A stretch of DNA of 64,000 nt from an uncultured Bacteroidota bacterium (GTDB lineage Bacteria > Bacteroidota > Bacteroidia > Flavobacteriales > Flavobacteriaceae). The position numbers and the translations under genes are program-made. The notes beneath the pieces are model-generated. The model was not told where the DNA came from. It worked only from the letters and a program-made list of their open reading frames with translations, and searched no databases. This document shows positions 1-64,000 of the stretch, in pieces; the stretch's first letter is position 1; each line of letters starts with the position of its first letter. The stretch is taken from the NCBI GenBank assembly GCA_902635965.1, contig CACPQA010000003.1, positions 1 to 64,000 of the forward strand, in the 5' to 3' direction.

Positions 1-64
1 AGAGATTAGTAATGAGTAGCCCACTAATGTATATCTTCCTTGAAAAATTCTATTAGAAAATCAA

Positions 65-475
65 CTATTTCCCAGCAAATTTTCCAAGTGACCAACCTAT
101 AATTGCACCTTGGGGGCCACCAACAATCCCAGAAAGCAGTATGTCTGTTATTATGAATTCCATTGAATAAATATTGGTAAGCCCTGAAATGGTGAAATCA
201 AAGAAAATAAAACAAAGCAATGAATACCAGATACCTGTTAAAGCACCTGTCCTGTAATCTTTAATTCCCATTTTGTCAAAACTTATTACCCACAAGACAA
301 GAAGAGACAAAGATCCTAGTAACATAAATATAGGTTCGGGTTCTTCATTAACAACACCAGGTAATAGTTTTGCAAATTCAATTTGATTCGGAATATAAAA
401 TAAAATAGCAGGCAATATTCCAATTATTACTGAAGCAATAAACGTGATACCAATTGTTATCAGTATTTTTTTCAT
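65..475 (-). CDS. Small multi-pass membrane protein, unknown function
   Basis: The 136-residue product starts MKKILITIG and has about four hydrophobic segments spread over its whole length, so it is an integral inner-membrane protein. I recognise no catalytic motif. The third segment contains an acidic FDF stretch and the C-terminal segment is Gly-rich (GGPQGAIIG). It lies downstream of the secreted-protein gene at 536-1294 on the same strand, separated by 61 bases that contain a perfect hairpin, so the two may or may not share a transcript. Function is unknown; only the membrane location is supported. Confidence 0.7.
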   Translation of the reverse strand: MKKILITIGITFIASVIIGILPAILFYIPNQIEFAKLLPGVVNEEPEPIFMLLGSLSLLVLWVISFDKMGIKDYRTGALTGIWYSLLCFIFFDFTISGLTNIYSMEFIITDILLSGIVGGPQGAIIGWSLGKFAGK

Positions 476-496
476 CGGTTTTTAAATTCTATTAAA

Positions 497-524
497 TTAA
501 CGCCTACTTATCAATAGGCGTTAA
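497..524 (-). terminator. Perfect 10-bp hairpin between two minus-strand genes
   Basis: TTAACGCCTA and TAGGCGTTAA form a perfect 10-bp stem with an 8-base loop, just downstream of the stop of the 536-1294 gene. The T-run on the minus strand is poor, so this may be a weak terminator or an mRNA-stabilising hairpin. Confidence 0.5.
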
Positions 525-535
525 TATGATATTTA

Positions 536-1294
536 TTATTGTTTAACAGCAAATTTTAATGGCTGAAAAATAATCTGATTTCTAAATCCGTCAGGATTAT
601 AGGATCTCATTTTAGATTTGCTAGATGGTGGATTTGGGCCCTCTCCAACTCTGTATTTCATAAGGTCTTCTAGTGTTTTAAACATGTCCCAAGTAACCAC
701 GGTAGACCATTCGGATGACAACGGAGCAATTTTTCTCCCAACTCCCCAATTTACCATATTCATTTTATCCATGTTTGCTGAGAAGAAATTCTTCCAAAGA
801 GATTTATTTTCAGAAATGAATCCATTTAAATTTTTAGGACGGGCAAAATTAAATTGTATGTAACTCCCTAAACCTTTTGCAATACTAATTTCATCTACAA
901 AAATATGTCTGCTATCTTCCGTCCATGTATATGATTTTTCTAGGGCGGCAACAAGTTCTTGTTCCTCATCAGATAAAATGTTTGGAGCATTTTCCCACCA
1001 ACTATTTTTATCACTAAGCATTGCGGTTATATCTCTATTGGATTGTACAAATAGATAATTTTTCTTTTTTTCGTCATCTATATTGTCCATGCCAATTCGT
1101 TTTAAAAACGCCCAAAAAGATATGTCTCCTTTTTCGACAGCATCTTGTGCGACTTTGTGCATATAAATTGATTGGACTTTCTCAAATGCCTCTAAGTCTC
1201 CTTCGACTCTGACAAAGTGCATTGAAAATGTTTGATATACTTGTGCACTAGAAAAAGTCGAAATAAGCACAATTAACGATAGTAATTTTTTCAT
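536..1294 (-). CDS. Secreted protein of unknown function
   Basis: The 252-residue protein has a classic short flavobacterial signal peptide (MKKLLSLIVLISTFSSAQ, cleavage expected after SSA), so it is exported. The mature part is mixed alpha/beta with many Trp and aromatic residues (WWENAP, YTWTEDSRH, NWGVGRK). No enzyme motif is recognisable. In size, signal peptide and general character it resembles the secreted proteins at 1941 and 12910, but I cannot align it convincingly to them. It is transcribed divergently from the SRPBCC gene at 1419. Confidence 0.75.
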   Translation of the reverse strand: MKKLLSLIVLISTFSSAQVYQTFSMHFVRVEGDLEAFEKVQSIYMHKVAQDAVEKGDISFWAFLKRIGMDNIDDEKKKNYLFVQSNRDITAMLSDKNSWWENAPNILSDEEQELVAALEKSYTWTEDSRHIFVDEISIAKGLGSYIQFNFARPKNLNGFISENKSLWKNFFSANMDKMNMVNWGVGRKIAPLSSEWSTVVTWDMFKTLEDLMKYRVGEGPNPPSSKSKMRSYNPDGFRNQIIFQPLKFAVKQ

Positions 1295-1418
1295 AATATT
1301 TAATTTATGGTTAGTATAGATAAATATATCAAAAAATTACTCAAAATAATTTTAAAATATTTAATTATCCAAGATTATTATGTTAGTATTACAAAAATAA
1401 AAACATTGATAATAAAAT

Positions 1419-1856
1419 ATGAGTTATACAATTAAACATTTATTCCACATAAAATCTTCTATCAACGAAGTATTTGATGCACTCACTGATATTCAAAAAC
1501 TTCAAAAATGGTATACTTCCGAAGCCTCGGGGGAGTCCAAATTAAATGGTAACATCAATTTTAAATTCGGGGAGATTGATTTTAAAATTCAAATTGTAGA
1601 ATATGAAAAGAACAAAAAAGTAACATGGGAATGTGTAGACACAACCTTTGATGCTTTAATTGGTCAAAAGTACACCTACGAACTAGATGAAAATGCTGAT
1701 AAAACTAGGGTTAGATATTCTCAATCGGCTTTTGAAGACCAAGACGATTTTTATGCTAATATGAATTATAGTATCGGGAAATACTTAGAAAGTCTTCGAC
1801 AATTTTGTCAAACAGGAGTCTCGGAAGGATTTGGAAGTGAAGGATATAGATCTTAA
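1419..1856 (+). CDS. SRPBCC/START-like domain protein (AHSA1-type)
   Basis: The 145-residue protein opens with the pattern of the START/Bet v1-like superfamily: a first beta strand (YTIKHLFHIKSSINEVFDALTD), then the K-W-Y-T stretch after helix 1, then anti-parallel strands (INFKFGEIDFKI, KVTWEC) and a long C-terminal helix (SIGKYLESLRQFCQTG). These features fit the AHSA1 (activator of Hsp90 ATPase homologue 1-like) group, whose members bind hydrophobic ligands or act as polyketide-cyclase-like proteins. The specific ligand cannot be told. It has its own transcription unit, divergent from the secreted-protein gene upstream. Confidence 0.8.
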   Translation: MSYTIKHLFHIKSSINEVFDALTDIQKLQKWYTSEASGESKLNGNINFKFGEIDFKIQIVEYEKNKKVTWECVDTTFDALIGQKYTYELDENADKTRVRYSQSAFEDQDDFYANMNYSIGKYLESLRQFCQTGVSEGFGSEGYRS

Positions 1857-1940
1857 TTAATCCCTCATATTCATTAGGCTAACAATTTAATTTCTAAATT
1901 AATTTATATATTTAAATAATAACTATAAATCATAAATTAA

Positions 1941-2621
1941 ATGAAAAAAATACTTTTATTATTCTGTTTATTTATATCTATAAACAGTTATTGTCAAAAC
2001 ATATATTGGTACGATGTTATTATAGACGTTAATGGAGAAGATGCTGATAGTGTTATTGAGCTCGTTACCGACTATTATTCAAATATAGATATTCCAAAAG
2101 ATGTCAGTATGTCATTTTCTGGTATTAGAATGAAAGGTAATAGTTTTAAAGGAACCCATATTTTGAGCATGTTTAGTCCATCCGCGAAGTCACTAGCTAA
2201 ATTTATAGGTTCTTTTGATGGTCCAAACCGTCAACTTTATGTATCCAAGATTAGAAAATATATAAAATCCTCAAGACGAGTTTCAGGTGTTGGCTTACTA
2301 AATTTAAATCTGGAAATGCAACAGCCTATTGGTCAAGCATGGCTATTCAAGGTCAAAGATCAAGGTGCGTTTGCATCTGCATTTGGGAAACTAATGAAAA
2401 CTTTCAAACCTAGCGGTTTAATAAGTATGGGGAATCTTGTACATGGGACTGATAATGGAGAAAATATGTATGTTTATGGAACTTACCCAGATTTGGAATC
2501 TGCTTTTCAATTTGGGCCTGAAAGCAGAAAGGAGCAAGAGGCCTTCGCAACTTTTTCAAAAGAAATTTCCAGTGCAGAATACAGCCAAACGTTTACAAGA
2601 GTGCTAATAAAACAGTTTTAA
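1941..2621 (+). CDS. Secreted protein, paralogue of the gene at 12910-13602
   Basis: The 226-residue protein has a signal peptide (MKKILLLFCLFISINSYCQ) and a mature domain with no recognised motif. It is clearly related to the 230-residue product of 12910-13602. Both have an N-terminal repeat of the type V/L-x-L-V-x-x-Y/F-Y-S-x-I-x-(I/L)-P-x-x-V-S, a shared central QTW/QAW segment followed by F-x-x-A-F-x-x-(F/L)-M-K, and a matching HG-x-x-x-(D/N)-GE-x-x-Y-(V/I)-Y-(G/A)-T segment. The family may adopt a duplicated alpha/beta-barrel-type fold, but that is inference. A good intrinsic terminator follows. Confidence 0.8.
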   Translation: MKKILLLFCLFISINSYCQNIYWYDVIIDVNGEDADSVIELVTDYYSNIDIPKDVSMSFSGIRMKGNSFKGTHILSMFSPSAKSLAKFIGSFDGPNRQLYVSKIRKYIKSSRRVSGVGLLNLNLEMQQPIGQAWLFKVKDQGAFASAFGKLMKTFKPSGLISMGNLVHGTDNGENMYVYGTYPDLESAFQFGPESRKEQEAFATFSKEISSAEYSQTFTRVLIKQF

Positions 2622-2637
2622 TCTATTTTTAATCTTA

Positions 2638-2666
2638 AAAAGTCCTCTTATTGAGGACTTTTTTTA
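2638..2666 (+). terminator. Intrinsic terminator
   Basis: Stem AAGTCCTC/GAGGACTT with a 5-base loop followed by a T-run. It terminates the secreted-protein gene at 1941-2621. Confidence 0.9.
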
Positions 2667-2688
2667 TTTTAATCATTAAACTTGATTG

Positions 2689-3354
2689 ATGAAATCCAAT
2701 TTTTTTAGTGCCGTTGCAATCTTCTTTTCAATAATCGGTTCTTTTTCAGTTGAACGCTATTTACAAAAGATGAAGATAAATGAAGACAACTTAGTTTTAT
2801 CAAAAAACGTTTTATATGAGTTAGAGCAAAATTATTTTTCACTATTAACAACAAGAGCGGAATTAAAATCCGTAGTTGACGTTACAGATTCTATTTTGGT
2901 AAATTGGAATAGAATTGATTCAAAGAAAGTAAAACAATATTATTTTCAAAATCAGTATGCTTTAAGAGACGATTTGAAAACAATTTTAGCATCTAGACCA
3001 TATTTCAACTCAAAAAAAATGTACTTTAACTCTCTTATTAATTCAGGCCTCATTTTAAAAATTGAAAATGAAGAGTTAAGAAATGATTTAGAAGAAATCT
3101 ATGATGTTCTTACTTTCAAATATGAATACGGGTCTGGTAATTCTGAAAAAATAAGAAGATGGTTTGATTCAAAAATGGTTAAATCAAAGACAATGAATCA
3201 GGAAATGATTTTTAATAATAAATTTGACTTTGAACTTTTTAAATTTTTAAGCGATAGAAGGAGAACCGAAGTTGGAAGACTCTATGGGATAGAAAGTACC
3301 GCTAAAAAGTTAAAAAAGGTTATAGAAAAAGTAAAAAGGGAAGGATTATTTTAA
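2689..3354 (+). CDS. Membrane-anchored helical protein, unknown function
   Basis: The ORF track begins at a TTG (2686), but an ATG follows directly at 2689 and I take that as the start, giving 221 residues. Residues 1-20 (MKSNFFSAVAIFFSIIGSFSVE) form one transmembrane helix. The rest is predicted helical and charged, with YELEQNYFSLLTTRAELKSV and a basic C-terminal tail (KKLKKVIEKVKREG). This looks like a single-pass protein with a cytoplasmic or periplasmic helical domain, with no known motif. It lies after a terminator and 10 bases before the dehydrogenase gene, so it probably shares a transcript with it. Confidence 0.7.
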   Translation: MKSNFFSAVAIFFSIIGSFSVERYLQKMKINEDNLVLSKNVLYELEQNYFSLLTTRAELKSVVDVTDSILVNWNRIDSKKVKQYYFQNQYALRDDLKTILASRPYFNSKKMYFNSLINSGLILKIENEELRNDLEEIYDVLTFKYEYGSGNSEKIRRWFDSKMVKSKTMNQEMIFNNKFDFELFKFLSDRRRTEVGRLYGIESTAKKLKKVIEKVKREGLF

Positions 3355-3364
3355 AATTTTAATT

Positions 3365-4285
3365 ATGGGATTTGCTATTATTGCTCCACCAACACAAACA
3401 AAAAAATGGGAAATAGAATTTAATAAACAAGCTCCAAATGAAGATTTGTTGATTGGCTATGAAACAGAAAATCCTGAGGAAATCGAATGCGTTTTGGTGT
3501 GGGGGCATCCTAAAGGATCATTAGAAAAATTTAAAAACTTAAAACTTATTTTTTCCATGGGAGCAGGAGTTGACCACATTTTAAATGATGAAACTATACC
3601 AAAAAATATACCAATAAGTAGAATTGTAGATCCTCAAATGGCATTTTCAATGACTAATTATATTTTAATGGCAGTTTTGAATTATCAAAGATGCTGGTAT
3701 GATTTTCAAGATTCACAAAGAAAAGGGCATTGGGCTCAATTTGAATTTGATGAAAAAATTCTTAGCATTGGGATATTGGGAATAGGGCATCTAGGAATGG
3801 ATGCTGCAGACGCTTTTCATAGACTAGGTTTTAAAGTTTCTGGATACAGTAACTCGCCTAAGAAAACTATTTTTCCTTCATTTCATGGTAATCAGTTTGA
3901 AGATTTTTTAGCCGACATTAATGTCCTTGTTTGTACTGTTCCTTTAACACCAAAAACAAAAGGATTGCTAAATTTTGAGTTATTCTGCAAATTAAATTAT
4001 CCCACATATTTGGTTAATGTTTCAAGAGGTGGAGTTCATATTGAAAGGGATATTGTAAGGGCGATTGATGAAGGTAAACTAACTGGGGCTTTTCTAGATG
4101 TTTTTGAAAAAGAGCCTCTTCCGAAAGATAGTCCTTTATGGCAAAATCCAAAAATTAAAATTACACCTCACATTGCAAGTCTTACTTATGCAAAGGAATC
4201 AATCAGGCAAGCACTAGAAAACTTCCGAAGAGTAAAACAAGGGAATAAGTTATTGAATGAAGTCAATAGACAGAATATGTATTAG
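3365..4285 (+). CDS. D-2-hydroxyacid dehydrogenase, GhrA-type glyoxylate/hydroxypyruvate reductase
   Basis: The 306-residue NAD(P)-dependent dehydrogenase has the GxGxxG nucleotide-binding motif (GILGIGHLG, about residue 140). It also has the family catalytic triad: Arg in NVSRGG, Glu in FEKEPLP and His in TPHIAS. Length and the early SMGAGVDHI segment match the GhrA branch, which reduces glyoxylate and hydroxypyruvate. The substrate here is inferred from the family only. It is followed within 5 bases by the convergent end of the 4290-6500 gene. Confidence 0.9.
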   Translation: MGFAIIAPPTQTKKWEIEFNKQAPNEDLLIGYETENPEEIECVLVWGHPKGSLEKFKNLKLIFSMGAGVDHILNDETIPKNIPISRIVDPQMAFSMTNYILMAVLNYQRCWYDFQDSQRKGHWAQFEFDEKILSIGILGIGHLGMDAADAFHRLGFKVSGYSNSPKKTIFPSFHGNQFEDFLADINVLVCTVPLTPKTKGLLNFELFCKLNYPTYLVNVSRGGVHIERDIVRAIDEGKLTGAFLDVFEKEPLPKDSPLWQNPKIKITPHIASLTYAKESIRQALENFRRVKQGNKLLNEVNRQNMY

Positions 4286-4289
4286 TAGT

Positions 4290-6500
4290 CTAATTACATG
4301 GATACATAGCTACAATTTTCCCGTCTGATTTTTGAACCTCTACAATTACCGTAAAATCTGGTAGATACATGTAAGCAAAGTTTTCTCCGAATGCAAATTG
4401 GCTCTCAAACAACTGTCTATTATTATAAATTACATAATCACCAACTTCAGGCTTAATGTTAGTTCCAGAGTGGTATGCAGTGTTAAAGTGTCCAGATAAA
4501 AATTGAGAACAAAAATATCCTTCTTCTGAAATTTGAATTGTGCCAGTAACTACTGAGGTTTTATAATTATTACCTATTATAAGTGGCTGAGGGCAGCCAT
4601 TAAGAAGTGCTGAACCAGGAGTAAATGGGCAATCGTCTAATGAGTCTTGAATGCCGTCACCGTCTGAGTCTGGCGGGCATAGTACCACTGACACATACTC
4701 CGAATCTAAAAATTCAGTTGGTTCACCTGGACAACTTATATAACCTCTAATTTTATAATTTCCAGCAATTGTCGTGGACACGGTCAAAAGATTATCATAT
4801 CCAACTATTTTATTAAATCCGTTTCCAGGATCCAGCATCCACTCAAAACTTGTAAAATTATCCATATTTCCTGCTTGAAGAGATAGATTCGGGGCACAAT
4901 ATCCAAATACACTACCATCATTTATTTCTACAGGTTTTTCTGGAGGAGAGCTAAATCCAGAGTAAAACCCGCCTGAAGTCGCAAATCCACTTGCGTTATA
5001 ATAACTTACATATAGTTCATCGTTACTAAAAATGGACACATTCCCATCTAGATCTTCAACGGTGTAGGTAACATAGTTTGGATTTCCAGTGACTGCCAGC
5101 GGACCATTTGCACTGGCAACATTAAGAGTTCCGATCGCTTGGTTTGTATTATTGCTGTCTGAAATTGTAATATTTGCTCCTATCTTTGAAATTATATTTA
5201 AAAATGCAGGGAAGGGAGTAGCCCCAATAAAATCTATTTCTGGTATATTATTTACATCTCCTAAGCTAGAACATTTAAGTGGAGGCACAAAGAATAATCC
5301 TTGGTTAGCTTCAGACCCAGGTCCTTTTCCAATACCTTGAAAAGCGTAAACCGGATCGGATGTTTCAACATACATATTACCGTTACCATCGTACATTTCC
5401 CCTTCAATTAAAAAATATTGACCTGCTGTAATTGTTGTTGTAGAAAGTGGAGGATCACCCGATCTTATATTTATGCCCTTGTAAAAGTTTGTACCCTGGC
5501 TTATGGGGTTACCATTTATTGTAATTGAAGTATTATCAGTTGTTGCTACAAGTAAAACATTTTCCCATCCATTCGCACCTGTGCCTTTTTTAAAAATATA
5601 TTTGCTCCCAACCTTTGAAATGTCAACTAATTGGTCAGCACCATAGTCTCTGTTGCCACTTGCAGTATGAAAACCACCAGTTAGTGACCCTGAGTTTACA
5701 ACTACTGGTTTAGATGAACTTACAAGTGCTCCAATTAAGCCATCAGAATTATACGTTTGATCAGAATTATATTCAAGAGCAGTGGGAACATCACCACCAC
5801 CTTGACCGAGAGCTACTAAAGTATAAGTGTCACCTCTATTTAAATTTACAACTATGTCATTTAATTTATTAAATGCGTTTGAACCAAGTGTACTTTCGTC
5901 AACATCGACTAAATCAACATTTTCGTCTATATTGCTTATAGTAAGAGTGGTTCCAGCTTCAGTTCCCATAATACTAACAAATGTTGACATGGAATTATCT
6001 GAATTATAGTTTGTAAACCCACCAACTCTGAATTGTGTTCCCAGTGCAGCCCCTCCTTTACTAACAAGTGCAGCAGCTTGAAAATTTTGTTTTACTCTCA
6101 AAGCTACGTAAACCTCATTTTCAACTGCTTGAACGATATATCCTTTATCTACATGAACTCTTGCAGTTTGATTAGAATTATCTGCCGCTAAAAAAGCCTG
6201 TGAAATTCCCCTTGCGGGATCGCCTGAAGCTTGAATCTCATAAACCTTTGGAGTTGCATTATTTATAGCAAAAGCTTCTGGAGCCCCACCTATAGGAGTT
6301 ACTACAACATTTACATTTGTAACACTTGGAGTTGAAATATAAAGGTATTGACCTGCGTCTGGAGCAGACTGAAGTGGGTAAGGAGGACCACTCAAGGGTG
6401 GTATATAGTGAATTTTGCTTAGTTGAGCGCTTACATTAGCTAAACCAAATATTAAAAATAAACTGTAAAAAAGTAAAATTTTAAATCTATTGCTTTCCAT
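4290..6500 (-). CDS. Secreted IgGFc-binding-domain-like protein with calcium-binding TSP3-type repeat
   Basis: The 736-residue protein has a signal peptide (cleavage near NVSAQ). Residues about 40-410 match the IgGFc-binding-protein N-terminal domain found in many Bacteroidota surface proteins: YLYISTPSVTNVNVVV, then alternating YIVQAVENEVYVAL and KPVVVNSGS segments and an ADQLVDI motif. An Ig/PKD-like stretch follows, then a thrombospondin type 3-like repeat (DSDGDGIQDSLDDCP) that would bind calcium, and a final domain of about 90 residues with no recognised T9SS sorting motif. It is probably an extracellular adhesin or gliding-associated surface protein. It is a single gene with a divergent neighbour at 6564. 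Confidence 0.85.
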   Translation of the reverse strand: MESNRFKILLFYSLFLIFGLANVSAQLSKIHYIPPLSGPPYPLQSAPDAGQYLYISTPSVTNVNVVVTPIGGAPEAFAINNATPKVYEIQASGDPARGISQAFLAADNSNQTARVHVDKGYIVQAVENEVYVALRVKQNFQAAALVSKGGAALGTQFRVGGFTNYNSDNSMSTFVSIMGTEAGTTLTISNIDENVDLVDVDESTLGSNAFNKLNDIVVNLNRGDTYTLVALGQGGGDVPTALEYNSDQTYNSDGLIGALVSSSKPVVVNSGSLTGGFHTASGNRDYGADQLVDISKVGSKYIFKKGTGANGWENVLLVATTDNTSITINGNPISQGTNFYKGINIRSGDPPLSTTTITAGQYFLIEGEMYDGNGNMYVETSDPVYAFQGIGKGPGSEANQGLFFVPPLKCSSLGDVNNIPEIDFIGATPFPAFLNIISKIGANITISDSNNTNQAIGTLNVASANGPLAVTGNPNYVTYTVEDLDGNVSIFSNDELYVSYYNASGFATSGGFYSGFSSPPEKPVEINDGSVFGYCAPNLSLQAGNMDNFTSFEWMLDPGNGFNKIVGYDNLLTVSTTIAGNYKIRGYISCPGEPTEFLDSEYVSVVLCPPDSDGDGIQDSLDDCPFTPGSALLNGCPQPLIIGNNYKTSVVTGTIQISEEGYFCSQFLSGHFNTAYHSGTNIKPEVGDYVIYNNRQLFESQFAFGENFAYMYLPDFTVIVEVQKSDGKIVAMYPCN

Positions 6501-6563
6501 TTTGATATAATAAATTTACTCATTACATTGAATTTTATACAAATTAAATCAAAACTTCATACA

Positions 6564-6968
6564 ATGAAAATTAAAACTATATTTAAAATAAATATAGCTC
6601 TTATATTTATTCAATCTATTCCACTTATTTTAAGTCTATTTAACCAAGAGATATTAAATGCTCTGGCCGTAGATGCTTTTGGAGAATCACCGTCTCAAGA
6701 TGCTATCAAAATGTTCGAAACATTTTGTTTAGTGTTGGGACTAACTATTTTAGGAATTATTTTTACCATATACGGAACACTTTCATTCAATGATTTAGGT
6801 GTTTTAAAGAGATTATCATTTTTGTTTTTTGTTCTTGCTGGTTTTTTTTCGCTACCTGACTTGATAAATTTTTTTAGAAATGAGCCAACAGCACCACTTC
6901 CTGTAATCATCTTAGGTCTTACAACTTTGGGGTTGTTTTTTTATGGATCGAAAAAGGGTACTTTGTAA
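6564..6968 (+). CDS. Four-helix membrane protein, unknown function
   Basis: The track start is a TTG at 6528. The ATG at 6564 gives MKIKTIFKINIALIF, a better start with lysines before the first hydrophobic helix, and 134 residues. Four hydrophobic segments cover most of the length. I see no family motif; small four-helix proteins of this kind are common in Flavobacteriia. The stop is followed by the RidA-like gene 22 bases later on the same strand, so the two are probably co-transcribed. Confidence 0.75.
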   Translation: MKIKTIFKINIALIFIQSIPLILSLFNQEILNALAVDAFGESPSQDAIKMFETFCLVLGLTILGIIFTIYGTLSFNDLGVLKRLSFLFFVLAGFFSLPDLINFFRNEPTAPLPVIILGLTTLGLFFYGSKKGTL

Positions 6969-6990
6969 TTTAATTTTTAAAATAAAAAAC

Positions 6991-7428
6991 ATGAATTTTT
7001 TTAAAATTATAGCTCTCTTAACGCCTTTTTATATTTTTTCACAAGATGACATCAAATACATTAACAGTCAGGATAATATCGACAACGGTTATCCTTTCTC
7101 TGATGCGGTTATAGTTAATGATATCGTTTATCTTTCAGGCAAGGTAGGAAGATTACCAAATGGAAAATTGATCAAGGGCGGAATAGAAGCTGAAACGTTA
7201 CAAACACTAAAAAATATAGAAACTGTTTTACAAAAAATCAATCTTACGAAAGATAATATTTTTAAATGCACATGTATGCTTTTAGATATAAAGGATTGGG
7301 CAAAAATGTCTAAAGTTTATAAAAGCTTTTTTGGAGGAGAAAACCTTCCTGCGCGAAGTGCTTTTGCTGGGAGTGGATTGGCTTTAAATGCTAGGGTCGA
7401 AATCGAATGCCTTGCAAAAGTTAATTAA
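6991..7428 (+). CDS. Exported RidA-family (YjgF/L-PSP) protein
   Basis: The TTG start in the track (6943) would overlap the previous gene and bury the signal peptide. The ATG at 6991 gives 145 residues that begin with a hydrophobic signal peptide (MNFFKIIALLTPFYIFSQ). The rest is a complete RidA fold domain: YPFSDAVIVNDIVYLSGKVG, then TLQTLKNIETVLQKINL, CTCMLLDI and LPARSAF. The Arg of the PAR motif is the residue that RidA enzymes use to bind imine/enamine substrates. RidA normally acts in the cytoplasm, so an exported form must act on something else or as a structural protein. Confidence 0.85.
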   Translation: MNFFKIIALLTPFYIFSQDDIKYINSQDNIDNGYPFSDAVIVNDIVYLSGKVGRLPNGKLIKGGIEAETLQTLKNIETVLQKINLTKDNIFKCTCMLLDIKDWAKMSKVYKSFFGGENLPARSAFAGSGLALNARVEIECLAKVN

Positions 7429-7432
7429 ATTA

Positions 7433-8500
7433 TTAATTTGATAATTCGTTAATTAGGTTTTGTTCAATTTTATTCAAGGAGAAGTCATTATTGCTTAAAA
7501 TTATGATTGTTTTTCGCTTATCTAAAAGACGAACAATTCTAGTTTTGTAACCTGGATTACTTCCAGAGTGACTTACTATTTTATTTTTTAAGTCTTTATT
7601 TAATCTCCACCCAAAACCATAGTAGCTGAGGGTCTTGTCATTGAGTAAATATGGGGAAAAGGCCTCTTCTATTGTTTTTTTCAATACTAGATTTTCTGTA
7701 AAAAGTGCTTGGTCCCATAGAAGTAAATCAAATATATTTGAACTAATCCTCCCAGGCCCTTTCCTGTTGCCTAACCAAATAGTATAGTCAGATGACAAAA
7801 AATTATTTGCATTCACATATCTTCCTAATGAATCTTTTTTGTGTCCAAAAGCGAGATTTTCTAAATTTTTCTTTTCTTCTAGCGTTCTAATTAGCGTATT
7901 TTCCATTTTAAGCGGATCAAAAATCCATTCTTTTGATAATTTAACAAAATCACCTCCTGTAACTTTTTCTACAATACTTCCCAATAAAACGTAACCTGTA
8001 TTGCTATATCTATATTGATCTCCTGGAGAGAAAAGAATATCTGGTCTGTATTTATCCAAATATTCTAAAATTTCCGGGTTCCCAGCAACTTTAGATTTAT
8101 CCCAAAATTTATCCATTATAACCTGATAGTCGGGTAGTCCGCTTGTATGTGTAAGAAGATTTCTAATTGAAATTCCCTTGTAAGGGATATCCAAGTAATC
8201 GCTAACCAAGTCATCGTATTCAAGGAGTCCCTTTTCTTTACATATCATAACCATCATAGCTGTAAACTGCTTTGAAATTGAAGCAAGTTCAAAAATGTCA
8301 GACGATGCTAATGGGATGTTATTTTCAAAATCTCTCTTCCCATTTGCCCCAGTAAAAATAATTTCACCTTTCGAAGCAACTAAAATGGAACCCGAAAAAT
8401 TTTCAGAAACAGCATTATTAAAAATTTTCTCAATATTGTTTTTTTCAGTGCAAGCAGTGAAACTTATGAAAATAAATAAAAGCGATATATATTTGAACAT
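7433..8500 (-). CDS. Serine hydrolase lipoprotein, class C beta-lactamase/DD-peptidase family
   Basis: The 355-residue protein starts with a lipoprotein signal (FISFTAC), so it is anchored to a membrane. The three active-site motifs of the penicillin-binding-protein/class C beta-lactamase fold are present: SxxK (S74-I-S-K77), YxN as YSN in YRYSNTGY, and the third motif as HSG in SHSGSNPG. Proteins of this kind in Bacteroidota are mostly esterases or D-aminopeptidases of unknown substrate; true beta-lactamase activity cannot be assumed. It ends 4 bases after the convergent RidA-like gene and is divergent from a 42-residue lipoprotein gene. Confidence 0.9.
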   Translation of the reverse strand: MFKYISLLFIFISFTACTEKNNIEKIFNNAVSENFSGSILVASKGEIIFTGANGKRDFENNIPLASSDIFELASISKQFTAMMVMICKEKGLLEYDDLVSDYLDIPYKGISIRNLLTHTSGLPDYQVIMDKFWDKSKVAGNPEILEYLDKYRPDILFSPGDQYRYSNTGYVLLGSIVEKVTGGDFVKLSKEWIFDPLKMENTLIRTLEEKKNLENLAFGHKKDSLGRYVNANNFLSSDYTIWLGNRKGPGRISSNIFDLLLWDQALFTENLVLKKTIEEAFSPYLLNDKTLSYYGFGWRLNKDLKNKIVSHSGSNPGYKTRIVRLLDKRKTIIILSNNDFSLNKIEQNLINELSN

Positions 8501-8515
8501 TAAAATTTTTTAACA

Positions 8516-8644
8516 ATGATGAGACTTCTAATTATCCTATCTATTACATTAATTGTCACAACAAGTTGCAAAAAGGATGATGACAGCTATGCCTATGGTG
8601 AAGATTCAAATCCGTCACCTTCCTATGAAAATATAGATAAATAG
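8516..8644 (+). CDS. Small 42-residue lipoprotein
   Basis: This ORF is too short for the supplied track. It reads MMRLLIILSITLIVTTSCKKDDD and ends SYENIDK: a complete hydrophobic signal segment, a lipobox (TTSC), and a short acidic mature peptide of only about 25 residues. The CKKDDD start of the mature part is the usual form for Bacteroidota lipoproteins, including the +2 to +6 acidic residues typical of lipoproteins exported to the cell surface. It starts 15 bases from the divergent serine hydrolase start. Function is unknown. Confidence 0.65.
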   Translation: MMRLLIILSITLIVTTSCKKDDDSYAYGEDSNPSPSYENIDK

Positions 8645-8664
8645 TTCAAATGTCGATTAGGTAA

Positions 8665-8886
8665 TTATGTGCTGGATCCTATAAGGTAACCAATAATTAA
8701 ACCTAAAATTAACATGATTATTGTTTTGCCAGTAAAAAGCCACTTGAAGTTTTTTTCCCACGAATCAGGAATAAAGTTTTGGTTTTCATCTTCAAGGCTC
8801 CCACTAGTGGTAGCCCAATAAGCGTAAATATATACCCCACCTAGAAGACATGCAGCAAATATGGCAGTAATTAAAACTTCACTCAT
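8665..8886 (-). CDS. Small two-helix membrane protein
   Basis: The 73-residue product has two transmembrane helices (residues about 5-24 and 50-72) joined by a polar loop (DENQNFIPDSWEKNFKW). The last helix contains the small-residue pattern GLIIGYLIG. No family is recognised. It is divergent from the DoxX gene, with 116 bases between the starts. Confidence 0.65.
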   Translation of the reverse strand: MSEVLITAIFAACLLGGVYIYAYWATTSGSLEDENQNFIPDSWEKNFKWLFTGKTIIMLILGLIIGYLIGSST

Positions 8887-9002
8887 TATGATTAAATTTC
8901 TTTTCTATATGTACAATATACGAAATCTCTAAAATTGATAATAACTAAATCAACAGATTGTTATTACTAAATAAAGTATTTGTGTTTTATATTTGTCTAA
9001 AA

Positions 9003-9416
9003 ATGAGAAAATTACCAAAAAATAATAATGATTTCACATCCCTATTCGTAAGGATAACAACTGGTTTCTTAATGCTCCATTTGCATGGGTTACGTAAAAT
9101 AACATCCGGTTACGAAAGATGGGAAAAGCTAGGAAGAACTATTACCGATTTAATACAATTAGACTCACTCGCTATTCCCCTTGGGTTTATGGCTAGTTTA
9201 TCAGAGTCTGTTTTTGCATTTTTTATTATGATTGGTTTCTACACAAGGATTTCAACTTTTTTTTTGGCATTTACAATGATAGTGGCCTTTAGTAAACATC
9301 TTTTTTCCGATGGTCTTAAGTCGGGTGAAATGGCCCTTATCTACTTAATTTTGTGCATCATAATTTATATTCTAGGGCCTGGTAAATTTAGTATAGACAG
9401 ATTAATTAAAAAATAG
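9003..9416 (+). CDS. DoxX-family membrane protein
   Basis: The ATG at 9003 is preferred over the track's TTG at 8958 and gives 137 residues. The protein has the DoxX layout: an early R-(I/L)-x-x-G-x-x-x-L-H-x-x-H-G-x-x-K segment (VRITTGFLMLHLHGLRK) and four hydrophobic helices with a F-x-x-x-G-(F/L)-x-T-R segment (IMIGFYTRIST). DoxX proteins are small quinone-oxidoreductase-associated or stress-related membrane proteins; the exact role is unclear. A TAnnTTTG-like sequence (TATATTTG, 8988-8995) lies very near the start. The GH3 gene follows after 3 bases, so the two form an operon. Confidence 0.85.
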   Translation: MRKLPKNNNDFTSLFVRITTGFLMLHLHGLRKITSGYERWEKLGRTITDLIQLDSLAIPLGFMASLSESVFAFFIMIGFYTRISTFFLAFTMIVAFSKHLFSDGLKSGEMALIYLILCIIIYILGPGKFSIDRLIKK

Positions 9417-9419
9417 TTC

Positions 9420-11405
9420 ATGATAAGACTAGTTATCAAGATTTTAGGTTCATTATTTTTGTTGGCTACTTTGATGGTAACAGGATATTGTTTATTAAAG
9501 CACTATCAAGCTGAAAAACTTTATTCTCGGCTTACACCTTCGCCTAAAATTTTGACAGCAGGAAATTTTAGTTTTCGTGATTTAAACAAAAATGAAAGAC
9601 TTGATATTTATGAAGATTCGAGAGAACCAGTAGAAAAAAGAGTAGAAGACTTGTTAAACCAAATGACAACCGAAGAAAAGATTGGTCAAATGTTTATCAC
9701 GATGATAGGTATGGGTAGAGATGGAGATCTTTTAGATGTACCTCCAATTCATAAAGATATTTTAGACGATCCTTTATTCGAATTAGGAATATATTTTTCA
9801 CTTGAAACTAATGCAGAAATGATAGTAAAAAGGAAAATGAGCCATTTTAATATCCTTCACGCCTATACTCCTGAGGCTATAGCTAGATTCAATAATAATT
9901 TGCAAGGGAAAGCTGAAAAAACGAGGTTAGGAATTCCAGTGACTATTGCGACTGATCCGAGACATGGAGCTAGAGAAGATGAAAAAGGGGTAGGTGGAAT
10001 TTATACCCCATCTTTTTCGAGATGGCCTACTTCACTGGGCTTAGCTGCAACTAGAGATTCGACACTGGTGAGAGAGTTTGGGGAGATTGCAAGGGAGGAG
10101 TATAAAGCGTGTGGGATAAGACTTGCCTTACATCCAATGGCAGATCTTGCGACAGAACCAAGATGGGCCCGTATAAATGGAACATTTGGAGAAGATGCGG
10201 AACTCTCTGCGGCTATGACTTTTTCCTACATTAAAGGTTTTCAAGGAGACACTCTTTCAAGTGAGAGCGTAATAACAATGGTGAAGCATTTCTCAGGGGG
10301 TGGACCTCAAAAAGACGGAGAAGATGCTCACTTCCCATACGGAAAAGAACAGGTATATCCTGGGAATAATTTTGATTATCATCTTATGCCATTCACAAAA
10401 GGTGCTTTACCAGCAAAGACTGGACAAATAATGCCCTATTACGGAATTCCAGTTGGTCAAACTAAAGAGGAAGTAGGTTTTGGATTCAATAAAGAAATTA
10501 TAACAGAACTATTAAGAGATTCTCTGAAATTTGATGGAGTAGTTTGTACAGATTGGAATATTATAAATACAATGCCATTAGCCGAATTAGCTGGTGGAGA
10601 AAGGTCTTGGGGTGTGGAAAACTTAACTCCAGAGCAAAGAATGAAGAAGGCAATTCTAGCTGGTGTTGACCAAATTGGTGGAGAGACAAGTACTGAACAA
10701 ATCATTAATCTTGTACAGCGAGGAGAAATTGAGGAGTCGAGAATAGATCAATCTGTCAGAAGAATTTTAAGAGATAAATTCACGATAGGACTTTTTGATA
10801 ATCCATTTGTTGATGTTAGCAAAATTTCAGAAAAGTTGTTAAAACCAGACAAAATTAAAAAAGGGCAGATAGCTCAAGTTAAATCTACTATTCTATTAAA
10901 AAATCAAAATAAAATTTTACCCTTAAAAAACAACTTAAAATGTTTTTTGATGGGATTTAGATATAAAAAACAATTTTCTAAATACGCTGAAGTTGTATCA
11001 AATCCTGAAGATGCAGACTATATTATAGTTAGAAAAGATACCCCGTATGATCAAAGAGAAGGAACTATGCTAGAAAGTTTCTTTCATCAAGGGAGATTAT
11101 ATTATAATGAAGAAGAACTTGCAGAGTTAAAAAGATTCTCCAAAACAAAAAAAATTATATCGATAGTAAATTTAGAAAGGGGAGCTGTTTTAACAGAGTT
11201 AGATAGATTAAGTGAAGCTCTCTTAGTTGATTTTGGAACCCAAGACCATCTCATGGCTGATATTTTATTTGGAAAAGAAAAACCTGGTGGGAAATTACCG
11301 ATAGAATTACCAAGATCACAACAGGCTGCAAATAAACAAATGGAGGACATACCCTATGATTCTGAAAATCCATTATATAATTTTGGACACGGATTAGAAT
11401 ACTAA
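9420..11405 (+). CDS. Glycoside hydrolase family 3 enzyme (beta-glucosidase-type), membrane-anchored
   Basis: The 661-residue protein has an N-terminal transmembrane segment (residues about 5-25) and then a GH3 alpha/beta barrel. The TTEEKIGQMF opening, the ATDPRHG motif, the substrate-binding KH pair (TMVKHFSGGG) and the nucleophile motif VCTDW (Asp378) are all present. The second alpha/beta-sandwich domain follows and the protein ends with the typical LYNFGHGLEY. There is no C-terminal fibronectin III-like domain, which many GH3 beta-glucosidases carry. Expected role: release of beta-linked glucose or a similar sugar from oligosaccharides at the cell envelope. It is co-transcribed with DoxX. 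Confidence 0.92.
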   Translation: MIRLVIKILGSLFLLATLMVTGYCLLKHYQAEKLYSRLTPSPKILTAGNFSFRDLNKNERLDIYEDSREPVEKRVEDLLNQMTTEEKIGQMFITMIGMGRDGDLLDVPPIHKDILDDPLFELGIYFSLETNAEMIVKRKMSHFNILHAYTPEAIARFNNNLQGKAEKTRLGIPVTIATDPRHGAREDEKGVGGIYTPSFSRWPTSLGLAATRDSTLVREFGEIAREEYKACGIRLALHPMADLATEPRWARINGTFGEDAELSAAMTFSYIKGFQGDTLSSESVITMVKHFSGGGPQKDGEDAHFPYGKEQVYPGNNFDYHLMPFTKGALPAKTGQIMPYYGIPVGQTKEEVGFGFNKEIITELLRDSLKFDGVVCTDWNIINTMPLAELAGGERSWGVENLTPEQRMKKAILAGVDQIGGETSTEQIINLVQRGEIEESRIDQSVRRILRDKFTIGLFDNPFVDVSKISEKLLKPDKIKKGQIAQVKSTILLKNQNKILPLKNNLKCFLMGFRYKKQFSKYAEVVSNPEDADYIIVRKDTPYDQREGTMLESFFHQGRLYYNEEELAELKRFSKTKKIISIVNLERGAVLTELDRLSEALLVDFGTQDHLMADILFGKEKPGGKLPIELPRSQQAANKQMEDIPYDSENPLYNFGHGLEY

Positions 11406-11468
11406 AAAATTTTTGGCATAGAATTTGACTGGTAGTAAATACAACAAATAACTAATCAAGTAAATACT

Positions 11469-12386
11469 ATGAAAAACCTTAATTTAACCAGTTTTATTTC
11501 ACTCTTATTGGTAATTTCTTTTTATAGATGTGATAAGCAAAGTGATGAATTTATTACAGATCTTGATACCACTTATTTTGTAGAAGCTTTTTTAGCTTTT
11601 GTATTTGATCAAGATGTAGAAGAACTTGTTGATGATGCTTTTGCCCAAGAGTCTTATTCATCAAAGGCTTCAGATATTTCTCTATCAAGCATTAGTGCAA
11701 AAGGACCAAAGAGAAATTTTAAAGGTAACCGTTATGGAAAGTGTGCTACCATAACAGTTGATGAGGAAAATAATATTAAAACAGTCTTTTTTGATGGCGA
11801 ATGCTTTGGTAAACGAGGCCAAACAAGAACAGGAACTATAGTTATTTCCTACTCTGAAACAAAAGGAGAAATTGGAAGTTTTAGACAGGTTGAATTTGAT
11901 AATTATTTTTTAAATGATGTTCAAATTGAAGGTGTGAGAAGATATGAGATTACTGATCTAGAAGAGCAAGTAAATAGAACAGTTCAAATGACACTTGAAA
12001 ATGGTAAAATGACCTATCCTGACGGAAGTTTTTCAACGAAATCTAAAAGTATTACAAAATACATAACTTATGAAGATGAGGAAAGAGTCTCTACATCAGT
12101 TACAGGAAATGCAAGTGGGGTTAATTCGGATGGGACTACATACCAAATGGAAATTACATCACCGATACTCTTCATAAGAGCTTGTGCTAAAGAGCTTATG
12201 CATAAAAAGGGTAAAATTCCTGTTTCAGGTGTTAAAAGAATTCTCAAAGGTGAATCAGAAATGATTATTAACTATGGCGATGGAGAGTGTGACTTTGCTG
12301 CAGAAGTTACGAAGGACGGAGTTACTGAAACCATCGATCTCAAAGAAATTAAAAGAAAAAGGAAATTTAGAAAATTGAAATCATAA
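11469..12386 (+). CDS. Secreted protein, probable lipoprotein, unknown function
   Basis: The 305-residue protein begins with a hydrophobic signal segment ending SFYRCDKQSDEF. Cys at this position plus acidic residues suggests a lipoprotein, but Arg just before the Cys is atypical. The mature part is beta-rich and has repeated strand patterns (TITVDEENNIKTVFFDGECF, SGTIVISYSE-like segments, TSVTGNASGVNSDGT) and a second cysteine pair (RACAKEL, GECDF). It ends in a very basic tail (KEIKRKRKFRKLKS). I recognise the type as a common Flavobacteriia lipoprotein but no function. It lies 63 bases after GH3 and before a strong terminator. Confidence 0.75.
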   Translation: MKNLNLTSFISLLLVISFYRCDKQSDEFITDLDTTYFVEAFLAFVFDQDVEELVDDAFAQESYSSKASDISLSSISAKGPKRNFKGNRYGKCATITVDEENNIKTVFFDGECFGKRGQTRTGTIVISYSETKGEIGSFRQVEFDNYFLNDVQIEGVRRYEITDLEEQVNRTVQMTLENGKMTYPDGSFSTKSKSITKYITYEDEERVSTSVTGNASGVNSDGTTYQMEITSPILFIRACAKELMHKKGKIPVSGVKRILKGESEMIINYGDGECDFAAEVTKDGVTETIDLKEIKRKRKFRKLKS

Positions 12387-12411
12387 TCCTTTTGCATTAA
12401 TATTTTGTTTA

Positions 12412-12445
12412 AAAAACTCTTGTAATTTTCACAAGAGTTTTTTTA
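12412..12445 (+). terminator. Intrinsic terminator
   Basis: Stem AAACTCTTGT/ACAAGAGTTT, 7-base loop, followed by a T-run. It ends the 11469-12386 transcript. Confidence 0.9.
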
Positions 12446-12465
12446 TTTAACATAAAAATTTAAAG

Positions 12466-12705
12466 ATGGATAATAATTGGAAAGAAATAAATGGTAAGTT
12501 AACTAAAGAATTCAAATTCAAAGATTTCAAAGAAGCTTTGGCTTTCATAAATAAAGTTGGAGATCAAGCCGAAAGTATAAACCACCACCCTAAAATTATT
12601 AACGTTTATAGCTCTGTAATAATTGAACTTTGGACTCATGATAAAGATACAATTACAGATTTGGACTATGCACTATCTGGTCTTATAGATTCGATAAGTT
12701 TATAA
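12466..12705 (+). CDS. Pterin-4a-carbinolamine dehydratase family protein (PhhB-like)
   Basis: This 79-residue protein matches the small pterin-4a-carbinolamine dehydratase family: a F-x-F-K-x-F-x-x-A-x-x-F-(I/M) helix, then the signature NHHPKI with the following strand VIIELWTHD, then the C-terminal helix DLDYALSGLIDSI. The family dehydrates 4a-hydroxytetrahydropterin, recycling the cofactor of aromatic amino acid hydroxylases; no hydroxylase gene is in this window. It lies just after a terminator, so it probably has its own promoter within 20-25 bases or depends on read-through. Confidence 0.9.
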   Translation: MDNNWKEINGKLTKEFKFKDFKEALAFINKVGDQAESINHHPKIINVYSSVIIELWTHDKDTITDLDYALSGLIDSISL

Positions 12706-12742
12706 TTTCTAGCTTATTTAAATATAATTGACAAAAAATTAG

Positions 12743-12886
12743 GTCTTCATAAGAAAAAATCAAGTTTATTTCATTATTTATTCTACCGATTTTGGAGCTG
12801 GAAATGCAGCCTCCAGTAATCGAAGTAGATTTGAGTTGTTTATAAAGTACAGATTTAAAAAAAAGCCCTCAATTGAGGGCTTTTAA
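12743..12886 (+). pseudogene. Possible C-terminal remnant of an outer-membrane beta-barrel protein
   Basis: An uninterrupted frame with no start codon runs from a TAG at 12740-12742 to TAA at 12884-12886. It reads like the last strands of a flavobacterial outer-membrane beta-barrel: NQVYFIIYSTDFG, then SRFELFIKYRF, a pattern of alternating aromatic/hydrophobic residues ending in Phe as in genuine barrel termini. The frame continues through the terminator palindrome, as if the original stop had been lost. The rest of such a gene is absent. This could be chance in a short stretch, so confidence is low. Confidence 0.35.
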
Positions 12887-12888
12887 TT
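12855..12888 (-). terminator. Bidirectional intrinsic terminator
   Basis: AAAAGCCCTCAATTGAGGGCTTTT is a perfect palindrome. The run of eight A bases on the left makes a strong U-tract on the minus strand, so it mainly ends the 12910-13602 gene; the plus side is also usable. Confidence 0.9.
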
Positions 12889-12909
12889 TAGTGTTTGATT
12901 TGATTTATT

Positions 12910-13602
12910 TTAATTCCAAGTTTTAACATTATATAATGTTCTTGAGCCCAGATAAGTTGAAATCGGAGCTATTGTTTGCTGGAACTTAGCAAAAGCAGCT
13001 TGTTCTTTTTTAGTATCTATATTATTGGTAATTGCAGCTCCATAATCTTTATGAGTTGCATAGATGTAATGAGATTCGCCATCAGAACTGATTCCATGAG
13101 AAATTTGTCCTAGAGAAACATAACCCGGGTGGCTATATGCTTTCATAAAGGCTTGGAAGGCAGTTGCAAAAATTAACGGATTGTCAACTTTCCATTGCCA
13201 AGTTTGTGACATTTCGTGACCCTCCATTTTGTCCATTCCCATTCTAATTAGTGTGCTGCCTGCATTCGAAGATACTGTGGATCCAAATTTTTGTATTTCA
13301 TTATTGTATTTTGAATATTCTGCACCAGATCTAAGTTCTCTAAGTTTAGTTAATCCTTCAATTGAGCCAACAAACGTTAAATAGTGTGTAGCTTCAATCT
13401 CATGGGATCTGAAAGCAACATAGTCAAGTCTAACGCTTACTCCTTCTGGAAGTTCAATACTAGAATAAAATCCGTCAACTAGATCAAGAACGTATCCGGC
13501 GCTTCCTGGGTTAACTTTTATACCCACTTGTTCAAATGTTATATTTTTCTGTGCAACTATAAAATTGCAAGACAGAAATATAAATAGTAATATTTTTTTC
13601 AT
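12910..13602 (-). CDS. Secreted protein, paralogue of the gene at 1941-2621
   Basis: The 230-residue protein has a signal peptide (MKKILLFIFLSCNFIVAQ). The mature domain aligns over its full length with the 226-residue protein at 1941: LDLVDGFYSSIELPEGVS against IELVTDYYSNIDIPKDVS, then SQTWQWKVDNPLIFATAFQAFMKAY against GQAWLFKVKDQGAFASAFGKLMKTF, and ISHGISSDGESHYIYATH against LVHGTDNGENMYVYGTY. No known family is recognised. It stands alone between a terminator and the ABC-permease gene, on the same strand as the latter, 60 bases downstream of its stop. Confidence 0.8.
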   Translation of the reverse strand: MKKILLFIFLSCNFIVAQKNITFEQVGIKVNPGSAGYVLDLVDGFYSSIELPEGVSVRLDYVAFRSHEIEATHYLTFVGSIEGLTKLRELRSGAEYSKYNNEIQKFGSTVSSNAGSTLIRMGMDKMEGHEMSQTWQWKVDNPLIFATAFQAFMKAYSHPGYVSLGQISHGISSDGESHYIYATHKDYGAAITNNIDTKKEQAAFAKFQQTIAPISTYLGSRTLYNVKTWN

Positions 13603-13662
13603 TTTAAATTGATTTATAATTAGAATATTAATTTATAAAAATAATATCAAATAGAGCATTAT

Positions 13663-16600
13663 TTAATTTATATTAATTGTCTTTATATTATCGGAATAGA
13701 CCTTGTCAATTAGAATATGTCTAGGATCAATAGCTGCCTTCACTGGCAGAGTATCTAATTGAAAAGACAGCATACTCGTATTTTCTGCAATTTTAATTCG
13801 TTTTTGACTAATTAATTCTTTTTCATCACCATCTGCAAAAAAACCAATATCTACCCATTCATCCAAGGGGACACTTTTTTCATTTCCAATTGAATCAGCC
13901 CTAAATTTTCTTGACTCTATCTCAAGACTAATCTCATATTTTCCGTTTTCTAGTTTTTTTGCCTCAGCAGTTTTAAGTCTATTATCATAAATCGTAATTT
14001 CCTTAAACCAATCATCAATCAAGTAATTTAAAGAATCGGGAACTTTTTTTTCTAAAACGTTTAGAAAGTCTAATGAAGTAGGATAGTAATTTGAATACTT
14101 GTATTTGTCCAAAAATTCCTTAAGAGCTTCATTCACTTTATCTTCTCCAATGTAATCTTGCAAAGCGAATAAGATTACACTTCCTTTCCCATAATGAATG
14201 TATGATTGGTTTTCAACTTTAAATAAAGGAAGTTCTTTCTCAACTTCCCCAGATCTCCCTCTTAGATATCTATCATGATCATATTTAATAAATTCACGCA
14301 TAGCCATTGGTGTCTTTGCTATGCTTTTCATTGTCATTAAAGAGGAATATTCTGAGAAGCTCTCGCTTAACAACGTTGCTCCTTGCATATTTGCACCAAC
14401 TAATTGATGTGCCCACCACTGGTGTGCAATCTCATGAGCTATTACTGCATCAATCACATTATTTTTTTCCTCGTTTTCAAGGTTTATAACAAAACCAAAA
14501 GCCTCTGAATAGGGCATTGTTCCAGGAAAAGCCTGAGCAAATGTTGAGAACCTAGGAAATTCAATTATTCTACACTGTTTGTGAGTGTAAGGTCCAAAGT
14601 TTTTCGTGTAATAATCCAGTGATCTCTCTACAGCTTTCACCATTTTATTAATATTTACTGAGTGTTTTTTGTCGTAGTAAATTTCTATATCCACATCATT
14701 CCATTTTTTTCTTTCAACTTTATAATCTGCAGAAATAAATGAGTAAAAGTTTTGAGAAGGATGATCAACTTTATATTTAAAATAGTTTCGATTATTTTCC
14801 TCCCAACTGTCAATTAAACTTCCTGGTGCTATAGCAATTTGATCTTTAGAAGTTGATATTATTGATTCTACATTAATAAAGTCACTAAGCCCTTGGGTTA
14901 AGTAATTTTTTGTGCAATCATCTTTACAATTTGACTTCAGTTTTGGCATTCTTTCTTTTGGGGGGAGTTTATATTTTTTTCTTTTGTTTATGTCACTTAA
15001 TTCTTTTTCACTATTATAGCCAAGGGAAGGGAGAATTTCATAATTATTTAAAAAAGTTCCGTTTTTAACTATCCTTGTTGATTCTCCACTGTTTGAAAAA
15101 CCTTTAGTTTCAAATTTATTTTCGATAATAACTTTTATGGTATCCCCCAGCTTAAGCGGCGGATTAAAGAGATAGAATTGAACATTATGTTTTTTGTCCT
15201 CACTTAAAAGTGAAGCACCTTCAAATATTATTTTTTCCTGCCATGTTTTTTGAGTTCCAACAATAATAGTATCAATTTCAATATTTTTGGAATTGGTCAT
15301 AATGATCTCTGCTAAGACATCAATTTTTTTCTGATAGGGATATAAATCAATTTTGTATTCTGCGTTTAAGATCTTTGGCAGAGGTAATGATTTATACTTT
15401 TTATATTTATTTTCATACTCAACAGCAAGTTTTTCTAATTCTTTACTTTTTTTGTAAGGATTTAAAATTTGAGTATTGTAATAGACATAGCCTGTTATAA
15501 TCAACCAGCATATACCAATTAAAGCAGAAGGGAGGACCACTTTTTTAGATAAATTTTCTTTTTGAAATTTAAATCGATCTTTAAATCTGTTATTTGTCCC
15601 TCTATCCCATAAATTGCTTGAGAAAATAAGAAGCATTAAACCTGTAAAAATCCAATATAGGTTGAACCAGAAAACCCCTTTTTCACTTGGTCCGAAACCG
15701 TTCATATCTGAGTATATCAAAAAAGGAGTGCTGCCAAAACTCAACATGTTTGACTCGATGTCGGCTAAGAGTAAAATAATGTCAATTACTAAAATTAATA
15801 CAACAGATATTAGATAACCAAAATATTTATTATTTACAATTACCTGAACAGCAATAGAACTACTACAAAAAAGTAAATAAAGAGGCATAGCTCTATAGAT
15901 AAAATCCCAAAAATAAACTGAAGGTTGTATGTCATTAAAACCCTTTATAAGTTGAAACACAATTGCACAAAATACAAAGAAGGTGTGAAGAATAATTGTT
16001 AAAGAAAAAAGTGAAATCGTTTTTGACAGAAGAGAAATCATTGAATTGTGAGGGGTTGAATCAATGACCTCATTTATTTTCTCATCTCTATCACGCCATA
16101 CAAGTTCTCCGCTAAAAAAAACGAGTATTATCATTACAAACAGATAAGTTCCGGAAATAGAATCGGTCATTCTGTACGTTAGTGGATATGACTTCAGACC
16201 AAAGTACTCATAACCTGATATTAGATCTGTAAGTAAAAGTATAAAGCTAAAGAGGAAAAGAATTTTGAAAGTAACGTGACGATAAATATTTTTGAAGTTT
16301 ATTGAATAAAAAGTTAAGAATTGTGTTACTAGATTTTCCTTTATTAAGCTAATAGAGGGGAGAGGTAAATTCTTTTTAATTTCAGTCTTTGATGATTTAA
16401 CCCTTATTAATCTTCTTATTTTTTTCTTAACAAAATTAAAATTAAAGTATGAAGTAATAAGAATTACCAAGGATAAAGAAAGCCAAATAACTCTATTTAA
16501 AAGCATGAGGCCTGAATATGAGGGGTTAATCGAATTTTTTTCAATAGGAGTGTAATATTTTGAAATTAACCCGTAGGTTCTTATTCCAAAAATATCAGCC

Positions 16601-17232
16601 AGGGCAGCTAATTTTTCGTTTTCCAAATCAGAAACTAATTCCCCAGATATGGAATAGGCAACAATAATAATGAGAGCACCAACAAAAGAAACTATACTAT
16701 TTTTGAATTGCTGGGCTAAAGCATAAATTATAGTTCCTGATATAAACATATTGGGCAGGACAAAGACTAAATAGTTGCTGATAAAACTTTGTATTTGAAT
16801 TGGACCGAATCTATCCTCACTAATCCAACCAAAAACTGGCGATAGAGTTGAGCCTAGTGATATACCAAAAAAAACCCCTAAAATAGGGATTGTGGAAATA
16901 ATTAGAGCTCCTGTGAATCTTCCAAAAAAATATCCAAACTTTTCTATCGGAGTTGCAAATAAAATTTCATTAAAATTATATTTGAAGTCCCTCAAAGCTG
17001 CGTTATTAAAAAAAGCTGCAGCAAATAGTAACCCAAATATTGTTAAAGTGCTTGTGAAAACCGATATGATATGAGGAGCATTTCTTTTTACATTTCCAAT
17101 TGAACCCCCAATTGTAACATTATCAGAGGAAGTTGCTGCAAAACTTAAAATAAAAACAATCAGAAAAAATAAATACACCATGGGTTGTTTTAAGGTGTAT
17201 TTAAGTTCAGACTTTAGAAATGAGTTGAACAT
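13663..17232 (-). CDS. ABC transporter permease fused to an M1-family aminopeptidase domain
   Basis: The 1189-residue protein has two parts. Residues about 1-565 hold around a dozen transmembrane helices in an ABC-2-type permease arrangement with two halves. Residues about 590-1189 form an M1 metallopeptidase-like domain with the zinc motif HEIAH (His933, Glu934, His937) and the third ligand candidate Glu957 in LLSESFSEY. The spacing of about 19 residues matches other permease/M1 fusions rather than the 18 of classical M1 enzymes. This fusion is widespread in Bacteroidota, but its substrate is unknown. It directly follows its ATPase gene with no gap, so they form one transporter. Confidence 0.92.
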   Translation of the reverse strand: MFNSFLKSELKYTLKQPMVYLFFLIVFILSFAATSSDNVTIGGSIGNVKRNAPHIISVFTSTLTIFGLLFAAAFFNNAALRDFKYNFNEILFATPIEKFGYFFGRFTGALIISTIPILGVFFGISLGSTLSPVFGWISEDRFGPIQIQSFISNYLVFVLPNMFISGTIIYALAQQFKNSIVSFVGALIIIVAYSISGELVSDLENEKLAALADIFGIRTYGLISKYYTPIEKNSINPSYSGLMLLNRVIWLSLSLVILITSYFNFNFVKKKIRRLIRVKSSKTEIKKNLPLPSISLIKENLVTQFLTFYSINFKNIYRHVTFKILFLFSFILLLTDLISGYEYFGLKSYPLTYRMTDSISGTYLFVMIILVFFSGELVWRDRDEKINEVIDSTPHNSMISLLSKTISLFSLTIILHTFFVFCAIVFQLIKGFNDIQPSVYFWDFIYRAMPLYLLFCSSSIAVQVIVNNKYFGYLISVVLILVIDIILLLADIESNMLSFGSTPFLIYSDMNGFGPSEKGVFWFNLYWIFTGLMLLIFSSNLWDRGTNNRFKDRFKFQKENLSKKVVLPSALIGICWLIITGYVYYNTQILNPYKKSKELEKLAVEYENKYKKYKSLPLPKILNAEYKIDLYPYQKKIDVLAEIIMTNSKNIEIDTIIVGTQKTWQEKIIFEGASLLSEDKKHNVQFYLFNPPLKLGDTIKVIIENKFETKGFSNSGESTRIVKNGTFLNNYEILPSLGYNSEKELSDINKRKKYKLPPKERMPKLKSNCKDDCTKNYLTQGLSDFINVESIISTSKDQIAIAPGSLIDSWEENNRNYFKYKVDHPSQNFYSFISADYKVERKKWNDVDIEIYYDKKHSVNINKMVKAVERSLDYYTKNFGPYTHKQCRIIEFPRFSTFAQAFPGTMPYSEAFGFVINLENEEKNNVIDAVIAHEIAHQWWAHQLVGANMQGATLLSESFSEYSSLMTMKSIAKTPMAMREFIKYDHDRYLRGRSGEVEKELPLFKVENQSYIHYGKGSVILFALQDYIGEDKVNEALKEFLDKYKYSNYYPTSLDFLNVLEKKVPDSLNYLIDDWFKEITIYDNRLKTAEAKKLENGKYEISLEIESRKFRADSIGNEKSVPLDEWVDIGFFADGDEKELISQKRIKIAENTSMLSFQLDTLPVKAAIDPRHILIDKVYSDNIKTININ

Positions 17233-18108
17233 TTAAATTTTATTTTTAGATAATTTTGAAAAAAACACATCCTCAAGTGTAGGCTCAATTTTTTTAAATG
17301 TTTTATCTGCTTTTTCTGCCAATACATGAATTATAGGGTTTCCACCAATTAATCTATTAGAAATGACATTGAATTCTTTTTTATATTTTTCAAGTTCAAT
17401 TTTTTTAATGTGCTTTTCAAAAACTTTTCCATCGAGTTCACTAATCCCGTCTTGAGGTTTTCCCTGAAAAACAATTTTACCAAAATCCATAATTGCCATC
17501 TCCGTACACAACTCTCTAACATCATCAACGATATGGGTAGATAATATTACTATTACGTCTTTACCAACATCTGAGAGAAGATCATAAAATCTATTTCTCT
17601 CTCCAGGATCTAATCCTGCTGTTGGTTCATCAACAATTAATATTTTAGGATTACCTATTAAAGCTTGAGCAATTCCAATACGCTGCTTCATACCTCCTGA
17701 AAACCCTTTAACACTTTTATTTTTTTTATCGTAAAGGTTGGTTCTTTCAAGAAGATAATCTACCAACTCCTTTCTTTCATTTTTGCTGTTTATTCCTTTT
17801 AGAGTAGCAAGATGATTCAAAAGTTGTTCAGCTGTTATTCGGGGATAAACACCAAATTCTTGAGGGAGATAACCAAGTTGACTTCTAAATTCTTTGGGGG
17901 ATTCAAGAACGTTTATATCATTAAAATTAATCGTCCCTGAGTCTGGTTTTTGAAGTGTAGCGATGGTTCTCATTAAAGTCGATTTTCCCGCACCATTAGG
18001 GCCTAAAAGGCCAAACATACCCGATTTGATAGTGATAGATATGTCATCCATAGCTAAAATATCGCCGCTGTAAGTTTTTTTTAGTTGCTTTATATTTAGT
18101 TCAGCCAT
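17233..18108 (-). CDS. ABC transporter ATP-binding protein, partner of the permease/M1 fusion
   Basis: The 291-residue ATPase has all nucleotide-binding-domain motifs: Walker A GPNGAGKST, Q-loop LPQEFG, signature FSGGMKQR, Walker B ILIVDEP and the H-loop STHIVDD. It is of the ABC-2 export type with a C-terminal extension of about 70 residues. It abuts the permease gene (stop at 17233, permease start at 17232), which indicates translational coupling. Cytoplasmic side of the inner membrane; the transported substrate is unknown. Confidence 0.95.
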   Translation of the reverse strand: MAELNIKQLKKTYSGDILAMDDISITIKSGMFGLLGPNGAGKSTLMRTIATLQKPDSGTINFNDINVLESPKEFRSQLGYLPQEFGVYPRITAEQLLNHLATLKGINSKNERKELVDYLLERTNLYDKKNKSVKGFSGGMKQRIGIAQALIGNPKILIVDEPTAGLDPGERNRFYDLLSDVGKDVIVILSTHIVDDVRELCTEMAIMDFGKIVFQGKPQDGISELDGKVFEKHIKKIELEKYKKEFNVISNRLIGGNPIIHVLAEKADKTFKKIEPTLEDVFFSKLSKNKI

Positions 18109-18184
18109 TATTTTTTAAAACAAATTTAATCAATCATTTAATCTTTATAGTTAATTTTTTTTAATCTGGATTTAAAATTGAGTC

Positions 18185-18640
18185 TTAAAAGAAAGAAATA
18201 AGGCGAGTGCTTTTTGGAAGATAGAGGGGATGTTTTGGAGATCCATTTTTATTGTGTCCAAAACAAAGTGGAGCTTTTACCATATTCTCAATCCATAATG
18301 GTTTTTCCTGACAATTTCCCCACGCAAAAACAATCTTTGCGCTTTTTTCAATCATTGAATTTAAATAAAAATAGTTTTTTTTGCTATAGGTTAGATTTAG
18401 ACTATATAGAACCTTAGGGAAAGGAGTGATATGGGGATATATATTACCAACGTAAAAACCTCCAAAACCAAATTTTTTGGTGAAATAATTTAGTCTTCTT
18501 ACCGTACTATCATCTTCAAATTGGTTAGCTATAGACGGATTTAACATTATATATAAAATTTTAGGAAGATCTTGATTCCAAATTCTCCAAAGACTATACC
18601 TTTTATTTTTGTTTATTACAGCTCCGCTATATATTTTCAC
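18185..18640 (-). CDS. DUF1643 family protein
   Basis: The 151-residue protein has the DUF1643 hallmarks: an opening YSLWRIW strand, the LYIMLNPSIAN motif (usual form MLNPS-A), an R-R-x-x-x-F segment (VRRLNYF), GGFYVGNIYP and the late motif IVFAWGNCQ, then a C-terminal SPKHPLYLPKSTRLI. Function of the family is unknown. The start codon is GTG at 18640, immediately next to the stop of the D-aminoacylase-like gene, so the two are likely translationally coupled. I see no better ATG. Confidence 0.85.
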   Translation of the reverse strand: MKIYSGAVINKNKRYSLWRIWNQDLPKILYIMLNPSIANQFEDDSTVRRLNYFTKKFGFGGFYVGNIYPHITPFPKVLYSLNLTYSKKNYFYLNSMIEKSAKIVFAWGNCQEKPLWIENMVKAPLCFGHNKNGSPKHPLYLPKSTRLISFF

Positions 18641-20239
18641 TTATAAACCTTTACCTATACCCTTAACAAACCGACCAGGAAATATTCCTGTATGTTCGCC
18701 ACTTTCTAAAACGACTTGACCATTAACTAATACTGTCTCTACACCTTCGGCAAATTGAAGAGGTTCATTGAAAGTGGCCAAATCTCTAACTTTTTTAGGA
18801 TTAAAAATTACTATGTCTGCAAAGTTTTCATTTTCAATGGTTCCTCTTCTATCTAATTCAAGTGTTTTAGCTGGGAATCCACTTAGCTTTCTAATTGCCT
18901 CTTCGAGGGTTATGACTCCTTCATCACGTGAAAATTTTCCAATTACTCTTATAAAGCTTCCAAAAGCTCTTGGGTGTGTTCTGAAATCTTTTTCAATGTC
19001 CGAGTAAGAACCAGCATCTGAACAAAAAGAAACCCATGGAAGAGAAATTTTCTTTCTTAAATTTTCTTCTGACATGCTGTAATAAACACATTGAATTCTA
19101 CTATCATCTTCTATTACTAAATCTACTATTGTTTCTTCAGGACTTTGATTTCTCATTGAAGACGCTTCAGCTATTGTTTTACCTCTATATATTTTGTCCA
19201 ATGAATCATTTTTAAAACCCACCATTAAAATTCCATCTGGAGGCTGTTCAGATAATTCTTTTCTAATATCCTTGAGAAGTCTTTTTCTCACTTTTTTACT
19301 TTTCATACGCTCAATCCAAGCTCTATGACCTCCCTCTTGAACCCAGGTAGGAATCACTCCAGTTAAACCAGTTGAACTTGCAGGATAGGTATAAACGTCC
19401 GCAGTAATTTTCAGTCCATTTTCTCTTGCTTTTTCTACTCGATTTATTATACTATCAAGCAAAAACCAGTTTGGTTTTCTGGATGCTTTAAGATGGTAGA
19501 TTTCAGCTGGAATGTCTGCTTCTTTAGAAATTGTAATTAATTCATCTAAGGCCTCAAGAACATTTCTTCCCTCGTTTCTCATATGGGAAATATATTTACC
19601 TTTAAATTTTGATGCAACTTTACAAATTGTGATTAATTCATTTGTATTAGCATAATCAGCAGGAGCATAAATTAGAGATGACCCTATACCGAGAGCGCCT
19701 TCTTTCATCCCTGTTTCAACAATTTGTTCCATATTTTTTAATTCAAAATCAGTTGCATCTCTGTTTTCGTAACCGACAGTTAGTTTTCTTACGTTCGTAG
19801 CGCCTAAAAAGGAAGCAATATTTGGACTTACACCATTTTTTATAAGTTTTTCCATTGCATCACCAAATCCAACAAAATCTTTGCCTCCAATTTTCCCTAC
19901 TGGGCCAGGGGAATTTCCTTCACCAAAGATCTCTAAAGTCACCCCTTGTTTTAAGTCACTTAGTGATCTTCCATCTTCCAATAGAGTATCATAACCCCAA
20001 CTGAGCATATTTATAAAACCAGGACTTACAATTTTATTTCTAGCGTCTATTGTTTTTTCAGCACTAAATTTTTTTTTAGTCCCCACGTAAACAACCTTAT
20101 CGTTCGTTATTGCGACAGTTCCTATAAATCTTGGACTTCCTGTTCCGTCTATGACTGTTCCGTTTTGAATTACGATATCGCAATTTGGAGAGCTACAGGA
20201 TACAAAAAATATTAGTAATAAAAAGTGTAATTTGTTCAT
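18641..20239 (-). CDS. D-aminoacylase-like amidohydrolase lipoprotein with a non-canonical N-terminal metal site
   Basis: The track starts at a TTG (20257). The ATG at 20239 gives 532 residues beginning with a proper lipoprotein signal (Cys15 in FFVSC). The body is an N-acyl-D-amino-acid deacylase-type amidohydrolase: DIVIQNGTVIDGTG, VSPGFIN, ISHMRNEG, EIYHLKAS and CSDAGS. In canonical enzymes strand 1 carries GFID-x-H-T-H; here it reads GFINMLSWGYD, so the two metal-binding His are absent. The later His and Asp ligands remain. Activity is therefore uncertain; a mono-metal site is possible. It is upstream of, and abuts, the DUF1643 gene. Confidence 0.85.
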   Translation of the reverse strand: MNKLHFLLLIFFVSCSSPNCDIVIQNGTVIDGTGSPRFIGTVAITNDKVVYVGTKKKFSAEKTIDARNKIVSPGFINMLSWGYDTLLEDGRSLSDLKQGVTLEIFGEGNSPGPVGKIGGKDFVGFGDAMEKLIKNGVSPNIASFLGATNVRKLTVGYENRDATDFELKNMEQIVETGMKEGALGIGSSLIYAPADYANTNELITICKVASKFKGKYISHMRNEGRNVLEALDELITISKEADIPAEIYHLKASRKPNWFLLDSIINRVEKARENGLKITADVYTYPASSTGLTGVIPTWVQEGGHRAWIERMKSKKVRKRLLKDIRKELSEQPPDGILMVGFKNDSLDKIYRGKTIAEASSMRNQSPEETIVDLVIEDDSRIQCVYYSMSEENLRKKISLPWVSFCSDAGSYSDIEKDFRTHPRAFGSFIRVIGKFSRDEGVITLEEAIRKLSGFPAKTLELDRRGTIENENFADIVIFNPKKVRDLATFNEPLQFAEGVETVLVNGQVVLESGEHTGIFPGRFVKGIGKGL

Positions 20240-20283
20240 ATCTATGATTTTAAACAATATATGAATTTAGAAATTAATCAATA

Positions 20284-20309
20284 AAAAATCCCCCTTGAAG
20301 GGGGATTTA
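20284..20309 (-). terminator. Intrinsic terminator of katG
   Basis: Stem AAATCCCCC/GGGGGATTT with a 5-base loop; the A-run at its left becomes the U-tract on the minus strand. Confidence 0.92.
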
Positions 20310-20324
20310 AATTTTAAAATAAAT

Positions 20325-22565
<2,241 letters not shown>

Positions 22566-22671
22566 TTACTTTCTTATTACAATGTTAATACAATTAAATT
22601 TTATAGAAGATAAAAGTTTAATCGCAATTCACTATAAGGTCATATGGCATACTTATCATAAAAATCAGTCT

Positions 22672-23388
22672 TTATATTTTGTAAAAAAGGATTGAAGACC
22701 AGATGTTTTTATGAAGATAATCACCACCTCTAAAAATCGAATTTCTTTGAAAACCAGAAATTAATACTGCTTTGGTACTTAGTCGTTTTTTAAAACCAAA
22801 AAATGTCCAATTTTGATTAAAATTATAGGGGTAAACATTCTTCAATATCATGAAAACTTCATTAAATATTATGAAATTTAAATTTTTTGTAACGTTGTCA
22901 ACTAAGATTATTTCAAAACCTGCTCTAAATCTTATTCTAGTATTATAGTCATTGGAATACTTTAAGGAATAGAATTTATTATCAGATGTAATTGGTTTTT
23001 TTATCCATCTTTGCTCTAACCTAATCCATCCAAAATACTTTAATCTATTTACTGGAAATGAGAAATTGTATTGCTGCCAAAAATTATTTTCATTTATTCT
23101 TCCTTGGTTTTGGTTTGTAGAGATGTAAGTATAACCAATCGAAATATTTGAGTATTCATTTACTTTTAGATTATAAGATGGTCTAATAAGTATTTGATCG
23201 TTAGTATTATAAAAGTTTTTGGTTCTATTGTGTAATTCTAATCTTATATAGTCAGGCCGTATTGTTTCAGAACTTGATAGTGAAAAGTCAAAAAAAGTTG
23301 CATTCCAAGCATTGTGTTCTATCTCTTGTCCAATAGAAAATACACTGACAAACAGAAAAAATAAAAAAGGGATTGAAAATTTTTTTAT
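22672..23388 (-). CDS. DUF2490 outer-membrane-type protein, no canonical start codon (ATA)
   Basis: This frame is missing from the ORF track because no ATG, GTG or TTG lies between the upstream stop and the coding body. Read from an ATA at 23388 it gives 238 residues that begin (I/M)KKFSIPFLFFLFVSVFSIGQ, a normal signal peptide, with the same -KKF- context as ATG starts here. The mature part has the DUF2490 pattern: HNAWNATFFDFSL, then alternating strands (ISIGYTYIST, WQQYNFSF, RLEQRW, TRIRFRAGFE) and an aromatic end. It is probably a beta-barrel. Either ATA is used as a start, or the genomic G was mutated or misread. The frame is otherwise intact. Confidence 0.75.
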   Translation of the reverse strand: MKKFSIPFLFFLFVSVFSIGQEIEHNAWNATFFDFSLSSSETIRPDYIRLELHNRTKNFYNTNDQILIRPSYNLKVNEYSNISIGYTYISTNQNQGRINENNFWQQYNFSFPVNRLKYFGWIRLEQRWIKKPITSDNKFYSLKYSNDYNTRIRFRAGFEIILVDNVTKNLNFIIFNEVFMILKNVYPYNFNQNWTFFGFKKRLSTKAVLISGFQRNSIFRGGDYLHKNIWSSILFYKI

Positions 23389-23442
23389 GCTTTTGATTTT
23401 AGCTTCGAAAATAAAAAAAAAGAAACAGAAGGTATAAAAATT

Positions 23443-24228
23443 TTAAAGAGATTTTATAAGTCCTCCATCTATTGGAATATTGGCACCCGTAATATAACTT
23501 GAAAAATTTGATGCTAAAAAGCAGACGAGGTAAGCATACTCCTCAGGATCACCAATTCTCTTCATAGGAACCATGTTTTCCATTGCCTTTCTTACTTCGC
23601 CAGGTTTGATTTTCATTTCTTTTGCTTTTTCCAAATTCAACTTCTGAATACGATCTGTATCGAAATATCCTGTTAGTATGTTGTTCACAGTTATACTATT
23701 TTTGGCCACATCTATTGAGAGTGATTTCGCCCAAGTAACTAGGGCTGCTCTCATACTGTTTGAAAGAACAAGGTAGTTTAAAGGTTCCTTGACCGAAATA
23801 GATGCGACATTAATTATTCTACCCCATTTTTTAAGAGTCATCCCTTTGAGTGCAAGTGATGTTATCCATACATGGGTTTTGAAAAGCAAATCAAAAGCAT
23901 TTTGGTAATCTGTGACATTTTTTTCCAATGATCCGCCAGCTGCGGGTCCCTGGGTGTTATTTATTAAAATATCAATTGTATTTTTTTTAAAAAAATCTGC
24001 TGTGACTATTTTTAAATCATTGAAATTATTGAAATCAACTTCTATGTAGTTATGATTTGAATTTTCATTTTTTGATAATTCGTTTATGGTTTTTTTTAAT
24101 TTCTCTTTATTCCTTGCCATTAGGGTCACATCAGCCCCACATTTGGACAGTTCAATAGCAATAGCTTTACCAATTCCACCTGTACTTCCACCAACTAGAG
24201 CTTTTTTCCCATCTAAATCTATTCTCAT
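23443..24228 (-). CDS. SDR-family protein with altered catalytic motif
   Basis: The ATG at 24228 gives 261 residues and avoids the overlap with the cupin gene that the track start (24261) implies. The N-terminus has the NAD(P)-binding glycine motif (VGGSTGGIG) and the structural NNTQGP that replaces NNAG. The catalytic Ser is in INVASISV. The canonical Y-x-x-x-K is replaced: LVLSNSMRA aligns with the usual Y-S-A-S-K-A-A. Some SDRs with this LxxSN pattern are known in other bacteria, but their reaction is unclear. It begins 1 base after the cupin gene stop, so they form an operon. Confidence 0.85.
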   Translation of the reverse strand: MRIDLDGKKALVGGSTGGIGKAIAIELSKCGADVTLMARNKEKLKKTINELSKNENSNHNYIEVDFNNFNDLKIVTADFFKKNTIDILINNTQGPAAGGSLEKNVTDYQNAFDLLFKTHVWITSLALKGMTLKKWGRIINVASISVKEPLNYLVLSNSMRAALVTWAKSLSIDVAKNSITVNNILTGYFDTDRIQKLNLEKAKEMKIKPGEVRKAMENMVPMKRIGDPEEYAYLVCFLASNFSSYITGANIPIDGGLIKSL

Positions 24229-24229
24229 T

Positions 24230-24544
24230 TTAATATTCTTCTCTTGGAGGACTAAAAACATCCATTATCTTACATTTGGTTACAGCTTTCCCAGAATGAT
24301 AAATGTTTGAGGGGATATGAACTATACTACCTGGGCCGTAGTTTTTTTTCATTCCATTAAATGTGAATTCAAATGTCCCTTCAACCACGTGCATTATTTG
24401 TTCATGAGGGTGGTTGTGCTTTGGGATCACAGCATTTTGATCGATATCCCAAAATGCCCATGTCATTTTTTCTCCATGAATAACTTTTCCATGACAACCA
24501 GGCATTATTTCACGTGCTTCAATTTTATTTAAGTTTGTTTCCAT
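24230..24544 (-). CDS. Small cupin-domain protein
   Basis: The 104-residue protein is a single cupin. Motif 1 is PKHNHPHEQIMHVVEG, with the HxH...E metal ligands, and motif 2 is PGSIVHIPSNIYHSG with the later His. It probably binds Fe, Mn or Ni. It is the first gene of an operon with the SDR and faces the divergent nitronate monooxygenase gene. Function is likely detoxification or sugar/aromatic metabolism, but the substrate cannot be told. Confidence 0.88.
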   Translation of the reverse strand: METNLNKIEAREIMPGCHGKVIHGEKMTWAFWDIDQNAVIPKHNHPHEQIMHVVEGTFEFTFNGMKKNYGPGSIVHIPSNIYHSGKAVTKCKIMDVFSPPREEY

Positions 24545-24636
24545 TTGTGAATAAAAATAAGTTTCGTATTATTAATTTAATAATTTAAAAAAACTAATTA
24601 AAAGAAACTATCTTTCTTAAAGATAAACCATAAATC

Positions 24637-25614
24637 ATGAATATAGAATTATCTAAAAACTTAAAATTGCCTATAATTGCTGCTCCTTTGTTTTTAATTT
24701 CTGGCCCTAAATTGGTTATTGAATGTTGTAAAAATGGAATAATTGGTACGTTCCCAGCATTAAATAACAGAACAACAGAAGGTTTTGAACAGTGGATTAT
24801 ACAAATAAAGGAGGAGCTTGAAGCTTTCGAGAAAGAGACAGGTCAAAAAACTGCTCCTTTTGGAGTAAATTTAATTGTTCACCCAACAAATATCAGGGTT
24901 CAGCCAGATCTAGAGATATGTGTTAAGCATAAGGTTCCGCTTATAATTACCTCATTAGGAGCAGTGCCAGATTTAGTAAATGCTGTACATAGCTACGGAG
25001 GATATGTTTATCATGATATTATTAAAAGAAGGCACGCTGAAAAAGCATCCGAAGCTGGGGTGGATGGGTTGATTCTTGTTGCAGCTGGTGCAGGAGGCCA
25101 CGCGGGCTTTATTAATCCGATGGCTCTTATTAACGAAATTAAAAGTTTTTTTAATAAAACAATCATCCTTTCTGGATGCATAAGCAATGGTGTGGATGTA
25201 GCTGCAGCTATACAAATGGGCGCTGACTATGCATATATGGGTACCAGATTTATAAACACCAATGAAAGTAGAGCAGATGATGGATATAGAGAAATGATTA
25301 TAAATAGCAAAGCAGAGGATATTGTTTACACAGCTGCGGTTTCAGGTGTAAATGCTAACTTTCTTCGCCCCAGTTTAGAAGCTGTCGGAATAACTGAAGA
25401 AATGTGGACGAAAACCAAAAAGATGGATTTAGGTAACGAACTAGATGCTGCGAATGAAGAAGCAAAAGCATGGAAAACAATTTGGTCTGCAGGACAAGGT
25501 GTTACTGCTATTGATGACAGCCCATCAGTTAGTAATCTTGTATTAAGGTTAAAAAAAGAGTTTAGCCAAGCTATAAAAAAGCAGGCAGAAATAACATCAA
25601 AATATGTGGATTAG
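24637..25614 (+). CDS. Nitronate monooxygenase (2-nitropropane dioxygenase-type), FMN-dependent
   Basis: The 325-residue TIM-barrel protein has the nitronate monooxygenase signatures: LPIIAAPLFLISGPKL at the N-terminus, VNLIVHPTN, ITSLGAVPD, the phosphate-binding AAGAGGHAGF with the catalytic His, and the late GADYAYMGTRF. Family members oxidise alkyl nitronates using FMN and oxygen. It is divergent from the cupin/SDR pair and convergent with the HxlR regulator, which suggests that the three are related in control, as is common for HxlR-type redox regulators. The regulatory link is inference. Confidence 0.92.
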   Translation: MNIELSKNLKLPIIAAPLFLISGPKLVIECCKNGIIGTFPALNNRTTEGFEQWIIQIKEELEAFEKETGQKTAPFGVNLIVHPTNIRVQPDLEICVKHKVPLIITSLGAVPDLVNAVHSYGGYVYHDIIKRRHAEKASEAGVDGLILVAAGAGGHAGFINPMALINEIKSFFNKTIILSGCISNGVDVAAAIQMGADYAYMGTRFINTNESRADDGYREMIINSKAEDIVYTAAVSGVNANFLRPSLEAVGITEEMWTKTKKMDLGNELDAANEEAKAWKTIWSAGQGVTAIDDSPSVSNLVLRLKKEFSQAIKKQAEITSKYVD

Positions 25615-25630
25615 TTATTGACCATTCATG

Positions 25631-26056
25631 CTAACTTAGCTGAAGTTTGGTTTTAATTTTCTTATAATTTTGAATCACTTCCTCAATCCTACCCTTTTTA
25701 TCCTTTTTAAGTTTATCAATAACTTCTTTTCCACGATCGTTAAATTCATTATTTACATTTTTAGCACTCCACAACATCAATTCACTCATTACAGGATAAA
25801 GACCAATACCTTTATTGGTTAAAAAATAACATTTTTCCTTTTTGTTGTCTTTTCTGTACCTGTAATCTAATATTTGGTGATTTTTAAGCCATTTTAGTCT
25901 TTGTGATAAAATATTTGAGGCAATTTTTTCGGGACCATTCATAAAGTCTTTAAAAGTAGTTTTACCTCCTAATAAATCTCTAATTACAATCAATGACCAT
26001 TTGTCCCCAACAATATCGAGGGCATTACTCATGGGACATCCACTTCTATAAACCAT
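25631..26056 (-). CDS. HxlR-family winged-helix transcriptional regulator
   Basis: The 141-residue protein has the HxlR signature: a Cys near the N-terminus (GCPMSNALDIVGDKWSLIVIRDLL) and the winged helix with LSQRLKWLKNHQILDYRY. HxlR proteins often sense electrophiles or redox stress through the N-terminal Cys, present here at position 7. The gene is convergent with nitronate monooxygenase, and two inverted repeats lie just upstream of its start, consistent with autoregulation. The C-terminal tail is long and basic (KLKKDKKGRIEEVIQNYKK). Confidence 0.93.
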   Translation of the reverse strand: MVYRSGCPMSNALDIVGDKWSLIVIRDLLGGKTTFKDFMNGPEKIASNILSQRLKWLKNHQILDYRYRKDNKKEKCYFLTNKGIGLYPVMSELMLWSAKNVNNEFNDRGKEVIDKLKKDKKGRIEEVIQNYKKIKTKLQLS

Positions 26057-26072
26057 TACTAAATTTAAAAAA

Positions 26073-26118
26073 ATTGTTTAACAATAACCCTTAAATTTAA
26101 ATAATTTGTAAAACAAAT
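26073..26118. promoter_or_regulatory. Pair of inverted repeats, candidate HxlR operators
   Basis: ATTGTTTAACAAT (26073-26085) and ATTTGTAAAACAAAT (26104-26118) are two perfect inverted repeats of the TTGT-n3-ACAA type with centres about 32 bases apart, close to three helical turns. They sit 17 bases upstream of the hxlR-type start codon, the position expected for an autoregulatory operator bound by two dimers. Confidence 0.5.
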
Positions 26119-26258
26119 GCCTTTTTTTATTAATTCAATAAATTTTTTGGTTAAAAATTACTGAATTAATAAAAAAATAATAATTAAAATTATTACTTGC
26201 AATTTGAAATTATTATTTATAGTTTTATCTTTTAACCATAACAGTTCATTTAGGACTT

Positions 26259-26292
26259 TAACCCCAAATTTTTTTAATTTGGGGTTTTTTAT
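26259..26292 (+). terminator. Intrinsic terminator with no plus-strand gene before it
   Basis: Stem ACCCCAAATT/AATTTGGGGT with a T5 loop and a T6 tail, correct for the plus strand. No coding gene on the plus strand ends here, and the next gene starts 27 bases later, so it may end a small leader or sRNA. The rest of 26119-26258 is very AT-rich and I see no ORF in it. Confidence 0.85.
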
Positions 26293-26318
26293 TTTGTATA
26301 TATTTGATTTGAAAAATT

Positions 26319-27173
26319 ATGGTTAGGATTTTTTTTACTTTGATTATTCCCATATTTACCTTACTAATATCGTTTTTAGTTTCGGTCGACAATAATGAAC
26401 TAGACTTTTTTAAAAAGATTATTTCTTTAATTTTCGGAATACAATTAACAGGTTTCATCCCTTCTTTTTACTTAAAATCAGAAAAGTATTATGACTTATT
26501 TGGCGGATTATCATTTATATCCTCAATTTTTTTAATGTTATTTTTAAAAATTAGGATAACTAATGATTTAAGTACTAGAGAAATAATTTTAGCTTCATGT
26601 GTACTTCTTTGGACAATTAGGTTAAGTTTTTTTCTGTTTCAAAGAGTTAAAAGGGTAGGTAAAGATGTAAGGTTTGATAATCTTAAATTTTCATTCTCTA
26701 AATTTCTTCTTGCGTGGATGACACAAGGGCTTTGGGTTTTCATATGTTTATTTCCAACTTTAATCGTTTTTTCTTCTCCAACTAATAATGAGATTTTCTA
26801 TCTTATTTTTGGAGTATTAGTTTATTTGGTGGGTCTAGTGACTGAAATTATTGCTGATTACCAAAAAACAATTCACAATAGACTAAATAATAAGAAGCGT
26901 GAATTCATATCTAGTGGACTTTGGTCTATGTCAAGACACCCTAATTACTTCGGAGAATTTTTAATTTGGACCGGTATTACGATAATTTGCTTTCCTGTTT
27001 TTTCAGGATTTAAATATTTAGCTTTTATTACTCCAATTTTTATATATTTTCTACTCAACTATATCAGTGGTGTAAATTTACTGGAAGAGAGAGCTAAAGA
27101 AAAGTGGGGCAAAGATCCAGAATATGTTAAATATTTAAAAACCACACCTAAATTCTTTCCTAAAATTTTTTAA
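26319..27173 (+). CDS. DUF1295 family integral membrane protein (steroid 5-alpha-reductase-like)
   Basis: The 284-residue protein has about seven hydrophobic helices. The C-terminal third contains the family motif SRHPNYFGEFLIWTGI and the late YINLL-like LEERAKEKWGKDPEY, as in DUF1295/isoprenylcysteine methyltransferase-like and steroid reductase-like proteins. These enzymes use an NAD(P)H or methyl donor at the membrane, but the substrate of DUF1295 proteins is unknown. The SOUL gene follows with a 1-base gap, so they are co-transcribed. Confidence 0.88.
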   Translation: MVRIFFTLIIPIFTLLISFLVSVDNNELDFFKKIISLIFGIQLTGFIPSFYLKSEKYYDLFGGLSFISSIFLMLFLKIRITNDLSTREIILASCVLLWTIRLSFFLFQRVKRVGKDVRFDNLKFSFSKFLLAWMTQGLWVFICLFPTLIVFSSPTNNEIFYLIFGVLVYLVGLVTEIIADYQKTIHNRLNNKKREFISSGLWSMSRHPNYFGEFLIWTGITIICFPVFSGFKYLAFITPIFIYFLLNYISGVNLLEERAKEKWGKDPEYVKYLKTTPKFFPKIF

Positions 27174-27174
27174 G

Positions 27175-27717
27175 TTGAAGTATTTTTTAATTTTATTTTC
27201 CATATCAGTAAGCATGGCTCAGCAGACAGAAACGCAATCATACGATATTATAGAAAAACATGACAATATTGAAATTAGATATTATCCTCCAGCTGCAAAG
27301 GTTATGTCAAAGGGTAAAATAAATGGAAACTCAAATTTCAGAGATCTATTCAATTACATTTCTGGATCAAATTCTAAAAACGAAAAGATTTCAATGACAA
27401 CCCCCGTTTATATGAAAAATGACAAAGAAAATCAGATTATGGAGTTTGTCTTGCCTAAAAAGTTTAATGATATAGATATTCCAATACCAGTTAATAACAA
27501 TTTAGAAGTTTACATTTCTAAAGAGGGAACTTACGCTTCCATTCGTTATAGCGGTTATAATAATATTGAAAAACAAGCACTTAATACAAAAAGACTTATA
27601 AAAAAATTAAAAGAATTAAATAGGAAAGTCGTAGGAAAACCTATTTTATTGTCCTATGATGCACCATATAAATTCTACAATAGACGAAATGAGATTCTAT
27701 TTGAATTGTCTAATTAA
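27175..27717 (+). CDS. SOUL-family haem-binding-type protein, exported
   Basis: The start is TTG at 27175, placed directly after the previous stop. It is supported because MKYFLILFSISVSMAQ is a complete signal peptide and the next ATG would remove it. The mature part of about 165 residues matches the SOUL family: YDIIEKHDNIEIRYYPP, FRDLFNYISG, the conserved KISMTTPVY, and EVYISKEGTYASIRYSG. The family binds haem or porphyrin. The stop overlaps the convergent BNR-protein stop inside a shared TTAA. Confidence 0.88.
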   Translation: MKYFLILFSISVSMAQQTETQSYDIIEKHDNIEIRYYPPAAKVMSKGKINGNSNFRDLFNYISGSNSKNEKISMTTPVYMKNDKENQIMEFVLPKKFNDIDIPIPVNNNLEVYISKEGTYASIRYSGYNNIEKQALNTKRLIKKLKELNRKVVGKPILLSYDAPYKFYNRRNEILFELSN

Positions 27718-30700
27718 TTTATCAGATAGTCCAGCTGTAATTTTTTAAAAGATAAATTAAACTCAGAAACGTCGTTTGTCATCAATTTATTAAACATTTC
27801 TATTTCCTTATCAATTTTTTCTGATAGTTCAGTCATAAGTTTTTTGTCCTGGTCTGTAGGTGGAAAATCGTTCATAGTTACTAAATCAGCAATGTGTCCA
27901 AGTTTATTGGTTAATTTGATTGGAAAATTAAGGGGATCTTGCCTACTTTCATTCTTAGTTTGATATAACGCATTTTCCACTGTATTAAGCGAATCAATTA
28001 GGAAATGAGCTTTCTTAATGATATTTTCAGCGTCCTTATAGTCAGAAAAATTAGTTAAAAACTCATTTAATTTTAATTTTGTTTTTCTAATTTTTTTTAT
28101 GGACTGATGCGCCTTAGAAAGAGTCTTATTTATTTGGTTTACAAAATTAAATTGTTCTCTCATTTGGTCAACTGTACTTTCTGAAGTTGGTGACTTCAAT
28201 ATCTCAAAAGAATTTTCAAATTCAAAATTGTTTACTGAAAGTCTCACCTGGTAAGTCCCAGGTACTGCCTTTGCCCCATTTAAAGATGCGCTCCACATCA
28301 CCATTCCATCGAACTTTTCAGCTCCTGGGTATTTGTAATCCCAAACAAAAATATTTCCACCATCTTTTACTTCCAATTTATTATCATCGTCTGATGTACT
28401 AAACTTTCTAATTTCATTCCCTTTTTCATCGTGAAAGCTGAGTTTAACTGTATCAGAATCTTTATTGTAAGATGGAATATAAAAATGAACCTCTACTCCA
28501 TTTGGTTTATTTGTACCCATAGTAAGTGAGCTCTTTCCCCCACTACCTCTTAATCTGTAGGTTGGTTTTGGCTTAAAGAGATATGGATTCTTATTTGAGT
28601 TTGGAAGCTGGTGAAGAACGGTTAGATCATCAATCATCCATAAACTTCTTCCTTGGGTTGCTACAATCAAGCTATTATCTTTAATTGTCAAATCTGTGAT
28701 GGGGACAATAGGCAAATTCTGTTGAAAAGGCTTCCAACTATTACCATCGTCAAAAGAAATATATAAACCCGATTCGGTACCTGCATATAAAAGACCTTTT
28801 CTAGCCGGATCGGCTCTTAATACCCTAGTGAAGTTTTCATTTTTTATATTTTTGGTAATTAGTTCCCAAGTCATACCATAGTTTTCTGTACGGTACAGAT
28901 AAGGTTTAAAATCACCGGTTTTGTATTTTGTTCCAGCAACATAGCAAGTTCCAGGATCGAATGGAGACGGATCGATACTGTTAATCATCATCCATTCAGG
29001 CATATTTTTTGGTGTTACATTTGTCCATGTTTTCCCACCATCTTTTGTTAAGTGAATAAGTCCGTCATCACTTCCAACCCAAATTAAACCACTTTTTAAA
29101 TTGGATTCTCCACCAGCGAAAAGTGTACAGTAATATTCCACACCTGTATTGTCTTGAGTGATAGGACCTCCAGAAGATTTAAGTTTTTCGGGTACGTTTC
29201 TTGTTAGATCTGGGCTAATTATCTCCCAACTCTGACCTTCGTTTTCAGTAACATGGACATGATTAGAAAAAGCATACATTTTTTTAGCGTTGTGAGGACT
29301 GAAAAAAACCGGGAAGTTCCATTGAAAACGGTATTTCATTCCCTCAGCTCCGTATCCCATTGGATTGTCTGGCCAAACATTAATTCCTCTTTCACTATTG
29401 TTTTTGTGATTAAGTCTGGTTAGATATCCACCATAACTTCCACCATATACTATATCATTATTGTTAGGATCTATAGCTATGTGGGCTGACTCACCGCCCG
29501 CAGAAGGCTCCCAATCGCCTTCATCTATGAATGATCCATTACTTCTATGTTTTATTCTTATAGTGGAATTATCCTGCTGAGCAGCGTAAATTCTGTAAGG
29601 GAAAGAGTTGTCAGTAGTGACACGATAAAATTGTGCTGTTGGTTGGTTATGATATGTACTCCAAGTTTCACCTCCATCATAAGTCACTTGCGCACCACCA
29701 TCGTCCCCAATGATCATTCTATTGTTATCCTCCGGTGCAATCCAAAGGTCGTGATGATCACCATGAGGTGCATTGTGAGATGTAAAAGTTTCACCACCAT
29801 CTGTTGATTTGTGATAAGAAACATTCATTACATAGACTTTATTTATGTCTTTTGTATCTGCGTAGATTTTAGAATAATACCAAGCACGCTGTCTTAAAGC
29901 TCTGCTATCATTCACATGTGACCAAGTATCTCCGCCGTCATCGGATCTATATACTCCTCCCTTATCTTTATTTTCAACAATTGCCCAAACCCTATCTGAA
30001 TTTACTGGAGAAACAGTGACACCGATAATTCCTAATATTCCTTGCGCAAACCCTTTGTTGCTACTTATTTTCCTCCAATTATTTCCCCTGTCCGTACTTT
30101 TCCAGAGTATAGATCCCTCGCCTCCGCTACTAAGACTATAAGGAGTTCTCTTAACTCTCCAAGTTGCAGCATATAGATTTCTTGGATTATTAGGATCAAT
30201 TACTAGTTCTACTGCCCCAGCATGATTGCTTTCGAAAAGAACTTTTGACCAAGTTTTACCACCATTGGTACTTTTATAAACTCCTCTTTCCGAAGTAGGT
30301 TTGTAAATATTTCCTAAAACAGCGGCATAAACAATGTCTGGATTTTGAGGGTCAATTACAATTCTAGGGATATGTCTAGACTTTGGGAGTCCACAACTTT
30401 TCCATGTTTCTCCTGCATCTTCTGACTTCCAAATTCCGTATCCAGAGGAAACATTACCCCTAACTGTAACCTCTCCTCCTCCAACATAAATAACGTTTGG
30501 ATCACTTTTTGAAACGGCTACAGCACCAATACTTCCACCAAAATAGCCATCTGAAATATTTTTATAAGTTTTTCCTCCATCGTTAGTTTTCCAAACTCCA
30601 CCTCCGGTTGAACCAAAATAAAATAAATTAGGATTACCATCTACGCCTGTTACAGCGCAAGATCTACCACCTCTAAAAGGGCCAATTTCTCTGAATTTAA

Positions 30701-30815
30701 GTGAAGAGTACAAGGATTGATCATAACTGACTTTATTTTTTCTTTGTGCAACTGTTTCAAAAGAAAATAAAAGAATGGCACAAAGCGACAAATTGAAAAA
30801 CTTAATTAATTGCAT
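27714..30815 (-). CDS. Secreted VPS10/sortilin-like BNR-repeat protein
   Basis: The 1033-residue protein has a signal peptide (cleaved near TVAQ) and then a ten-bladed beta-propeller of the VPS10/sortilin type. Many Asp-box motifs of the S-x-D-G-G-x-T-W kind are visible (NDGGKTYKN, EDAGETWKS, TNGGKTWSK, DDGGDTWSH, DGGETWST, KDGGKTWTN, FDDGNSWKP). The C-terminal region has an Ig-like segment with a FDGMVMWSASLNG/PGTYQVRL pattern, then helices. Such exported proteins are very common in Bacteroidota, often beside peptidases, and are inferred to bind or process glycans or proteins. It is divergent from the M20 gene. Confidence 0.9.
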   Translation of the reverse strand: MQLIKFFNLSLCAILLFSFETVAQRKNKVSYDQSLYSSLKFREIGPFRGGRSCAVTGVDGNPNLFYFGSTGGGVWKTNDGGKTYKNISDGYFGGSIGAVAVSKSDPNVIYVGGGEVTVRGNVSSGYGIWKSEDAGETWKSCGLPKSRHIPRIVIDPQNPDIVYAAVLGNIYKPTSERGVYKSTNGGKTWSKVLFESNHAGAVELVIDPNNPRNLYAATWRVKRTPYSLSSGGEGSILWKSTDRGNNWRKISSNKGFAQGILGIIGVTVSPVNSDRVWAIVENKDKGGVYRSDDGGDTWSHVNDSRALRQRAWYYSKIYADTKDINKVYVMNVSYHKSTDGGETFTSHNAPHGDHHDLWIAPEDNNRMIIGDDGGAQVTYDGGETWSTYHNQPTAQFYRVTTDNSFPYRIYAAQQDNSTIRIKHRSNGSFIDEGDWEPSAGGESAHIAIDPNNNDIVYGGSYGGYLTRLNHKNNSERGINVWPDNPMGYGAEGMKYRFQWNFPVFFSPHNAKKMYAFSNHVHVTENEGQSWEIISPDLTRNVPEKLKSSGGPITQDNTGVEYYCTLFAGGESNLKSGLIWVGSDDGLIHLTKDGGKTWTNVTPKNMPEWMMINSIDPSPFDPGTCYVAGTKYKTGDFKPYLYRTENYGMTWELITKNIKNENFTRVLRADPARKGLLYAGTESGLYISFDDGNSWKPFQQNLPIVPITDLTIKDNSLIVATQGRSLWMIDDLTVLHQLPNSNKNPYLFKPKPTYRLRGSGGKSSLTMGTNKPNGVEVHFYIPSYNKDSDTVKLSFHDEKGNEIRKFSTSDDDNKLEVKDGGNIFVWDYKYPGAEKFDGMVMWSASLNGAKAVPGTYQVRLSVNNFEFENSFEILKSPTSESTVDQMREQFNFVNQINKTLSKAHQSIKKIRKTKLKLNEFLTNFSDYKDAENIIKKAHFLIDSLNTVENALYQTKNESRQDPLNFPIKLTNKLGHIADLVTMNDFPPTDQDKKLMTELSEKIDKEIEMFNKLMTNDVSEFNLSFKKLQLDYLIN

Positions 30816-30885
30816 TTTAAATGATTTTTATTCTAATTTAACTCAAAATAAAATTAAAAAGTATATTTATTTATAATTAAAAACT

Positions 30886-32313
30886 ATGAGGAAAAGGATT
30901 TTATTACTTTCAATAACATTAATATCTGCTGTTTATTCTATTGAAGCTCAGAGTATTAGGACGATTAAAAAAGAACTCCAACAATCAATTGAAAAACATG
31001 AGACAGAATTAATCAAAACTAGTGATGCAATTTGGGAGGCAGCTGAAACAGCATTATTAGAATTTAAATCTTCAAAAATATTAATAGACCACGCCAAAAG
31101 AAATGGATTTGATGTTGAAGAGGGTGTCGCCGGCATAAAAACCGCTTTTACAGCATCGTACGGATCTGGTAGGCCAATTATTGGAATATTAGGAGAATTT
31201 GATGCTAATGCAGGAATTTCACAAAAAAGGAAACCAGTTAAAGAAGCAAGAATTCCTGGTGGAGCGGGTCACGGTTGTGGTCATAATCTTTTTGGTACTG
31301 CAAGTCTTGGTGCTGCAATTGCTATCAAAGAGCAAATTGAGAAAGGAAATATACAGGGAACTGTAATATTCTATGGGACACCAGCTGAAGAAACAATTTT
31401 TGCCAAGGTTTGGATGGTAAGGGAGGGTTTATTTGACAAATTGGATGTTTGCATGGATTGGCACCCAGGAGATGAAATTCAAGCTGGAACACAAAGCTCT
31501 AAGGCACTTGTTGATTTTAGAGTAAAATTCCGTGGTAATTCAGCTCATGCGTCTTCCGATCCATGGAATGGCAATAGTGCAGCTGACGCGATGGAATTAT
31601 ATACAACTGGATTAAATTACTACAGAGAACATATTGAGCCAACCGCTAGAATCCATTATCAAATTGAAAAGGCAGGAGATGTGGTAAATGTTGTTCCAGA
31701 TTATGCCCAGATTTGGACTAGGCTGAGACAAAACGACAGAGCAGGTGTTGATGTTTTATATGAAAGGGCACTTGATATAGCAAAAGGAGCTGCCCTGATG
31801 ACAGGAACCACTTATGAAACGAAGTTAATCTCAGGAATTTACGAAATACAAGTGAACAGAACAGGTGCTGCAGTTTTGCAAAAAAACCTAGAAACATTGG
31901 GTGAGATTACCTACAGCGATAGTGAATTAAATTATGCTAATACCATTTTAAAGGAAACTGGGAAGCCTCAAAATGGTATAGACGGTAAAATTTATCCACT
32001 TAAACCAACATTACCAGCTCAAGGTGGTTCGACAGACGTTGGTGATGTAAGTCAAGTAGTACCTACAATTAGTTTAGGAGTTACAACTGCAGCAAGTGGA
32101 GGCCCATGGCATTCTTGGGCTGTAGTTGCTTGTACTGGAATGTCCATAGGTCACAAAGGTATGATTTATGCCGCAAAAGCTTTATCTATGACTATGGCGG
32201 ATCTATACAAAAACCCCTCTTTAATTAGTGCTGTAAAAGAAGATTATTTGAAAAATAAACAATACGACAAATACGACCCCAGGATTTTACCTGGACCCCC
32301 TTCATTAGAATAG
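30886..32313 (+). CDS. Exported M20-family amidohydrolase/peptidase (AbgB-like)
   Basis: The 475-residue protein has a signal peptide (ending SIEAQS) and an M20D amidohydrolase domain. Metal ligands are visible in GILGEFDAN, GAGHGCGHNLFG, TPAEETIF and MDWHPGD, with the C-terminal ligand region in GGPWHSW. Relatives include the AbgB subunit that cleaves p-aminobenzoyl-glutamate, and other N-acyl-amino-acid hydrolases. The exported location suggests scavenging of amino-acyl compounds. The M24 gene follows 4 bases later, so the two are an operon. Confidence 0.93.
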   Translation: MRKRILLLSITLISAVYSIEAQSIRTIKKELQQSIEKHETELIKTSDAIWEAAETALLEFKSSKILIDHAKRNGFDVEEGVAGIKTAFTASYGSGRPIIGILGEFDANAGISQKRKPVKEARIPGGAGHGCGHNLFGTASLGAAIAIKEQIEKGNIQGTVIFYGTPAEETIFAKVWMVREGLFDKLDVCMDWHPGDEIQAGTQSSKALVDFRVKFRGNSAHASSDPWNGNSAADAMELYTTGLNYYREHIEPTARIHYQIEKAGDVVNVVPDYAQIWTRLRQNDRAGVDVLYERALDIAKGAALMTGTTYETKLISGIYEIQVNRTGAAVLQKNLETLGEITYSDSELNYANTILKETGKPQNGIDGKIYPLKPTLPAQGGSTDVGDVSQVVPTISLGVTTAASGGPWHSWAVVACTGMSIGHKGMIYAAKALSMTMADLYKNPSLISAVKEDYLKNKQYDKYDPRILPGPPSLE

Positions 32314-32317
32314 TTTT

Positions 32318-33631
32318 ATGTACAAATACTTATTATTTATTTTCCTTTCTTTTACAAAAATCGATTGCTTTTCTCAAGCTGTCTTACCCTTAAAGGATAG
32401 GGTAAGAGCTATAGAGGAAATACAGAAAGATAGACTGGAAAACCTTTTACCACAGCTTATGGTAAGAGAAAAAATTGACTGTTGGGTAATAATTACAAGG
32501 GAATACAATGAAGATCCAATAATTAAGAGTCTTCTTCCTCCAACATGGTTGAATGCTAGAAGAAGGACGATTCTTGTTTTTACACATGATAAATCTTCAA
32601 AAAAAGTTGATATGGCTGCAATCACTAGGTATTCTTTTGGAAGCTTAATAAAAAGTGTTTGGGATAAAGAAAAAGAACCGGATCAAATGAAGGCTCTTGT
32701 GGATTATATTAAACTTAAAAACCCAAAAAAAATTGGTATTAACATATCGCATACCTATGGGATTGCCGATGGATTGTCTGTAACAGATCACAAACTATTA
32801 ATGAATTATTTACCAAAATCCCTTAAAACAAGGGTTATAAGCTCAGAACCTCTAGCGGTTTCATGGGTGGAAACGAGAACCGAGAAAGAAATGACACTAT
32901 TTTCCCACTTAACAGAAATAACTCATAATATAATTAAGGAGGCCTTCTCAACAGGCGTGATTACTCCCGGAGTTACAACTACTGACGACGTGGTATGGTG
33001 GATGAGAGAAAAGGTTTCATCAATGGGATTAAAAACTTGGTTTCATCCAACAATTGATGTTCAACGTGCTGATGATAGCGATCTTTACGCTTTTGATGCA
33101 AAACAAAAATTTGATATTATTAAACCTGGCGATTTAATTCATTGTGATTTTGGAATTACTTATTTAAATCTTAATACAGACTGTCAACAGCTTGCTTATG
33201 TTTTAAAACCAAATGAAGTTGACGCACCTAAGTATTTAAAAGATGGTCTTAAGGCTGGGAATTTATTAGAAGATATACTAACCAGTAACTTCAAAGAAGG
33301 AATAACAGGAAACGAAATTTTAAAAATTTCAAGAAAGGAAGCTATTGAAAAAGGTTTAAGACCGCAAATATATACACATCCACTTGGTCTTTTTGGTCAT
33401 TCTGCAGGTACTATTTTTGGCATGTGGGACAATCAAGGGTTTGTTCAAGGTACTGGGGAATGGAAATTAAATGCAAATACAGCCTATGCCATTGAATTAA
33501 ACACCAAGGTTTACATAAAAGAATGGGGCAAGGATGTTAGAATTATGCTTGAGGAACCAGGTTTTTTTTCAAAAGATGGCTTCAGATATATAAATAAAAG
33601 ACAAGAAAAATTTCATTTGATAGGAGAATAA
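32318..33631 (+). CDS. Exported M24-family Xaa-Pro aminopeptidase-like protein
   Basis: The 437-residue protein has a signal peptide (ending DCFSQA), an N-terminal creatinase-like domain and the M24 pita-bread domain. The five metal ligands can be placed: Asp in IHCDFG, Asp in LNTDCQQ, His in HPLGLFGHSAG, Glu in AIELNT and Glu in MLEEPG. It should cleave a dipeptide or proline-containing substrate outside the cytoplasm. It sits in an operon with the M20 enzyme, so the pair may act on the same pool of exogenous peptides. Confidence 0.93.
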   Translation: MYKYLLFIFLSFTKIDCFSQAVLPLKDRVRAIEEIQKDRLENLLPQLMVREKIDCWVIITREYNEDPIIKSLLPPTWLNARRRTILVFTHDKSSKKVDMAAITRYSFGSLIKSVWDKEKEPDQMKALVDYIKLKNPKKIGINISHTYGIADGLSVTDHKLLMNYLPKSLKTRVISSEPLAVSWVETRTEKEMTLFSHLTEITHNIIKEAFSTGVITPGVTTTDDVVWWMREKVSSMGLKTWFHPTIDVQRADDSDLYAFDAKQKFDIIKPGDLIHCDFGITYLNLNTDCQQLAYVLKPNEVDAPKYLKDGLKAGNLLEDILTSNFKEGITGNEILKISRKEAIEKGLRPQIYTHPLGLFGHSAGTIFGMWDNQGFVQGTGEWKLNANTAYAIELNTKVYIKEWGKDVRIMLEEPGFFSKDGFRYINKRQEKFHLIGE

Positions 33632-33655
33632 ACAAAAAACTTCTTTGAGGATAAA

Positions 33656-33778
33656 TTACTTCCTTTTTGAAAATAATTTAAATGAAAAGCTCTTGCCCAA
33701 CATATTTTTATTTAGTATTAAGATCAAAAAAGCAAGAAACAAAAAGGCTATTTTGATGAAAAGTAACTTAGATTCCAT
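33656..33778 (-). CDS. Possible 40-residue single-pass membrane peptide
   Basis: An ORF below the track threshold reads MESKLLFIKIAFLFLAFLILIL, then a basic tail (LFSKRK). This has the form of a small membrane protein with the positive side at the C-terminus. The region is AT-rich and such a hydrophobic ORF can arise by chance. The rest of the 33631-33929 gap shows no convincing gene or terminator. Confidence 0.35.
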   Translation of the reverse strand: MESKLLFIKIAFLFLAFLILILNKNMLGKSFSFKLFSKRK

Positions 33779-33928
33779 ACAAATATTTTTTTAAAATTAA
33801 GAAGTTATATTTTTCGTAAAATCCTATGGCTTCTAACTTTTCAACAAAGTTACTAAGAATCTCAAGTTGATTTGAAATTTACTTTTAGAAAATATATTTC
33901 AGGTTTGTATATGAAAGTTGGTATTAAA

Positions 33929-36238
33929 TTAAATGGAAATATGAACTTCCCCGTTGTTATCAAATGAGAATTTTTGGTTATTTACATATATAAAACAATC
34001 CTGAGTTAAACTTAAACAGCATTGAAACAAGCTTTTACTGAATTTAATTTTATAAATATTTTGTCTAAAATTAATTTTAAATTCCAGAGCTTCCCAATTT
34101 TTAGGTAAGCAAGGGGTAAAATGAAGCGTGTTGTTTTTTACTCGCATCCCAGCAAAACCCTCAACAACTGTTAACCAACTGCCTGCCATAGAGGTGATGT
34201 GTAGCCCTTCCTCAACTTCCTTGTTATAGTCATCTAAGTCTAGCCTAGAGGCTCTTTTAAAAAGTTCATGTGCCGATTTAGTTTTTCCTAGTTTGCAGGC
34301 AATTATTGAGTGAATACAAGGCGATAGAGAGGACTCATGAACTGTGAATTTTTCATAAAACTCATAATTATTTTTAATTTTTTTGATGTCAAACTTATCC
34401 TCAAAAAAGTATATTCCTTGAAGAACATCCGCCTGTTTTATATATGGAGACCTTAAAATTCGATCCCATGACCAATTCTGATTTAATGGTCTTTCTGAAC
34501 TATCTAATTTATCAACTTCTTTTAGATCTTTATCGAAGAATCCGTCTTGTTGGACAAATATGCCAAGTTTTTTGTCATCATTTAAATAAATATTTTCTGA
34601 GATTTTTAACCATAGATTTATTTCAGATTCTTTAAGTTTTAATTTTTCGCGTAATTCTTTATATGAATTGGGATTATTTTTTTTAAAAATTTTTATTGAA
34701 TCTAGTGTAAACTCTAAACACCATTTGGTACTGTAATTTGTATACCAATTATTGTTAACATTATTTTCATATTCGTTTGGACCTGTAACACCTAAGATGA
34801 CGTACTTATTTTTCTTCTCTGAATAAGAAACTCTTTGTGCCCAAAATCTACAAATTCCGATTAAAACTTCAATGCCCTTATCCATTAAATATTCTAAATC
34901 TCCGGTGTATCTAGTATAGTTAAAGATTGCGTATGCGATCGCATTATTCCTGTGTATTTCTTCAAAAGTAATTTCCCATTCGTTATGACATTCTTCCCCA
35001 TTCATCGTAACCATTGGGAATAAAGCAGCGCCATTTTCAAATCCAAGCTTTTTCGCATTATCGATTGCTTTGTCTAATTGAAGGTATCTGTAATTTAAAA
35101 GATTTAAGGTCACCTCAGGAGGTTTAGTACCTAAACAAAAAGGAACACAATACGCCTCTGTGTCCCAATAAGTGCTTCCACCATATTTTTCCCCAGTAAA
35201 ACCTTTCGGTCCAAAATTAAGTTTTGCATCGTCACCCCTGTATGTTTGATTTAGTTGGAAAATATTAAATCTAATGGCCTGTTGAGATTTATTGTCCCCA
35301 GTAATTTTAATGTCCGATTGCTCCCAAATTTTAGCCCATTCCAACTTATGTTCTTGATATAGATCCTCAAATGACGTGTTTTTTAAATAATTTAAAATCT
35401 TATCTGTTTTATTTTCAATTTTGTTCCAGCTATTACATTCAGAAGTCACATATCCTCCAAACTTTACTACTTCCAAAGTATGACCTTTTTTTAATGTTTG
35501 TTCAGATTCAAGCAGTATTTTATTTGAACTAGATTTTGCCACATAAGGCTTTTCAAGTTTAACATCGTCATCATATAAATCAGCTTTCATGTAGGTGATC
35601 ACTTTAAAACCAGTTTTTTTTACCTTACTTTTTACTAGCGATTTATTTTGGTCATTTAATTTTTCTTTTGTTTCCCAAAACTTTTCATCCCAGTTGCTGT
35701 CGCTATTAGATACGTCAAAATCAATATACGGGGACAAAGATATTTTAACATCTCTGTTGCATTTAATTTTATAGGAAATTGCTCCTACAGATTTTCTTTT
35801 CATAGATATAAACCTTTTTGAGTTTATCTCCACTTCTAAATCGTTCTCCATTTTAAGGGAAATTGCACGCTCATATAACCCATTCTTCATGTCTAATATT
35901 CTCTCAAATTTTTCAACCTTATCAACTTTATTTAAGTCAAGAGGTATATTATCAATTAATATTGAAATGCCAATCCAGCTTGGGGCATTAATTACCTTTG
36001 CGAAGTATTCAGGGTAACCGTTTTTCCACCACCCAACTTTTGTTTTATCAGGATAATAAATACCACCTATATAACTGCCCTGTAGTGATTTGCCACTGAA
36101 ATCTTCTTCAAAATTGGCTCTCTGACCCATAGCACCATTACCGATGCTGAAGATGCTTTCGGAGTCCATGATTTTGTTTCGATTCCATCCTACTTCAATA
36201 ATTTTCCAAGGATTAATTTTATAAAAATGTGTTTCCAT
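33929..36238 (-). CDS. GH65 family disaccharide phosphorylase (maltose/kojibiose phosphorylase-like)
   Basis: The 769-residue protein is a full-length GH65 enzyme. It has the N-terminal beta-sandwich domain, the (alpha/alpha)6 barrel with WDTEAYCVPFC and ECHNEWEITFEEIHRN, and the catalytic acid region VTGPNEYENNVNNNWYTN (Glu489, at the position of the known general acid Glu487 in Lactobacillus brevis maltose phosphorylase). The enzyme cleaves an alpha-glucosyl disaccharide with phosphate to glucose and beta-glucose 1-phosphate. The beta-phosphoglucomutase gene just upstream on the same strand converts that product to glucose 6-phosphate. The exact disaccharide is not known. Confidence 0.93.
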   Translation of the reverse strand: METHFYKINPWKIIEVGWNRNKIMDSESIFSIGNGAMGQRANFEEDFSGKSLQGSYIGGIYYPDKTKVGWWKNGYPEYFAKVINAPSWIGISILIDNIPLDLNKVDKVEKFERILDMKNGLYERAISLKMENDLEVEINSKRFISMKRKSVGAISYKIKCNRDVKISLSPYIDFDVSNSDSNWDEKFWETKEKLNDQNKSLVKSKVKKTGFKVITYMKADLYDDDVKLEKPYVAKSSSNKILLESEQTLKKGHTLEVVKFGGYVTSECNSWNKIENKTDKILNYLKNTSFEDLYQEHKLEWAKIWEQSDIKITGDNKSQQAIRFNIFQLNQTYRGDDAKLNFGPKGFTGEKYGGSTYWDTEAYCVPFCLGTKPPEVTLNLLNYRYLQLDKAIDNAKKLGFENGAALFPMVTMNGEECHNEWEITFEEIHRNNAIAYAIFNYTRYTGDLEYLMDKGIEVLIGICRFWAQRVSYSEKKNKYVILGVTGPNEYENNVNNNWYTNYSTKWCLEFTLDSIKIFKKNNPNSYKELREKLKLKESEINLWLKISENIYLNDDKKLGIFVQQDGFFDKDLKEVDKLDSSERPLNQNWSWDRILRSPYIKQADVLQGIYFFEDKFDIKKIKNNYEFYEKFTVHESSLSPCIHSIIACKLGKTKSAHELFKRASRLDLDDYNKEVEEGLHITSMAGSWLTVVEGFAGMRVKNNTLHFTPCLPKNWEALEFKINFRQNIYKIKFSKSLFQCCLSLTQDCFIYVNNQKFSFDNNGEVHISI

Positions 36239-36239
36239 T

Positions 36240-36884
36240 CTAAATCATTTTTTCAAAAAATTCAAGCGGTATATCATCGAGTGAAATAAAATTATATTTT
36301 GCATTTTCAATTTTCCCACACTTACAAATAGCAACTGAAACCATTTTTGCCTGATTTGCGGCCTTTACACCTGCAATGGAGTCTTCAAATACAATTACTT
36401 CTTTTGGATTTACCCCAAGCATTTTTGCACCTTTTAGAAAAACCTCAGGATGAGGTTTTGATTTTGAAGTTAAGTTCCCATCTATTATCACTTTAAACTT
36501 ATTTTTTATTCTAAGTTTTTCTAAAATTTGATGTGCATTTTTACTTGCAGATCCCAATGCAATTGGAATATCCTTAATCGTAGCAAAATCTAGTAATTTG
36601 TTCACTCCAGGCAATATATCCATTTGACTAAGATTAGAAATAAACCCTTTGTATAATTCGTTTTTTTTCTCCAAATACTTTTTCTTTTCAAATCTGTCAA
36701 TTGAAATACCTCCCCAAGATAATATCCTATCTAATGATTTTTCTCTACTTACACCTTTCAAAAGTTCATTTTGATTTTTTGACAATTCAAAACCAAAGTT
36801 TTTAGATATTATTTTCCAGGATTTAAAATGATATTTGGCAGTGTCAACGATAATTCCGTCAAGATCAAAAATAAATGCTTTCAA
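36240..36884 (-). CDS. pgmB: Beta-phosphoglucomutase (HAD family)
   Basis: The 214-residue protein has the HAD motifs: FDLDG with Asp7 nucleophile and Asp9, a VDTAKYHFKSW cap segment that in beta-PGMs contacts the sugar, the GSASKN motif II, and VVFEDS-like motif IV (EVIVFEDSIAGVKAA). It isomerises beta-D-glucose 1-phosphate to glucose 6-phosphate. The start codon is TTG at 36884; no ATG is available and the residue following is the expected KAFIFDLDG. It lies 1 base before the GH65 gene, which is the classical pairing. Confidence 0.92.
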   Translation of the reverse strand: MKAFIFDLDGIIVDTAKYHFKSWKIISKNFGFELSKNQNELLKGVSREKSLDRILSWGGISIDRFEKKKYLEKKNELYKGFISNLSQMDILPGVNKLLDFATIKDIPIALGSASKNAHQILEKLRIKNKFKVIIDGNLTSKSKPHPEVFLKGAKMLGVNPKEVIVFEDSIAGVKAANQAKMVSVAICKCGKIENAKYNFISLDDIPLEFFEKMI

Positions 36885-36893
36885 ATCAAAATT

Positions 36894-37352
36894 TTATTTG
36901 CAATGATAATCTGCGGCTCTAGTTGCAATTTGGACATGGGGTTTAATATTTACTTTATAACCAAGAGAATTGGCTAACCCTTTGGAAGCATTTACCAATT
37001 TATTTGACTTAAAATTTTCATTTTCATTATAATCCAAATCAATCTCAGGAATTATGTTTAAGGAATTTTTTATAGCTTCAGCTGTATCAATACTTAATTC
37101 AGTTTCCTTCCACAGCCTAGTCCAGAGGTCCTTAATTTGCGGTACACCACTTTTTTTCATAATATAATGAACACCTCTATTACCGTATCTGTAAGCAATA
37201 ACAGTTATATATTGTGTTTTCTTTGCTACACTTTGAGAGTCAGTTCCTACATGAACTTCAACGAATGGATTTTTTTTGAGTATTTCTCTAGTATGATCGA
37301 TTGGATCAATTATATTTCCCTGGATGTCCTTAAAAGCAACACTCTCTTCCAT
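36894..37352 (-). CDS. YkuK/DUF458 family RNase H-like protein
   Basis: The 152-residue protein matches the DUF458 (YkuK) family: FVEVHVGTDSQS at the first strand of an RNase H-like fold, the second acidic motif PEIDLDYNEN, and the C-terminal ATRAADYHC. The family is a predicted RNase H-like nuclease of unknown role. It is the first gene of the three-gene GH65/pgmB operon, which is an odd partner for sugar phosphorolysis; the association may be accidental. Confidence 0.85.
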   Translation of the reverse strand: MEESVAFKDIQGNIIDPIDHTREILKKNPFVEVHVGTDSQSVAKKTQYITVIAYRYGNRGVHYIMKKSGVPQIKDLWTRLWKETELSIDTAEAIKNSLNIIPEIDLDYNENENFKSNKLVNASKGLANSLGYKVNIKPHVQIATRAADYHCK

Positions 37353-37423
37353 ACGTCTAAAATAAAATTTTTATAATTTAAGCCTTACAATTGCCTTTAA
37401 AAAATTTTTTATCAAAAAAACGA

Positions 37424-38758
37424 TTAAGAAGATCCAATTTTAACGATTTCCTTCTTTACTATTTTTGACAAGTAGATAACAGAAATCATATTTGGGATTG
37501 CCATTAAAGCAAAAGATAAATCAATAAGGCTTATAACAAAATTTACTGACGAAATAGCAGAAAAAAAGATGCTAATTAAATAAACATAATTATAAATAAA
37601 CCCATACTTTTTTTTGGTCAAAAAGTTTAAACACTTTACTCCATAATAAGAATAGGTAAATAGAGTGGTAATTCCAAAAACAATGACCATAAGTACTAGA
37701 AATTTATCACCAAGTCCGTAGAAAAGTCGATTGAATGAATCTAGAGTTAGTAGGATTCCATTTAATTTTGAATCAATATATGACCCACTGGTTATAATTA
37801 CAACCGCTGTAATGGAGCATACCAATATCGTATCCAATATTGGGCCTAAACTTGCAACTAAACCCTCGTTTACTGAGTTTTTTGTCTGAGATTGACCATG
37901 GTACATTGGAGCATTGCCAATACCACTTTCGTTAGAGAAAACAGCCCTCCTTATTCCAAGTAACACAAGACCCCAAATGCCACCAACGTACATGGTTTTA
38001 AAATCAAATGCAGAAAAGATTATTGTTTTCAAAACATATGGAATTTGCGTAATATTATCCAAAACAACCCATCCACCCATCAGCAAATACAATATTACCA
38101 TCAGAGGGACTAGCTTTGATGTGATTTTTACTATCTTTTTCAAACCTCCTAAAATCACCCAACCAGAGACCAAAATTAGCAACAACCCAAAAGAGCCTTT
38201 ATAAATAAGGCTATCTACTGCACTGGTTACCGGTGGGTAAATGACTTGAACTATCGTTTGAGTCAGTTGATTTGCCGTAAAGGCAGGTAATACACCAAAT
38301 AAGGCTGCGACACAAAACCAGTTTGCGAAAAATTTCCCATACCTAGGCATTCCCATTGTCATATAATACATTGGACCTCCAAGTGGATCCCCGTTGAGCT
38401 CCTTTTCCCTTAATTTTACCGACAGAGTACAACTATAAAATTTGATTACGCATCCAAGAAGAGCTGTTATCCACATCCATACAAGAACTCCTGGACCTCC
38501 CATGTGTATAGCGATTGCTACACCTGAAATATTTCCCAATCCTACAGTCGATGCCAAAACTGCTGATAATGCTTCGAAACGAGATATCCCTTTTTCCGAA
38601 TTTTTTTTCAATAAAAGTGAAAATCCTTTGCGGACTTTTTTTAAAGGAAAACCTTTACAATGAAAAAAAAGAAAGACGCCCCCTCCAATGATCAATATTA
38701 GCATTACCCATTCCAAAGGAGCTATCAATCGATTTATGAGAAGTGTGAGACTATCCAA
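37424..38758 (-). CDS. Alanine/glycine:sodium symporter (AGCS family)
   Basis: The 444-residue membrane protein has about eleven hydrophobic helices and the AGCS signatures: GVAIAIHMGGPGVLVWMW, the GGPMYYM segment and NESGIGNAP near the middle. It takes up alanine or glycine with sodium. The start is a TTG at 38758; there is no ATG that gives the full first helix. It is 46 bases upstream of the next minus-strand gene's stop and is probably transcribed on its own or with 38805-39458. Confidence 0.93.
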   Translation of the reverse strand: MDSLTLLINRLIAPLEWVMLILIIGGGVFLFFHCKGFPLKKVRKGFSLLLKKNSEKGISRFEALSAVLASTVGLGNISGVAIAIHMGGPGVLVWMWITALLGCVIKFYSCTLSVKLREKELNGDPLGGPMYYMTMGMPRYGKFFANWFCVAALFGVLPAFTANQLTQTIVQVIYPPVTSAVDSLIYKGSFGLLLILVSGWVILGGLKKIVKITSKLVPLMVILYLLMGGWVVLDNITQIPYVLKTIIFSAFDFKTMYVGGIWGLVLLGIRRAVFSNESGIGNAPMYHGQSQTKNSVNEGLVASLGPILDTILVCSITAVVIITSGSYIDSKLNGILLTLDSFNRLFYGLGDKFLVLMVIVFGITTLFTYSYYGVKCLNFLTKKKYGFIYNYVYLISIFFSAISSVNFVISLIDLSFALMAIPNMISVIYLSKIVKKEIVKIGSS

Positions 38759-38804
38759 ATTTTAGATTTTAAATTATTTAAAATTTATTTATCAAATAAC
38801 AATT

Positions 38805-39458
38805 TTAATTATCTTGTTTAACTACAATAAAAGTTGCTTTTGAACCAGTTGCAAGGTTCCAAAGATTTGACATCATTACATTTCCATCATCATCGTAAAC
38901 CCTTACCTCAGCCGTATTGGGACCTGATTCACCTTGATTTAACGCAACAAAATCAATTTTGTTAAAACCTTCTAAAAGCTTAATATCCATCTTTTTATAT
39001 CTTTGAGTCAAGAGTATGTTTGGATAAATTATATCATCATTGAACCTTATCTGAACTCTGTCTCCATCGGGTTCTTGATGATCTCTAAAAACAATTCTCA
39101 CATTTTCAGTTGAACTAATAAAATCACCTAGATATTGGTCTGCCTTGAATTTTGGGGCACTATCTTCGCTCTTATTTGGATTTAGCTTTTTTAGGTAAGC
39201 ATCACCAGGGTTGATGAATGCTTCTTCGTTTTCCATTTGAATGTTATTTTCGAACCCTTTTGTATCTTTTGAAGCAGGATCATTTGTGAAAAAATCTTTC
39301 TTTAAATAGTCTGGAAGATTGTTTTCTGGCAACTTGAGAATAGAGTTTGACTTTTTATCTATTTCAATTTTTTTCTCTAAAGGTTTTGTTTCGATTTGAG
39401 AAAAGGAATAACCGAATATCAATACACAAAAAGTGAAAGATGTAAAAAAAAACTTCAT
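38805..39458 (-). CDS. Secreted protein of unknown function
   Basis: The 217-residue protein has a signal peptide (ending GYSFSQ). The first part of the mature chain is charged and low in structure (residues about 25-110), and the last 100 residues are beta-rich, with NVRIVFRDHQEPDGDRVQIRFND and a late NTAEVRVYDDDGNVM. The pattern resembles a single C2/beta-sandwich with acidic loops, but I cannot name a family. Similar secreted proteins are conserved in Flavobacteriia. It is divergent from the SSS transporter and upstream of the AGCS symporter on the same strand. Confidence 0.78.
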   Translation of the reverse strand: MKFFFTSFTFCVLIFGYSFSQIETKPLEKKIEIDKKSNSILKLPENNLPDYLKKDFFTNDPASKDTKGFENNIQMENEEAFINPGDAYLKKLNPNKSEDSAPKFKADQYLGDFISSTENVRIVFRDHQEPDGDRVQIRFNDDIIYPNILLTQRYKKMDIKLLEGFNKIDFVALNQGESGPNTAEVRVYDDDGNVMMSNLWNLATGSKATFIVVKQDN

Positions 39459-39544
39459 TTGTCAAACCTAATTATTTTAAAGGAGAATTAATTACTTTTT
39501 TATCATTTTAAACTATATTGAAATAATTATAAAACAAAACAAAA

Positions 39545-41314
39545 ATGAAACTTGAATTAGTTGATTGGTCAATAATATTTGTTTTTTTTGTGATTACTCT
39601 CTTAGTTGGTATATGGTCATCTAAAACCGCTGGTAAAAATCCTGATGAGTTTTTCTTGTCTGGCAGAAATATGCCATGGTGGCTTTTAGGGATTTCAATG
39701 GTTGCTACAACTTTTTCAGCTGACACCCCAAATCTGGTAACAGATATCGTAAGAACAAATGGAGTAGCCGGCAATTGGGTATGGTGGGCTTTTTTGCTAA
39801 CTGGAATGCTAACTGTTTTTGTATATGCCAGACTATGGAGAAAATCTGGTGTGCTAACAGATCTAGAGTTCTATGAAATCAGATACAGTGGAAAAGAGGC
39901 AGCTTTTCTGAGAGGATTTAGAGCAATTTATCTAGGGGTTTTTTTCAATGTGATGATTATGGCAACTGTATGCTTAGCAGCTATCAAAATAGGAGGAATA
40001 ATTTTAGGATTTTCTCCATTAAACACATTACTAATTGCATCATCAATTACTGTAATATATAGTATGCTTGGCGGCTTTAAGGGAGTCGTTTACACTGATT
40101 TCTTCCAATTCATCTTAGCAATGTCAGTTACAATTTGGTCTGCTTTTTATTTTATTGAACTCCCTGAAATACAGAGCTTAAATAATCTTCTTACCCATCC
40201 TAGTGTTGTGGAAAAATTAGATTTAATTCCAGATTTAAGTGACAGGGAAGTTTTTATTACGATTTTTGTCTTACCGCTTGCTGTTCAGTGGTGGAGTGTT
40301 TGGTACCCAGGAGCTGAGCCTGGTGGTGGAGGATACATAGCGCAGAGAATGTTGTCTGCTAAAGATGAAAATAATGCTATTTGGGCAACATTGCTATTCA
40401 ATTTTGCTCATTACGCAATTAGACCTTGGCCTTGGATTATAATAGCACTAGCCTCTCTAATTATTTTTCCTGACTTAGCTTCAATTGGTGAAGCTTTTCC
40501 AGGGATTGATGAAAAGTTTTTAAAGAACGACCTAGCATATCCAGCAATGATGACATTGTTACCAAAAGGTGTGATTGGTTTGATGGTTGCGTCACTTATA
40601 GCTGCATTTATGTCAACTATATCTTCTCACCTAAATTGGGGATCTTCATATATTGTTCATGATTTTTATTCAAGATTCATAAATTCAAATTCTACCGATT
40701 CTAAAAAGGTATTAATAGGAAGATTATCAACTCTCGTTCTGATGTTTTTATCAGCCTGTTTTGCCCTTGTTTTAAATAATGCTTTACAGGCATTTCAAAT
40801 TTTATTGCAAATTGGAGCAGGCACTGGTCTTTTATTTATATTAAGATGGTTTTGGTACAGAGTTAATGCATACAGTGAGATAACTGCTATGATTGTTTCT
40901 TTCATTCTTGCAGTTTACTTACAAATTATACATACCAGTCTAGGCTTTGAAGCAATTCCACAGGATATTCAATTTTTAATAAGTGTGTTTGTTACCACAA
41001 TAGCATGGGTATGTGTGAGCTTGCTCACATCACCTTCAAATCTCAATACATTAAAAGATTTCTACATTAAAATACAGCCTGGCGGAAATGGATGGAATAA
41101 AATTAAAGATCAAATTGATGATAAAAAAATTGAAAAAAAAGTTTTTTGGACTATCCCGAGGGGAATCTCATGTATGATGATAAGTGTCTTTTCTATTTAT
41201 GGTTCTTTATTTAGTTTAGGTTTTTTTATTTATGGTAAAAATTTACAAGCTTCAATATTACTGTTGCTTACAATATTTTCTTTTTTCATCCTGGCGAAAT
41301 ATTCGAAAAATTAA
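39545..41314 (+). CDS. Sodium:solute symporter (SSS family)
   Basis: The 589-residue protein has about 13-14 transmembrane helices and the SSS pattern: SGRNMPWWLLGISMVATTFSAD at helix 2, MLGGFKGVVYTDFFQF, and the later MATVCLAAIKIGG and FMSTISSHLNW region with the sodium-site serines. Substrate class (sugar, sialic acid, proline or other) cannot be read. It is convergent with the nucleoside transporter gene, and the two stop codons share TTAA. Confidence 0.92.
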   Translation: MKLELVDWSIIFVFFVITLLVGIWSSKTAGKNPDEFFLSGRNMPWWLLGISMVATTFSADTPNLVTDIVRTNGVAGNWVWWAFLLTGMLTVFVYARLWRKSGVLTDLEFYEIRYSGKEAAFLRGFRAIYLGVFFNVMIMATVCLAAIKIGGIILGFSPLNTLLIASSITVIYSMLGGFKGVVYTDFFQFILAMSVTIWSAFYFIELPEIQSLNNLLTHPSVVEKLDLIPDLSDREVFITIFVLPLAVQWWSVWYPGAEPGGGGYIAQRMLSAKDENNAIWATLLFNFAHYAIRPWPWIIIALASLIIFPDLASIGEAFPGIDEKFLKNDLAYPAMMTLLPKGVIGLMVASLIAAFMSTISSHLNWGSSYIVHDFYSRFINSNSTDSKKVLIGRLSTLVLMFLSACFALVLNNALQAFQILLQIGAGTGLLFILRWFWYRVNAYSEITAMIVSFILAVYLQIIHTSLGFEAIPQDIQFLISVFVTTIAWVCVSLLTSPSNLNTLKDFYIKIQPGGNGWNKIKDQIDDKKIEKKVFWTIPRGISCMMISVFSIYGSLFSLGFFIYGKNLQASILLLLTIFSFFILAKYSKN

Positions 41315-42615
41315 CTTACCAAAATTCCAGCAAAGCAGGCAGAGATTAGAGAAACAATAGTTCCAGCGATCATAGCTTTCAAACCTAACTCTGACAAATT
41401 TTTTCTTTGTCCAGGGGCTAAAACTCCTATTCCTCCAATTTGAATACCAATAGATGCTAAATTTGCAAAGCCGCATAACATGAATGTTGCCATTGTAATT
41501 GACTTTTTGCTCAATAGAATATTAGATACACCACTAGTTTTAAAATCTGCTAGTTTTACGAATGCAACGAATTCACTTGAAACAATTTTTATTCCTAACA
41601 ATTGGCCCATCAACGTACATTCTTGGAAGTTTACACCTACCAACCACATAATGGGGGCAAGCAGGTATCCCAAAACAAACTCAATTGAAAAGTTGTCAAA
41701 GTTTGTAAATTCAGAAATTAAAACATTAAAATTGAAAAGGTCACCAATAAACCACATTATATCGTTTAAGAGAGCAATAATAGCGAGAAAGACAAGAAGC
41801 ATTGCACCAACATTTACAGCTAATTTTATTCCCTCAAAGGTTCCTCTAGCTATTGAAAGCAGAATATTGCCATTTATTTTTTCTTTTTCAATTTCTAAGG
41901 TGATTTCGGAATGGTTTCCAGAATCCGGGAACATAATTTTAGAAATGGCAACAGCGCCTGGAGCTGCCATTACAGAAGCAGTAAGTAAATGAGTTGAAAA
42001 TTTAAGCTGTTCGTTTACGTCATTACCTCCTAATAGACCAACATATGCAGCAAGAACACTACCAGCTACAGTTGACATCCCACCGACCATAACAATGAAT
42101 AATTGGGGCTTTGTCATTTTTTCCAAGTAAGATTTAATAAGAATCGGCGATTCAGTTTGACCCAAGAAAATATTCCCGGCTAATGATAAGCTTTCAGCCC
42201 CTGTAATTTTTAAAAATCGATTTAATAAATAAGCTAAAAATGAAACTATCTTTTGAATGATTCCCAAATGATAAAGCATTGATGTTAAAGCAGAGAAAAA
42301 GATTATAACTGGTAAAACTTGAAAAGCGAATATATAAGACGACTTTTCTTGATCAACTAAAGATGAAAACAAAAAAACACTTCCTGAAGCAGTATAGTTT
42401 ATTATTCGCACAAAAAATTTTGAAATTAATTCAAAAACTGATTGGATTAAGGATATTTTAAGTATAGAAATCGCAACAGTAAATTGTATTAAAATAGATA
42501 CAAAAACAGTTTTCCAATTTATTTTTGTCCTGTTGTTGCTTAAAAGGTATGAGATAAATACTAATGATATTAACCCTATTAAACCTCTTATTACTGTGTT
42601 GATTGAAAGATCCAC
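41311..42615 (-). CDS. Concentrative nucleoside transporter (NupC/CNT family)
   Basis: The 434-residue protein has around ten helices and the CNT motifs: GTFEGIKLAVNVGAMLLVFLAIIAL and the nucleoside/Na+ site QTESPILI plus GGMSTVAGSVLAAYVGLLG, then MAAPGAVAISKIM. It imports nucleosides with sodium. The start codon is a GTG (42615), with no ATG alternative. It is in tandem with the two small membrane-protein genes just upstream on the same strand. Confidence 0.93.
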   Translation of the reverse strand: MDLSINTVIRGLIGLISLVFISYLLSNNRTKINWKTVFVSILIQFTVAISILKISLIQSVFELISKFFVRIINYTASGSVFLFSSLVDQEKSSYIFAFQVLPVIIFFSALTSMLYHLGIIQKIVSFLAYLLNRFLKITGAESLSLAGNIFLGQTESPILIKSYLEKMTKPQLFIVMVGGMSTVAGSVLAAYVGLLGGNDVNEQLKFSTHLLTASVMAAPGAVAISKIMFPDSGNHSEITLEIEKEKINGNILLSIARGTFEGIKLAVNVGAMLLVFLAIIALLNDIMWFIGDLFNFNVLISEFTNFDNFSIEFVLGYLLAPIMWLVGVNFQECTLMGQLLGIKIVSSEFVAFVKLADFKTSGVSNILLSKKSITMATFMLCGFANLASIGIQIGGIGVLAPGQRKNLSELGLKAMIAGTIVSLISACFAGILVS

Positions 42616-42637
42616 TATTTAAAATCAAATTCTCGCA

Positions 42638-42862
42638 TCATTTTTTTTTTGACTTCGCTATATCCTCTAATTCTTTATTTTTTTTATCTATAATTTTTTT
42701 TAATTCTCTAATATATTCTTCGTCTTTTAATTTTTGCTCAACTTTTTTATTAGCTTCCCTCGTCATTCTTTTGTAATCCTTAATTGCGTTGGCAACTATG
42801 GCTAAAATTATAACCAATGCTCCAAGTGCAACTAGGATTTTTTCACTATCAGTTAATATCAT
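42638..42862 (-). CDS. Small protein: one transmembrane helix plus coiled coil
   Basis: The 74-residue product has a hydrophobic helix (about residues 8-27, ILVALGALVIILAIVANAI) and then a highly charged coiled coil (TREANKKVEQKLKDEEYIRELKKIIDKKNKEL). It is a membrane-anchored coiled-coil protein without known family. Its start codon overlaps the stop of the 53-residue gene upstream (ATGA). Confidence 0.6.
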   Translation of the reverse strand: MILTDSEKILVALGALVIILAIVANAIKDYKRMTREANKKVEQKLKDEEYIRELKKIIDKKNKELEDIAKSKKK

Positions 42863-43020
42863 TTTCGTTTTTTTATAAATATATAAATCGATAAAGAAAG
42901 GAAAAACCCACCCACATAAAGGTAAGGATAATCAATAAAGGAGAGCATTTTATGCATATAATATACTTCAGCAAAACAAATGACGGATATAACTAAGGAT
43001 ATTGCATTTAAGTACTTCAT
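42859..43020 (-). CDS. Small 53-residue two-helix membrane protein
   Basis: This ORF is below the track threshold. It reads MKYLNAISLVISVICFAEVYY, a short loop, a second helix (YPYLYVGGFFLSLSIYIFI) and a basic KKRK end. Its TGA overlaps the next ATG by ATGA, a sign that both small genes are real and coupled. Function is unknown. Confidence 0.6.
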   Translation of the reverse strand: MKYLNAISLVISVICFAEVYYMHKMLSFIDYPYLYVGGFFLSLSIYIFIKKRK

Positions 43021-43111
43021 TTACAATCTAAATTCGTTATTTATGTGTAATTCTTAATAAAATTGTTAATAAAAGATTCATTATCAGATTATCTTGTGTT
43101 GTAATAACTTT

Positions 43112-43198
43112 TATTTTTGCCTCATTGATACCGTTAATGCTTCTTTAAAGCCTTAAAATCTTTCGCCTCCCATTCAAATGTGGGAGGTTTTTTTTTAA
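43112..43198 (+). ncRNA. Candidate small RNA in a divergent intergenic region
   Basis: A TAnnTTTG-like -7 element (TATTTTTG, 43112-43119) is followed about 50 bases later by a strong intrinsic terminator (stem CCTCCCA/TGGGAGG, 43166-43187, then a 9-T run). No ORF lies between. A transcript of about 70 nt would result. The -33 element is poor, so the call is tentative. Confidence 0.4.
43166..43196 (+). terminator. Strong intrinsic terminator
   Basis: Stem CCTCCCA/TGGGAGG with an 8-base loop and nine T bases. No gene on the plus strand ends upstream, which is why I propose a small RNA. Confidence 0.85.
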
Positions 43199-43235
43199 AA
43201 CTGCTAAAAAATATTTAAAAATTTTAAAAAAAACA

Positions 43236-43265
43236 TTTGGAGTTTTGTAAGAATACTTATATTTG
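43236..43265 (+). promoter_or_regulatory. Bacteroidota-type promoter of the large surface lipoprotein gene
   Basis: TTTG at 43236-43239, an 18-base spacer, and TATATTTG at 43258-43265 match the Bacteroidota -33/-7 consensus (TTTG, TAnnTTTG) well. The leader of about 55 bases after it is A-rich, as in highly translated genes of this phylum. Confidence 0.8.
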
Positions 43266-43326
43266 CACTCATATGTTAATCATAAAAATTTAAAAAAAAG
43301 CATTATTAACTAATTATTTATCTAAA

Positions 43327-45558
43327 ATGAAAAAAGGTTTATTAAGTCTTTTGGCGGTTGCACTAACGGTTGTTGGCTGTCAAAATTACGATGATCAGTT
43401 CGACGAACTGTCTGATCAAATTACTGCACTTTCGGCGACTGTTCAAGGTTTATCCACTGTTGCAGATCAAATTACTGCGTTGCAAAACACAGTAAACGGT
43501 TTGGAATTAACTTTAGGTGCTGATATTGCAACTATTAAAACTGCTGTTGATGCGTTATCTACTGCGTTAGATGATGTAGCTACCGCTGCTGATTTAGCCA
43601 CAATATCTTCTACCTTATCAAATGTACAAGCTGATGTTAAAGAACTTTTAGCTGCAAACGCAGTTATTAATCAAAATATTACTATTAACAATGTAGCTAC
43701 TTTAGAATATGTAGAGTCACTTATTAGTACTGACGCTGATGATCCTAATGTAATTGTTAATGGAGAAATTACTGTTAGCGTTGATGACGCAGATTTTAAT
43801 GCTGAGCATCTACCAAGAATAGCTGCAGTAACTAATAAATTTGCAACATCTCTTAAAACTGTAACTATATCTAATACTTATTCTCCGACTGGAGAGATTT
43901 TATCGTTTGATGCGTTAGCATTTGTTGATAATGATCTTATAATTACTGGAGCAACTGATTTAGTTGATGGTGATGCTACCAATGATGTTTTAAGAACTGT
44001 AACAGGTGATTTAACAGTTGCTAGTATTAAAGGCGATATAGATTTAAGCCTTCTTACATCTGCTGACGATATTACATTACCTACTGGAGCTGGTGTTACT
44101 GCTCTCAAAATGGGTTCTGTAACCGCTGCTTCTCTTTCATCTGCTGGTGAAGCTAAAGGACATTTAAACCTAGTAAGTGCAACTATTGTAGATGGAGGTA
44201 AGTCTAAAGTATCAAGTATTGTTGCTGCATATGCTACAGACATAGATATAACAACAGCTGCTACTTTAACAGTGAATGCGATTAGAGCTGCCACTATTGA
44301 TATAGAAGGAACATCCTTAACAGGAGATTTAAGTATAACTGCTTCAGGAACTACAATTGTTCATGTTGATAAGGTTACTTCCGTTGGTGGATCAATAACT
44401 ACAAGTGATTTAGCTGAACTACACTTAGGAAAGTTGAGTTCTACAAACACTATGACTTCTGGTGCTAAAGTAATGGATCTTAGTTCTCTTGCTTCTCAAG
44501 GTGCTGTAAATTCAACAGGCCAAGCAGCTATCAGAGGTGCTTCTATTGTTTTAACTAAAATAACAAATTTCAATGCACCTAAGCTTGATGTTACAGGCGT
44601 TGTTTCTGTTGTTGCTGCTACTGATATTACAATACATGACTTTAGTGTAGGAGGAACTGGTGCCTTTGGTACTACTGTTTATTCCCTTGCAGCTAAAAAC
44701 CTTACTGTAAATGGACTTGCTGCTACGAATAGTATGACATTTACTAAGACTGCATCAGTATTTCCAAAGCTAGTTGATTTAAATGTTACTGGTGATGCGG
44801 CTACTTCAAGCCCTTACATTACCACACAAACTAATGCTGTTTCAGTAACTTCTGATGTTTTAACTACACTAACTACAGGAGGTACTATTGATATGGTTAG
44901 TTTACACGGTGCTGCCAAGTTAACGGCTCTTACTACAAGTGGTTATACTAGAGATTTCCAATTGTTTGGTGCATCTATTATAACTAGTGCTGATATAAAT
45001 CACGACCATATTGAAGGATCAGACGCGGCTAGGTTTGAGATTGTAAATGCATCGAAGATTACTACTGTAGCTCCATCTGCTCTTGACGAAGTAGGTACAG
45101 TTACACTTATAGGTCTACCTAAGATGACTTCATTAAACTTATCGTCTATGAAAACATTACCTATATTGGGTACTTATACTATGACGATTAGTTCTACAGG
45201 ACTTACTGGATCTTATGGTATTGCTTCAGAAGCTACAACAACTACCCAGGCATATAATGAAAAGATTTATTCAAATGACTTGTTAACATTGAAGCCATTA
45301 ATGGATCTATCTGCCGCTTCAGCTGTTGTAACTTACGCTTTTGCAGGTGACATTATCTCAGCTGTTGCTACTAGAACATTTGATGCCGACGGTGTACCAG
45401 GAGCATTATCTACAGCAGGATCTGCAAATTCTACGGCTACTCTAGTTACGTTAATGCACTTGAATAGTCCGTTCCTTAATTCTGCTTCACTTTTAGCTAC
45501 TCACACGGCACCACGAACTTTCCTAGATAGTCAGTTCTCTGCCGTCAATGCTGAATAA
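43327..45558 (+). CDS. Large Thr/Ala/Ser-rich surface lipoprotein with coiled-coil base
   Basis: The 743-residue protein has a lipoprotein signal (VVGC, Cys18). Residues about 25-110 form a heptad-like coiled coil (DELSDQITALSATVQGLSTVADQITALQNTV). The remaining ~600 residues are strings of short beta strands (LTVNAI, TIDIEG, LSITASG, VVSVVAATDITIHD) that look like a beta-helix or a stacked-strand rod, with almost no Cys, Trp or charged clusters. Codon use favours T-ending codons (GCT, ACT, GTT), unlike its neighbours, consistent with high expression. The strong promoter and terminator make it a separate unit. It may be an abundant surface or S-layer-like protein, but this is inference. Confidence 0.85.
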   Translation: MKKGLLSLLAVALTVVGCQNYDDQFDELSDQITALSATVQGLSTVADQITALQNTVNGLELTLGADIATIKTAVDALSTALDDVATAADLATISSTLSNVQADVKELLAANAVINQNITINNVATLEYVESLISTDADDPNVIVNGEITVSVDDADFNAEHLPRIAAVTNKFATSLKTVTISNTYSPTGEILSFDALAFVDNDLIITGATDLVDGDATNDVLRTVTGDLTVASIKGDIDLSLLTSADDITLPTGAGVTALKMGSVTAASLSSAGEAKGHLNLVSATIVDGGKSKVSSIVAAYATDIDITTAATLTVNAIRAATIDIEGTSLTGDLSITASGTTIVHVDKVTSVGGSITTSDLAELHLGKLSSTNTMTSGAKVMDLSSLASQGAVNSTGQAAIRGASIVLTKITNFNAPKLDVTGVVSVVAATDITIHDFSVGGTGAFGTTVYSLAAKNLTVNGLAATNSMTFTKTASVFPKLVDLNVTGDAATSSPYITTQTNAVSVTSDVLTTLTTGGTIDMVSLHGAAKLTALTTSGYTRDFQLFGASIITSADINHDHIEGSDAARFEIVNASKITTVAPSALDEVGTVTLIGLPKMTSLNLSSMKTLPILGTYTMTISSTGLTGSYGIASEATTTTQAYNEKIYSNDLLTLKPLMDLSAASAVVTYAFAGDIISAVATRTFDADGVPGALSTAGSANSTATLVTLMHLNSPFLNSASLLATHTAPRTFLDSQFSAVNAE

Positions 45559-45577
45559 TTTAGATAAACTAATAAGC

Positions 45578-45612
45578 TTGAAAAACCCTCGTAATACGAG
45601 GGTTTTTTTTAT
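45578..45612 (+). terminator. Intrinsic terminator of the surface lipoprotein gene
   Basis: Stem AAACCCTCG/CGAGGGTTT with a TAATA loop and a T-run directly after the 43327-45558 gene. Confidence 0.93.
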
Positions 45613-45638
45613 TTTTATATTTAATTTAAGTCCTTAAA

Positions 45639-47984
45639 ATGCAATACATACGAAGAGATAATAAACAGTTACCCAGTTTCATATTTATAATCTTATATCT
45701 TATCACAGGATCCTTATCAAATTTCGGTGCAATTGACATTCTTGCACCTCAATGGATTTATTTAGGCAGTATAAATATTTTGGTTTGCTTTTACATTCTG
45801 TACGCTAGTGAAGACTTTAAGGAACCTTTTTACAAACTTTTTTCTTCATTATATATTTACGTATACATCTTTTACTTCGTTTGGAACGCATTTTCATATT
45901 TTTATGCGGTTAATCCAACCGAAACGTTAATAAACCTCCCACGAATCGGAAATTCTTTTTTTGCTGTTTTTTTCTGTACTTTACTGATATACAATATTCC
46001 CAATAGATTTAATTTCGTCTGTGGAATCTTTTTCACATTTCTGCTAGCCGAAATGATTTCTTATTATTATGATTTATCTGTAGTATACCCTGAACAAGGA
46101 TTAAGAGTGATAGCTATCAAAGGATTTGCAGGGAATAAAAATATTACAGCGGCTTCAATTGCTTTCAAAATACCATTTGCTATTTACTTTTTTTTGAATT
46201 CAAAGAAAGCTTTTTTTAAAGTCACCTCATTTCTTATATTAACGGCTGGTATATTTGCAATTTCTTTGATTGAAGCAAGGGCAGCAATCTTAAGTACCAT
46301 TATCGTTTTTCTACTATTAATTTTGTTTTATGTGTACAAACTAGTCTATGAAAAAAATGAGATTAATAAAGTTTCAAAAAAAATACTTATGATTATTTCT
46401 CCTTATTTAATTGCATTTTTATTAAATATTTTTGCAACAAATCTTGCTATTGAGAAGGGTAGGAAGGTGGCAATAACTGATACTATTGGTAAAATATCAT
46501 TTACTGAGGAATCTTCAAATGGAAGGTTTGGCTATTGGGGTGATGCATGGGAATATATAAAAGAGAATCCCATTTTCGCATCTGGACTTGGTAATTGGAA
46601 AATTGAATCAATTGACAAGGGTAAAGAACATATTTCGGGATACACGGTTCCATATCACGCACATAATGATTTTATTCATGTCTTCGCCGAAACCGGCATT
46701 CTTGGAGGCTTATCTTACTTACTATTATTTATTTTTGTAACATACTACGTTTTCCAAATTTTAAAAATCGAATATGAAGATAAAAGTGAATTTTCATTGC
46801 AAAAGTTTATTTTAATATTACCCTTAATTGTCTATGGTGTTGATGCGTCATTAAATTTTCCCGTAGCTAGGCCACTAATGCAGTCATCTCTAGCTATTTA
46901 TTTAGGACTAATTTTGGCAATATACTTAAACCTAAAAAAGACTAATAAAAACTCAAGTAGTATTAAATCAATTAGGATAGTGTTTAGTCTAATATTTTTT
47001 TTGCTTATCCCAGGGATTGCTATTCACATAATCTCATACAAATCTTTGACTCAACAAGGAAGACTGTTATATGAATTTAATAACGCAAGTTATACTTATA
47101 CAAGAGCCGAACTAGATCAAATTTCACATGATTTTCCAAACTTGACTGAGACAGCAATGCCCATTAAGGCAATGAAAGCCAGATACTATTGGTTAGCTGG
47201 TAACAAAGAGGAGGCTTATAAAATGGTAGAATTAGGTTCTCGAGACAACCCAAAAATTCATTTTGCAGATAATTTAAAAGCTCAGTTTTTTATAGAAGAG
47301 AACAAAATAGATAGTTCTTATTACTATGCTAAAAAAGCTTTTGATGGTCTTCCAAATAACATGCCTCACTACGATATATACATGAGGAATCTTGCTTACA
47401 AAAGAGATGCTCCTGCGATTAATGAAGCTTTTGACCGGGTAAGAAAACTTGGAGGTGATACCAAGTCGATATGGACTATTTATTTAAGAACTCTAGCACT
47501 AACTAGAAGCCTTGGTGATCCTTTTTCAATGGCAAAAGCTCAAGAAGGTTTTAATTTGTACCCAACAGACGAAAATATATTTTCGCTTTACAGAATTTTA
47601 ACCTATGGACAACAAAGGATAAATGAAGCAGATAATCTAATTAGCAAAGCAAAGTCTTCGTTTGATAATCAATTATATTCTGATGCTGCTAATCTTTATG
47701 TTCAAGCATTTGATAAGGATCCATTGCGTTACTCAATTGCAATGAATGCAGCTTTTTCTTATTATAATTTAAACGATTATGTCAGTGCTCTTAAGTATTT
47801 CAGCCTATCCAGTCAATCTAAAAACCCTGAAGTAGTTGAAAAGGGTATGAGGTACAAAGCACTATCACTCATTGGTTTGGGAGATAATAATGCGGCATGT
47901 GCTCAATACATTCAAATATTAAACAAATTTCCCAAAAGAATGTATCAACAGGAATTCAATAAATACTGTAGAAGAAATAATTAA
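45639..47984 (+). CDS. O-antigen ligase/polymerase (Wzy_C-type) with C-terminal TPR repeats
   Basis: The 781-residue protein has about twelve transmembrane helices in residues 1-440, with the large periplasmic loop that bears the ligase signature HAHNDFIHVFAETGILGG. The C-terminal 280 residues are helical repeats of the TPR kind (WLAGNKEEAYKMVELG, YYAKKAFDGLPNN, LYVQAFDKDPLRYSIAMNAAFSYYNLNDY). Such proteins join or polymerise surface polysaccharide at the periplasmic face of the inner membrane. The gene overlaps the next one by 1 base (TAATG), so it is coupled to UDP-glucose dehydrogenase. Confidence 0.92.
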   Translation: MQYIRRDNKQLPSFIFIILYLITGSLSNFGAIDILAPQWIYLGSINILVCFYILYASEDFKEPFYKLFSSLYIYVYIFYFVWNAFSYFYAVNPTETLINLPRIGNSFFAVFFCTLLIYNIPNRFNFVCGIFFTFLLAEMISYYYDLSVVYPEQGLRVIAIKGFAGNKNITAASIAFKIPFAIYFFLNSKKAFFKVTSFLILTAGIFAISLIEARAAILSTIIVFLLLILFYVYKLVYEKNEINKVSKKILMIISPYLIAFLLNIFATNLAIEKGRKVAITDTIGKISFTEESSNGRFGYWGDAWEYIKENPIFASGLGNWKIESIDKGKEHISGYTVPYHAHNDFIHVFAETGILGGLSYLLLFIFVTYYVFQILKIEYEDKSEFSLQKFILILPLIVYGVDASLNFPVARPLMQSSLAIYLGLILAIYLNLKKTNKNSSSIKSIRIVFSLIFFLLIPGIAIHIISYKSLTQQGRLLYEFNNASYTYTRAELDQISHDFPNLTETAMPIKAMKARYYWLAGNKEEAYKMVELGSRDNPKIHFADNLKAQFFIEENKIDSSYYYAKKAFDGLPNNMPHYDIYMRNLAYKRDAPAINEAFDRVRKLGGDTKSIWTIYLRTLALTRSLGDPFSMAKAQEGFNLYPTDENIFSLYRILTYGQQRINEADNLISKAKSSFDNQLYSDAANLYVQAFDKDPLRYSIAMNAAFSYYNLNDYVSALKYFSLSSQSKNPEVVEKGMRYKALSLIGLGDNNAACAQYIQILNKFPKRMYQQEFNKYCRRNN

Positions 47985-49381
47985 TGAGAATACAGGAAAT
48001 CTGTTGTATAGGTGCGGGTTTTGTAGGTGGTCCAACTATGACTGTAATTGCTCACGAATGTCCTGAAGTTAGAGTGACAGTGGTTGATACTAACATTCAA
48101 AAAATTAAAGCTTGGAATAGTCCCAACCTAGACAAGTTACCTGTGTATGAGCCTGGTTTGAAAGATTTAGTTGCAAAAACAAGAAATAAAAATCTTTTTT
48201 TCAGTACTGATATTGATGATGCTATAATCAAGGCTCAAATGATATTTTTGGCTGTAAACACTCCTACTAAAAAAGATGGGGAAGGTAAAGGTTATGCTGC
48301 TGATTTGACAAATATTGTAAAATGTTCTGAGCGAATTGCTAAAGTCTCTACTAAAAGCAAAATTATAGTTGAAAAATCTACTCTACCAGTTAGAACTGCA
48401 GAAAAAATTAAGCAAGTTTTAAAATCTAATTCAACTGAATTAACATTCGAAGTCTTGTCAAATCCGGAATTTTTAGCAGAAGGAACCGCAATTCAGGATT
48501 TATACAAATCTGATAGAGTTTTGATTGGTTCTGACAATACAAAAAGAGGTAGGAAAGCGTTAAATTCATTAATTTCTTTATATGAAAAATGGATACCTAA
48601 AAATAAAATATTAAAAACAAGTGTTTGGTCTGCAGAATTGTCAAAATTGGCATCTAACGCAATGCTTGCACAGAGAATATCCTCTATTAATAGCCTTTCA
48701 GCACTATGTGAAAAATCAGGAGCTTCAATTGAAGAAGTTTCAAAAGCTGTAGGAATGGATAAGAGAATTGGAAGTCATTTTTTAAATGTTTCTCCTGGTT
48801 TTGGTGGAAGCTGTTTCCAAAAAGACATACTAAACTTGGTTTACCTTTGCAGAAATTATGGATTGCACGAAGTAGCTAGTTATTGGGAAGGGGTTGTAAG
48901 AATTAATGATTATCAAAAAAGTAGGTTTTCCAATAAAGTAATGGAGTATTTCGACAATATAATAATTAACAAACGTATAACTATCTTAGGCTGGTCATTT
49001 AAAAAAAATACAAATGATAGTAGAGAGTCCGCATCAATTTATATTTGTAGAGACTTATTAATTAAGGGAGCTATAATTCATATATATGATCCAATGGTTC
49101 CTCCACAAAGAGTTATATCTGACATAGTAAATTTGATGGAATCTGAAAATTTCGAAGAAAATTCATTGAAAGAATTAATTTCTAAAGTTTATGTATATAC
49201 TAACATAAATGATGCGGTTAAGTCAACTGAAGCTATTCTAATTCTTACAGAATGGGACGAATTTAAAGGGTATGACTGGAAAAAATTTATCCAAACATCG
49301 AAAATAAATGTTCATTTATTTGATAGTAGAAACATAATAGATAAGTCATTTGCTCAAAACCTGTATTCTATTGGTAGCTAA
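47984..49381 (+). CDS. ugd: UDP-glucose 6-dehydrogenase
   Basis: The 465-residue enzyme has the N-terminal NAD motif (CIGAGFVGGPTMTVIA), the longer eukaryote-like form of the family, the SNPEFLAEGTAI segment and the catalytic Cys motif GFGGSCFQKD. It oxidises UDP-glucose to UDP-glucuronate, a building block of surface polysaccharides. It follows the O-antigen ligase with a 1-base overlap and lies just before the nonulosonic acid operon, whose own promoter begins 40 bases downstream. Confidence 0.96.
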   Translation: MRIQEICCIGAGFVGGPTMTVIAHECPEVRVTVVDTNIQKIKAWNSPNLDKLPVYEPGLKDLVAKTRNKNLFFSTDIDDAIIKAQMIFLAVNTPTKKDGEGKGYAADLTNIVKCSERIAKVSTKSKIIVEKSTLPVRTAEKIKQVLKSNSTELTFEVLSNPEFLAEGTAIQDLYKSDRVLIGSDNTKRGRKALNSLISLYEKWIPKNKILKTSVWSAELSKLASNAMLAQRISSINSLSALCEKSGASIEEVSKAVGMDKRIGSHFLNVSPGFGGSCFQKDILNLVYLCRNYGLHEVASYWEGVVRINDYQKSRFSNKVMEYFDNIIINKRITILGWSFKKNTNDSRESASIYICRDLLIKGAIIHIYDPMVPPQRVISDIVNLMESENFEENSLKELISKVYVYTNINDAVKSTEAILILTEWDEFKGYDWKKFIQTSKINVHLFDSRNIIDKSFAQNLYSIGS

Positions 49382-49420
49382 TAATAAGTAAAAAAAGTAC
49401 TAATTATTAAATAATTTATA

Positions 49421-49428
49421 TATCTTTG
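49421..49428 (+). promoter_or_regulatory. -7 promoter element upstream of the nonulosonic acid operon
   Basis: TATCTTTG matches TAnnTTTG exactly. It also contains the TTG that the ORF track uses as start of the next gene, which argues that the true start is the ATG at 49453. The -33 side has no clear TTG at the right distance. Confidence 0.6.
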
Positions 49429-49452
49429 CCTAAGATAATAATTAGTAAAGTA

Positions 49453-49962
49453 ATGCTTAACAAGTTAATTACTTCAAAAACCCGGTTGCGCCTACTTATA
49501 AAATTTTTTATAAATCAGGCCAACCGTGGTTATTTAAATGGCCTTGCCTCAGAATTCAATGAGTCTACAAATTCAATTAGAAAAGAACTCAATCATCTAT
49601 CAGAAGCTGGTTATTTAGAAAAATACAAGGACAACAATAAAATTGCATACAAAGCAAACGTTAAACACCCTATGTTTGAAATTCTTCAGAAGGTTGTATT
49701 CAAACATTTAGGTCTTGAGGACATTGTAGAACACGTTCTTGCTCAAATGGGGAATGTAGAAAAAATTCACTTAATCGGAGACTATGCTAAAGGTCTTGAT
49801 ACAGGATTAATTGAAGTTTTGTTAATCGGTAGCAGGTTAAATACAGATTACATAAGTAATTTAGAAAATAAAGTTGGAAATTTAATTGAAAGAAAAGTTC
49901 AATTTATTATAAGTAACAGGAAATCATCTGAACAACAGTCTATCTTGTTGTTTGAACGTTAG
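49453..49962 (+). CDS. Winged-helix regulator with nucleotidyltransferase-like C-terminal part
   Basis: I choose the ATG at 49453 because the track's TTG (49426) sits inside a TATCTTTG promoter element; this gives 169 residues. The N-terminal half is a winged helix of the ArsR type (TSKTRLRLLIKFF, NESTNSIRKELNHLSEAGYLEKY). The second half (EKIHLIGDYAKGLDTGLIEVLLIGSR) resembles a small nucleotidyltransferase fold as in other regulators that precede Bacteroidota polysaccharide operons. The role is probably transcriptional control of the downstream operon, 6 bases away from pseB. Confidence 0.82.
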   Translation: MLNKLITSKTRLRLLIKFFINQANRGYLNGLASEFNESTNSIRKELNHLSEAGYLEKYKDNNKIAYKANVKHPMFEILQKVVFKHLGLEDIVEHVLAQMGNVEKIHLIGDYAKGLDTGLIEVLLIGSRLNTDYISNLENKVGNLIERKVQFIISNRKSSEQQSILLFER

Positions 49963-49968
49963 ATTATT

Positions 49969-50967
49969 ATGTTAAGGCAAAGCACAATTCTTATTACCGG
50001 CGGTACAGGATCTTTTGGGAAGAAATTTGTTCAAATGACACTAAAAAAATATAATCCAAAATCTATAATTATCTTTTCTAGGGATGAAATGAAACAATGG
50101 GGAATGGCAGAAAAATACATTGGTGATGAAAGGGTAAAATTCATTATAGGTGATGTAAGAGACAAAGAGCGTATTTCAAGATCTCTTGATGGAGTAGATT
50201 TTGTAGTTCATGCAGCTGCCACTAAAATTGTTCCCACTGCTGAATACAACCCTTCTGAATGTGTAAAGACAAATATTATTGGAGCTATGAATGTAATTGA
50301 TGCATGTACTGATAAAAATGTAAGAAAAACGGTCGCATTATCAACAGATAAAGCAAGTAACCCTATAAACCTTTATGGAGCCACAAAATTAGCTTCTGAT
50401 AAGTTATTTGTAGCTGGCAGTTCCCAACAGGGAGGAAATAAAACTCTTTTTTCTGTAGTACGCTATGGTAATGTAATGGGTTCTAGAGGATCGGTAATTC
50501 CTTTTTTCCTAAATAAACGAAATGAGGGTGTTTTACCTATTACAGACAAGCGAATGACTAGATTTATGATTTCTTTAGAAGAGGCTGTAAAATTAGTTTG
50601 GAATGCTTTTGAAGACATGCTAGGAGGTGAAATTTATGTAAAGAAGATTCCTTCAATGAATATAGTTGACATTGCGAAAGCAGTAGCACCTAGAGCAAAA
50701 CACAAGGTCATTGGAATTAGACCTGGAGAAAAACTCCATGAACAAATGATTGGTTATGAAGACGCGAAACACACCTTTGAATACGATGAATATTTTAAGA
50801 TTTTACCAGCCATTCATAATTGGTCAAATGACCCAAAAAGGATAAAAAACGGAAAGGCTGTTCCAGAAAAGTTTGTTTATAGTTCAGATAATAATTCAAA
50901 ATGGATGAGTTCTGCACAATTATCTAAATGGATTGAGAATAATGAACAAAAAATTGAATTAATTTAA
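49969..50967 (+). CDS. pseB: UDP-N-acetylglucosamine 4,6-dehydratase (inverting), PseB
   Basis: The 332-residue SDR enzyme has ITGGTGSFGKKFV at the N-terminus, the STDKASNPINLYGATKLASDK active-site region (Tyr-x-x-x-Lys) and the PseB-specific tail. PseB converts UDP-GlcNAc to UDP-2-acetamido-2,6-dideoxy-beta-L-arabino-hex-4-ulose, the first step of pseudaminic acid synthesis. It is the first biosynthetic gene of the operon and is followed directly by the reductase/PseC fusion with no gap. Confidence 0.94.
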   Translation: MLRQSTILITGGTGSFGKKFVQMTLKKYNPKSIIIFSRDEMKQWGMAEKYIGDERVKFIIGDVRDKERISRSLDGVDFVVHAAATKIVPTAEYNPSECVKTNIIGAMNVIDACTDKNVRKTVALSTDKASNPINLYGATKLASDKLFVAGSSQQGGNKTLFSVVRYGNVMGSRGSVIPFFLNKRNEGVLPITDKRMTRFMISLEEAVKLVWNAFEDMLGGEIYVKKIPSMNIVDIAKAVAPRAKHKVIGIRPGEKLHEQMIGYEDAKHTFEYDEYFKILPAIHNWSNDPKRIKNGKAVPEKFVYSSDNNSKWMSSAQLSKWIENNEQKIELI

Positions 50968-53034
50968 ATGAAAAATATAGTATTTGCTGGAGGTACAAGC
51001 TTATTAGCTCAGTGTTGGATTAGAGATGAAAATCCGAATTACAATTTTATACTTGGCATTCATAATCGTAAACCAGATCATAAAAAATGCAAAACGTATG
51101 TTTTTGACTATGATGACACATCTAAACTTTACTCTCAACTAAAATCTTTAAAAACAGACGTTTTGATCAACTGCATTGGCTTTACCAGTGTGGAGGAATG
51201 CGAAAAAAATAAAGAAAAAGCCTTTCAGTCTAATGCTATATTGGCAAAAGAAATTTCTAAAGTCTGTAAAGAGTTATCAGTCAAAATGGTCCATATATCA
51301 ACGGACCATCTTTTTAACGGCACAAGTGCTTTCGCAGACGAAAAAACTCCATTAGATCCAGTAAATAATTACGCTGAGTCAAAAGGAAAAGGTGAAAACT
51401 TTATATTAGATGAAAACCCTGATGCAATCATAATTAGAACAAATTTTTTTGGATGGGGTCCAAATTACAGGAGATCTTTCTCTGACAAAATAATAAAATG
51501 TTTGGAAAATAATGAAACTATAAATTTATTTCGTGATGTTTTTTTCACACCTGTTTCAGTCAAAACACTCAGAGATAATATTTATAACCTCATAAAAAAA
51601 AATGCAAAAGGAATTTTTAATGTGTGTTCCAATGAAAGAATAACTAAGTATCAATTTGGACTTATGTTATCAAAAGCATTTGGTTATTCCACTCAGTTAA
51701 TTAATCCAGTAAGTATAGAAGATATTCCAAATTTGACAGCGAGACCAAAAGATATGAGTTTAAGTAATCATAAAGTTTGCTCATACTTGGGGAATATTAT
51801 GCCATCTATTGAAAAACAGATTTATGAATTAAAGAGAGAAAAAGATTTTCATAAAGTAAGACATTTGATTCCCTATGGAAGACAAGATGTAAATGAAAAG
51901 GACATTGATAAGGTTGTTAGTGTACTACGTTCAGATTATGTAACACAGGGGCCTGTAATAGAAAAATTCGAGCGAAGGGTTGCTAGTTATTGTGAAGCTA
52001 AATTTGCCTATGCCTGTAATAGTGCTACCAGCGCTTTGCATGTTGCTTGTTTGGCTCTTGGAGTTAAAAAAGGGGACTTAGTTTGGACAAGTCCTATTTC
52101 ATTTGTTGCCTCATCTAACTGTGCTCTTTATTGTGGTGCGGATGTTGATTTTGTTGATATTGATCCATCAACATACAATATGTCAACTTCAAGTTTAGAA
52201 AAAAAACTTATTAAAGCCAAAAAAAACGACAATCTACCAAAGGTTGTAATTCCTGTTCATTTAGCAGGTCAAAGTTGTGAAATGGAAAAAATTCACGAGC
52301 TTTCAAAAAAATATAATTTTAAAATCATTGAGGATGCTTCTCACGCAATTGGGGCTAAATATAAGGGTAAATCTGTTGGGAGTTGTTCTTTTAGTGATAT
52401 TTCGGTATTCAGTTTTCATCCAGTTAAAATAATTACTACTTGTGAAGGAGGTATGTGTTTGACAAATAATAGGGAATTAGGTAATTTAATAAGTCGTTAT
52501 AGAAGTCACGGAATCACAAGACAACCTTCAGAAATGACCAAAACTCCTGACGGATCATGGTATTATGAACAACTTAACTTAGGATTAAATTATAGGATGA
52601 ATGACGTCCAGGCTGCTTTGGGTTTAAGTCAAATGGATCGTCTTGAAGAATTTATTGATAAGCGAAGAGATATTGCAAACCGTTACAACGAAATGTTAGA
52701 AAAGTCTGTGGTTCAAATTCCAAATCAGCATCCAGATACTTTATCATCATATCATCTTTACATAATAAGACTAAGAAGAAACAAAAAAATTACTCACAAA
52801 CAATTGTTTGAAAAATTTAGATTGGCTGGTGTTTTAGTTAACATTCATTACATACCTATATACAGACAACCTTATTATAAAGCATTAGGATTTGATAAAG
52901 ATGGATTTGAAGAAGCGGAAAAATATTACAATGAAGCAATTAGTATTCCAATTTTTCCCGGATTAACAGTTAAAGAACAAAAAAAGGTGGTTGATTTAAT
53001 AGAGGAACCCTTTGGGTTTCAAAATTTATTTTAG
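50968..53034 (+). CDS. pseC: Fusion of an RmlD-like reductase and PseC-type aminotransferase
   Basis: The 688-residue protein has two domains. Residues 1-290 are an extended SDR of the RmlD/dTDP-4-dehydrorhamnose reductase type (GGTSLLAQ, Ser111 in HISTDHLF, Tyr135-x-x-x-Lys139 in NNYAESKGK, TNFFGWG). Residues about 300-688 are a DegT/PseC sugar aminotransferase: IPYGRQDVNEKDID, NSATSALHVA, EDASHAIGA and the PLP-binding Lys487 in FHPVKIITT. The second domain performs the PseC transamination of the PseB product. The first suggests an added ketoreduction or epimerisation. Fused forms are unusual. The domain boundary lies about residues 290-300. Confidence 0.9.
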   Translation: MKNIVFAGGTSLLAQCWIRDENPNYNFILGIHNRKPDHKKCKTYVFDYDDTSKLYSQLKSLKTDVLINCIGFTSVEECEKNKEKAFQSNAILAKEISKVCKELSVKMVHISTDHLFNGTSAFADEKTPLDPVNNYAESKGKGENFILDENPDAIIIRTNFFGWGPNYRRSFSDKIIKCLENNETINLFRDVFFTPVSVKTLRDNIYNLIKKNAKGIFNVCSNERITKYQFGLMLSKAFGYSTQLINPVSIEDIPNLTARPKDMSLSNHKVCSYLGNIMPSIEKQIYELKREKDFHKVRHLIPYGRQDVNEKDIDKVVSVLRSDYVTQGPVIEKFERRVASYCEAKFAYACNSATSALHVACLALGVKKGDLVWTSPISFVASSNCALYCGADVDFVDIDPSTYNMSTSSLEKKLIKAKKNDNLPKVVIPVHLAGQSCEMEKIHELSKKYNFKIIEDASHAIGAKYKGKSVGSCSFSDISVFSFHPVKIITTCEGGMCLTNNRELGNLISRYRSHGITRQPSEMTKTPDGSWYYEQLNLGLNYRMNDVQAALGLSQMDRLEEFIDKRRDIANRYNEMLEKSVVQIPNQHPDTLSSYHLYIIRLRRNKKITHKQLFEKFRLAGVLVNIHYIPIYRQPYYKALGFDKDGFEEAEKYYNEAISIPIFPGLTVKEQKKVVDLIEEPFGFQNLF

Positions 53035-53038
53035 TTTC

Positions 53039-53593
53039 ATGCGTTTAAAGAAAATTAAAGATTTATCAATCTTAGAGTCTGAAAGGCTAGTTTTAAAACC
53101 TTTGTCAAAGTCTTTTTTATCTATGGAATATGTGAATTGGATGAATGATCCAAAAGTGATCAGATTTATCGAGTCAGGCGGAAATTACAATATTAAAAAA
53201 CTAGAAATTTTTCTAAATGAAACTGAAAAAAACCCAAAATATTTTTGGGCTATTGTAATTAAAAAAGGAGGAGCCCATATAGGTAACATAAAGATTGATC
53301 CAATAAACTTTAAACATCTTCATGGAGAGTATGGAATTTTAATTGGAAACAAAAAGTTTTGGGGACTTGGTTATGCAAAAGAGGCTTCAAATCTGGTTAT
53401 CAAACATTGTTTTGATGATCTTAATTTAAAAAAAATTATTCTTGGAGTTAATGCTGAAAACAAAGTAGCTGTAAAATTGTATAAAACTTTGGGTTTTGTT
53501 CAAGAGGGAAGACTTAAAGATCACTTAAATTTTGAGGGTAAATATGTAGACCTATTAAGATTATCAATCTTTAACACAAAATCAGAAAAATGA
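53039..53593 (+). CDS. pseH: GNAT-family N-acetyltransferase, PseH-like
   Basis: The ATG at 53039 gives 184 residues and is 4 bases after the previous stop; the track start at 53012 would lie inside pseC. The protein is a GNAT enzyme of the RimJ/RimL type: LESERLVLKPLSKSFLSMEYVNWMNDP, HLHGEYGILIG and the acetyl-CoA motif FWGLGYAKEA. In pseudaminic acid clusters a GNAT acetylates the 4-amino group (PseH), and position after PseC supports that. It overlaps the next gene by 4 bases. Confidence 0.88.
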   Translation: MRLKKIKDLSILESERLVLKPLSKSFLSMEYVNWMNDPKVIRFIESGGNYNIKKLEIFLNETEKNPKYFWAIVIKKGGAHIGNIKIDPINFKHLHGEYGILIGNKKFWGLGYAKEASNLVIKHCFDDLNLKKIILGVNAENKVAVKLYKTLGFVQEGRLKDHLNFEGKYVDLLRLSIFNTKSEK

Positions 53594-54432
53594 AATTCAT
53601 TTTAGGTTCAGTGCAATGGGGTTTAAATTATGGAATATCAAATTCTACTGGTAAACCAAATAGGTATGAGGTTGAAGAAATAATCAATTTTGCAAATAAG
53701 AAAAATATATATTTCGTTGATACAGCATATTTATATGGTGATTCAGAAAAAAGAGTTGGCAGTTTGTGTTCTAATAAATTTAAAATAATTACAAAAATTA
53801 ATCCTAGCAGAAATGAATTGTCAATTAAAAAATTGGTTGATAGGTCATTGAAAAGGTTGAATAGAAAAAAAGTTTATGGATGTTTATTTCATAATGTTAA
53901 CTTTCTAATTGATAATCCACAATTATGGTCCGAATTATTAATTGAAAAGGGAAAGGGGAAAATTCAAAAAATTGGATGTTCCTTTTATGAACCTAATGAA
54001 TTAGAGGAAATATTATCATTGAAGATATTACCAGACATAGTGCAAATACCGTTCAGTATTCTTGACCGAAAATTTGAAAAACATTTGTCTGAGTTAAAAA
54101 AGAAAAAAATTGAAATCCATGCGAGGTCGATTTTTCTTCAGGGATTATATTTTTTAGATGCGAGCTCACTGTCAAAAAAATTTATACCAATTAAAGAGCC
54201 ATTGAATAATATTGAACAATTATGTAAAGAAAATTCCATAAGCAAATTACATCTTTGTTTAGCCTATGTATCGAGTAATCCTTTTGTTGATTACATTGTC
54301 GTTGGAGTCCAGAACAAAGACCAGCTTAATCAAATTGTTAGCAGTAAATTTAAATTATCCGAAACTTTAAAAAAAAAAATTTCAAGTATTCAGGTTAATG
54401 ATAGTAAAATGTTAAATCCCGCTAAATGGTAA
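53590..54432 (+). CDS. Aldo/keto reductase in the nonulosonic acid operon
   Basis: The 280-residue protein is a short aldo/keto reductase: SVQWGLNYGISN, the DTAYLYGDSEKRVG motif with Asp and the catalytic Tyr, ITKIN around the Lys, and VGVQNKDQL. Related reductases occur in spore-coat/nonulosonic acid clusters. The substrate is unknown; it may reduce a keto sugar made by PseB or the class III aminotransferase route. It overlaps both neighbours, so it is translated with the operon. Confidence 0.85.
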   Translation: MKFILGSVQWGLNYGISNSTGKPNRYEVEEIINFANKKNIYFVDTAYLYGDSEKRVGSLCSNKFKIITKINPSRNELSIKKLVDRSLKRLNRKKVYGCLFHNVNFLIDNPQLWSELLIEKGKGKIQKIGCSFYEPNELEEILSLKILPDIVQIPFSILDRKFEKHLSELKKKKIEIHARSIFLQGLYFLDASSLSKKFIPIKEPLNNIEQLCKENSISKLHLCLAYVSSNPFVDYIVVGVQNKDQLNQIVSSKFKLSETLKKKISSIQVNDSKMLNPAKW

Positions 54433-55202
54433 AACAAAAAAACAAAGTAATTATAATTACTCAAGCTAGAGTAGGAAGCAAAAGATTCCACTCAAAAATA
54501 ACGAAACCAATAGGAAATGAAACGGTGCTTTCTATTCATTTAAAAAGATTGTTGAAATCAAAACTTGCAAATAAAATTATAGTTGCAACAACATTTGAGA
54601 AAGGCGTAAGTAGAATTATTAATATTGCAAAAAAATGTCACGTAGAATATTTTCAAGGTTCAACTAACGATGTTCTAGACAGATATTATCAAGCTGCAAA
54701 ACTATATCGTCCAGAATACATTGTACGCGTTACAAGTGACTGTCCATTAATTGACCCTAAATTAGTAGACAAATTAATTGGTTTTATACTGAAAAATAAA
54801 TGTGACTATGTGTCGAATATCTTAGTACCAAATTATCCAGATGGGCAAGATATTGAAGTTTTTAAATTCGAAGCATTAAAAAGAGCACATGAGAAAGCAG
54901 AGCTTAATTTGGACAGAGAACATGTAACTTCATATATTGAAAATAACTCTACCTTCCGTGGTATAGAAACCTTCAAATCAAAAATGTACCCTTCAATTGC
55001 GAAATATGAAAACGTAAGAATGACAATTGACCACAAAGATGATCATAAGGCAATAGATTTTATAATATCAAAACTCGGTATAAATAAAAATTGGGTTACT
55101 TATGCAGAATTTATTATTAATAATCCACAAATGTTTTCAAATCAAAATTATATTAGAAACGAATCTTACATTAAATCTGTAAAAGATCAAAATTATGGGT
55201 AA
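54426..55202 (+). CDS. pseF: SpsF/PseF-type cytidylyltransferase
   Basis: The 258-residue protein is a nucleotidyltransferase of the SpsF family: IITQARVGSKRFHSK at the N-terminus, then IIVATTF, SGSTNDVLDRYYQAA-like FQGSTNDVLDRYYQA and RVTSDCPLIDPK. In other nonulosonic acid clusters this family activates the sugar with CTP. It takes the PseF role here, although it is closer to SpsF than to NeuA. It overlaps the previous gene by 7 bases and the next by 8. Confidence 0.85.
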   Translation: MVKQKNKVIIITQARVGSKRFHSKITKPIGNETVLSIHLKRLLKSKLANKIIVATTFEKGVSRIINIAKKCHVEYFQGSTNDVLDRYYQAAKLYRPEYIVRVTSDCPLIDPKLVDKLIGFILKNKCDYVSNILVPNYPDGQDIEVFKFEALKRAHEKAELNLDREHVTSYIENNSTFRGIETFKSKMYPSIAKYENVRMTIDHKDDHKAIDFIISKLGINKNWVTYAEFIINNPQMFSNQNYIRNESYIKSVKDQNYG

Positions 55203-56499
55203 AGGACAAGAATTATATAAAAAGGGGAAAAAATTAATACCAGGAGGCACTATGCTCCTATCAAAAAGACCTGAAATGTTTTTGCCTGAAAAATGGCCGT
55301 CTTATTTCTCCAAAGCTAAGGGTTGTGAAATTTGGGATCTAGACAATCGAAAATATACCGATATGTCCATAATGGGTGTTGGAACAAACTCTTTGGGATA
55401 TGCACATAAAGATGTGGACAAAGCAGTAGGAAGAATAATTTCAATGGGAAACATGAGTACATTTAATTGCCCTGAAGAAGTCAAATTAGCAGAAAAATTA
55501 ATTGAAATTAATCCATGGGCTGACATGGTGCGATTCGCGAGAACTGGTGGTGAAGCTAATGCTATCGCTGTTAGAATTGCTAGAGCAGCGTCGGGTAAAG
55601 ATGGAGTAGCGATATGTGGTTATCATGGTTGGCATGACTGGTATCTTTCAGCAAATCATAATTTAGGGAATGATCTTTCAGAGCATTTGTTGCCCGGACT
55701 TAACCCGTTAGGTGTTCCTAAAAATCTCTCAAATACAGTTTTCCCGTTTCATTATAATAACTTTGATGAATTATTAAAAATCGTCGAAAAAAATAATATC
55801 GGAGTTATAAAAATGGAAGTCGTAAGAAATTTTGGTCCTAAAAATGATTTTTTAGTTAAGGTTAAAAATTTAGCTATAAAGAAAAAAATAGTGTTAATTT
55901 TTGATGAATGTACTTCGGGATTTAGAGAAACATTTGGAGGTATTTTCAAAAAATTCAACGTTGAGCCAGATTTAGTGATGTTTGGTAAAACACTAGGTAA
56001 CGGCTACGCTATAACCGCTGTAGTTGGCAAAAAAGAAGTTATGGAGGCAGCTCAAAATACATTCATCAGTAGTACTTTTTGGACAGAAAGAATTGGTCCT
56101 ACAGCTGCTTTAAAAACACTCGAGACTATGGAAAAGATTAAATCTTGGGAATTAATTACCAATTTAGGAAAAAAGGTAAGAAAGGGTTGGGATGACCTGG
56201 CTAATAATAATGGATTAAAAATTATAATTTCTGGAATTCCAGCTATTAGTAGTTATAGTTTTTCAAATAATAACTTAAAATATAAAACTTATGTAACCCA
56301 AGAAATGTTAAAAAAAGGTTTTTTAGCTAGCACAGATTTTTATTCTTGTATAGCACACAAAGAATCTCATTTAGACAATTATTTTGATCATTTGGGAGGT
56401 ATATTTTCAATAATTTCTAAATGTGAGAAGGATCAACTAAATATTGACGACTTACTCGAAGGTCCTGTATGTCACAATGGTTTTTACAGGTTAAACTAA
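55195..56499 (+). CDS. Class III PLP-dependent aminotransferase (glutamate-1-semialdehyde aminomutase-like)
   Basis: The 434-residue protein is a fold-type I class III enzyme: LIPGGTMLLSKRP, MSIMGVGTNSLGYAH, RTGGEANAIAVRIARAA, ICGYHGWHDWYL, IFDECTSGFR and the PLP Lys in MFGKTLGNGY. HemL-like proteins of this kind in surface polysaccharide clusters are not the haem enzyme; the presence of the sugar operon suggests that it acts on a sugar or a side-chain precursor. The actual substrate is unknown. It overlaps the cytidylyltransferase gene by 8 bases. Confidence 0.88.
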   Translation: MGKGQELYKKGKKLIPGGTMLLSKRPEMFLPEKWPSYFSKAKGCEIWDLDNRKYTDMSIMGVGTNSLGYAHKDVDKAVGRIISMGNMSTFNCPEEVKLAEKLIEINPWADMVRFARTGGEANAIAVRIARAASGKDGVAICGYHGWHDWYLSANHNLGNDLSEHLLPGLNPLGVPKNLSNTVFPFHYNNFDELLKIVEKNNIGVIKMEVVRNFGPKNDFLVKVKNLAIKKKIVLIFDECTSGFRETFGGIFKKFNVEPDLVMFGKTLGNGYAITAVVGKKEVMEAAQNTFISSTFWTERIGPTAALKTLETMEKIKSWELITNLGKKVRKGWDDLANNNGLKIIISGIPAISSYSFSNNNLKYKTYVTQEMLKKGFLASTDFYSCIAHKESHLDNYFDHLGGIFSIISKCEKDQLNIDDLLEGPVCHNGFYRLN

Positions 56500-56547
56500 T
56501 AACCAAGTCAAGTAGTCTAAGGGACATAGATTTTTTAAAAGAACAAA

Positions 56548-57510
56548 ATGAAAATTTATTTTTATCCAGAATATTCTAAAGTTTCAGGACAAGGTCATCT
56601 AAAAAGGCTAATGGCTTTAAATGAGTATGTATGTGAAAATTTTTCTACTTCTTTTATTTTCAAGACTGAAATCCCAAAAGATTTTAAATATGATTTTCTG
56701 TTATTACCAAATAGTAGCAATTATAAAAGAGATATAGATTATCTAAAAAATGAAATCATTAGTGACTCTGTGTTAGTATTGGACGGATACATTTTTCATT
56801 CAAGTTTTCAAGAGCAAATCAAAAAAAGGACCTTGTTTAAATTAGTTTATATTGACGATCTTGGGGGTCACTTTCCGTTTGCAGATGTTGTAGTTAACCA
56901 TGCACCTGGAGTAAAAAAAACAGACTATCATGTAAATCCCAAAACAAAGTTGTTGCTAGGGTTAGATTATTTGTTGTTAAGAGAGGCTTTTTTTAAAAAA
57001 AATAGTATCATCCCGAGCATTCAATTTAAGTCCGTATTTGTTTGTTTTGGCGGTTGTGATACGGAAAATTTTAGCAAAACTATTTCTGAAGAATTAGTAA
57101 AATTACCCAAAGTAAAAAGAATAAATTTAGTATTTGGGGATCAATATCCTTTTTCAAAAAAATGGGTATCAGATAAAAAAATAAAAGTATTAGAAAATCT
57201 AAGTGCAGACAAGGTGAAACATTATATGAAAAAAAGTAATTTGATAATAGTACCTTCAAGCACGTTGGTTTTAGAGAGCTTATGTATAGGCAGGCCAATA
57301 ATTACAATAAAAACTAGTAAAAATCAGAATTTTATCTTTAAAGGATTAAAAAAATATAAGCACGTTTATAGATTTCAAGAATATAATTCTAAAACCAAGA
57401 AACTATTATCTCAAGTCGTTTTAAAGTATTTGACAGACAAAAACTTTGAATATGAGGTCATTAAGTTTGATTCAAGAAAGAAATACAATAAGATTTTTCA
57501 ATCATTTTAA
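56548..57510 (+). CDS. pseG: UDP-sugar hydrolase PseG-like
   Basis: The 320-residue protein has a GT-B-type fold as in PseG: YSKVSGQGHLKR (the G-x-G-H-x-x-R motif), LVLDGYIF, DLGGHFPFADVVVNHAPG, CFGGCDTENFSK and IIVPSSTLVLESLCIGRP. PseG removes UDP from UDP-2,4-diacetamido-2,4,6-trideoxy-beta-L-altrose. It sits directly before the synthase gene (11 bases). It starts 48 bases after the class III aminotransferase stop, the largest gap inside the operon. Confidence 0.85.
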   Translation: MKIYFYPEYSKVSGQGHLKRLMALNEYVCENFSTSFIFKTEIPKDFKYDFLLLPNSSNYKRDIDYLKNEIISDSVLVLDGYIFHSSFQEQIKKRTLFKLVYIDDLGGHFPFADVVVNHAPGVKKTDYHVNPKTKLLLGLDYLLLREAFFKKNSIIPSIQFKSVFVCFGGCDTENFSKTISEELVKLPKVKRINLVFGDQYPFSKKWVSDKKIKVLENLSADKVKHYMKKSNLIIVPSSTLVLESLCIGRPIITIKTSKNQNFIFKGLKKYKHVYRFQEYNSKTKKLLSQVVLKYLTDKNFEYEVIKFDSRKKYNKIFQSF

Positions 57511-57521
57511 AATTTTAAATT

Positions 57522-58541
57522 ATGTTTCCAAAAAACAAAACATTTATAGCTGCCGAAATTGGAATAAATCACAATGGTGACATGAAATTAGCCAAAGAGA
57601 TGATCAAAATGGCAAAAGAAAGTGGAGCAGATGCAGTAAAATTTCAAAACTATAAAACTGAGGACTTTATTTTAAACAAAGAGATCAAATATAAGTATAT
57701 GTCGCAAGGGAAATTAAAAGAAGAATATCAATTCGAAATGTTTAAACGATACGAATTAAATTTTACACAATTGCAAGACCTAAAGAGTTTCAGCGACGAA
57801 CTCGGAATAGTTTTTTTTAGTACTCCAACAGGAATTTCCGGAATAAATGAACTCTTAAAGTTAAATGTTAAATTTCTCAAAAATGGATCAGATTTTATCC
57901 AAAACTTACCTTTAATCAAAGAAATGGGAAAAACTGCTCTCCCTTGTATTTTGTCTACTGGCATGTCGACTCTTTCCCACATAGACGAGGCCGTAAATGC
58001 CTTTGAAAGTGGTGGAGGAAAAGAAATGGTAATTCTTCACTGTGTTTCCCAATATCCTACTCCAAATAACGAAGTTAATCTTAGAAAAATTAATTCTTTA
58101 AAACTTGCCTTTGGTTATCCAGTAGGCTTTTCAGATCATACGTATGGATCAACTGCTGCTTTGGGCGCAGTCGCTCTTGGTGCATGTTTTATTGAAAAGC
58201 ATTTTACGTTGTCTCATGATCTTCCTGGTCCTGATCATAGATTTTCGTCAACACCTGAAGAATTTTTAGAATTAACCACTAAAATCAGGTTACTTGAAGA
58301 TTCTCTTGGAGAATCGAGAATAGAACCTACAAATAAAGAAAAACTAAACGCAAAAAGTTTTCAGCTATCGTGCGTTGCAAAAACAAATATTAAAAGTGGA
58401 TCAAAAATCAAGTCAAGCCACATTTCTTTTTCAAGACCTGGGTCAGGCTTGTCACCAAAAATGTATAGTTATTTAATAGGTAAAATTCTAGTTAAGGATA
58501 AAATTAAAGGTGAAATTTTTAGGATCAGTGATTTAAAATAA
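57522..58541 (+). CDS. pseI: N-acetylneuraminate/pseudaminate synthase family (NeuB/PseI)
   Basis: The 339-residue enzyme has the NeuB TIM-barrel (AAEIGINHNGD, DAVKFQNYKTEDF, STGMSTLSHIDEAV, HCVSQYPTP, GFSDHTYGS, EKHFTLSHDLPGPDHRFS) and a C-terminal SAF/antifreeze-like domain (IKSGSKIKSSHISFSRPGSGLSP). It condenses a 6-deoxyhexosamine with phosphoenolpyruvate into a nonulosonic acid. Upstream genes argue for pseudaminic acid; the PGPDH motif is also common in legionaminate/sialate synthases, so the exact product is uncertain. It ends 1 base into the next start. Confidence 0.9.
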   Translation: MFPKNKTFIAAEIGINHNGDMKLAKEMIKMAKESGADAVKFQNYKTEDFILNKEIKYKYMSQGKLKEEYQFEMFKRYELNFTQLQDLKSFSDELGIVFFSTPTGISGINELLKLNVKFLKNGSDFIQNLPLIKEMGKTALPCILSTGMSTLSHIDEAVNAFESGGGKEMVILHCVSQYPTPNNEVNLRKINSLKLAFGYPVGFSDHTYGSTAALGAVALGACFIEKHFTLSHDLPGPDHRFSSTPEEFLELTTKIRLLEDSLGESRIEPTNKEKLNAKSFQLSCVAKTNIKSGSKIKSSHISFSRPGSGLSPKMYSYLIGKILVKDKIKGEIFRISDLK

Positions 58542-59890
58542 TGAAAAAAGAAAAAAAGATAATCATAATAGGCGGTGGATTTAAGGGTTTAATAGCTGCT
58601 TTAAAACTATCTAATAAAGGACATAATGTTAATATTATTGAAGCCTCAAAAAATATTGGAGGTTATTTAAATAGTCCTCTTTGGAATAAAATCACCATAG
58701 ATTTAGGATGTCATTTATTTATCAATGAAGATGATAATTCTACTGGTTTTATATTGTCAATGTTAAAGAACGATTACATGAAAGTAGATGTCAATTATGC
58801 ATCCTTCTTTAATAATAAAAAAACAGACAACATTGCTATTCCAGACTTTAGTTCAATTCCTAATGCAACTAAAAGGAAAATCCAAAAAGATTTGTTAAAT
58901 ATAAACAGGAAAAAAATAGAAGAAAAATCTTTAATGGACTATTACATCAACAGGTATGGAGATGATATTTTACCGAGTATTGACTCTTGTATATTAAAAT
59001 CACATCTTATAAAATCAAATTCTTTAGATATCATATCAAAAAATTTATTGCCTTTCAATAGAATAAAAATTTTTCCTGAAAAACAATCTGTTTCTTTGAA
59101 GCTAAATAAGGGTTTAGATGAAATTATTGCTGTAAAATATAAAAACCTAAAGGAAATTAAAAATGATACTAAAAAATCAGAATTTAATTTTAGGGAATAT
59201 TACCCAAAAAAAAATGGATTGAAATTTCTTCTGAATAAGATTATAGAACGTTTAAAAAAATCCAATGTTAATTTAGTTTTAGATAACAGAATTAAAAGTT
59301 TTTTATCAGAAAATAATAAAAAATATATTATAACGGATAAAAGTAAGTATGAGTATGATTATTTGTATTGGTCAGCACCCCAATATTTAATTCCAAAAAC
59401 CTTCAATTTTGAAATTGAAGTCGAAAAATTTGTTCACAGTGTTCCATATGTATTAATTTATTTTTTAGCACCTAAAAAATTTGTATCTAAATATACTTAT
59501 GTACACAATTACAATTTGAGTTCAAAATGCTTTAGAGTTTCTATTCAATCAAATTATGCATCAAATGGAGTTCCTAAAGACTTGGCACTGATTTGTTGCG
59601 AAATTCCTACTTGCAAAAGCAAGAGAATATGGAAAAATCCAAAGTTTTATGTAGATGAAATCTGGAATGAACTTTTAATTATGGATTTAGTATCATGTAA
59701 AAAATATAATAATTATATGTTTTTTTCAATTCCTTCAGCGTATAAATTACCCCTTTGTGGATATTCAGATATTTTAAATGAAGCGATTGAAAAAACAAAA
59801 AAGTATAATTTAATTGGTGGTAAAAGTTGGGAATATTCAAAAAACGACATTATGAAAAAAATTGATGAGGATTTAAACTTTCTTTTATGA
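58541..59890 (+). CDS. FAD/NAD(P)-dependent amine-oxidase-like oxidoreductase
   Basis: The 449-residue protein begins IIIIGGGFKGLIAALKLSNKGHNVNIIEAS, a Rossmann dinucleotide-binding motif with an acidic end, and continues in a protoporphyrinogen/amine oxidase-like fold (ASKNIGGYLNSP, LGCHLFI, KNGLKFLLNKI, YEYDYLYWSAP). In sugar operons, similar enzymes oxidise amino sugars or generate keto sugars. The substrate is unknown. It starts on the last base of the synthase stop (TAATG) and overlaps the methyltransferase gene by 4 bases. Confidence 0.78.
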   Translation: MKKEKKIIIIGGGFKGLIAALKLSNKGHNVNIIEASKNIGGYLNSPLWNKITIDLGCHLFINEDDNSTGFILSMLKNDYMKVDVNYASFFNNKKTDNIAIPDFSSIPNATKRKIQKDLLNINRKKIEEKSLMDYYINRYGDDILPSIDSCILKSHLIKSNSLDIISKNLLPFNRIKIFPEKQSVSLKLNKGLDEIIAVKYKNLKEIKNDTKKSEFNFREYYPKKNGLKFLLNKIIERLKKSNVNLVLDNRIKSFLSENNKKYIITDKSKYEYDYLYWSAPQYLIPKTFNFEIEVEKFVHSVPYVLIYFLAPKKFVSKYTYVHNYNLSSKCFRVSIQSNYASNGVPKDLALICCEIPTCKSKRIWKNPKFYVDEIWNELLIMDLVSCKKYNNYMFFSIPSAYKLPLCGYSDILNEAIEKTKKYNLIGGKSWEYSKNDIMKKIDEDLNFLL

Positions 59891-60561
59891 ACATAAAAAA
59901 TACATCTTGGGATAGAATTTTTAGACATAAGGAGCCAAGTAAGTATCCATTCGATAATGTTGTGTCATTTTTTTTCAATAATGTACCAAAAGAAAAGCCA
60001 ATAAGAGAAATTAACATTTTAGAAGTGGGATGCGGAGGTGCAAATAATTTACTATTTATGGCTAAAGAAGGGGCAAATGTATTCGGAATCGATTCAAGTG
60101 AAATTGCGATCAATACTGCTAAAAAAAGATTTATTAAAGAAAATTTAAAAGGTAATTTTATTCACGCTGATTTTAGAAAAATCTCATATCCAGATAGTTT
60201 TTTTGATTTAATTATTGATAGATGTGCTATTACATGTATCGATAAAACAAACTCAAAATTAGTTTTTTCAGAAATAAAAAGAGTATTGAAAAAAAATGGG
60301 AAATTCTTTTTCAATACTTATTGTAAAACTCACACATCACACATAGGCGGCAGAGTTTTATCAAATGGTATAACAACAGAGATACAAACAGGAACATTGG
60401 TCGGAAATGGTAATTTAAGTTTTTTTGATAAAGATGAAATTAAAAACCAATTTGCTCATCCTTGGGAAATAATTTCATTGAAAAACAAAAAAATTAAAGA
60501 TTATTGTATTAAAAATTCGATTCATTCTGAATGGGAAGTAATTATTAAATTGACGGAATGA
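59887..60561 (+). CDS. Class I SAM-dependent methyltransferase
   Basis: The 224-residue protein has a clear motif I (NILEVGCGGANNLLF), post-I acidic residue (VFGIDSSE), then IHADFRKISYPDSFFDLIIDRCA and KRVLKKNGKFFF. This is a small-molecule methyltransferase without further family signature. Its position in the operon suggests methylation of a nonulosonic acid or precursor sugar. It overlaps both neighbours by 4 bases. Confidence 0.88.
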   Translation: MNIKNTSWDRIFRHKEPSKYPFDNVVSFFFNNVPKEKPIREINILEVGCGGANNLLFMAKEGANVFGIDSSEIAINTAKKRFIKENLKGNFIHADFRKISYPDSFFDLIIDRCAITCIDKTNSKLVFSEIKRVLKKNGKFFFNTYCKTHTSHIGGRVLSNGITTEIQTGTLVGNGNLSFFDKDEIKNQFAHPWEIISLKNKKIKDYCIKNSIHSEWEVIIKLTE

Positions 60562-62036
60562 GATTCATATTTATGGGTAACCATACAGTAGGTGTTTTCG
60601 TAATCAAAGCTCTAATCCAAGAAAGAACTCTAATTGGAATAGTAGCCCATCCAAGGGACTTAGAAGATGGGGTTAAATACGAATCTGTGTATGATTTTGG
60701 AATTAAAAACAAAATACCCACAGTTCGTGGCACTCCAAAAGATGAGCATGTTTTAGATTTTTTATTTAAGAACAAACCAGATATGATTTGGGTTGCTGAC
60801 TATAAGTTTATTTTACCAAAAGAAATTATAATAATTCCAAAATATGGTGCTATAAATTTTCATCCGAGCCTATTACCTCACTACAGGGGTAGAGCACCTT
60901 TAAATTGGGCTATGATTAATGGAGAAAAATACACAGGATTAACGGTCCACATGATTGACGAAGGAATTGACTCTGGAGATATTATCCACCAAGAAAAAAT
61001 TGAAATATCTAAAGAAGATTACATAGGTGATATATTGGAGAAAATATATCCGTTATATTACGATATTTCTTTATTGGTTTTAAATGCAATAAGATCTGGT
61101 AGATTTAAAACAAAAAAACAAACGAAATCCTCAGACAAGATCTATAAAGCTAGAAAACCCAAAGATGGATTGATTACAGATGAAATTGAGGATGAAGGAA
61201 TCTTAAGATTAATTAAAGCCGTTTCAAGGCCCTATCCAGGGGCCTATTTCGAATATGATGACAAAAAAATTATAATCTGGAAGGGCTACATTAAAATGTT
61301 TAAATCAAAAGAAGAATCAAATTTTGGTAGGGTTTTGGAGAATAAAGACGGAATAATTAAAATTAAGATTAACCATAATTATTTGATTTCTCATGATTGG
61401 GAAATAGTTTTTAAAAACGAAACCTTTAAGGAATTACTGTTTAAAAACAAGGACTTTTATAACCAGAGGGTATCAAAACATGGTTATTCCCATTTAAGTT
61501 TAAATTGGGGCAGTCAAAAAAATCAAATCACAAGATTTGAAATTCTTTCTCAAATTGGAAATTTAGAAAACAAAAATATCTTAGATTTTGGATGTGGAAT
61601 AGGAGATTTATTTTATTGGTTTATCAATAATGGGATAAATACTAATTATGAAGGCATTGATCTTTCTTCTGAAATGATAAAACTTGCCAAAAAACGATTC
61701 CCAACAGTTAAATTTAAGTGCCAGAATCTTATGGAAAGCCCATTAAACAAAAAATATGACTATATTTTAGCTAGTGGTGTATTTACATACTCAAATAATG
61801 GTTTTTTTCAGAAATGCTTGGAATTACTTTACTCTAAATGTAATAAGGGAATTGCATTTAACCTTTTGGCTGATATAGAAAAATATAAAAATGAAACCAC
61901 ACAAATGGAGTTTTTGAGTAATCCGGACGATATATTAAAATTCTGCAAATCTTTGAGTCCCAAAGTTATCTTAAAAAACGACTACCATTATAGAGATTTT
62001 AGTATATATATGTATAAAGATGAAAATATCAATTAA
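60558..62036 (+). CDS. Fusion of a sugar N-formyltransferase-like domain and a methyltransferase
   Basis: The 492-residue protein has two domains. Residues 1-200 match 10-formyltetrahydrofolate-dependent transferases, with Asn100, His102 and Asp138 in GAINFHPSLLPHYRGRAP and EGIDSGD as in Fmt and sugar formyltransferases. Residues about 200-300 (IKAVSRPYPGAYFEYDD and after) are the C-terminal domain typical of formyltransferases such as ArnA/VioF relatives. Residues about 305-492 are a class I methyltransferase with ILDFGCGIGD (341-350) and DYILASGVFTYSNNG. The protein probably formylates an amino sugar and may also methylate it. It overlaps both neighbours. Confidence 0.87.
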   Translation: MRFIFMGNHTVGVFVIKALIQERTLIGIVAHPRDLEDGVKYESVYDFGIKNKIPTVRGTPKDEHVLDFLFKNKPDMIWVADYKFILPKEIIIIPKYGAINFHPSLLPHYRGRAPLNWAMINGEKYTGLTVHMIDEGIDSGDIIHQEKIEISKEDYIGDILEKIYPLYYDISLLVLNAIRSGRFKTKKQTKSSDKIYKARKPKDGLITDEIEDEGILRLIKAVSRPYPGAYFEYDDKKIIIWKGYIKMFKSKEESNFGRVLENKDGIIKIKINHNYLISHDWEIVFKNETFKELLFKNKDFYNQRVSKHGYSHLSLNWGSQKNQITRFEILSQIGNLENKNILDFGCGIGDLFYWFINNGINTNYEGIDLSSEMIKLAKKRFPTVKFKCQNLMESPLNKKYDYILASGVFTYSNNGFFQKCLELLYSKCNKGIAFNLLADIEKYKNETTQMEFLSNPDDILKFCKSLSPKVILKNDYHYRDFSIYMYKDENIN

Positions 62037-62742
62037 TCAACCCGCATATTTACCATGGCTAGGTTATTTTGAGAGGATAGATAGCTCTGATATTCATGTG
62101 ATCTTAAATCACGTACAATACGAAAAAAACAGTTATATAAATAGAAATAAAATTTATGCAAATCAAAAAGCTCAATGGCTAACGATTCCAGTTAGTAAAG
62201 CATTAGGAACTTTAGACAATAATAGTATCAATAATGTGGTCACCCAAAATAATAAAAAATGGATTAGAACTCACCTAAAAACTATTTACTATAATTACTG
62301 TAAGACTCCTTTTTTTGATAAGTATTATCCTGAATTTAAAAGATTATTAGAAAACCAAATAAATGAAAAATGTTTTTTTTCTATAATTAATTCAATCAAT
62401 AATCTATTTATAAAATATTTGAATATTAAAACACAAATCATTTACAGCGATAATTTAGGTATTGATAGCAAAAAATCAGACTTAGTATTGGATATTTGTA
62501 AAAGTCAAAATGCCAGACAATATTTGTCTGGAGAAAATGGGATAGATTACCTAAACCTTGATGATTTTGAAAAAAGTAACATAAATGTTCTTTTTCAAAA
62601 ATATAATCATCCAGTTTATAATCAGTATAGAAAAAAGTTTATTTCTCATTTATCTATACTAGATCTCCTATTTTTTCATGGTAAAGAAAGTTTAAATATA
62701 ATTAGAAAAGGAAAAAATTACATTAGATATGATAAATTTTAG
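62020..62742 (+). CDS. WbqC-family protein
   Basis: The 240-residue protein has the WbqC signature at its N-terminus (MKISINQPAYLPWLGYFERI) and the following ILNHVQYEKNSYINRNKI segment, then TIPVSK. WbqC-like proteins occur in many polysaccharide clusters and are linked to amino-sugar modification, but the reaction is not established. It overlaps the previous gene by 17 bases and the next by 14, which is unusual and suggests coupled translation. Confidence 0.9.
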   Translation: MKISINQPAYLPWLGYFERIDSSDIHVILNHVQYEKNSYINRNKIYANQKAQWLTIPVSKALGTLDNNSINNVVTQNNKKWIRTHLKTIYYNYCKTPFFDKYYPEFKRLLENQINEKCFFSIINSINNLFIKYLNIKTQIIYSDNLGIDSKKSDLVLDICKSQNARQYLSGENGIDYLNLDDFEKSNINVLFQKYNHPVYNQYRKKFISHLSILDLLFFHGKESLNIIRKGKNYIRYDKF

Positions 62743-63445
62743 TAAAAGTAAAATATTAGTTGTTGTAGCTCACCCAGATGACGAAATTTTGGGATTGGGT
62801 GGGACTTTGTCTTTTTTATCTGAGGTAAAATCCGCAACTATTAAAGTAGTAATCTTAGGTGAAGGTATAACCTCAAGAGGTGATAAAAGACGCACCTCTG
62901 ATTGGGAGGATAAATTAAAAAATCACAAAAAAGATATAGAAAAAGCAAAACATATTATTGGATATGATAGGCTTATGTGTTATAATTTCCCAGATAACAG
63001 ATTTGACAGCAAAGATTTACTAGAAATAATTAAAATAGTTGAAAAAGAGAAGAGTGATTTCAAACCAGATATAATATTTACGCATCATTATGGAGATTTA
63101 AATATTGACCATAGGATAACTCATGATGCAGTTATTACTGCCTCAAGGCCTTTGTCAGGGGAAAATTTACACTCTATATTAACGTTTGAAACTCCTTCCA
63201 GTACCGAATGGCAACTTAATAGTGATACCTCGTTTAAACCTAATTTTTATGTTGAGATTAGAGATAAAGATTTAGAAAGGAAAATTCGTGCAATGCAATG
63301 CTATAGATTTGAAAAAAGAGAATATCCCCATCCAAGATCTCCAAAAGCATTAGAAATTTTAGCAGGAAATAGAGGAATATCCGTTGGGAAAAAATATGTT
63401 GAAGCTTTCAGTATTTCAAGATCAATACACTCGCAAAATGTTTAA
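62729..63445 (+). CDS. PIG-L family N-deacetylase
   Basis: The 238-residue protein has the PIG-L/LmbE zinc motif AHPDDE near its N-terminus, followed by the THHYGDLNIDHRITHDAV metal-binding region and an RSIHSQNV end. The family removes N-acetyl groups from amino sugars. In this operon it may expose an amine that is then formylated or methylated by the neighbouring fusion enzyme. It overlaps the next gene by 8 bases. Confidence 0.92.
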   Translation: MINFSKSKILVVVAHPDDEILGLGGTLSFLSEVKSATIKVVILGEGITSRGDKRRTSDWEDKLKNHKKDIEKAKHIIGYDRLMCYNFPDNRFDSKDLLEIIKIVEKEKSDFKPDIIFTHHYGDLNIDHRITHDAVITASRPLSGENLHSILTFETPSSTEWQLNSDTSFKPNFYVEIRDKDLERKIRAMQCYRFEKREYPHPRSPKALEILAGNRGISVGKKYVEAFSISRSIHSQNV

Positions 63446-64000
63446 AAGGAAAGAAAAAATATTTTTAGAGGTCGGATACAACAAATTACTTAAAGAAAAT
63501 AAACTGGATTATCTAATAAATTTATCTAATAGACTTGCAAAAATAGAATTTAACATTCAAACTAATTTTCTTGATGTCGATAAAGAAAACCTTCGAAATT
63601 GTTTAAAACAATTTTTAATCCAACGTAGATTATATACAGTTTTTAATTATAAAATTCTCCTAGCTTTAGGAAGAAAAGAAAATGTGTTAAAAATGGGTTT
63701 ACCAAAAAAATTTTTGGTTTATTTAGAAGAAAACGAAAAAATTAAATCAAATACCTTTTTGAACAAGGTTAGATGGAAAACATTTCTTTTTTATTGGTAT
63801 TTAGTTGGAAACTATTTTATTTTGAGTTTTTTTTTAAAAGGGATTAAACTTTTATTTAAAAGTCAAAGTGAATCAGATTATATTTACTTCGATAATCTTT
63901 CATCAAAAAGCTTACCAAAAAAAAACTCCAACACTATCATAGACTGGTATATAAAAAAAGAGGCTAAAAATAAAAATTTTATTATAACTCATAATGTATT
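63438..64000 (+). CDS. Partial gene at the right edge, unknown membrane-associated protein
   Basis: The ATG at 63438 overlaps the end of the PIG-L gene and the frame stays open to the window end (187 codons, no stop), so it is absent from the ORF track. The visible part begins MFKRKEKIFLEVGYNKLLKENK, has charged helices and then one hydrophobic helix (FYWYLVGNYFILSFFLKGIKLLF) near residue 120, followed by polar sequence. I do not recognise the family. Its position suggests a glycosyl or transfer function in the same operon. Confidence 0.8.
   Translation, partial: MFKRKEKIFLEVGYNKLLKENKLDYLINLSNRLAKIEFNIQTNFLDVDKENLRNCLKQFLIQRRLYTVFNYKILLALGRKENVLKMGLPKKFLVYLEENEKIKSNTFLNKVRWKTFLFYWYLVGNYFILSFFLKGIKLLFKSQSESDYIYFDNLSSKSLPKKNSNTIIDWYIKKEAKNKNFIITHNV

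Follow-up and report, generated by a model that had tools for sequence, protein, structure and literature searches.

Within the window, the whole 64,000-nucleotide stretch of DNA that was analysed, a gene for a lipoprotein with a predicted rod-like architecture is followed by a partner gene of the Wzy_C superfamily and by a cluster of surface polysaccharide genes (Table 1). The rod gene is present as a single copy in the source genome (a 1.77-Mb assembly of 39 contigs, estimated to be 85% complete). Its product is a bacterial lipoprotein according to its lipobox (MKKGLLSLLAVALTVVGC, VVGC with Cys18), this residue being the sole cysteine of the protein, with none elsewhere in the mature chain. 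Threonine (14.8%), alanine (13.1%), and serine (10.2%) contents agree with the sequence-only reading, which had described a Thr/Ala/Ser-rich, Cys-poor lipoprotein. The "very large" size given there is relative, being the window protein of 743 residues, whereas full-length homologues range from ~710 to 1061 residues. Hairpin terminators flank the gene on both sides, the downstream one as strong as had been claimed, and this supports an isolated transcription unit.

Table 1 Features of the rod lipoprotein locus, in window coordinates
Feature	Position	Strand	Basis
Terminator-like hairpin and T run upstream of the promoter	43165..43188	+	-16 kcal/mol, z -4.3
-33 element TTTG, Bacteroidota housekeeping promoter	43236..43239	+	Sequence; kept in 12/12 same-class relatives
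-7 element TATATTTG, 18-bp spacer	43258..43265	+	Sequence; kept in 12/12 same-class relatives
A/T-rich leader	43266..43326	+	Same-class relatives share its GTTAATC ... GCATTATTAA blocks
Rod lipoprotein gene (743 aa, ATG start)	43327..45558	+	Homologues found
Signal peptide MKKGLLSLLAVALTVVG	43327..43377	+	Sequence; nearly fixed across the rod family
Lipidated Cys18 and acidic motif QNYDDQF, which may direct surface export	43378..43401	+	Sequence, family comparison
Predicted coiled-coil stalk, residues 22-109	43390..43653	+	AlphaFold2; profile matches are coiled-coil proteins
Predicted beta-solenoid rod, residues ~112-648	43660..45270	+	AlphaFold2; nearest fold is of receptor-L-domain type
C-terminal tail, residues 672-743, probably disordered	45340..45555	+	AlphaFold2, pLDDT ~24-43
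Intrinsic terminator	45580..45608	+	-16.9 kcal/mol, z = -6.5
Partner gene: Wzy_C (O-antigen ligase superfamily) membrane domain and C-terminal TPRs, 781 aa	45639..47984	+	PF04932 E 1.3e-18; conserved adjacency
Surface polysaccharide cluster including UDP-sugar dehydrogenase, CMP-sugar synthetase, and NeuB-type sialic/nonulosonic acid synthase	47984..62036	+	

Predicted fold and the family of rod proteins

The N-terminal coiled coil and the beta-strand rod anticipated from the sequence were supported by AlphaFold2, whose model has a helix spanning residues 22-109, then a beta-solenoid up to residue ~648, and finally a tail that is probably disordered. The pLDDT of the solenoid lies mostly between 80 and 96 as far as residue ~610 and drops beyond. 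Moreover, the model of a distant relative of 1000 residues presents the same stalk-plus-solenoid plan with extra C-terminal domains. A fold search of the PDB gave no structural match with E < 1e-3; the match to the fold of the S-layer protein RsaA is insignificant (E 0.009, TM 0.14) and was not taken as evidence. In the viral library, the best fold match is a receptor-L-domain protein of Tupanvirus (E 1e-3, probability 0.99), although with a TM-score of only 0.21. The likeness to receptor L-domain and LRR solenoids, including the BspA-like proteins, would be a resemblance of fold only, being the corresponding Pfam LRR and L-domain models without a match in the window protein at E up to 1 and in 22 family members at E up to 0.01. 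Also, no C-terminal type IX sorting domain (NCBIfam, E up to 1), no peptidoglycan-binding domain (Pfam, NCBIfam), and no YadA-type C-terminal membrane anchor of trimeric autotransporter adhesins (Pfam) were found, the rod protein having a lipid anchor instead of the latter. S-layer proteins assemble by themselves into a two-dimensional lattice and are very abundant, and the S-layer-like character considered in the sequence-only reading gains no positive support from the sorting-domain search or from the RsaA match.

Sequence searches of Pfam, NCBIfam, and the PDB gave no convincing relative, the weak matches being generic coiled coils, and for these curated libraries the earlier statement that there is no homologous family stands. 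However, it fails outside them: a scan of 84,980 species genomes, in which CQNYDDQF was one seed, gave 65 homologous loci, nearly all of marine Flavobacteriaceae according to the record titles, and these form a clear, uncurated family. A profile of the N terminus is present in 15 of 301 Flavobacteriaceae genomes, all of them of ≤2.7 Mb. Judged by sequence, the rod protein family is undescribed, and its members belong mainly to ocean flavobacteria with small genomes.

The N terminus is almost fixed, with residues 1-25 hardly varying among the family. The invariance of CQNYDDQF is partly an artefact because the octapeptide was a search seed; C-x-x-YDD-x-F is also kept in unseeded relatives. The whole rod protein is ~26-37% identical to that of the window outside its genus, and among genus mates the identity is 67-77% for the rod, 68-78% for the ligase, 57-66% for the UDP-sugar dehydrogenase, and 89-92% for the upstream SSF transporter. 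A 2.7-Mb flavobacterial genome (G284, loci L110-L116) contains several copies of the CKNYDDRF type, four of them of ~1070-1130 residues and three within 15 kb, with no ligase neighbours. A phage origin of the rod gene was discarded, as no match was obtained in phage records. One viral contig carries a rod gene at its very end, followed by an apparent ligase start, and is probably host DNA.

The Wzy_C partner and its neighbourhood

The partner gene belongs to the Wzy_C/O-antigen ligase superfamily, PF04932 being above the cut-off, and its product has a weak match in the PDB to the polysaccharide polymerase/ligase 7TPG (E 0.04). Only Wzy_C and weak TPR matches were detected in it; PglL_A and Wzy_C_2 were not, and a PglL-type general O-oligosaccharyltransferase (O-OTase) was rejected on this basis. 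Of the 45 loci that are complete and have a flank of 2 kb or more, 42 have the Wzy_C gene just downstream of the rod gene, in both of the promoter classes described below, either directly or after one convergent GT4 gene. This GT4 gene is present in 21 of the 23 sigma-54 loci with 3.5 kb of flank. Wzy_C and TPRs are fused in the window and encoded by two separate genes in many long-form loci; at L018, L019, and L025, the single rod gene is followed by a tandem pair of Wzy_C genes.

When the ligase was used as the query in 60 relatives, eight genomes matched, including all six with the rod. Genome G058 has three ligase copies, each beside a rod fragment overlooked by the first search; one of these ligases is 99% identical to that of locus L069, and this genome may be a mixed bin. 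In genome G029, a distant ligase copy has no rod gene beside it.

The presence of surface polysaccharide genes next to the rod gene, already pointed out by the sequence-only reading, was confirmed by the finding of Wzy_C, UDP-sugar dehydrogenase, NeuB, and CMP-sugar synthetase. Because a CMP-sugar synthetase and a NeuB-type synthase are encoded at 54426-58541, the surface glycan probably contains nonulosonic acid. Two other ORFs of the cluster are domain fusions, one of 688 residues joining RmlD-like reductase and DegT aminotransferase domains (50968-53034) and one joining formyltransferase and methyltransferase domains (60558-62036).

Two promoter classes and codon usage

The promoter TTTG-18-TATATTTG, proposed earlier as the gene's own, is present 91 to 62 bp ahead of the ATG. 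Rarity of the pattern alone was dropped as an argument, with 11 copies in the genome versus 7 for the reversed control. The promoter is nonetheless meaningful because 12 of 12 same-class relatives retain TTTG-N18/19-TATATTTG at the same distance from the ATG. The leader that follows has no predicted structure.

A clean split is observed in the 62 classifiable upstream regions, being 13 of the housekeeping type, window included, and 49 of the sigma-54 -24/-12 type, a pattern whose overall frequency across the loci predicts 0.03 occurrences per 200 bp. Thirteen sigma-54-class genomes contain 15 perfect sites TTTGGCAY-N5-TTGC between them, 10 of which correspond by coordinates to the rod gene promoter. 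Upstream of the window copy, where the housekeeping promoter stands, the sigma-54 site TGGCAY-N5-TTGC is absent, and the only such site of the source genome is on contig C12. The tree points to two changes of promoter class, although one change is also possible. Absence of rpoN as the cause of the switch was ruled out, since the gene is present in the genome of the window and in 35 of the 38 genomes tested. The gliding adhesin operon, chaperones, and lipoproteins of Flavobacterium psychrophilum are under sigma-54 control, likewise with -24/-12 promoters before the gliding adhesin and lipoprotein genes (PMC9723704); by contrast, the clade of the window has a housekeeping promoter on the rod gene despite having rpoN. 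The leaders of loci such as L041, L042, L045, and L049-L063 contain, downstream of the sigma-54 site and ahead of the start codon, an inverted repeat that is conserved, ATGAACGTTCAT, and those of another clade contain a GTGCA...TGCAC repeat; both are possible regulator sites.

T-ending codons had been read as a sign of abundance. The bias exists, with a share of 0.56 at four-fold sites, the highest of the 38 window genes (0.44 in ribosomal genes), and the ribosomal codon adaptation index of the rod gene is the second-highest (0.740). However, ribosomal protein genes themselves score only 0.69, no higher than the average, so codon usage is uninformative on expression in this genome, and codon adaptation was abandoned as a proxy. 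Apart from this argument, the sequence-only observation largely holds, and the promoter switch and the conserved ligase partner go beyond it. No literature on the abundance of this family was found. We infer that the rod protein is abundant from the conservation of its promoter and from the near-perfect sites in the sigma-54 class, not from codon usage.

A probable surface coat and the alternative readings

Known export signals of Bacteroidota lipoproteins consist of polar and acidic residues immediately after the lipobox cysteine (PMC5080379), and surface exposure of the rod protein is plausible because QNYDDQF is likewise acidic. The fast divergence of the distal rod also suits surface exposure. 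Moreover, a coat role is probable because the rod gene nearly always adjoins a gene that joins sugar chains to the cell surface, and the protein is probably a main building block of the coat, a major coat protein, in pelagic flavobacteria. On balance we favour an outer-membrane coat lipoprotein that makes up a single surface module together with the Wzy_C-TPR ligase encoded next to it. The lipid on Cys18 would hold the protein to the outer membrane, a stalk formed by the coiled coil would lift the rod, and the beta-solenoid would be the exposed, fast-changing part, whose divergence would fit contact with phage, grazer, or particle. The ligase would handle lipid-linked polysaccharide in the periplasm, with the glycan synthesis genes following it. 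The surface orientation and a functional tie of the rod to the polysaccharide are what we infer here. Against this view, the match of QNYDDQF to the export signals is imperfect, its acids being at +5/+6 when those of the SusD-like proteins of these genomes are mostly at +3/+4 (10 proteins), and the distant lipoprotein subfamily of G284 has no adjacent ligase. It may also be that the two genes adjoin as members of a polysaccharide island and share no mechanism.

This last point leads to a reading that we regard as somewhat unlikely, in which the rod acts on its own as an adhesin or shield, Wzy_C is an ordinary O-antigen or capsule ligase, and both share a surface-gene island with no cooperation. 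The G284 copies fit it, and so does a neighbourhood that is a polysaccharide cluster, also fast-diverging, as seen in the UDP-sugar dehydrogenase. However, the ligase remains the nearest downstream gene across deep divergence and in both promoter classes, even where the other neighbours are different. Much less probable is a lipoprotein that faces the periplasm and serves, in the manner of Lpp or SlpA-type connectors, as a tether or spacer for the outer membrane. Such periplasmic spacers have a lipid anchor and then a long coiled coil, which the rod protein resembles, and the shift of its acidic motif relative to the SusD-like signals would agree with this location. Yet no peptidoglycan-binding domain was found in it, and the divergence of its distal rod argues for the outside.

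It is reasonable to propose that the rod is glycosylated, since the gene of a dedicated O-OTase often neighbours that of its substrate, unlike the genes of general O-OTases (PMC12645811). In this case, Wzy_C-TPR would be the dedicated O-OTase of a rod glycoprotein, and GT4, where present, would start the glycan on undecaprenyl phosphate, a proposal that we consider unlikely. The conserved adjacency, the GT4 gene of the sigma-54 loci, and the NeuB-type sugar genes that follow in the window speak for it. Nonetheless, sequons of the type D(S/T)(A/I/L/V/M/T) are absent from the mature window protein when ~7 are expected from shuffling, and its C terminus is unconserved, without the terminal Ser of TfpO targets. 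Furthermore, Wzy_C alone cannot separate a ligase from an OTase, with PglL_A and Wzy_C_2 undetected. Equally doubtful is a dedicated coat-glycoprotein system of pelagic flavobacteria in which the fast-evolving solenoid lipoprotein would be a specific carrier of surface polysaccharide, to which Wzy_C-TPR attaches the chain, with sigma-54 and housekeeping control switched at the same locus.

The lack of sequons led us to reject the window protein as a substrate of the general Bacteroidota O-glycosylation system; its one D(S/T), versus 13.4 expected, has another third residue. Over 48 members, the dipeptide is at 0.47 of expectation, and it is at 0.55 in the longest ORFs at SusD loci, 0.91 in TonB-receptor neighbours, and 2.18 in DacB-like neighbours. 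The low value at SusD loci led us to discard an avoidance special to the rod family, and the depletion may represent sequon avoidance in some surface proteins.

Type IV pilins with a dedicated O-OTase (TfpO/PilO, TfpM, PglS) likewise have a surface-protein gene beside a single Wzy_C-superfamily transferase gene, although the substrate here would be a beta-solenoid lipoprotein with no conserved C-terminal Ser, and the ligase would carry TPRs. The S-layer proteins TfsA and TfsB of Tannerella are also Bacteroidota surface proteins associated with nonulosonic acid-containing glycans. However, TfsA and TfsB carry a C-terminal sorting domain and are type IX cargo (PMC12175726), whereas the rod protein is an N-terminal lipoprotein.

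Finally, little has been described of the surface that ocean flavobacteria with small genomes expose to phages, grazers, and algae. Proteomics, tomography, and work on phage receptors would gain a concrete target in a coat-protein family whose ligase partner is conserved. The parts worth following are the ligase link and the promoter switch, which at orthologous loci would constitute a natural experiment where a surface gene passes from activator-controlled to housekeeping expression.
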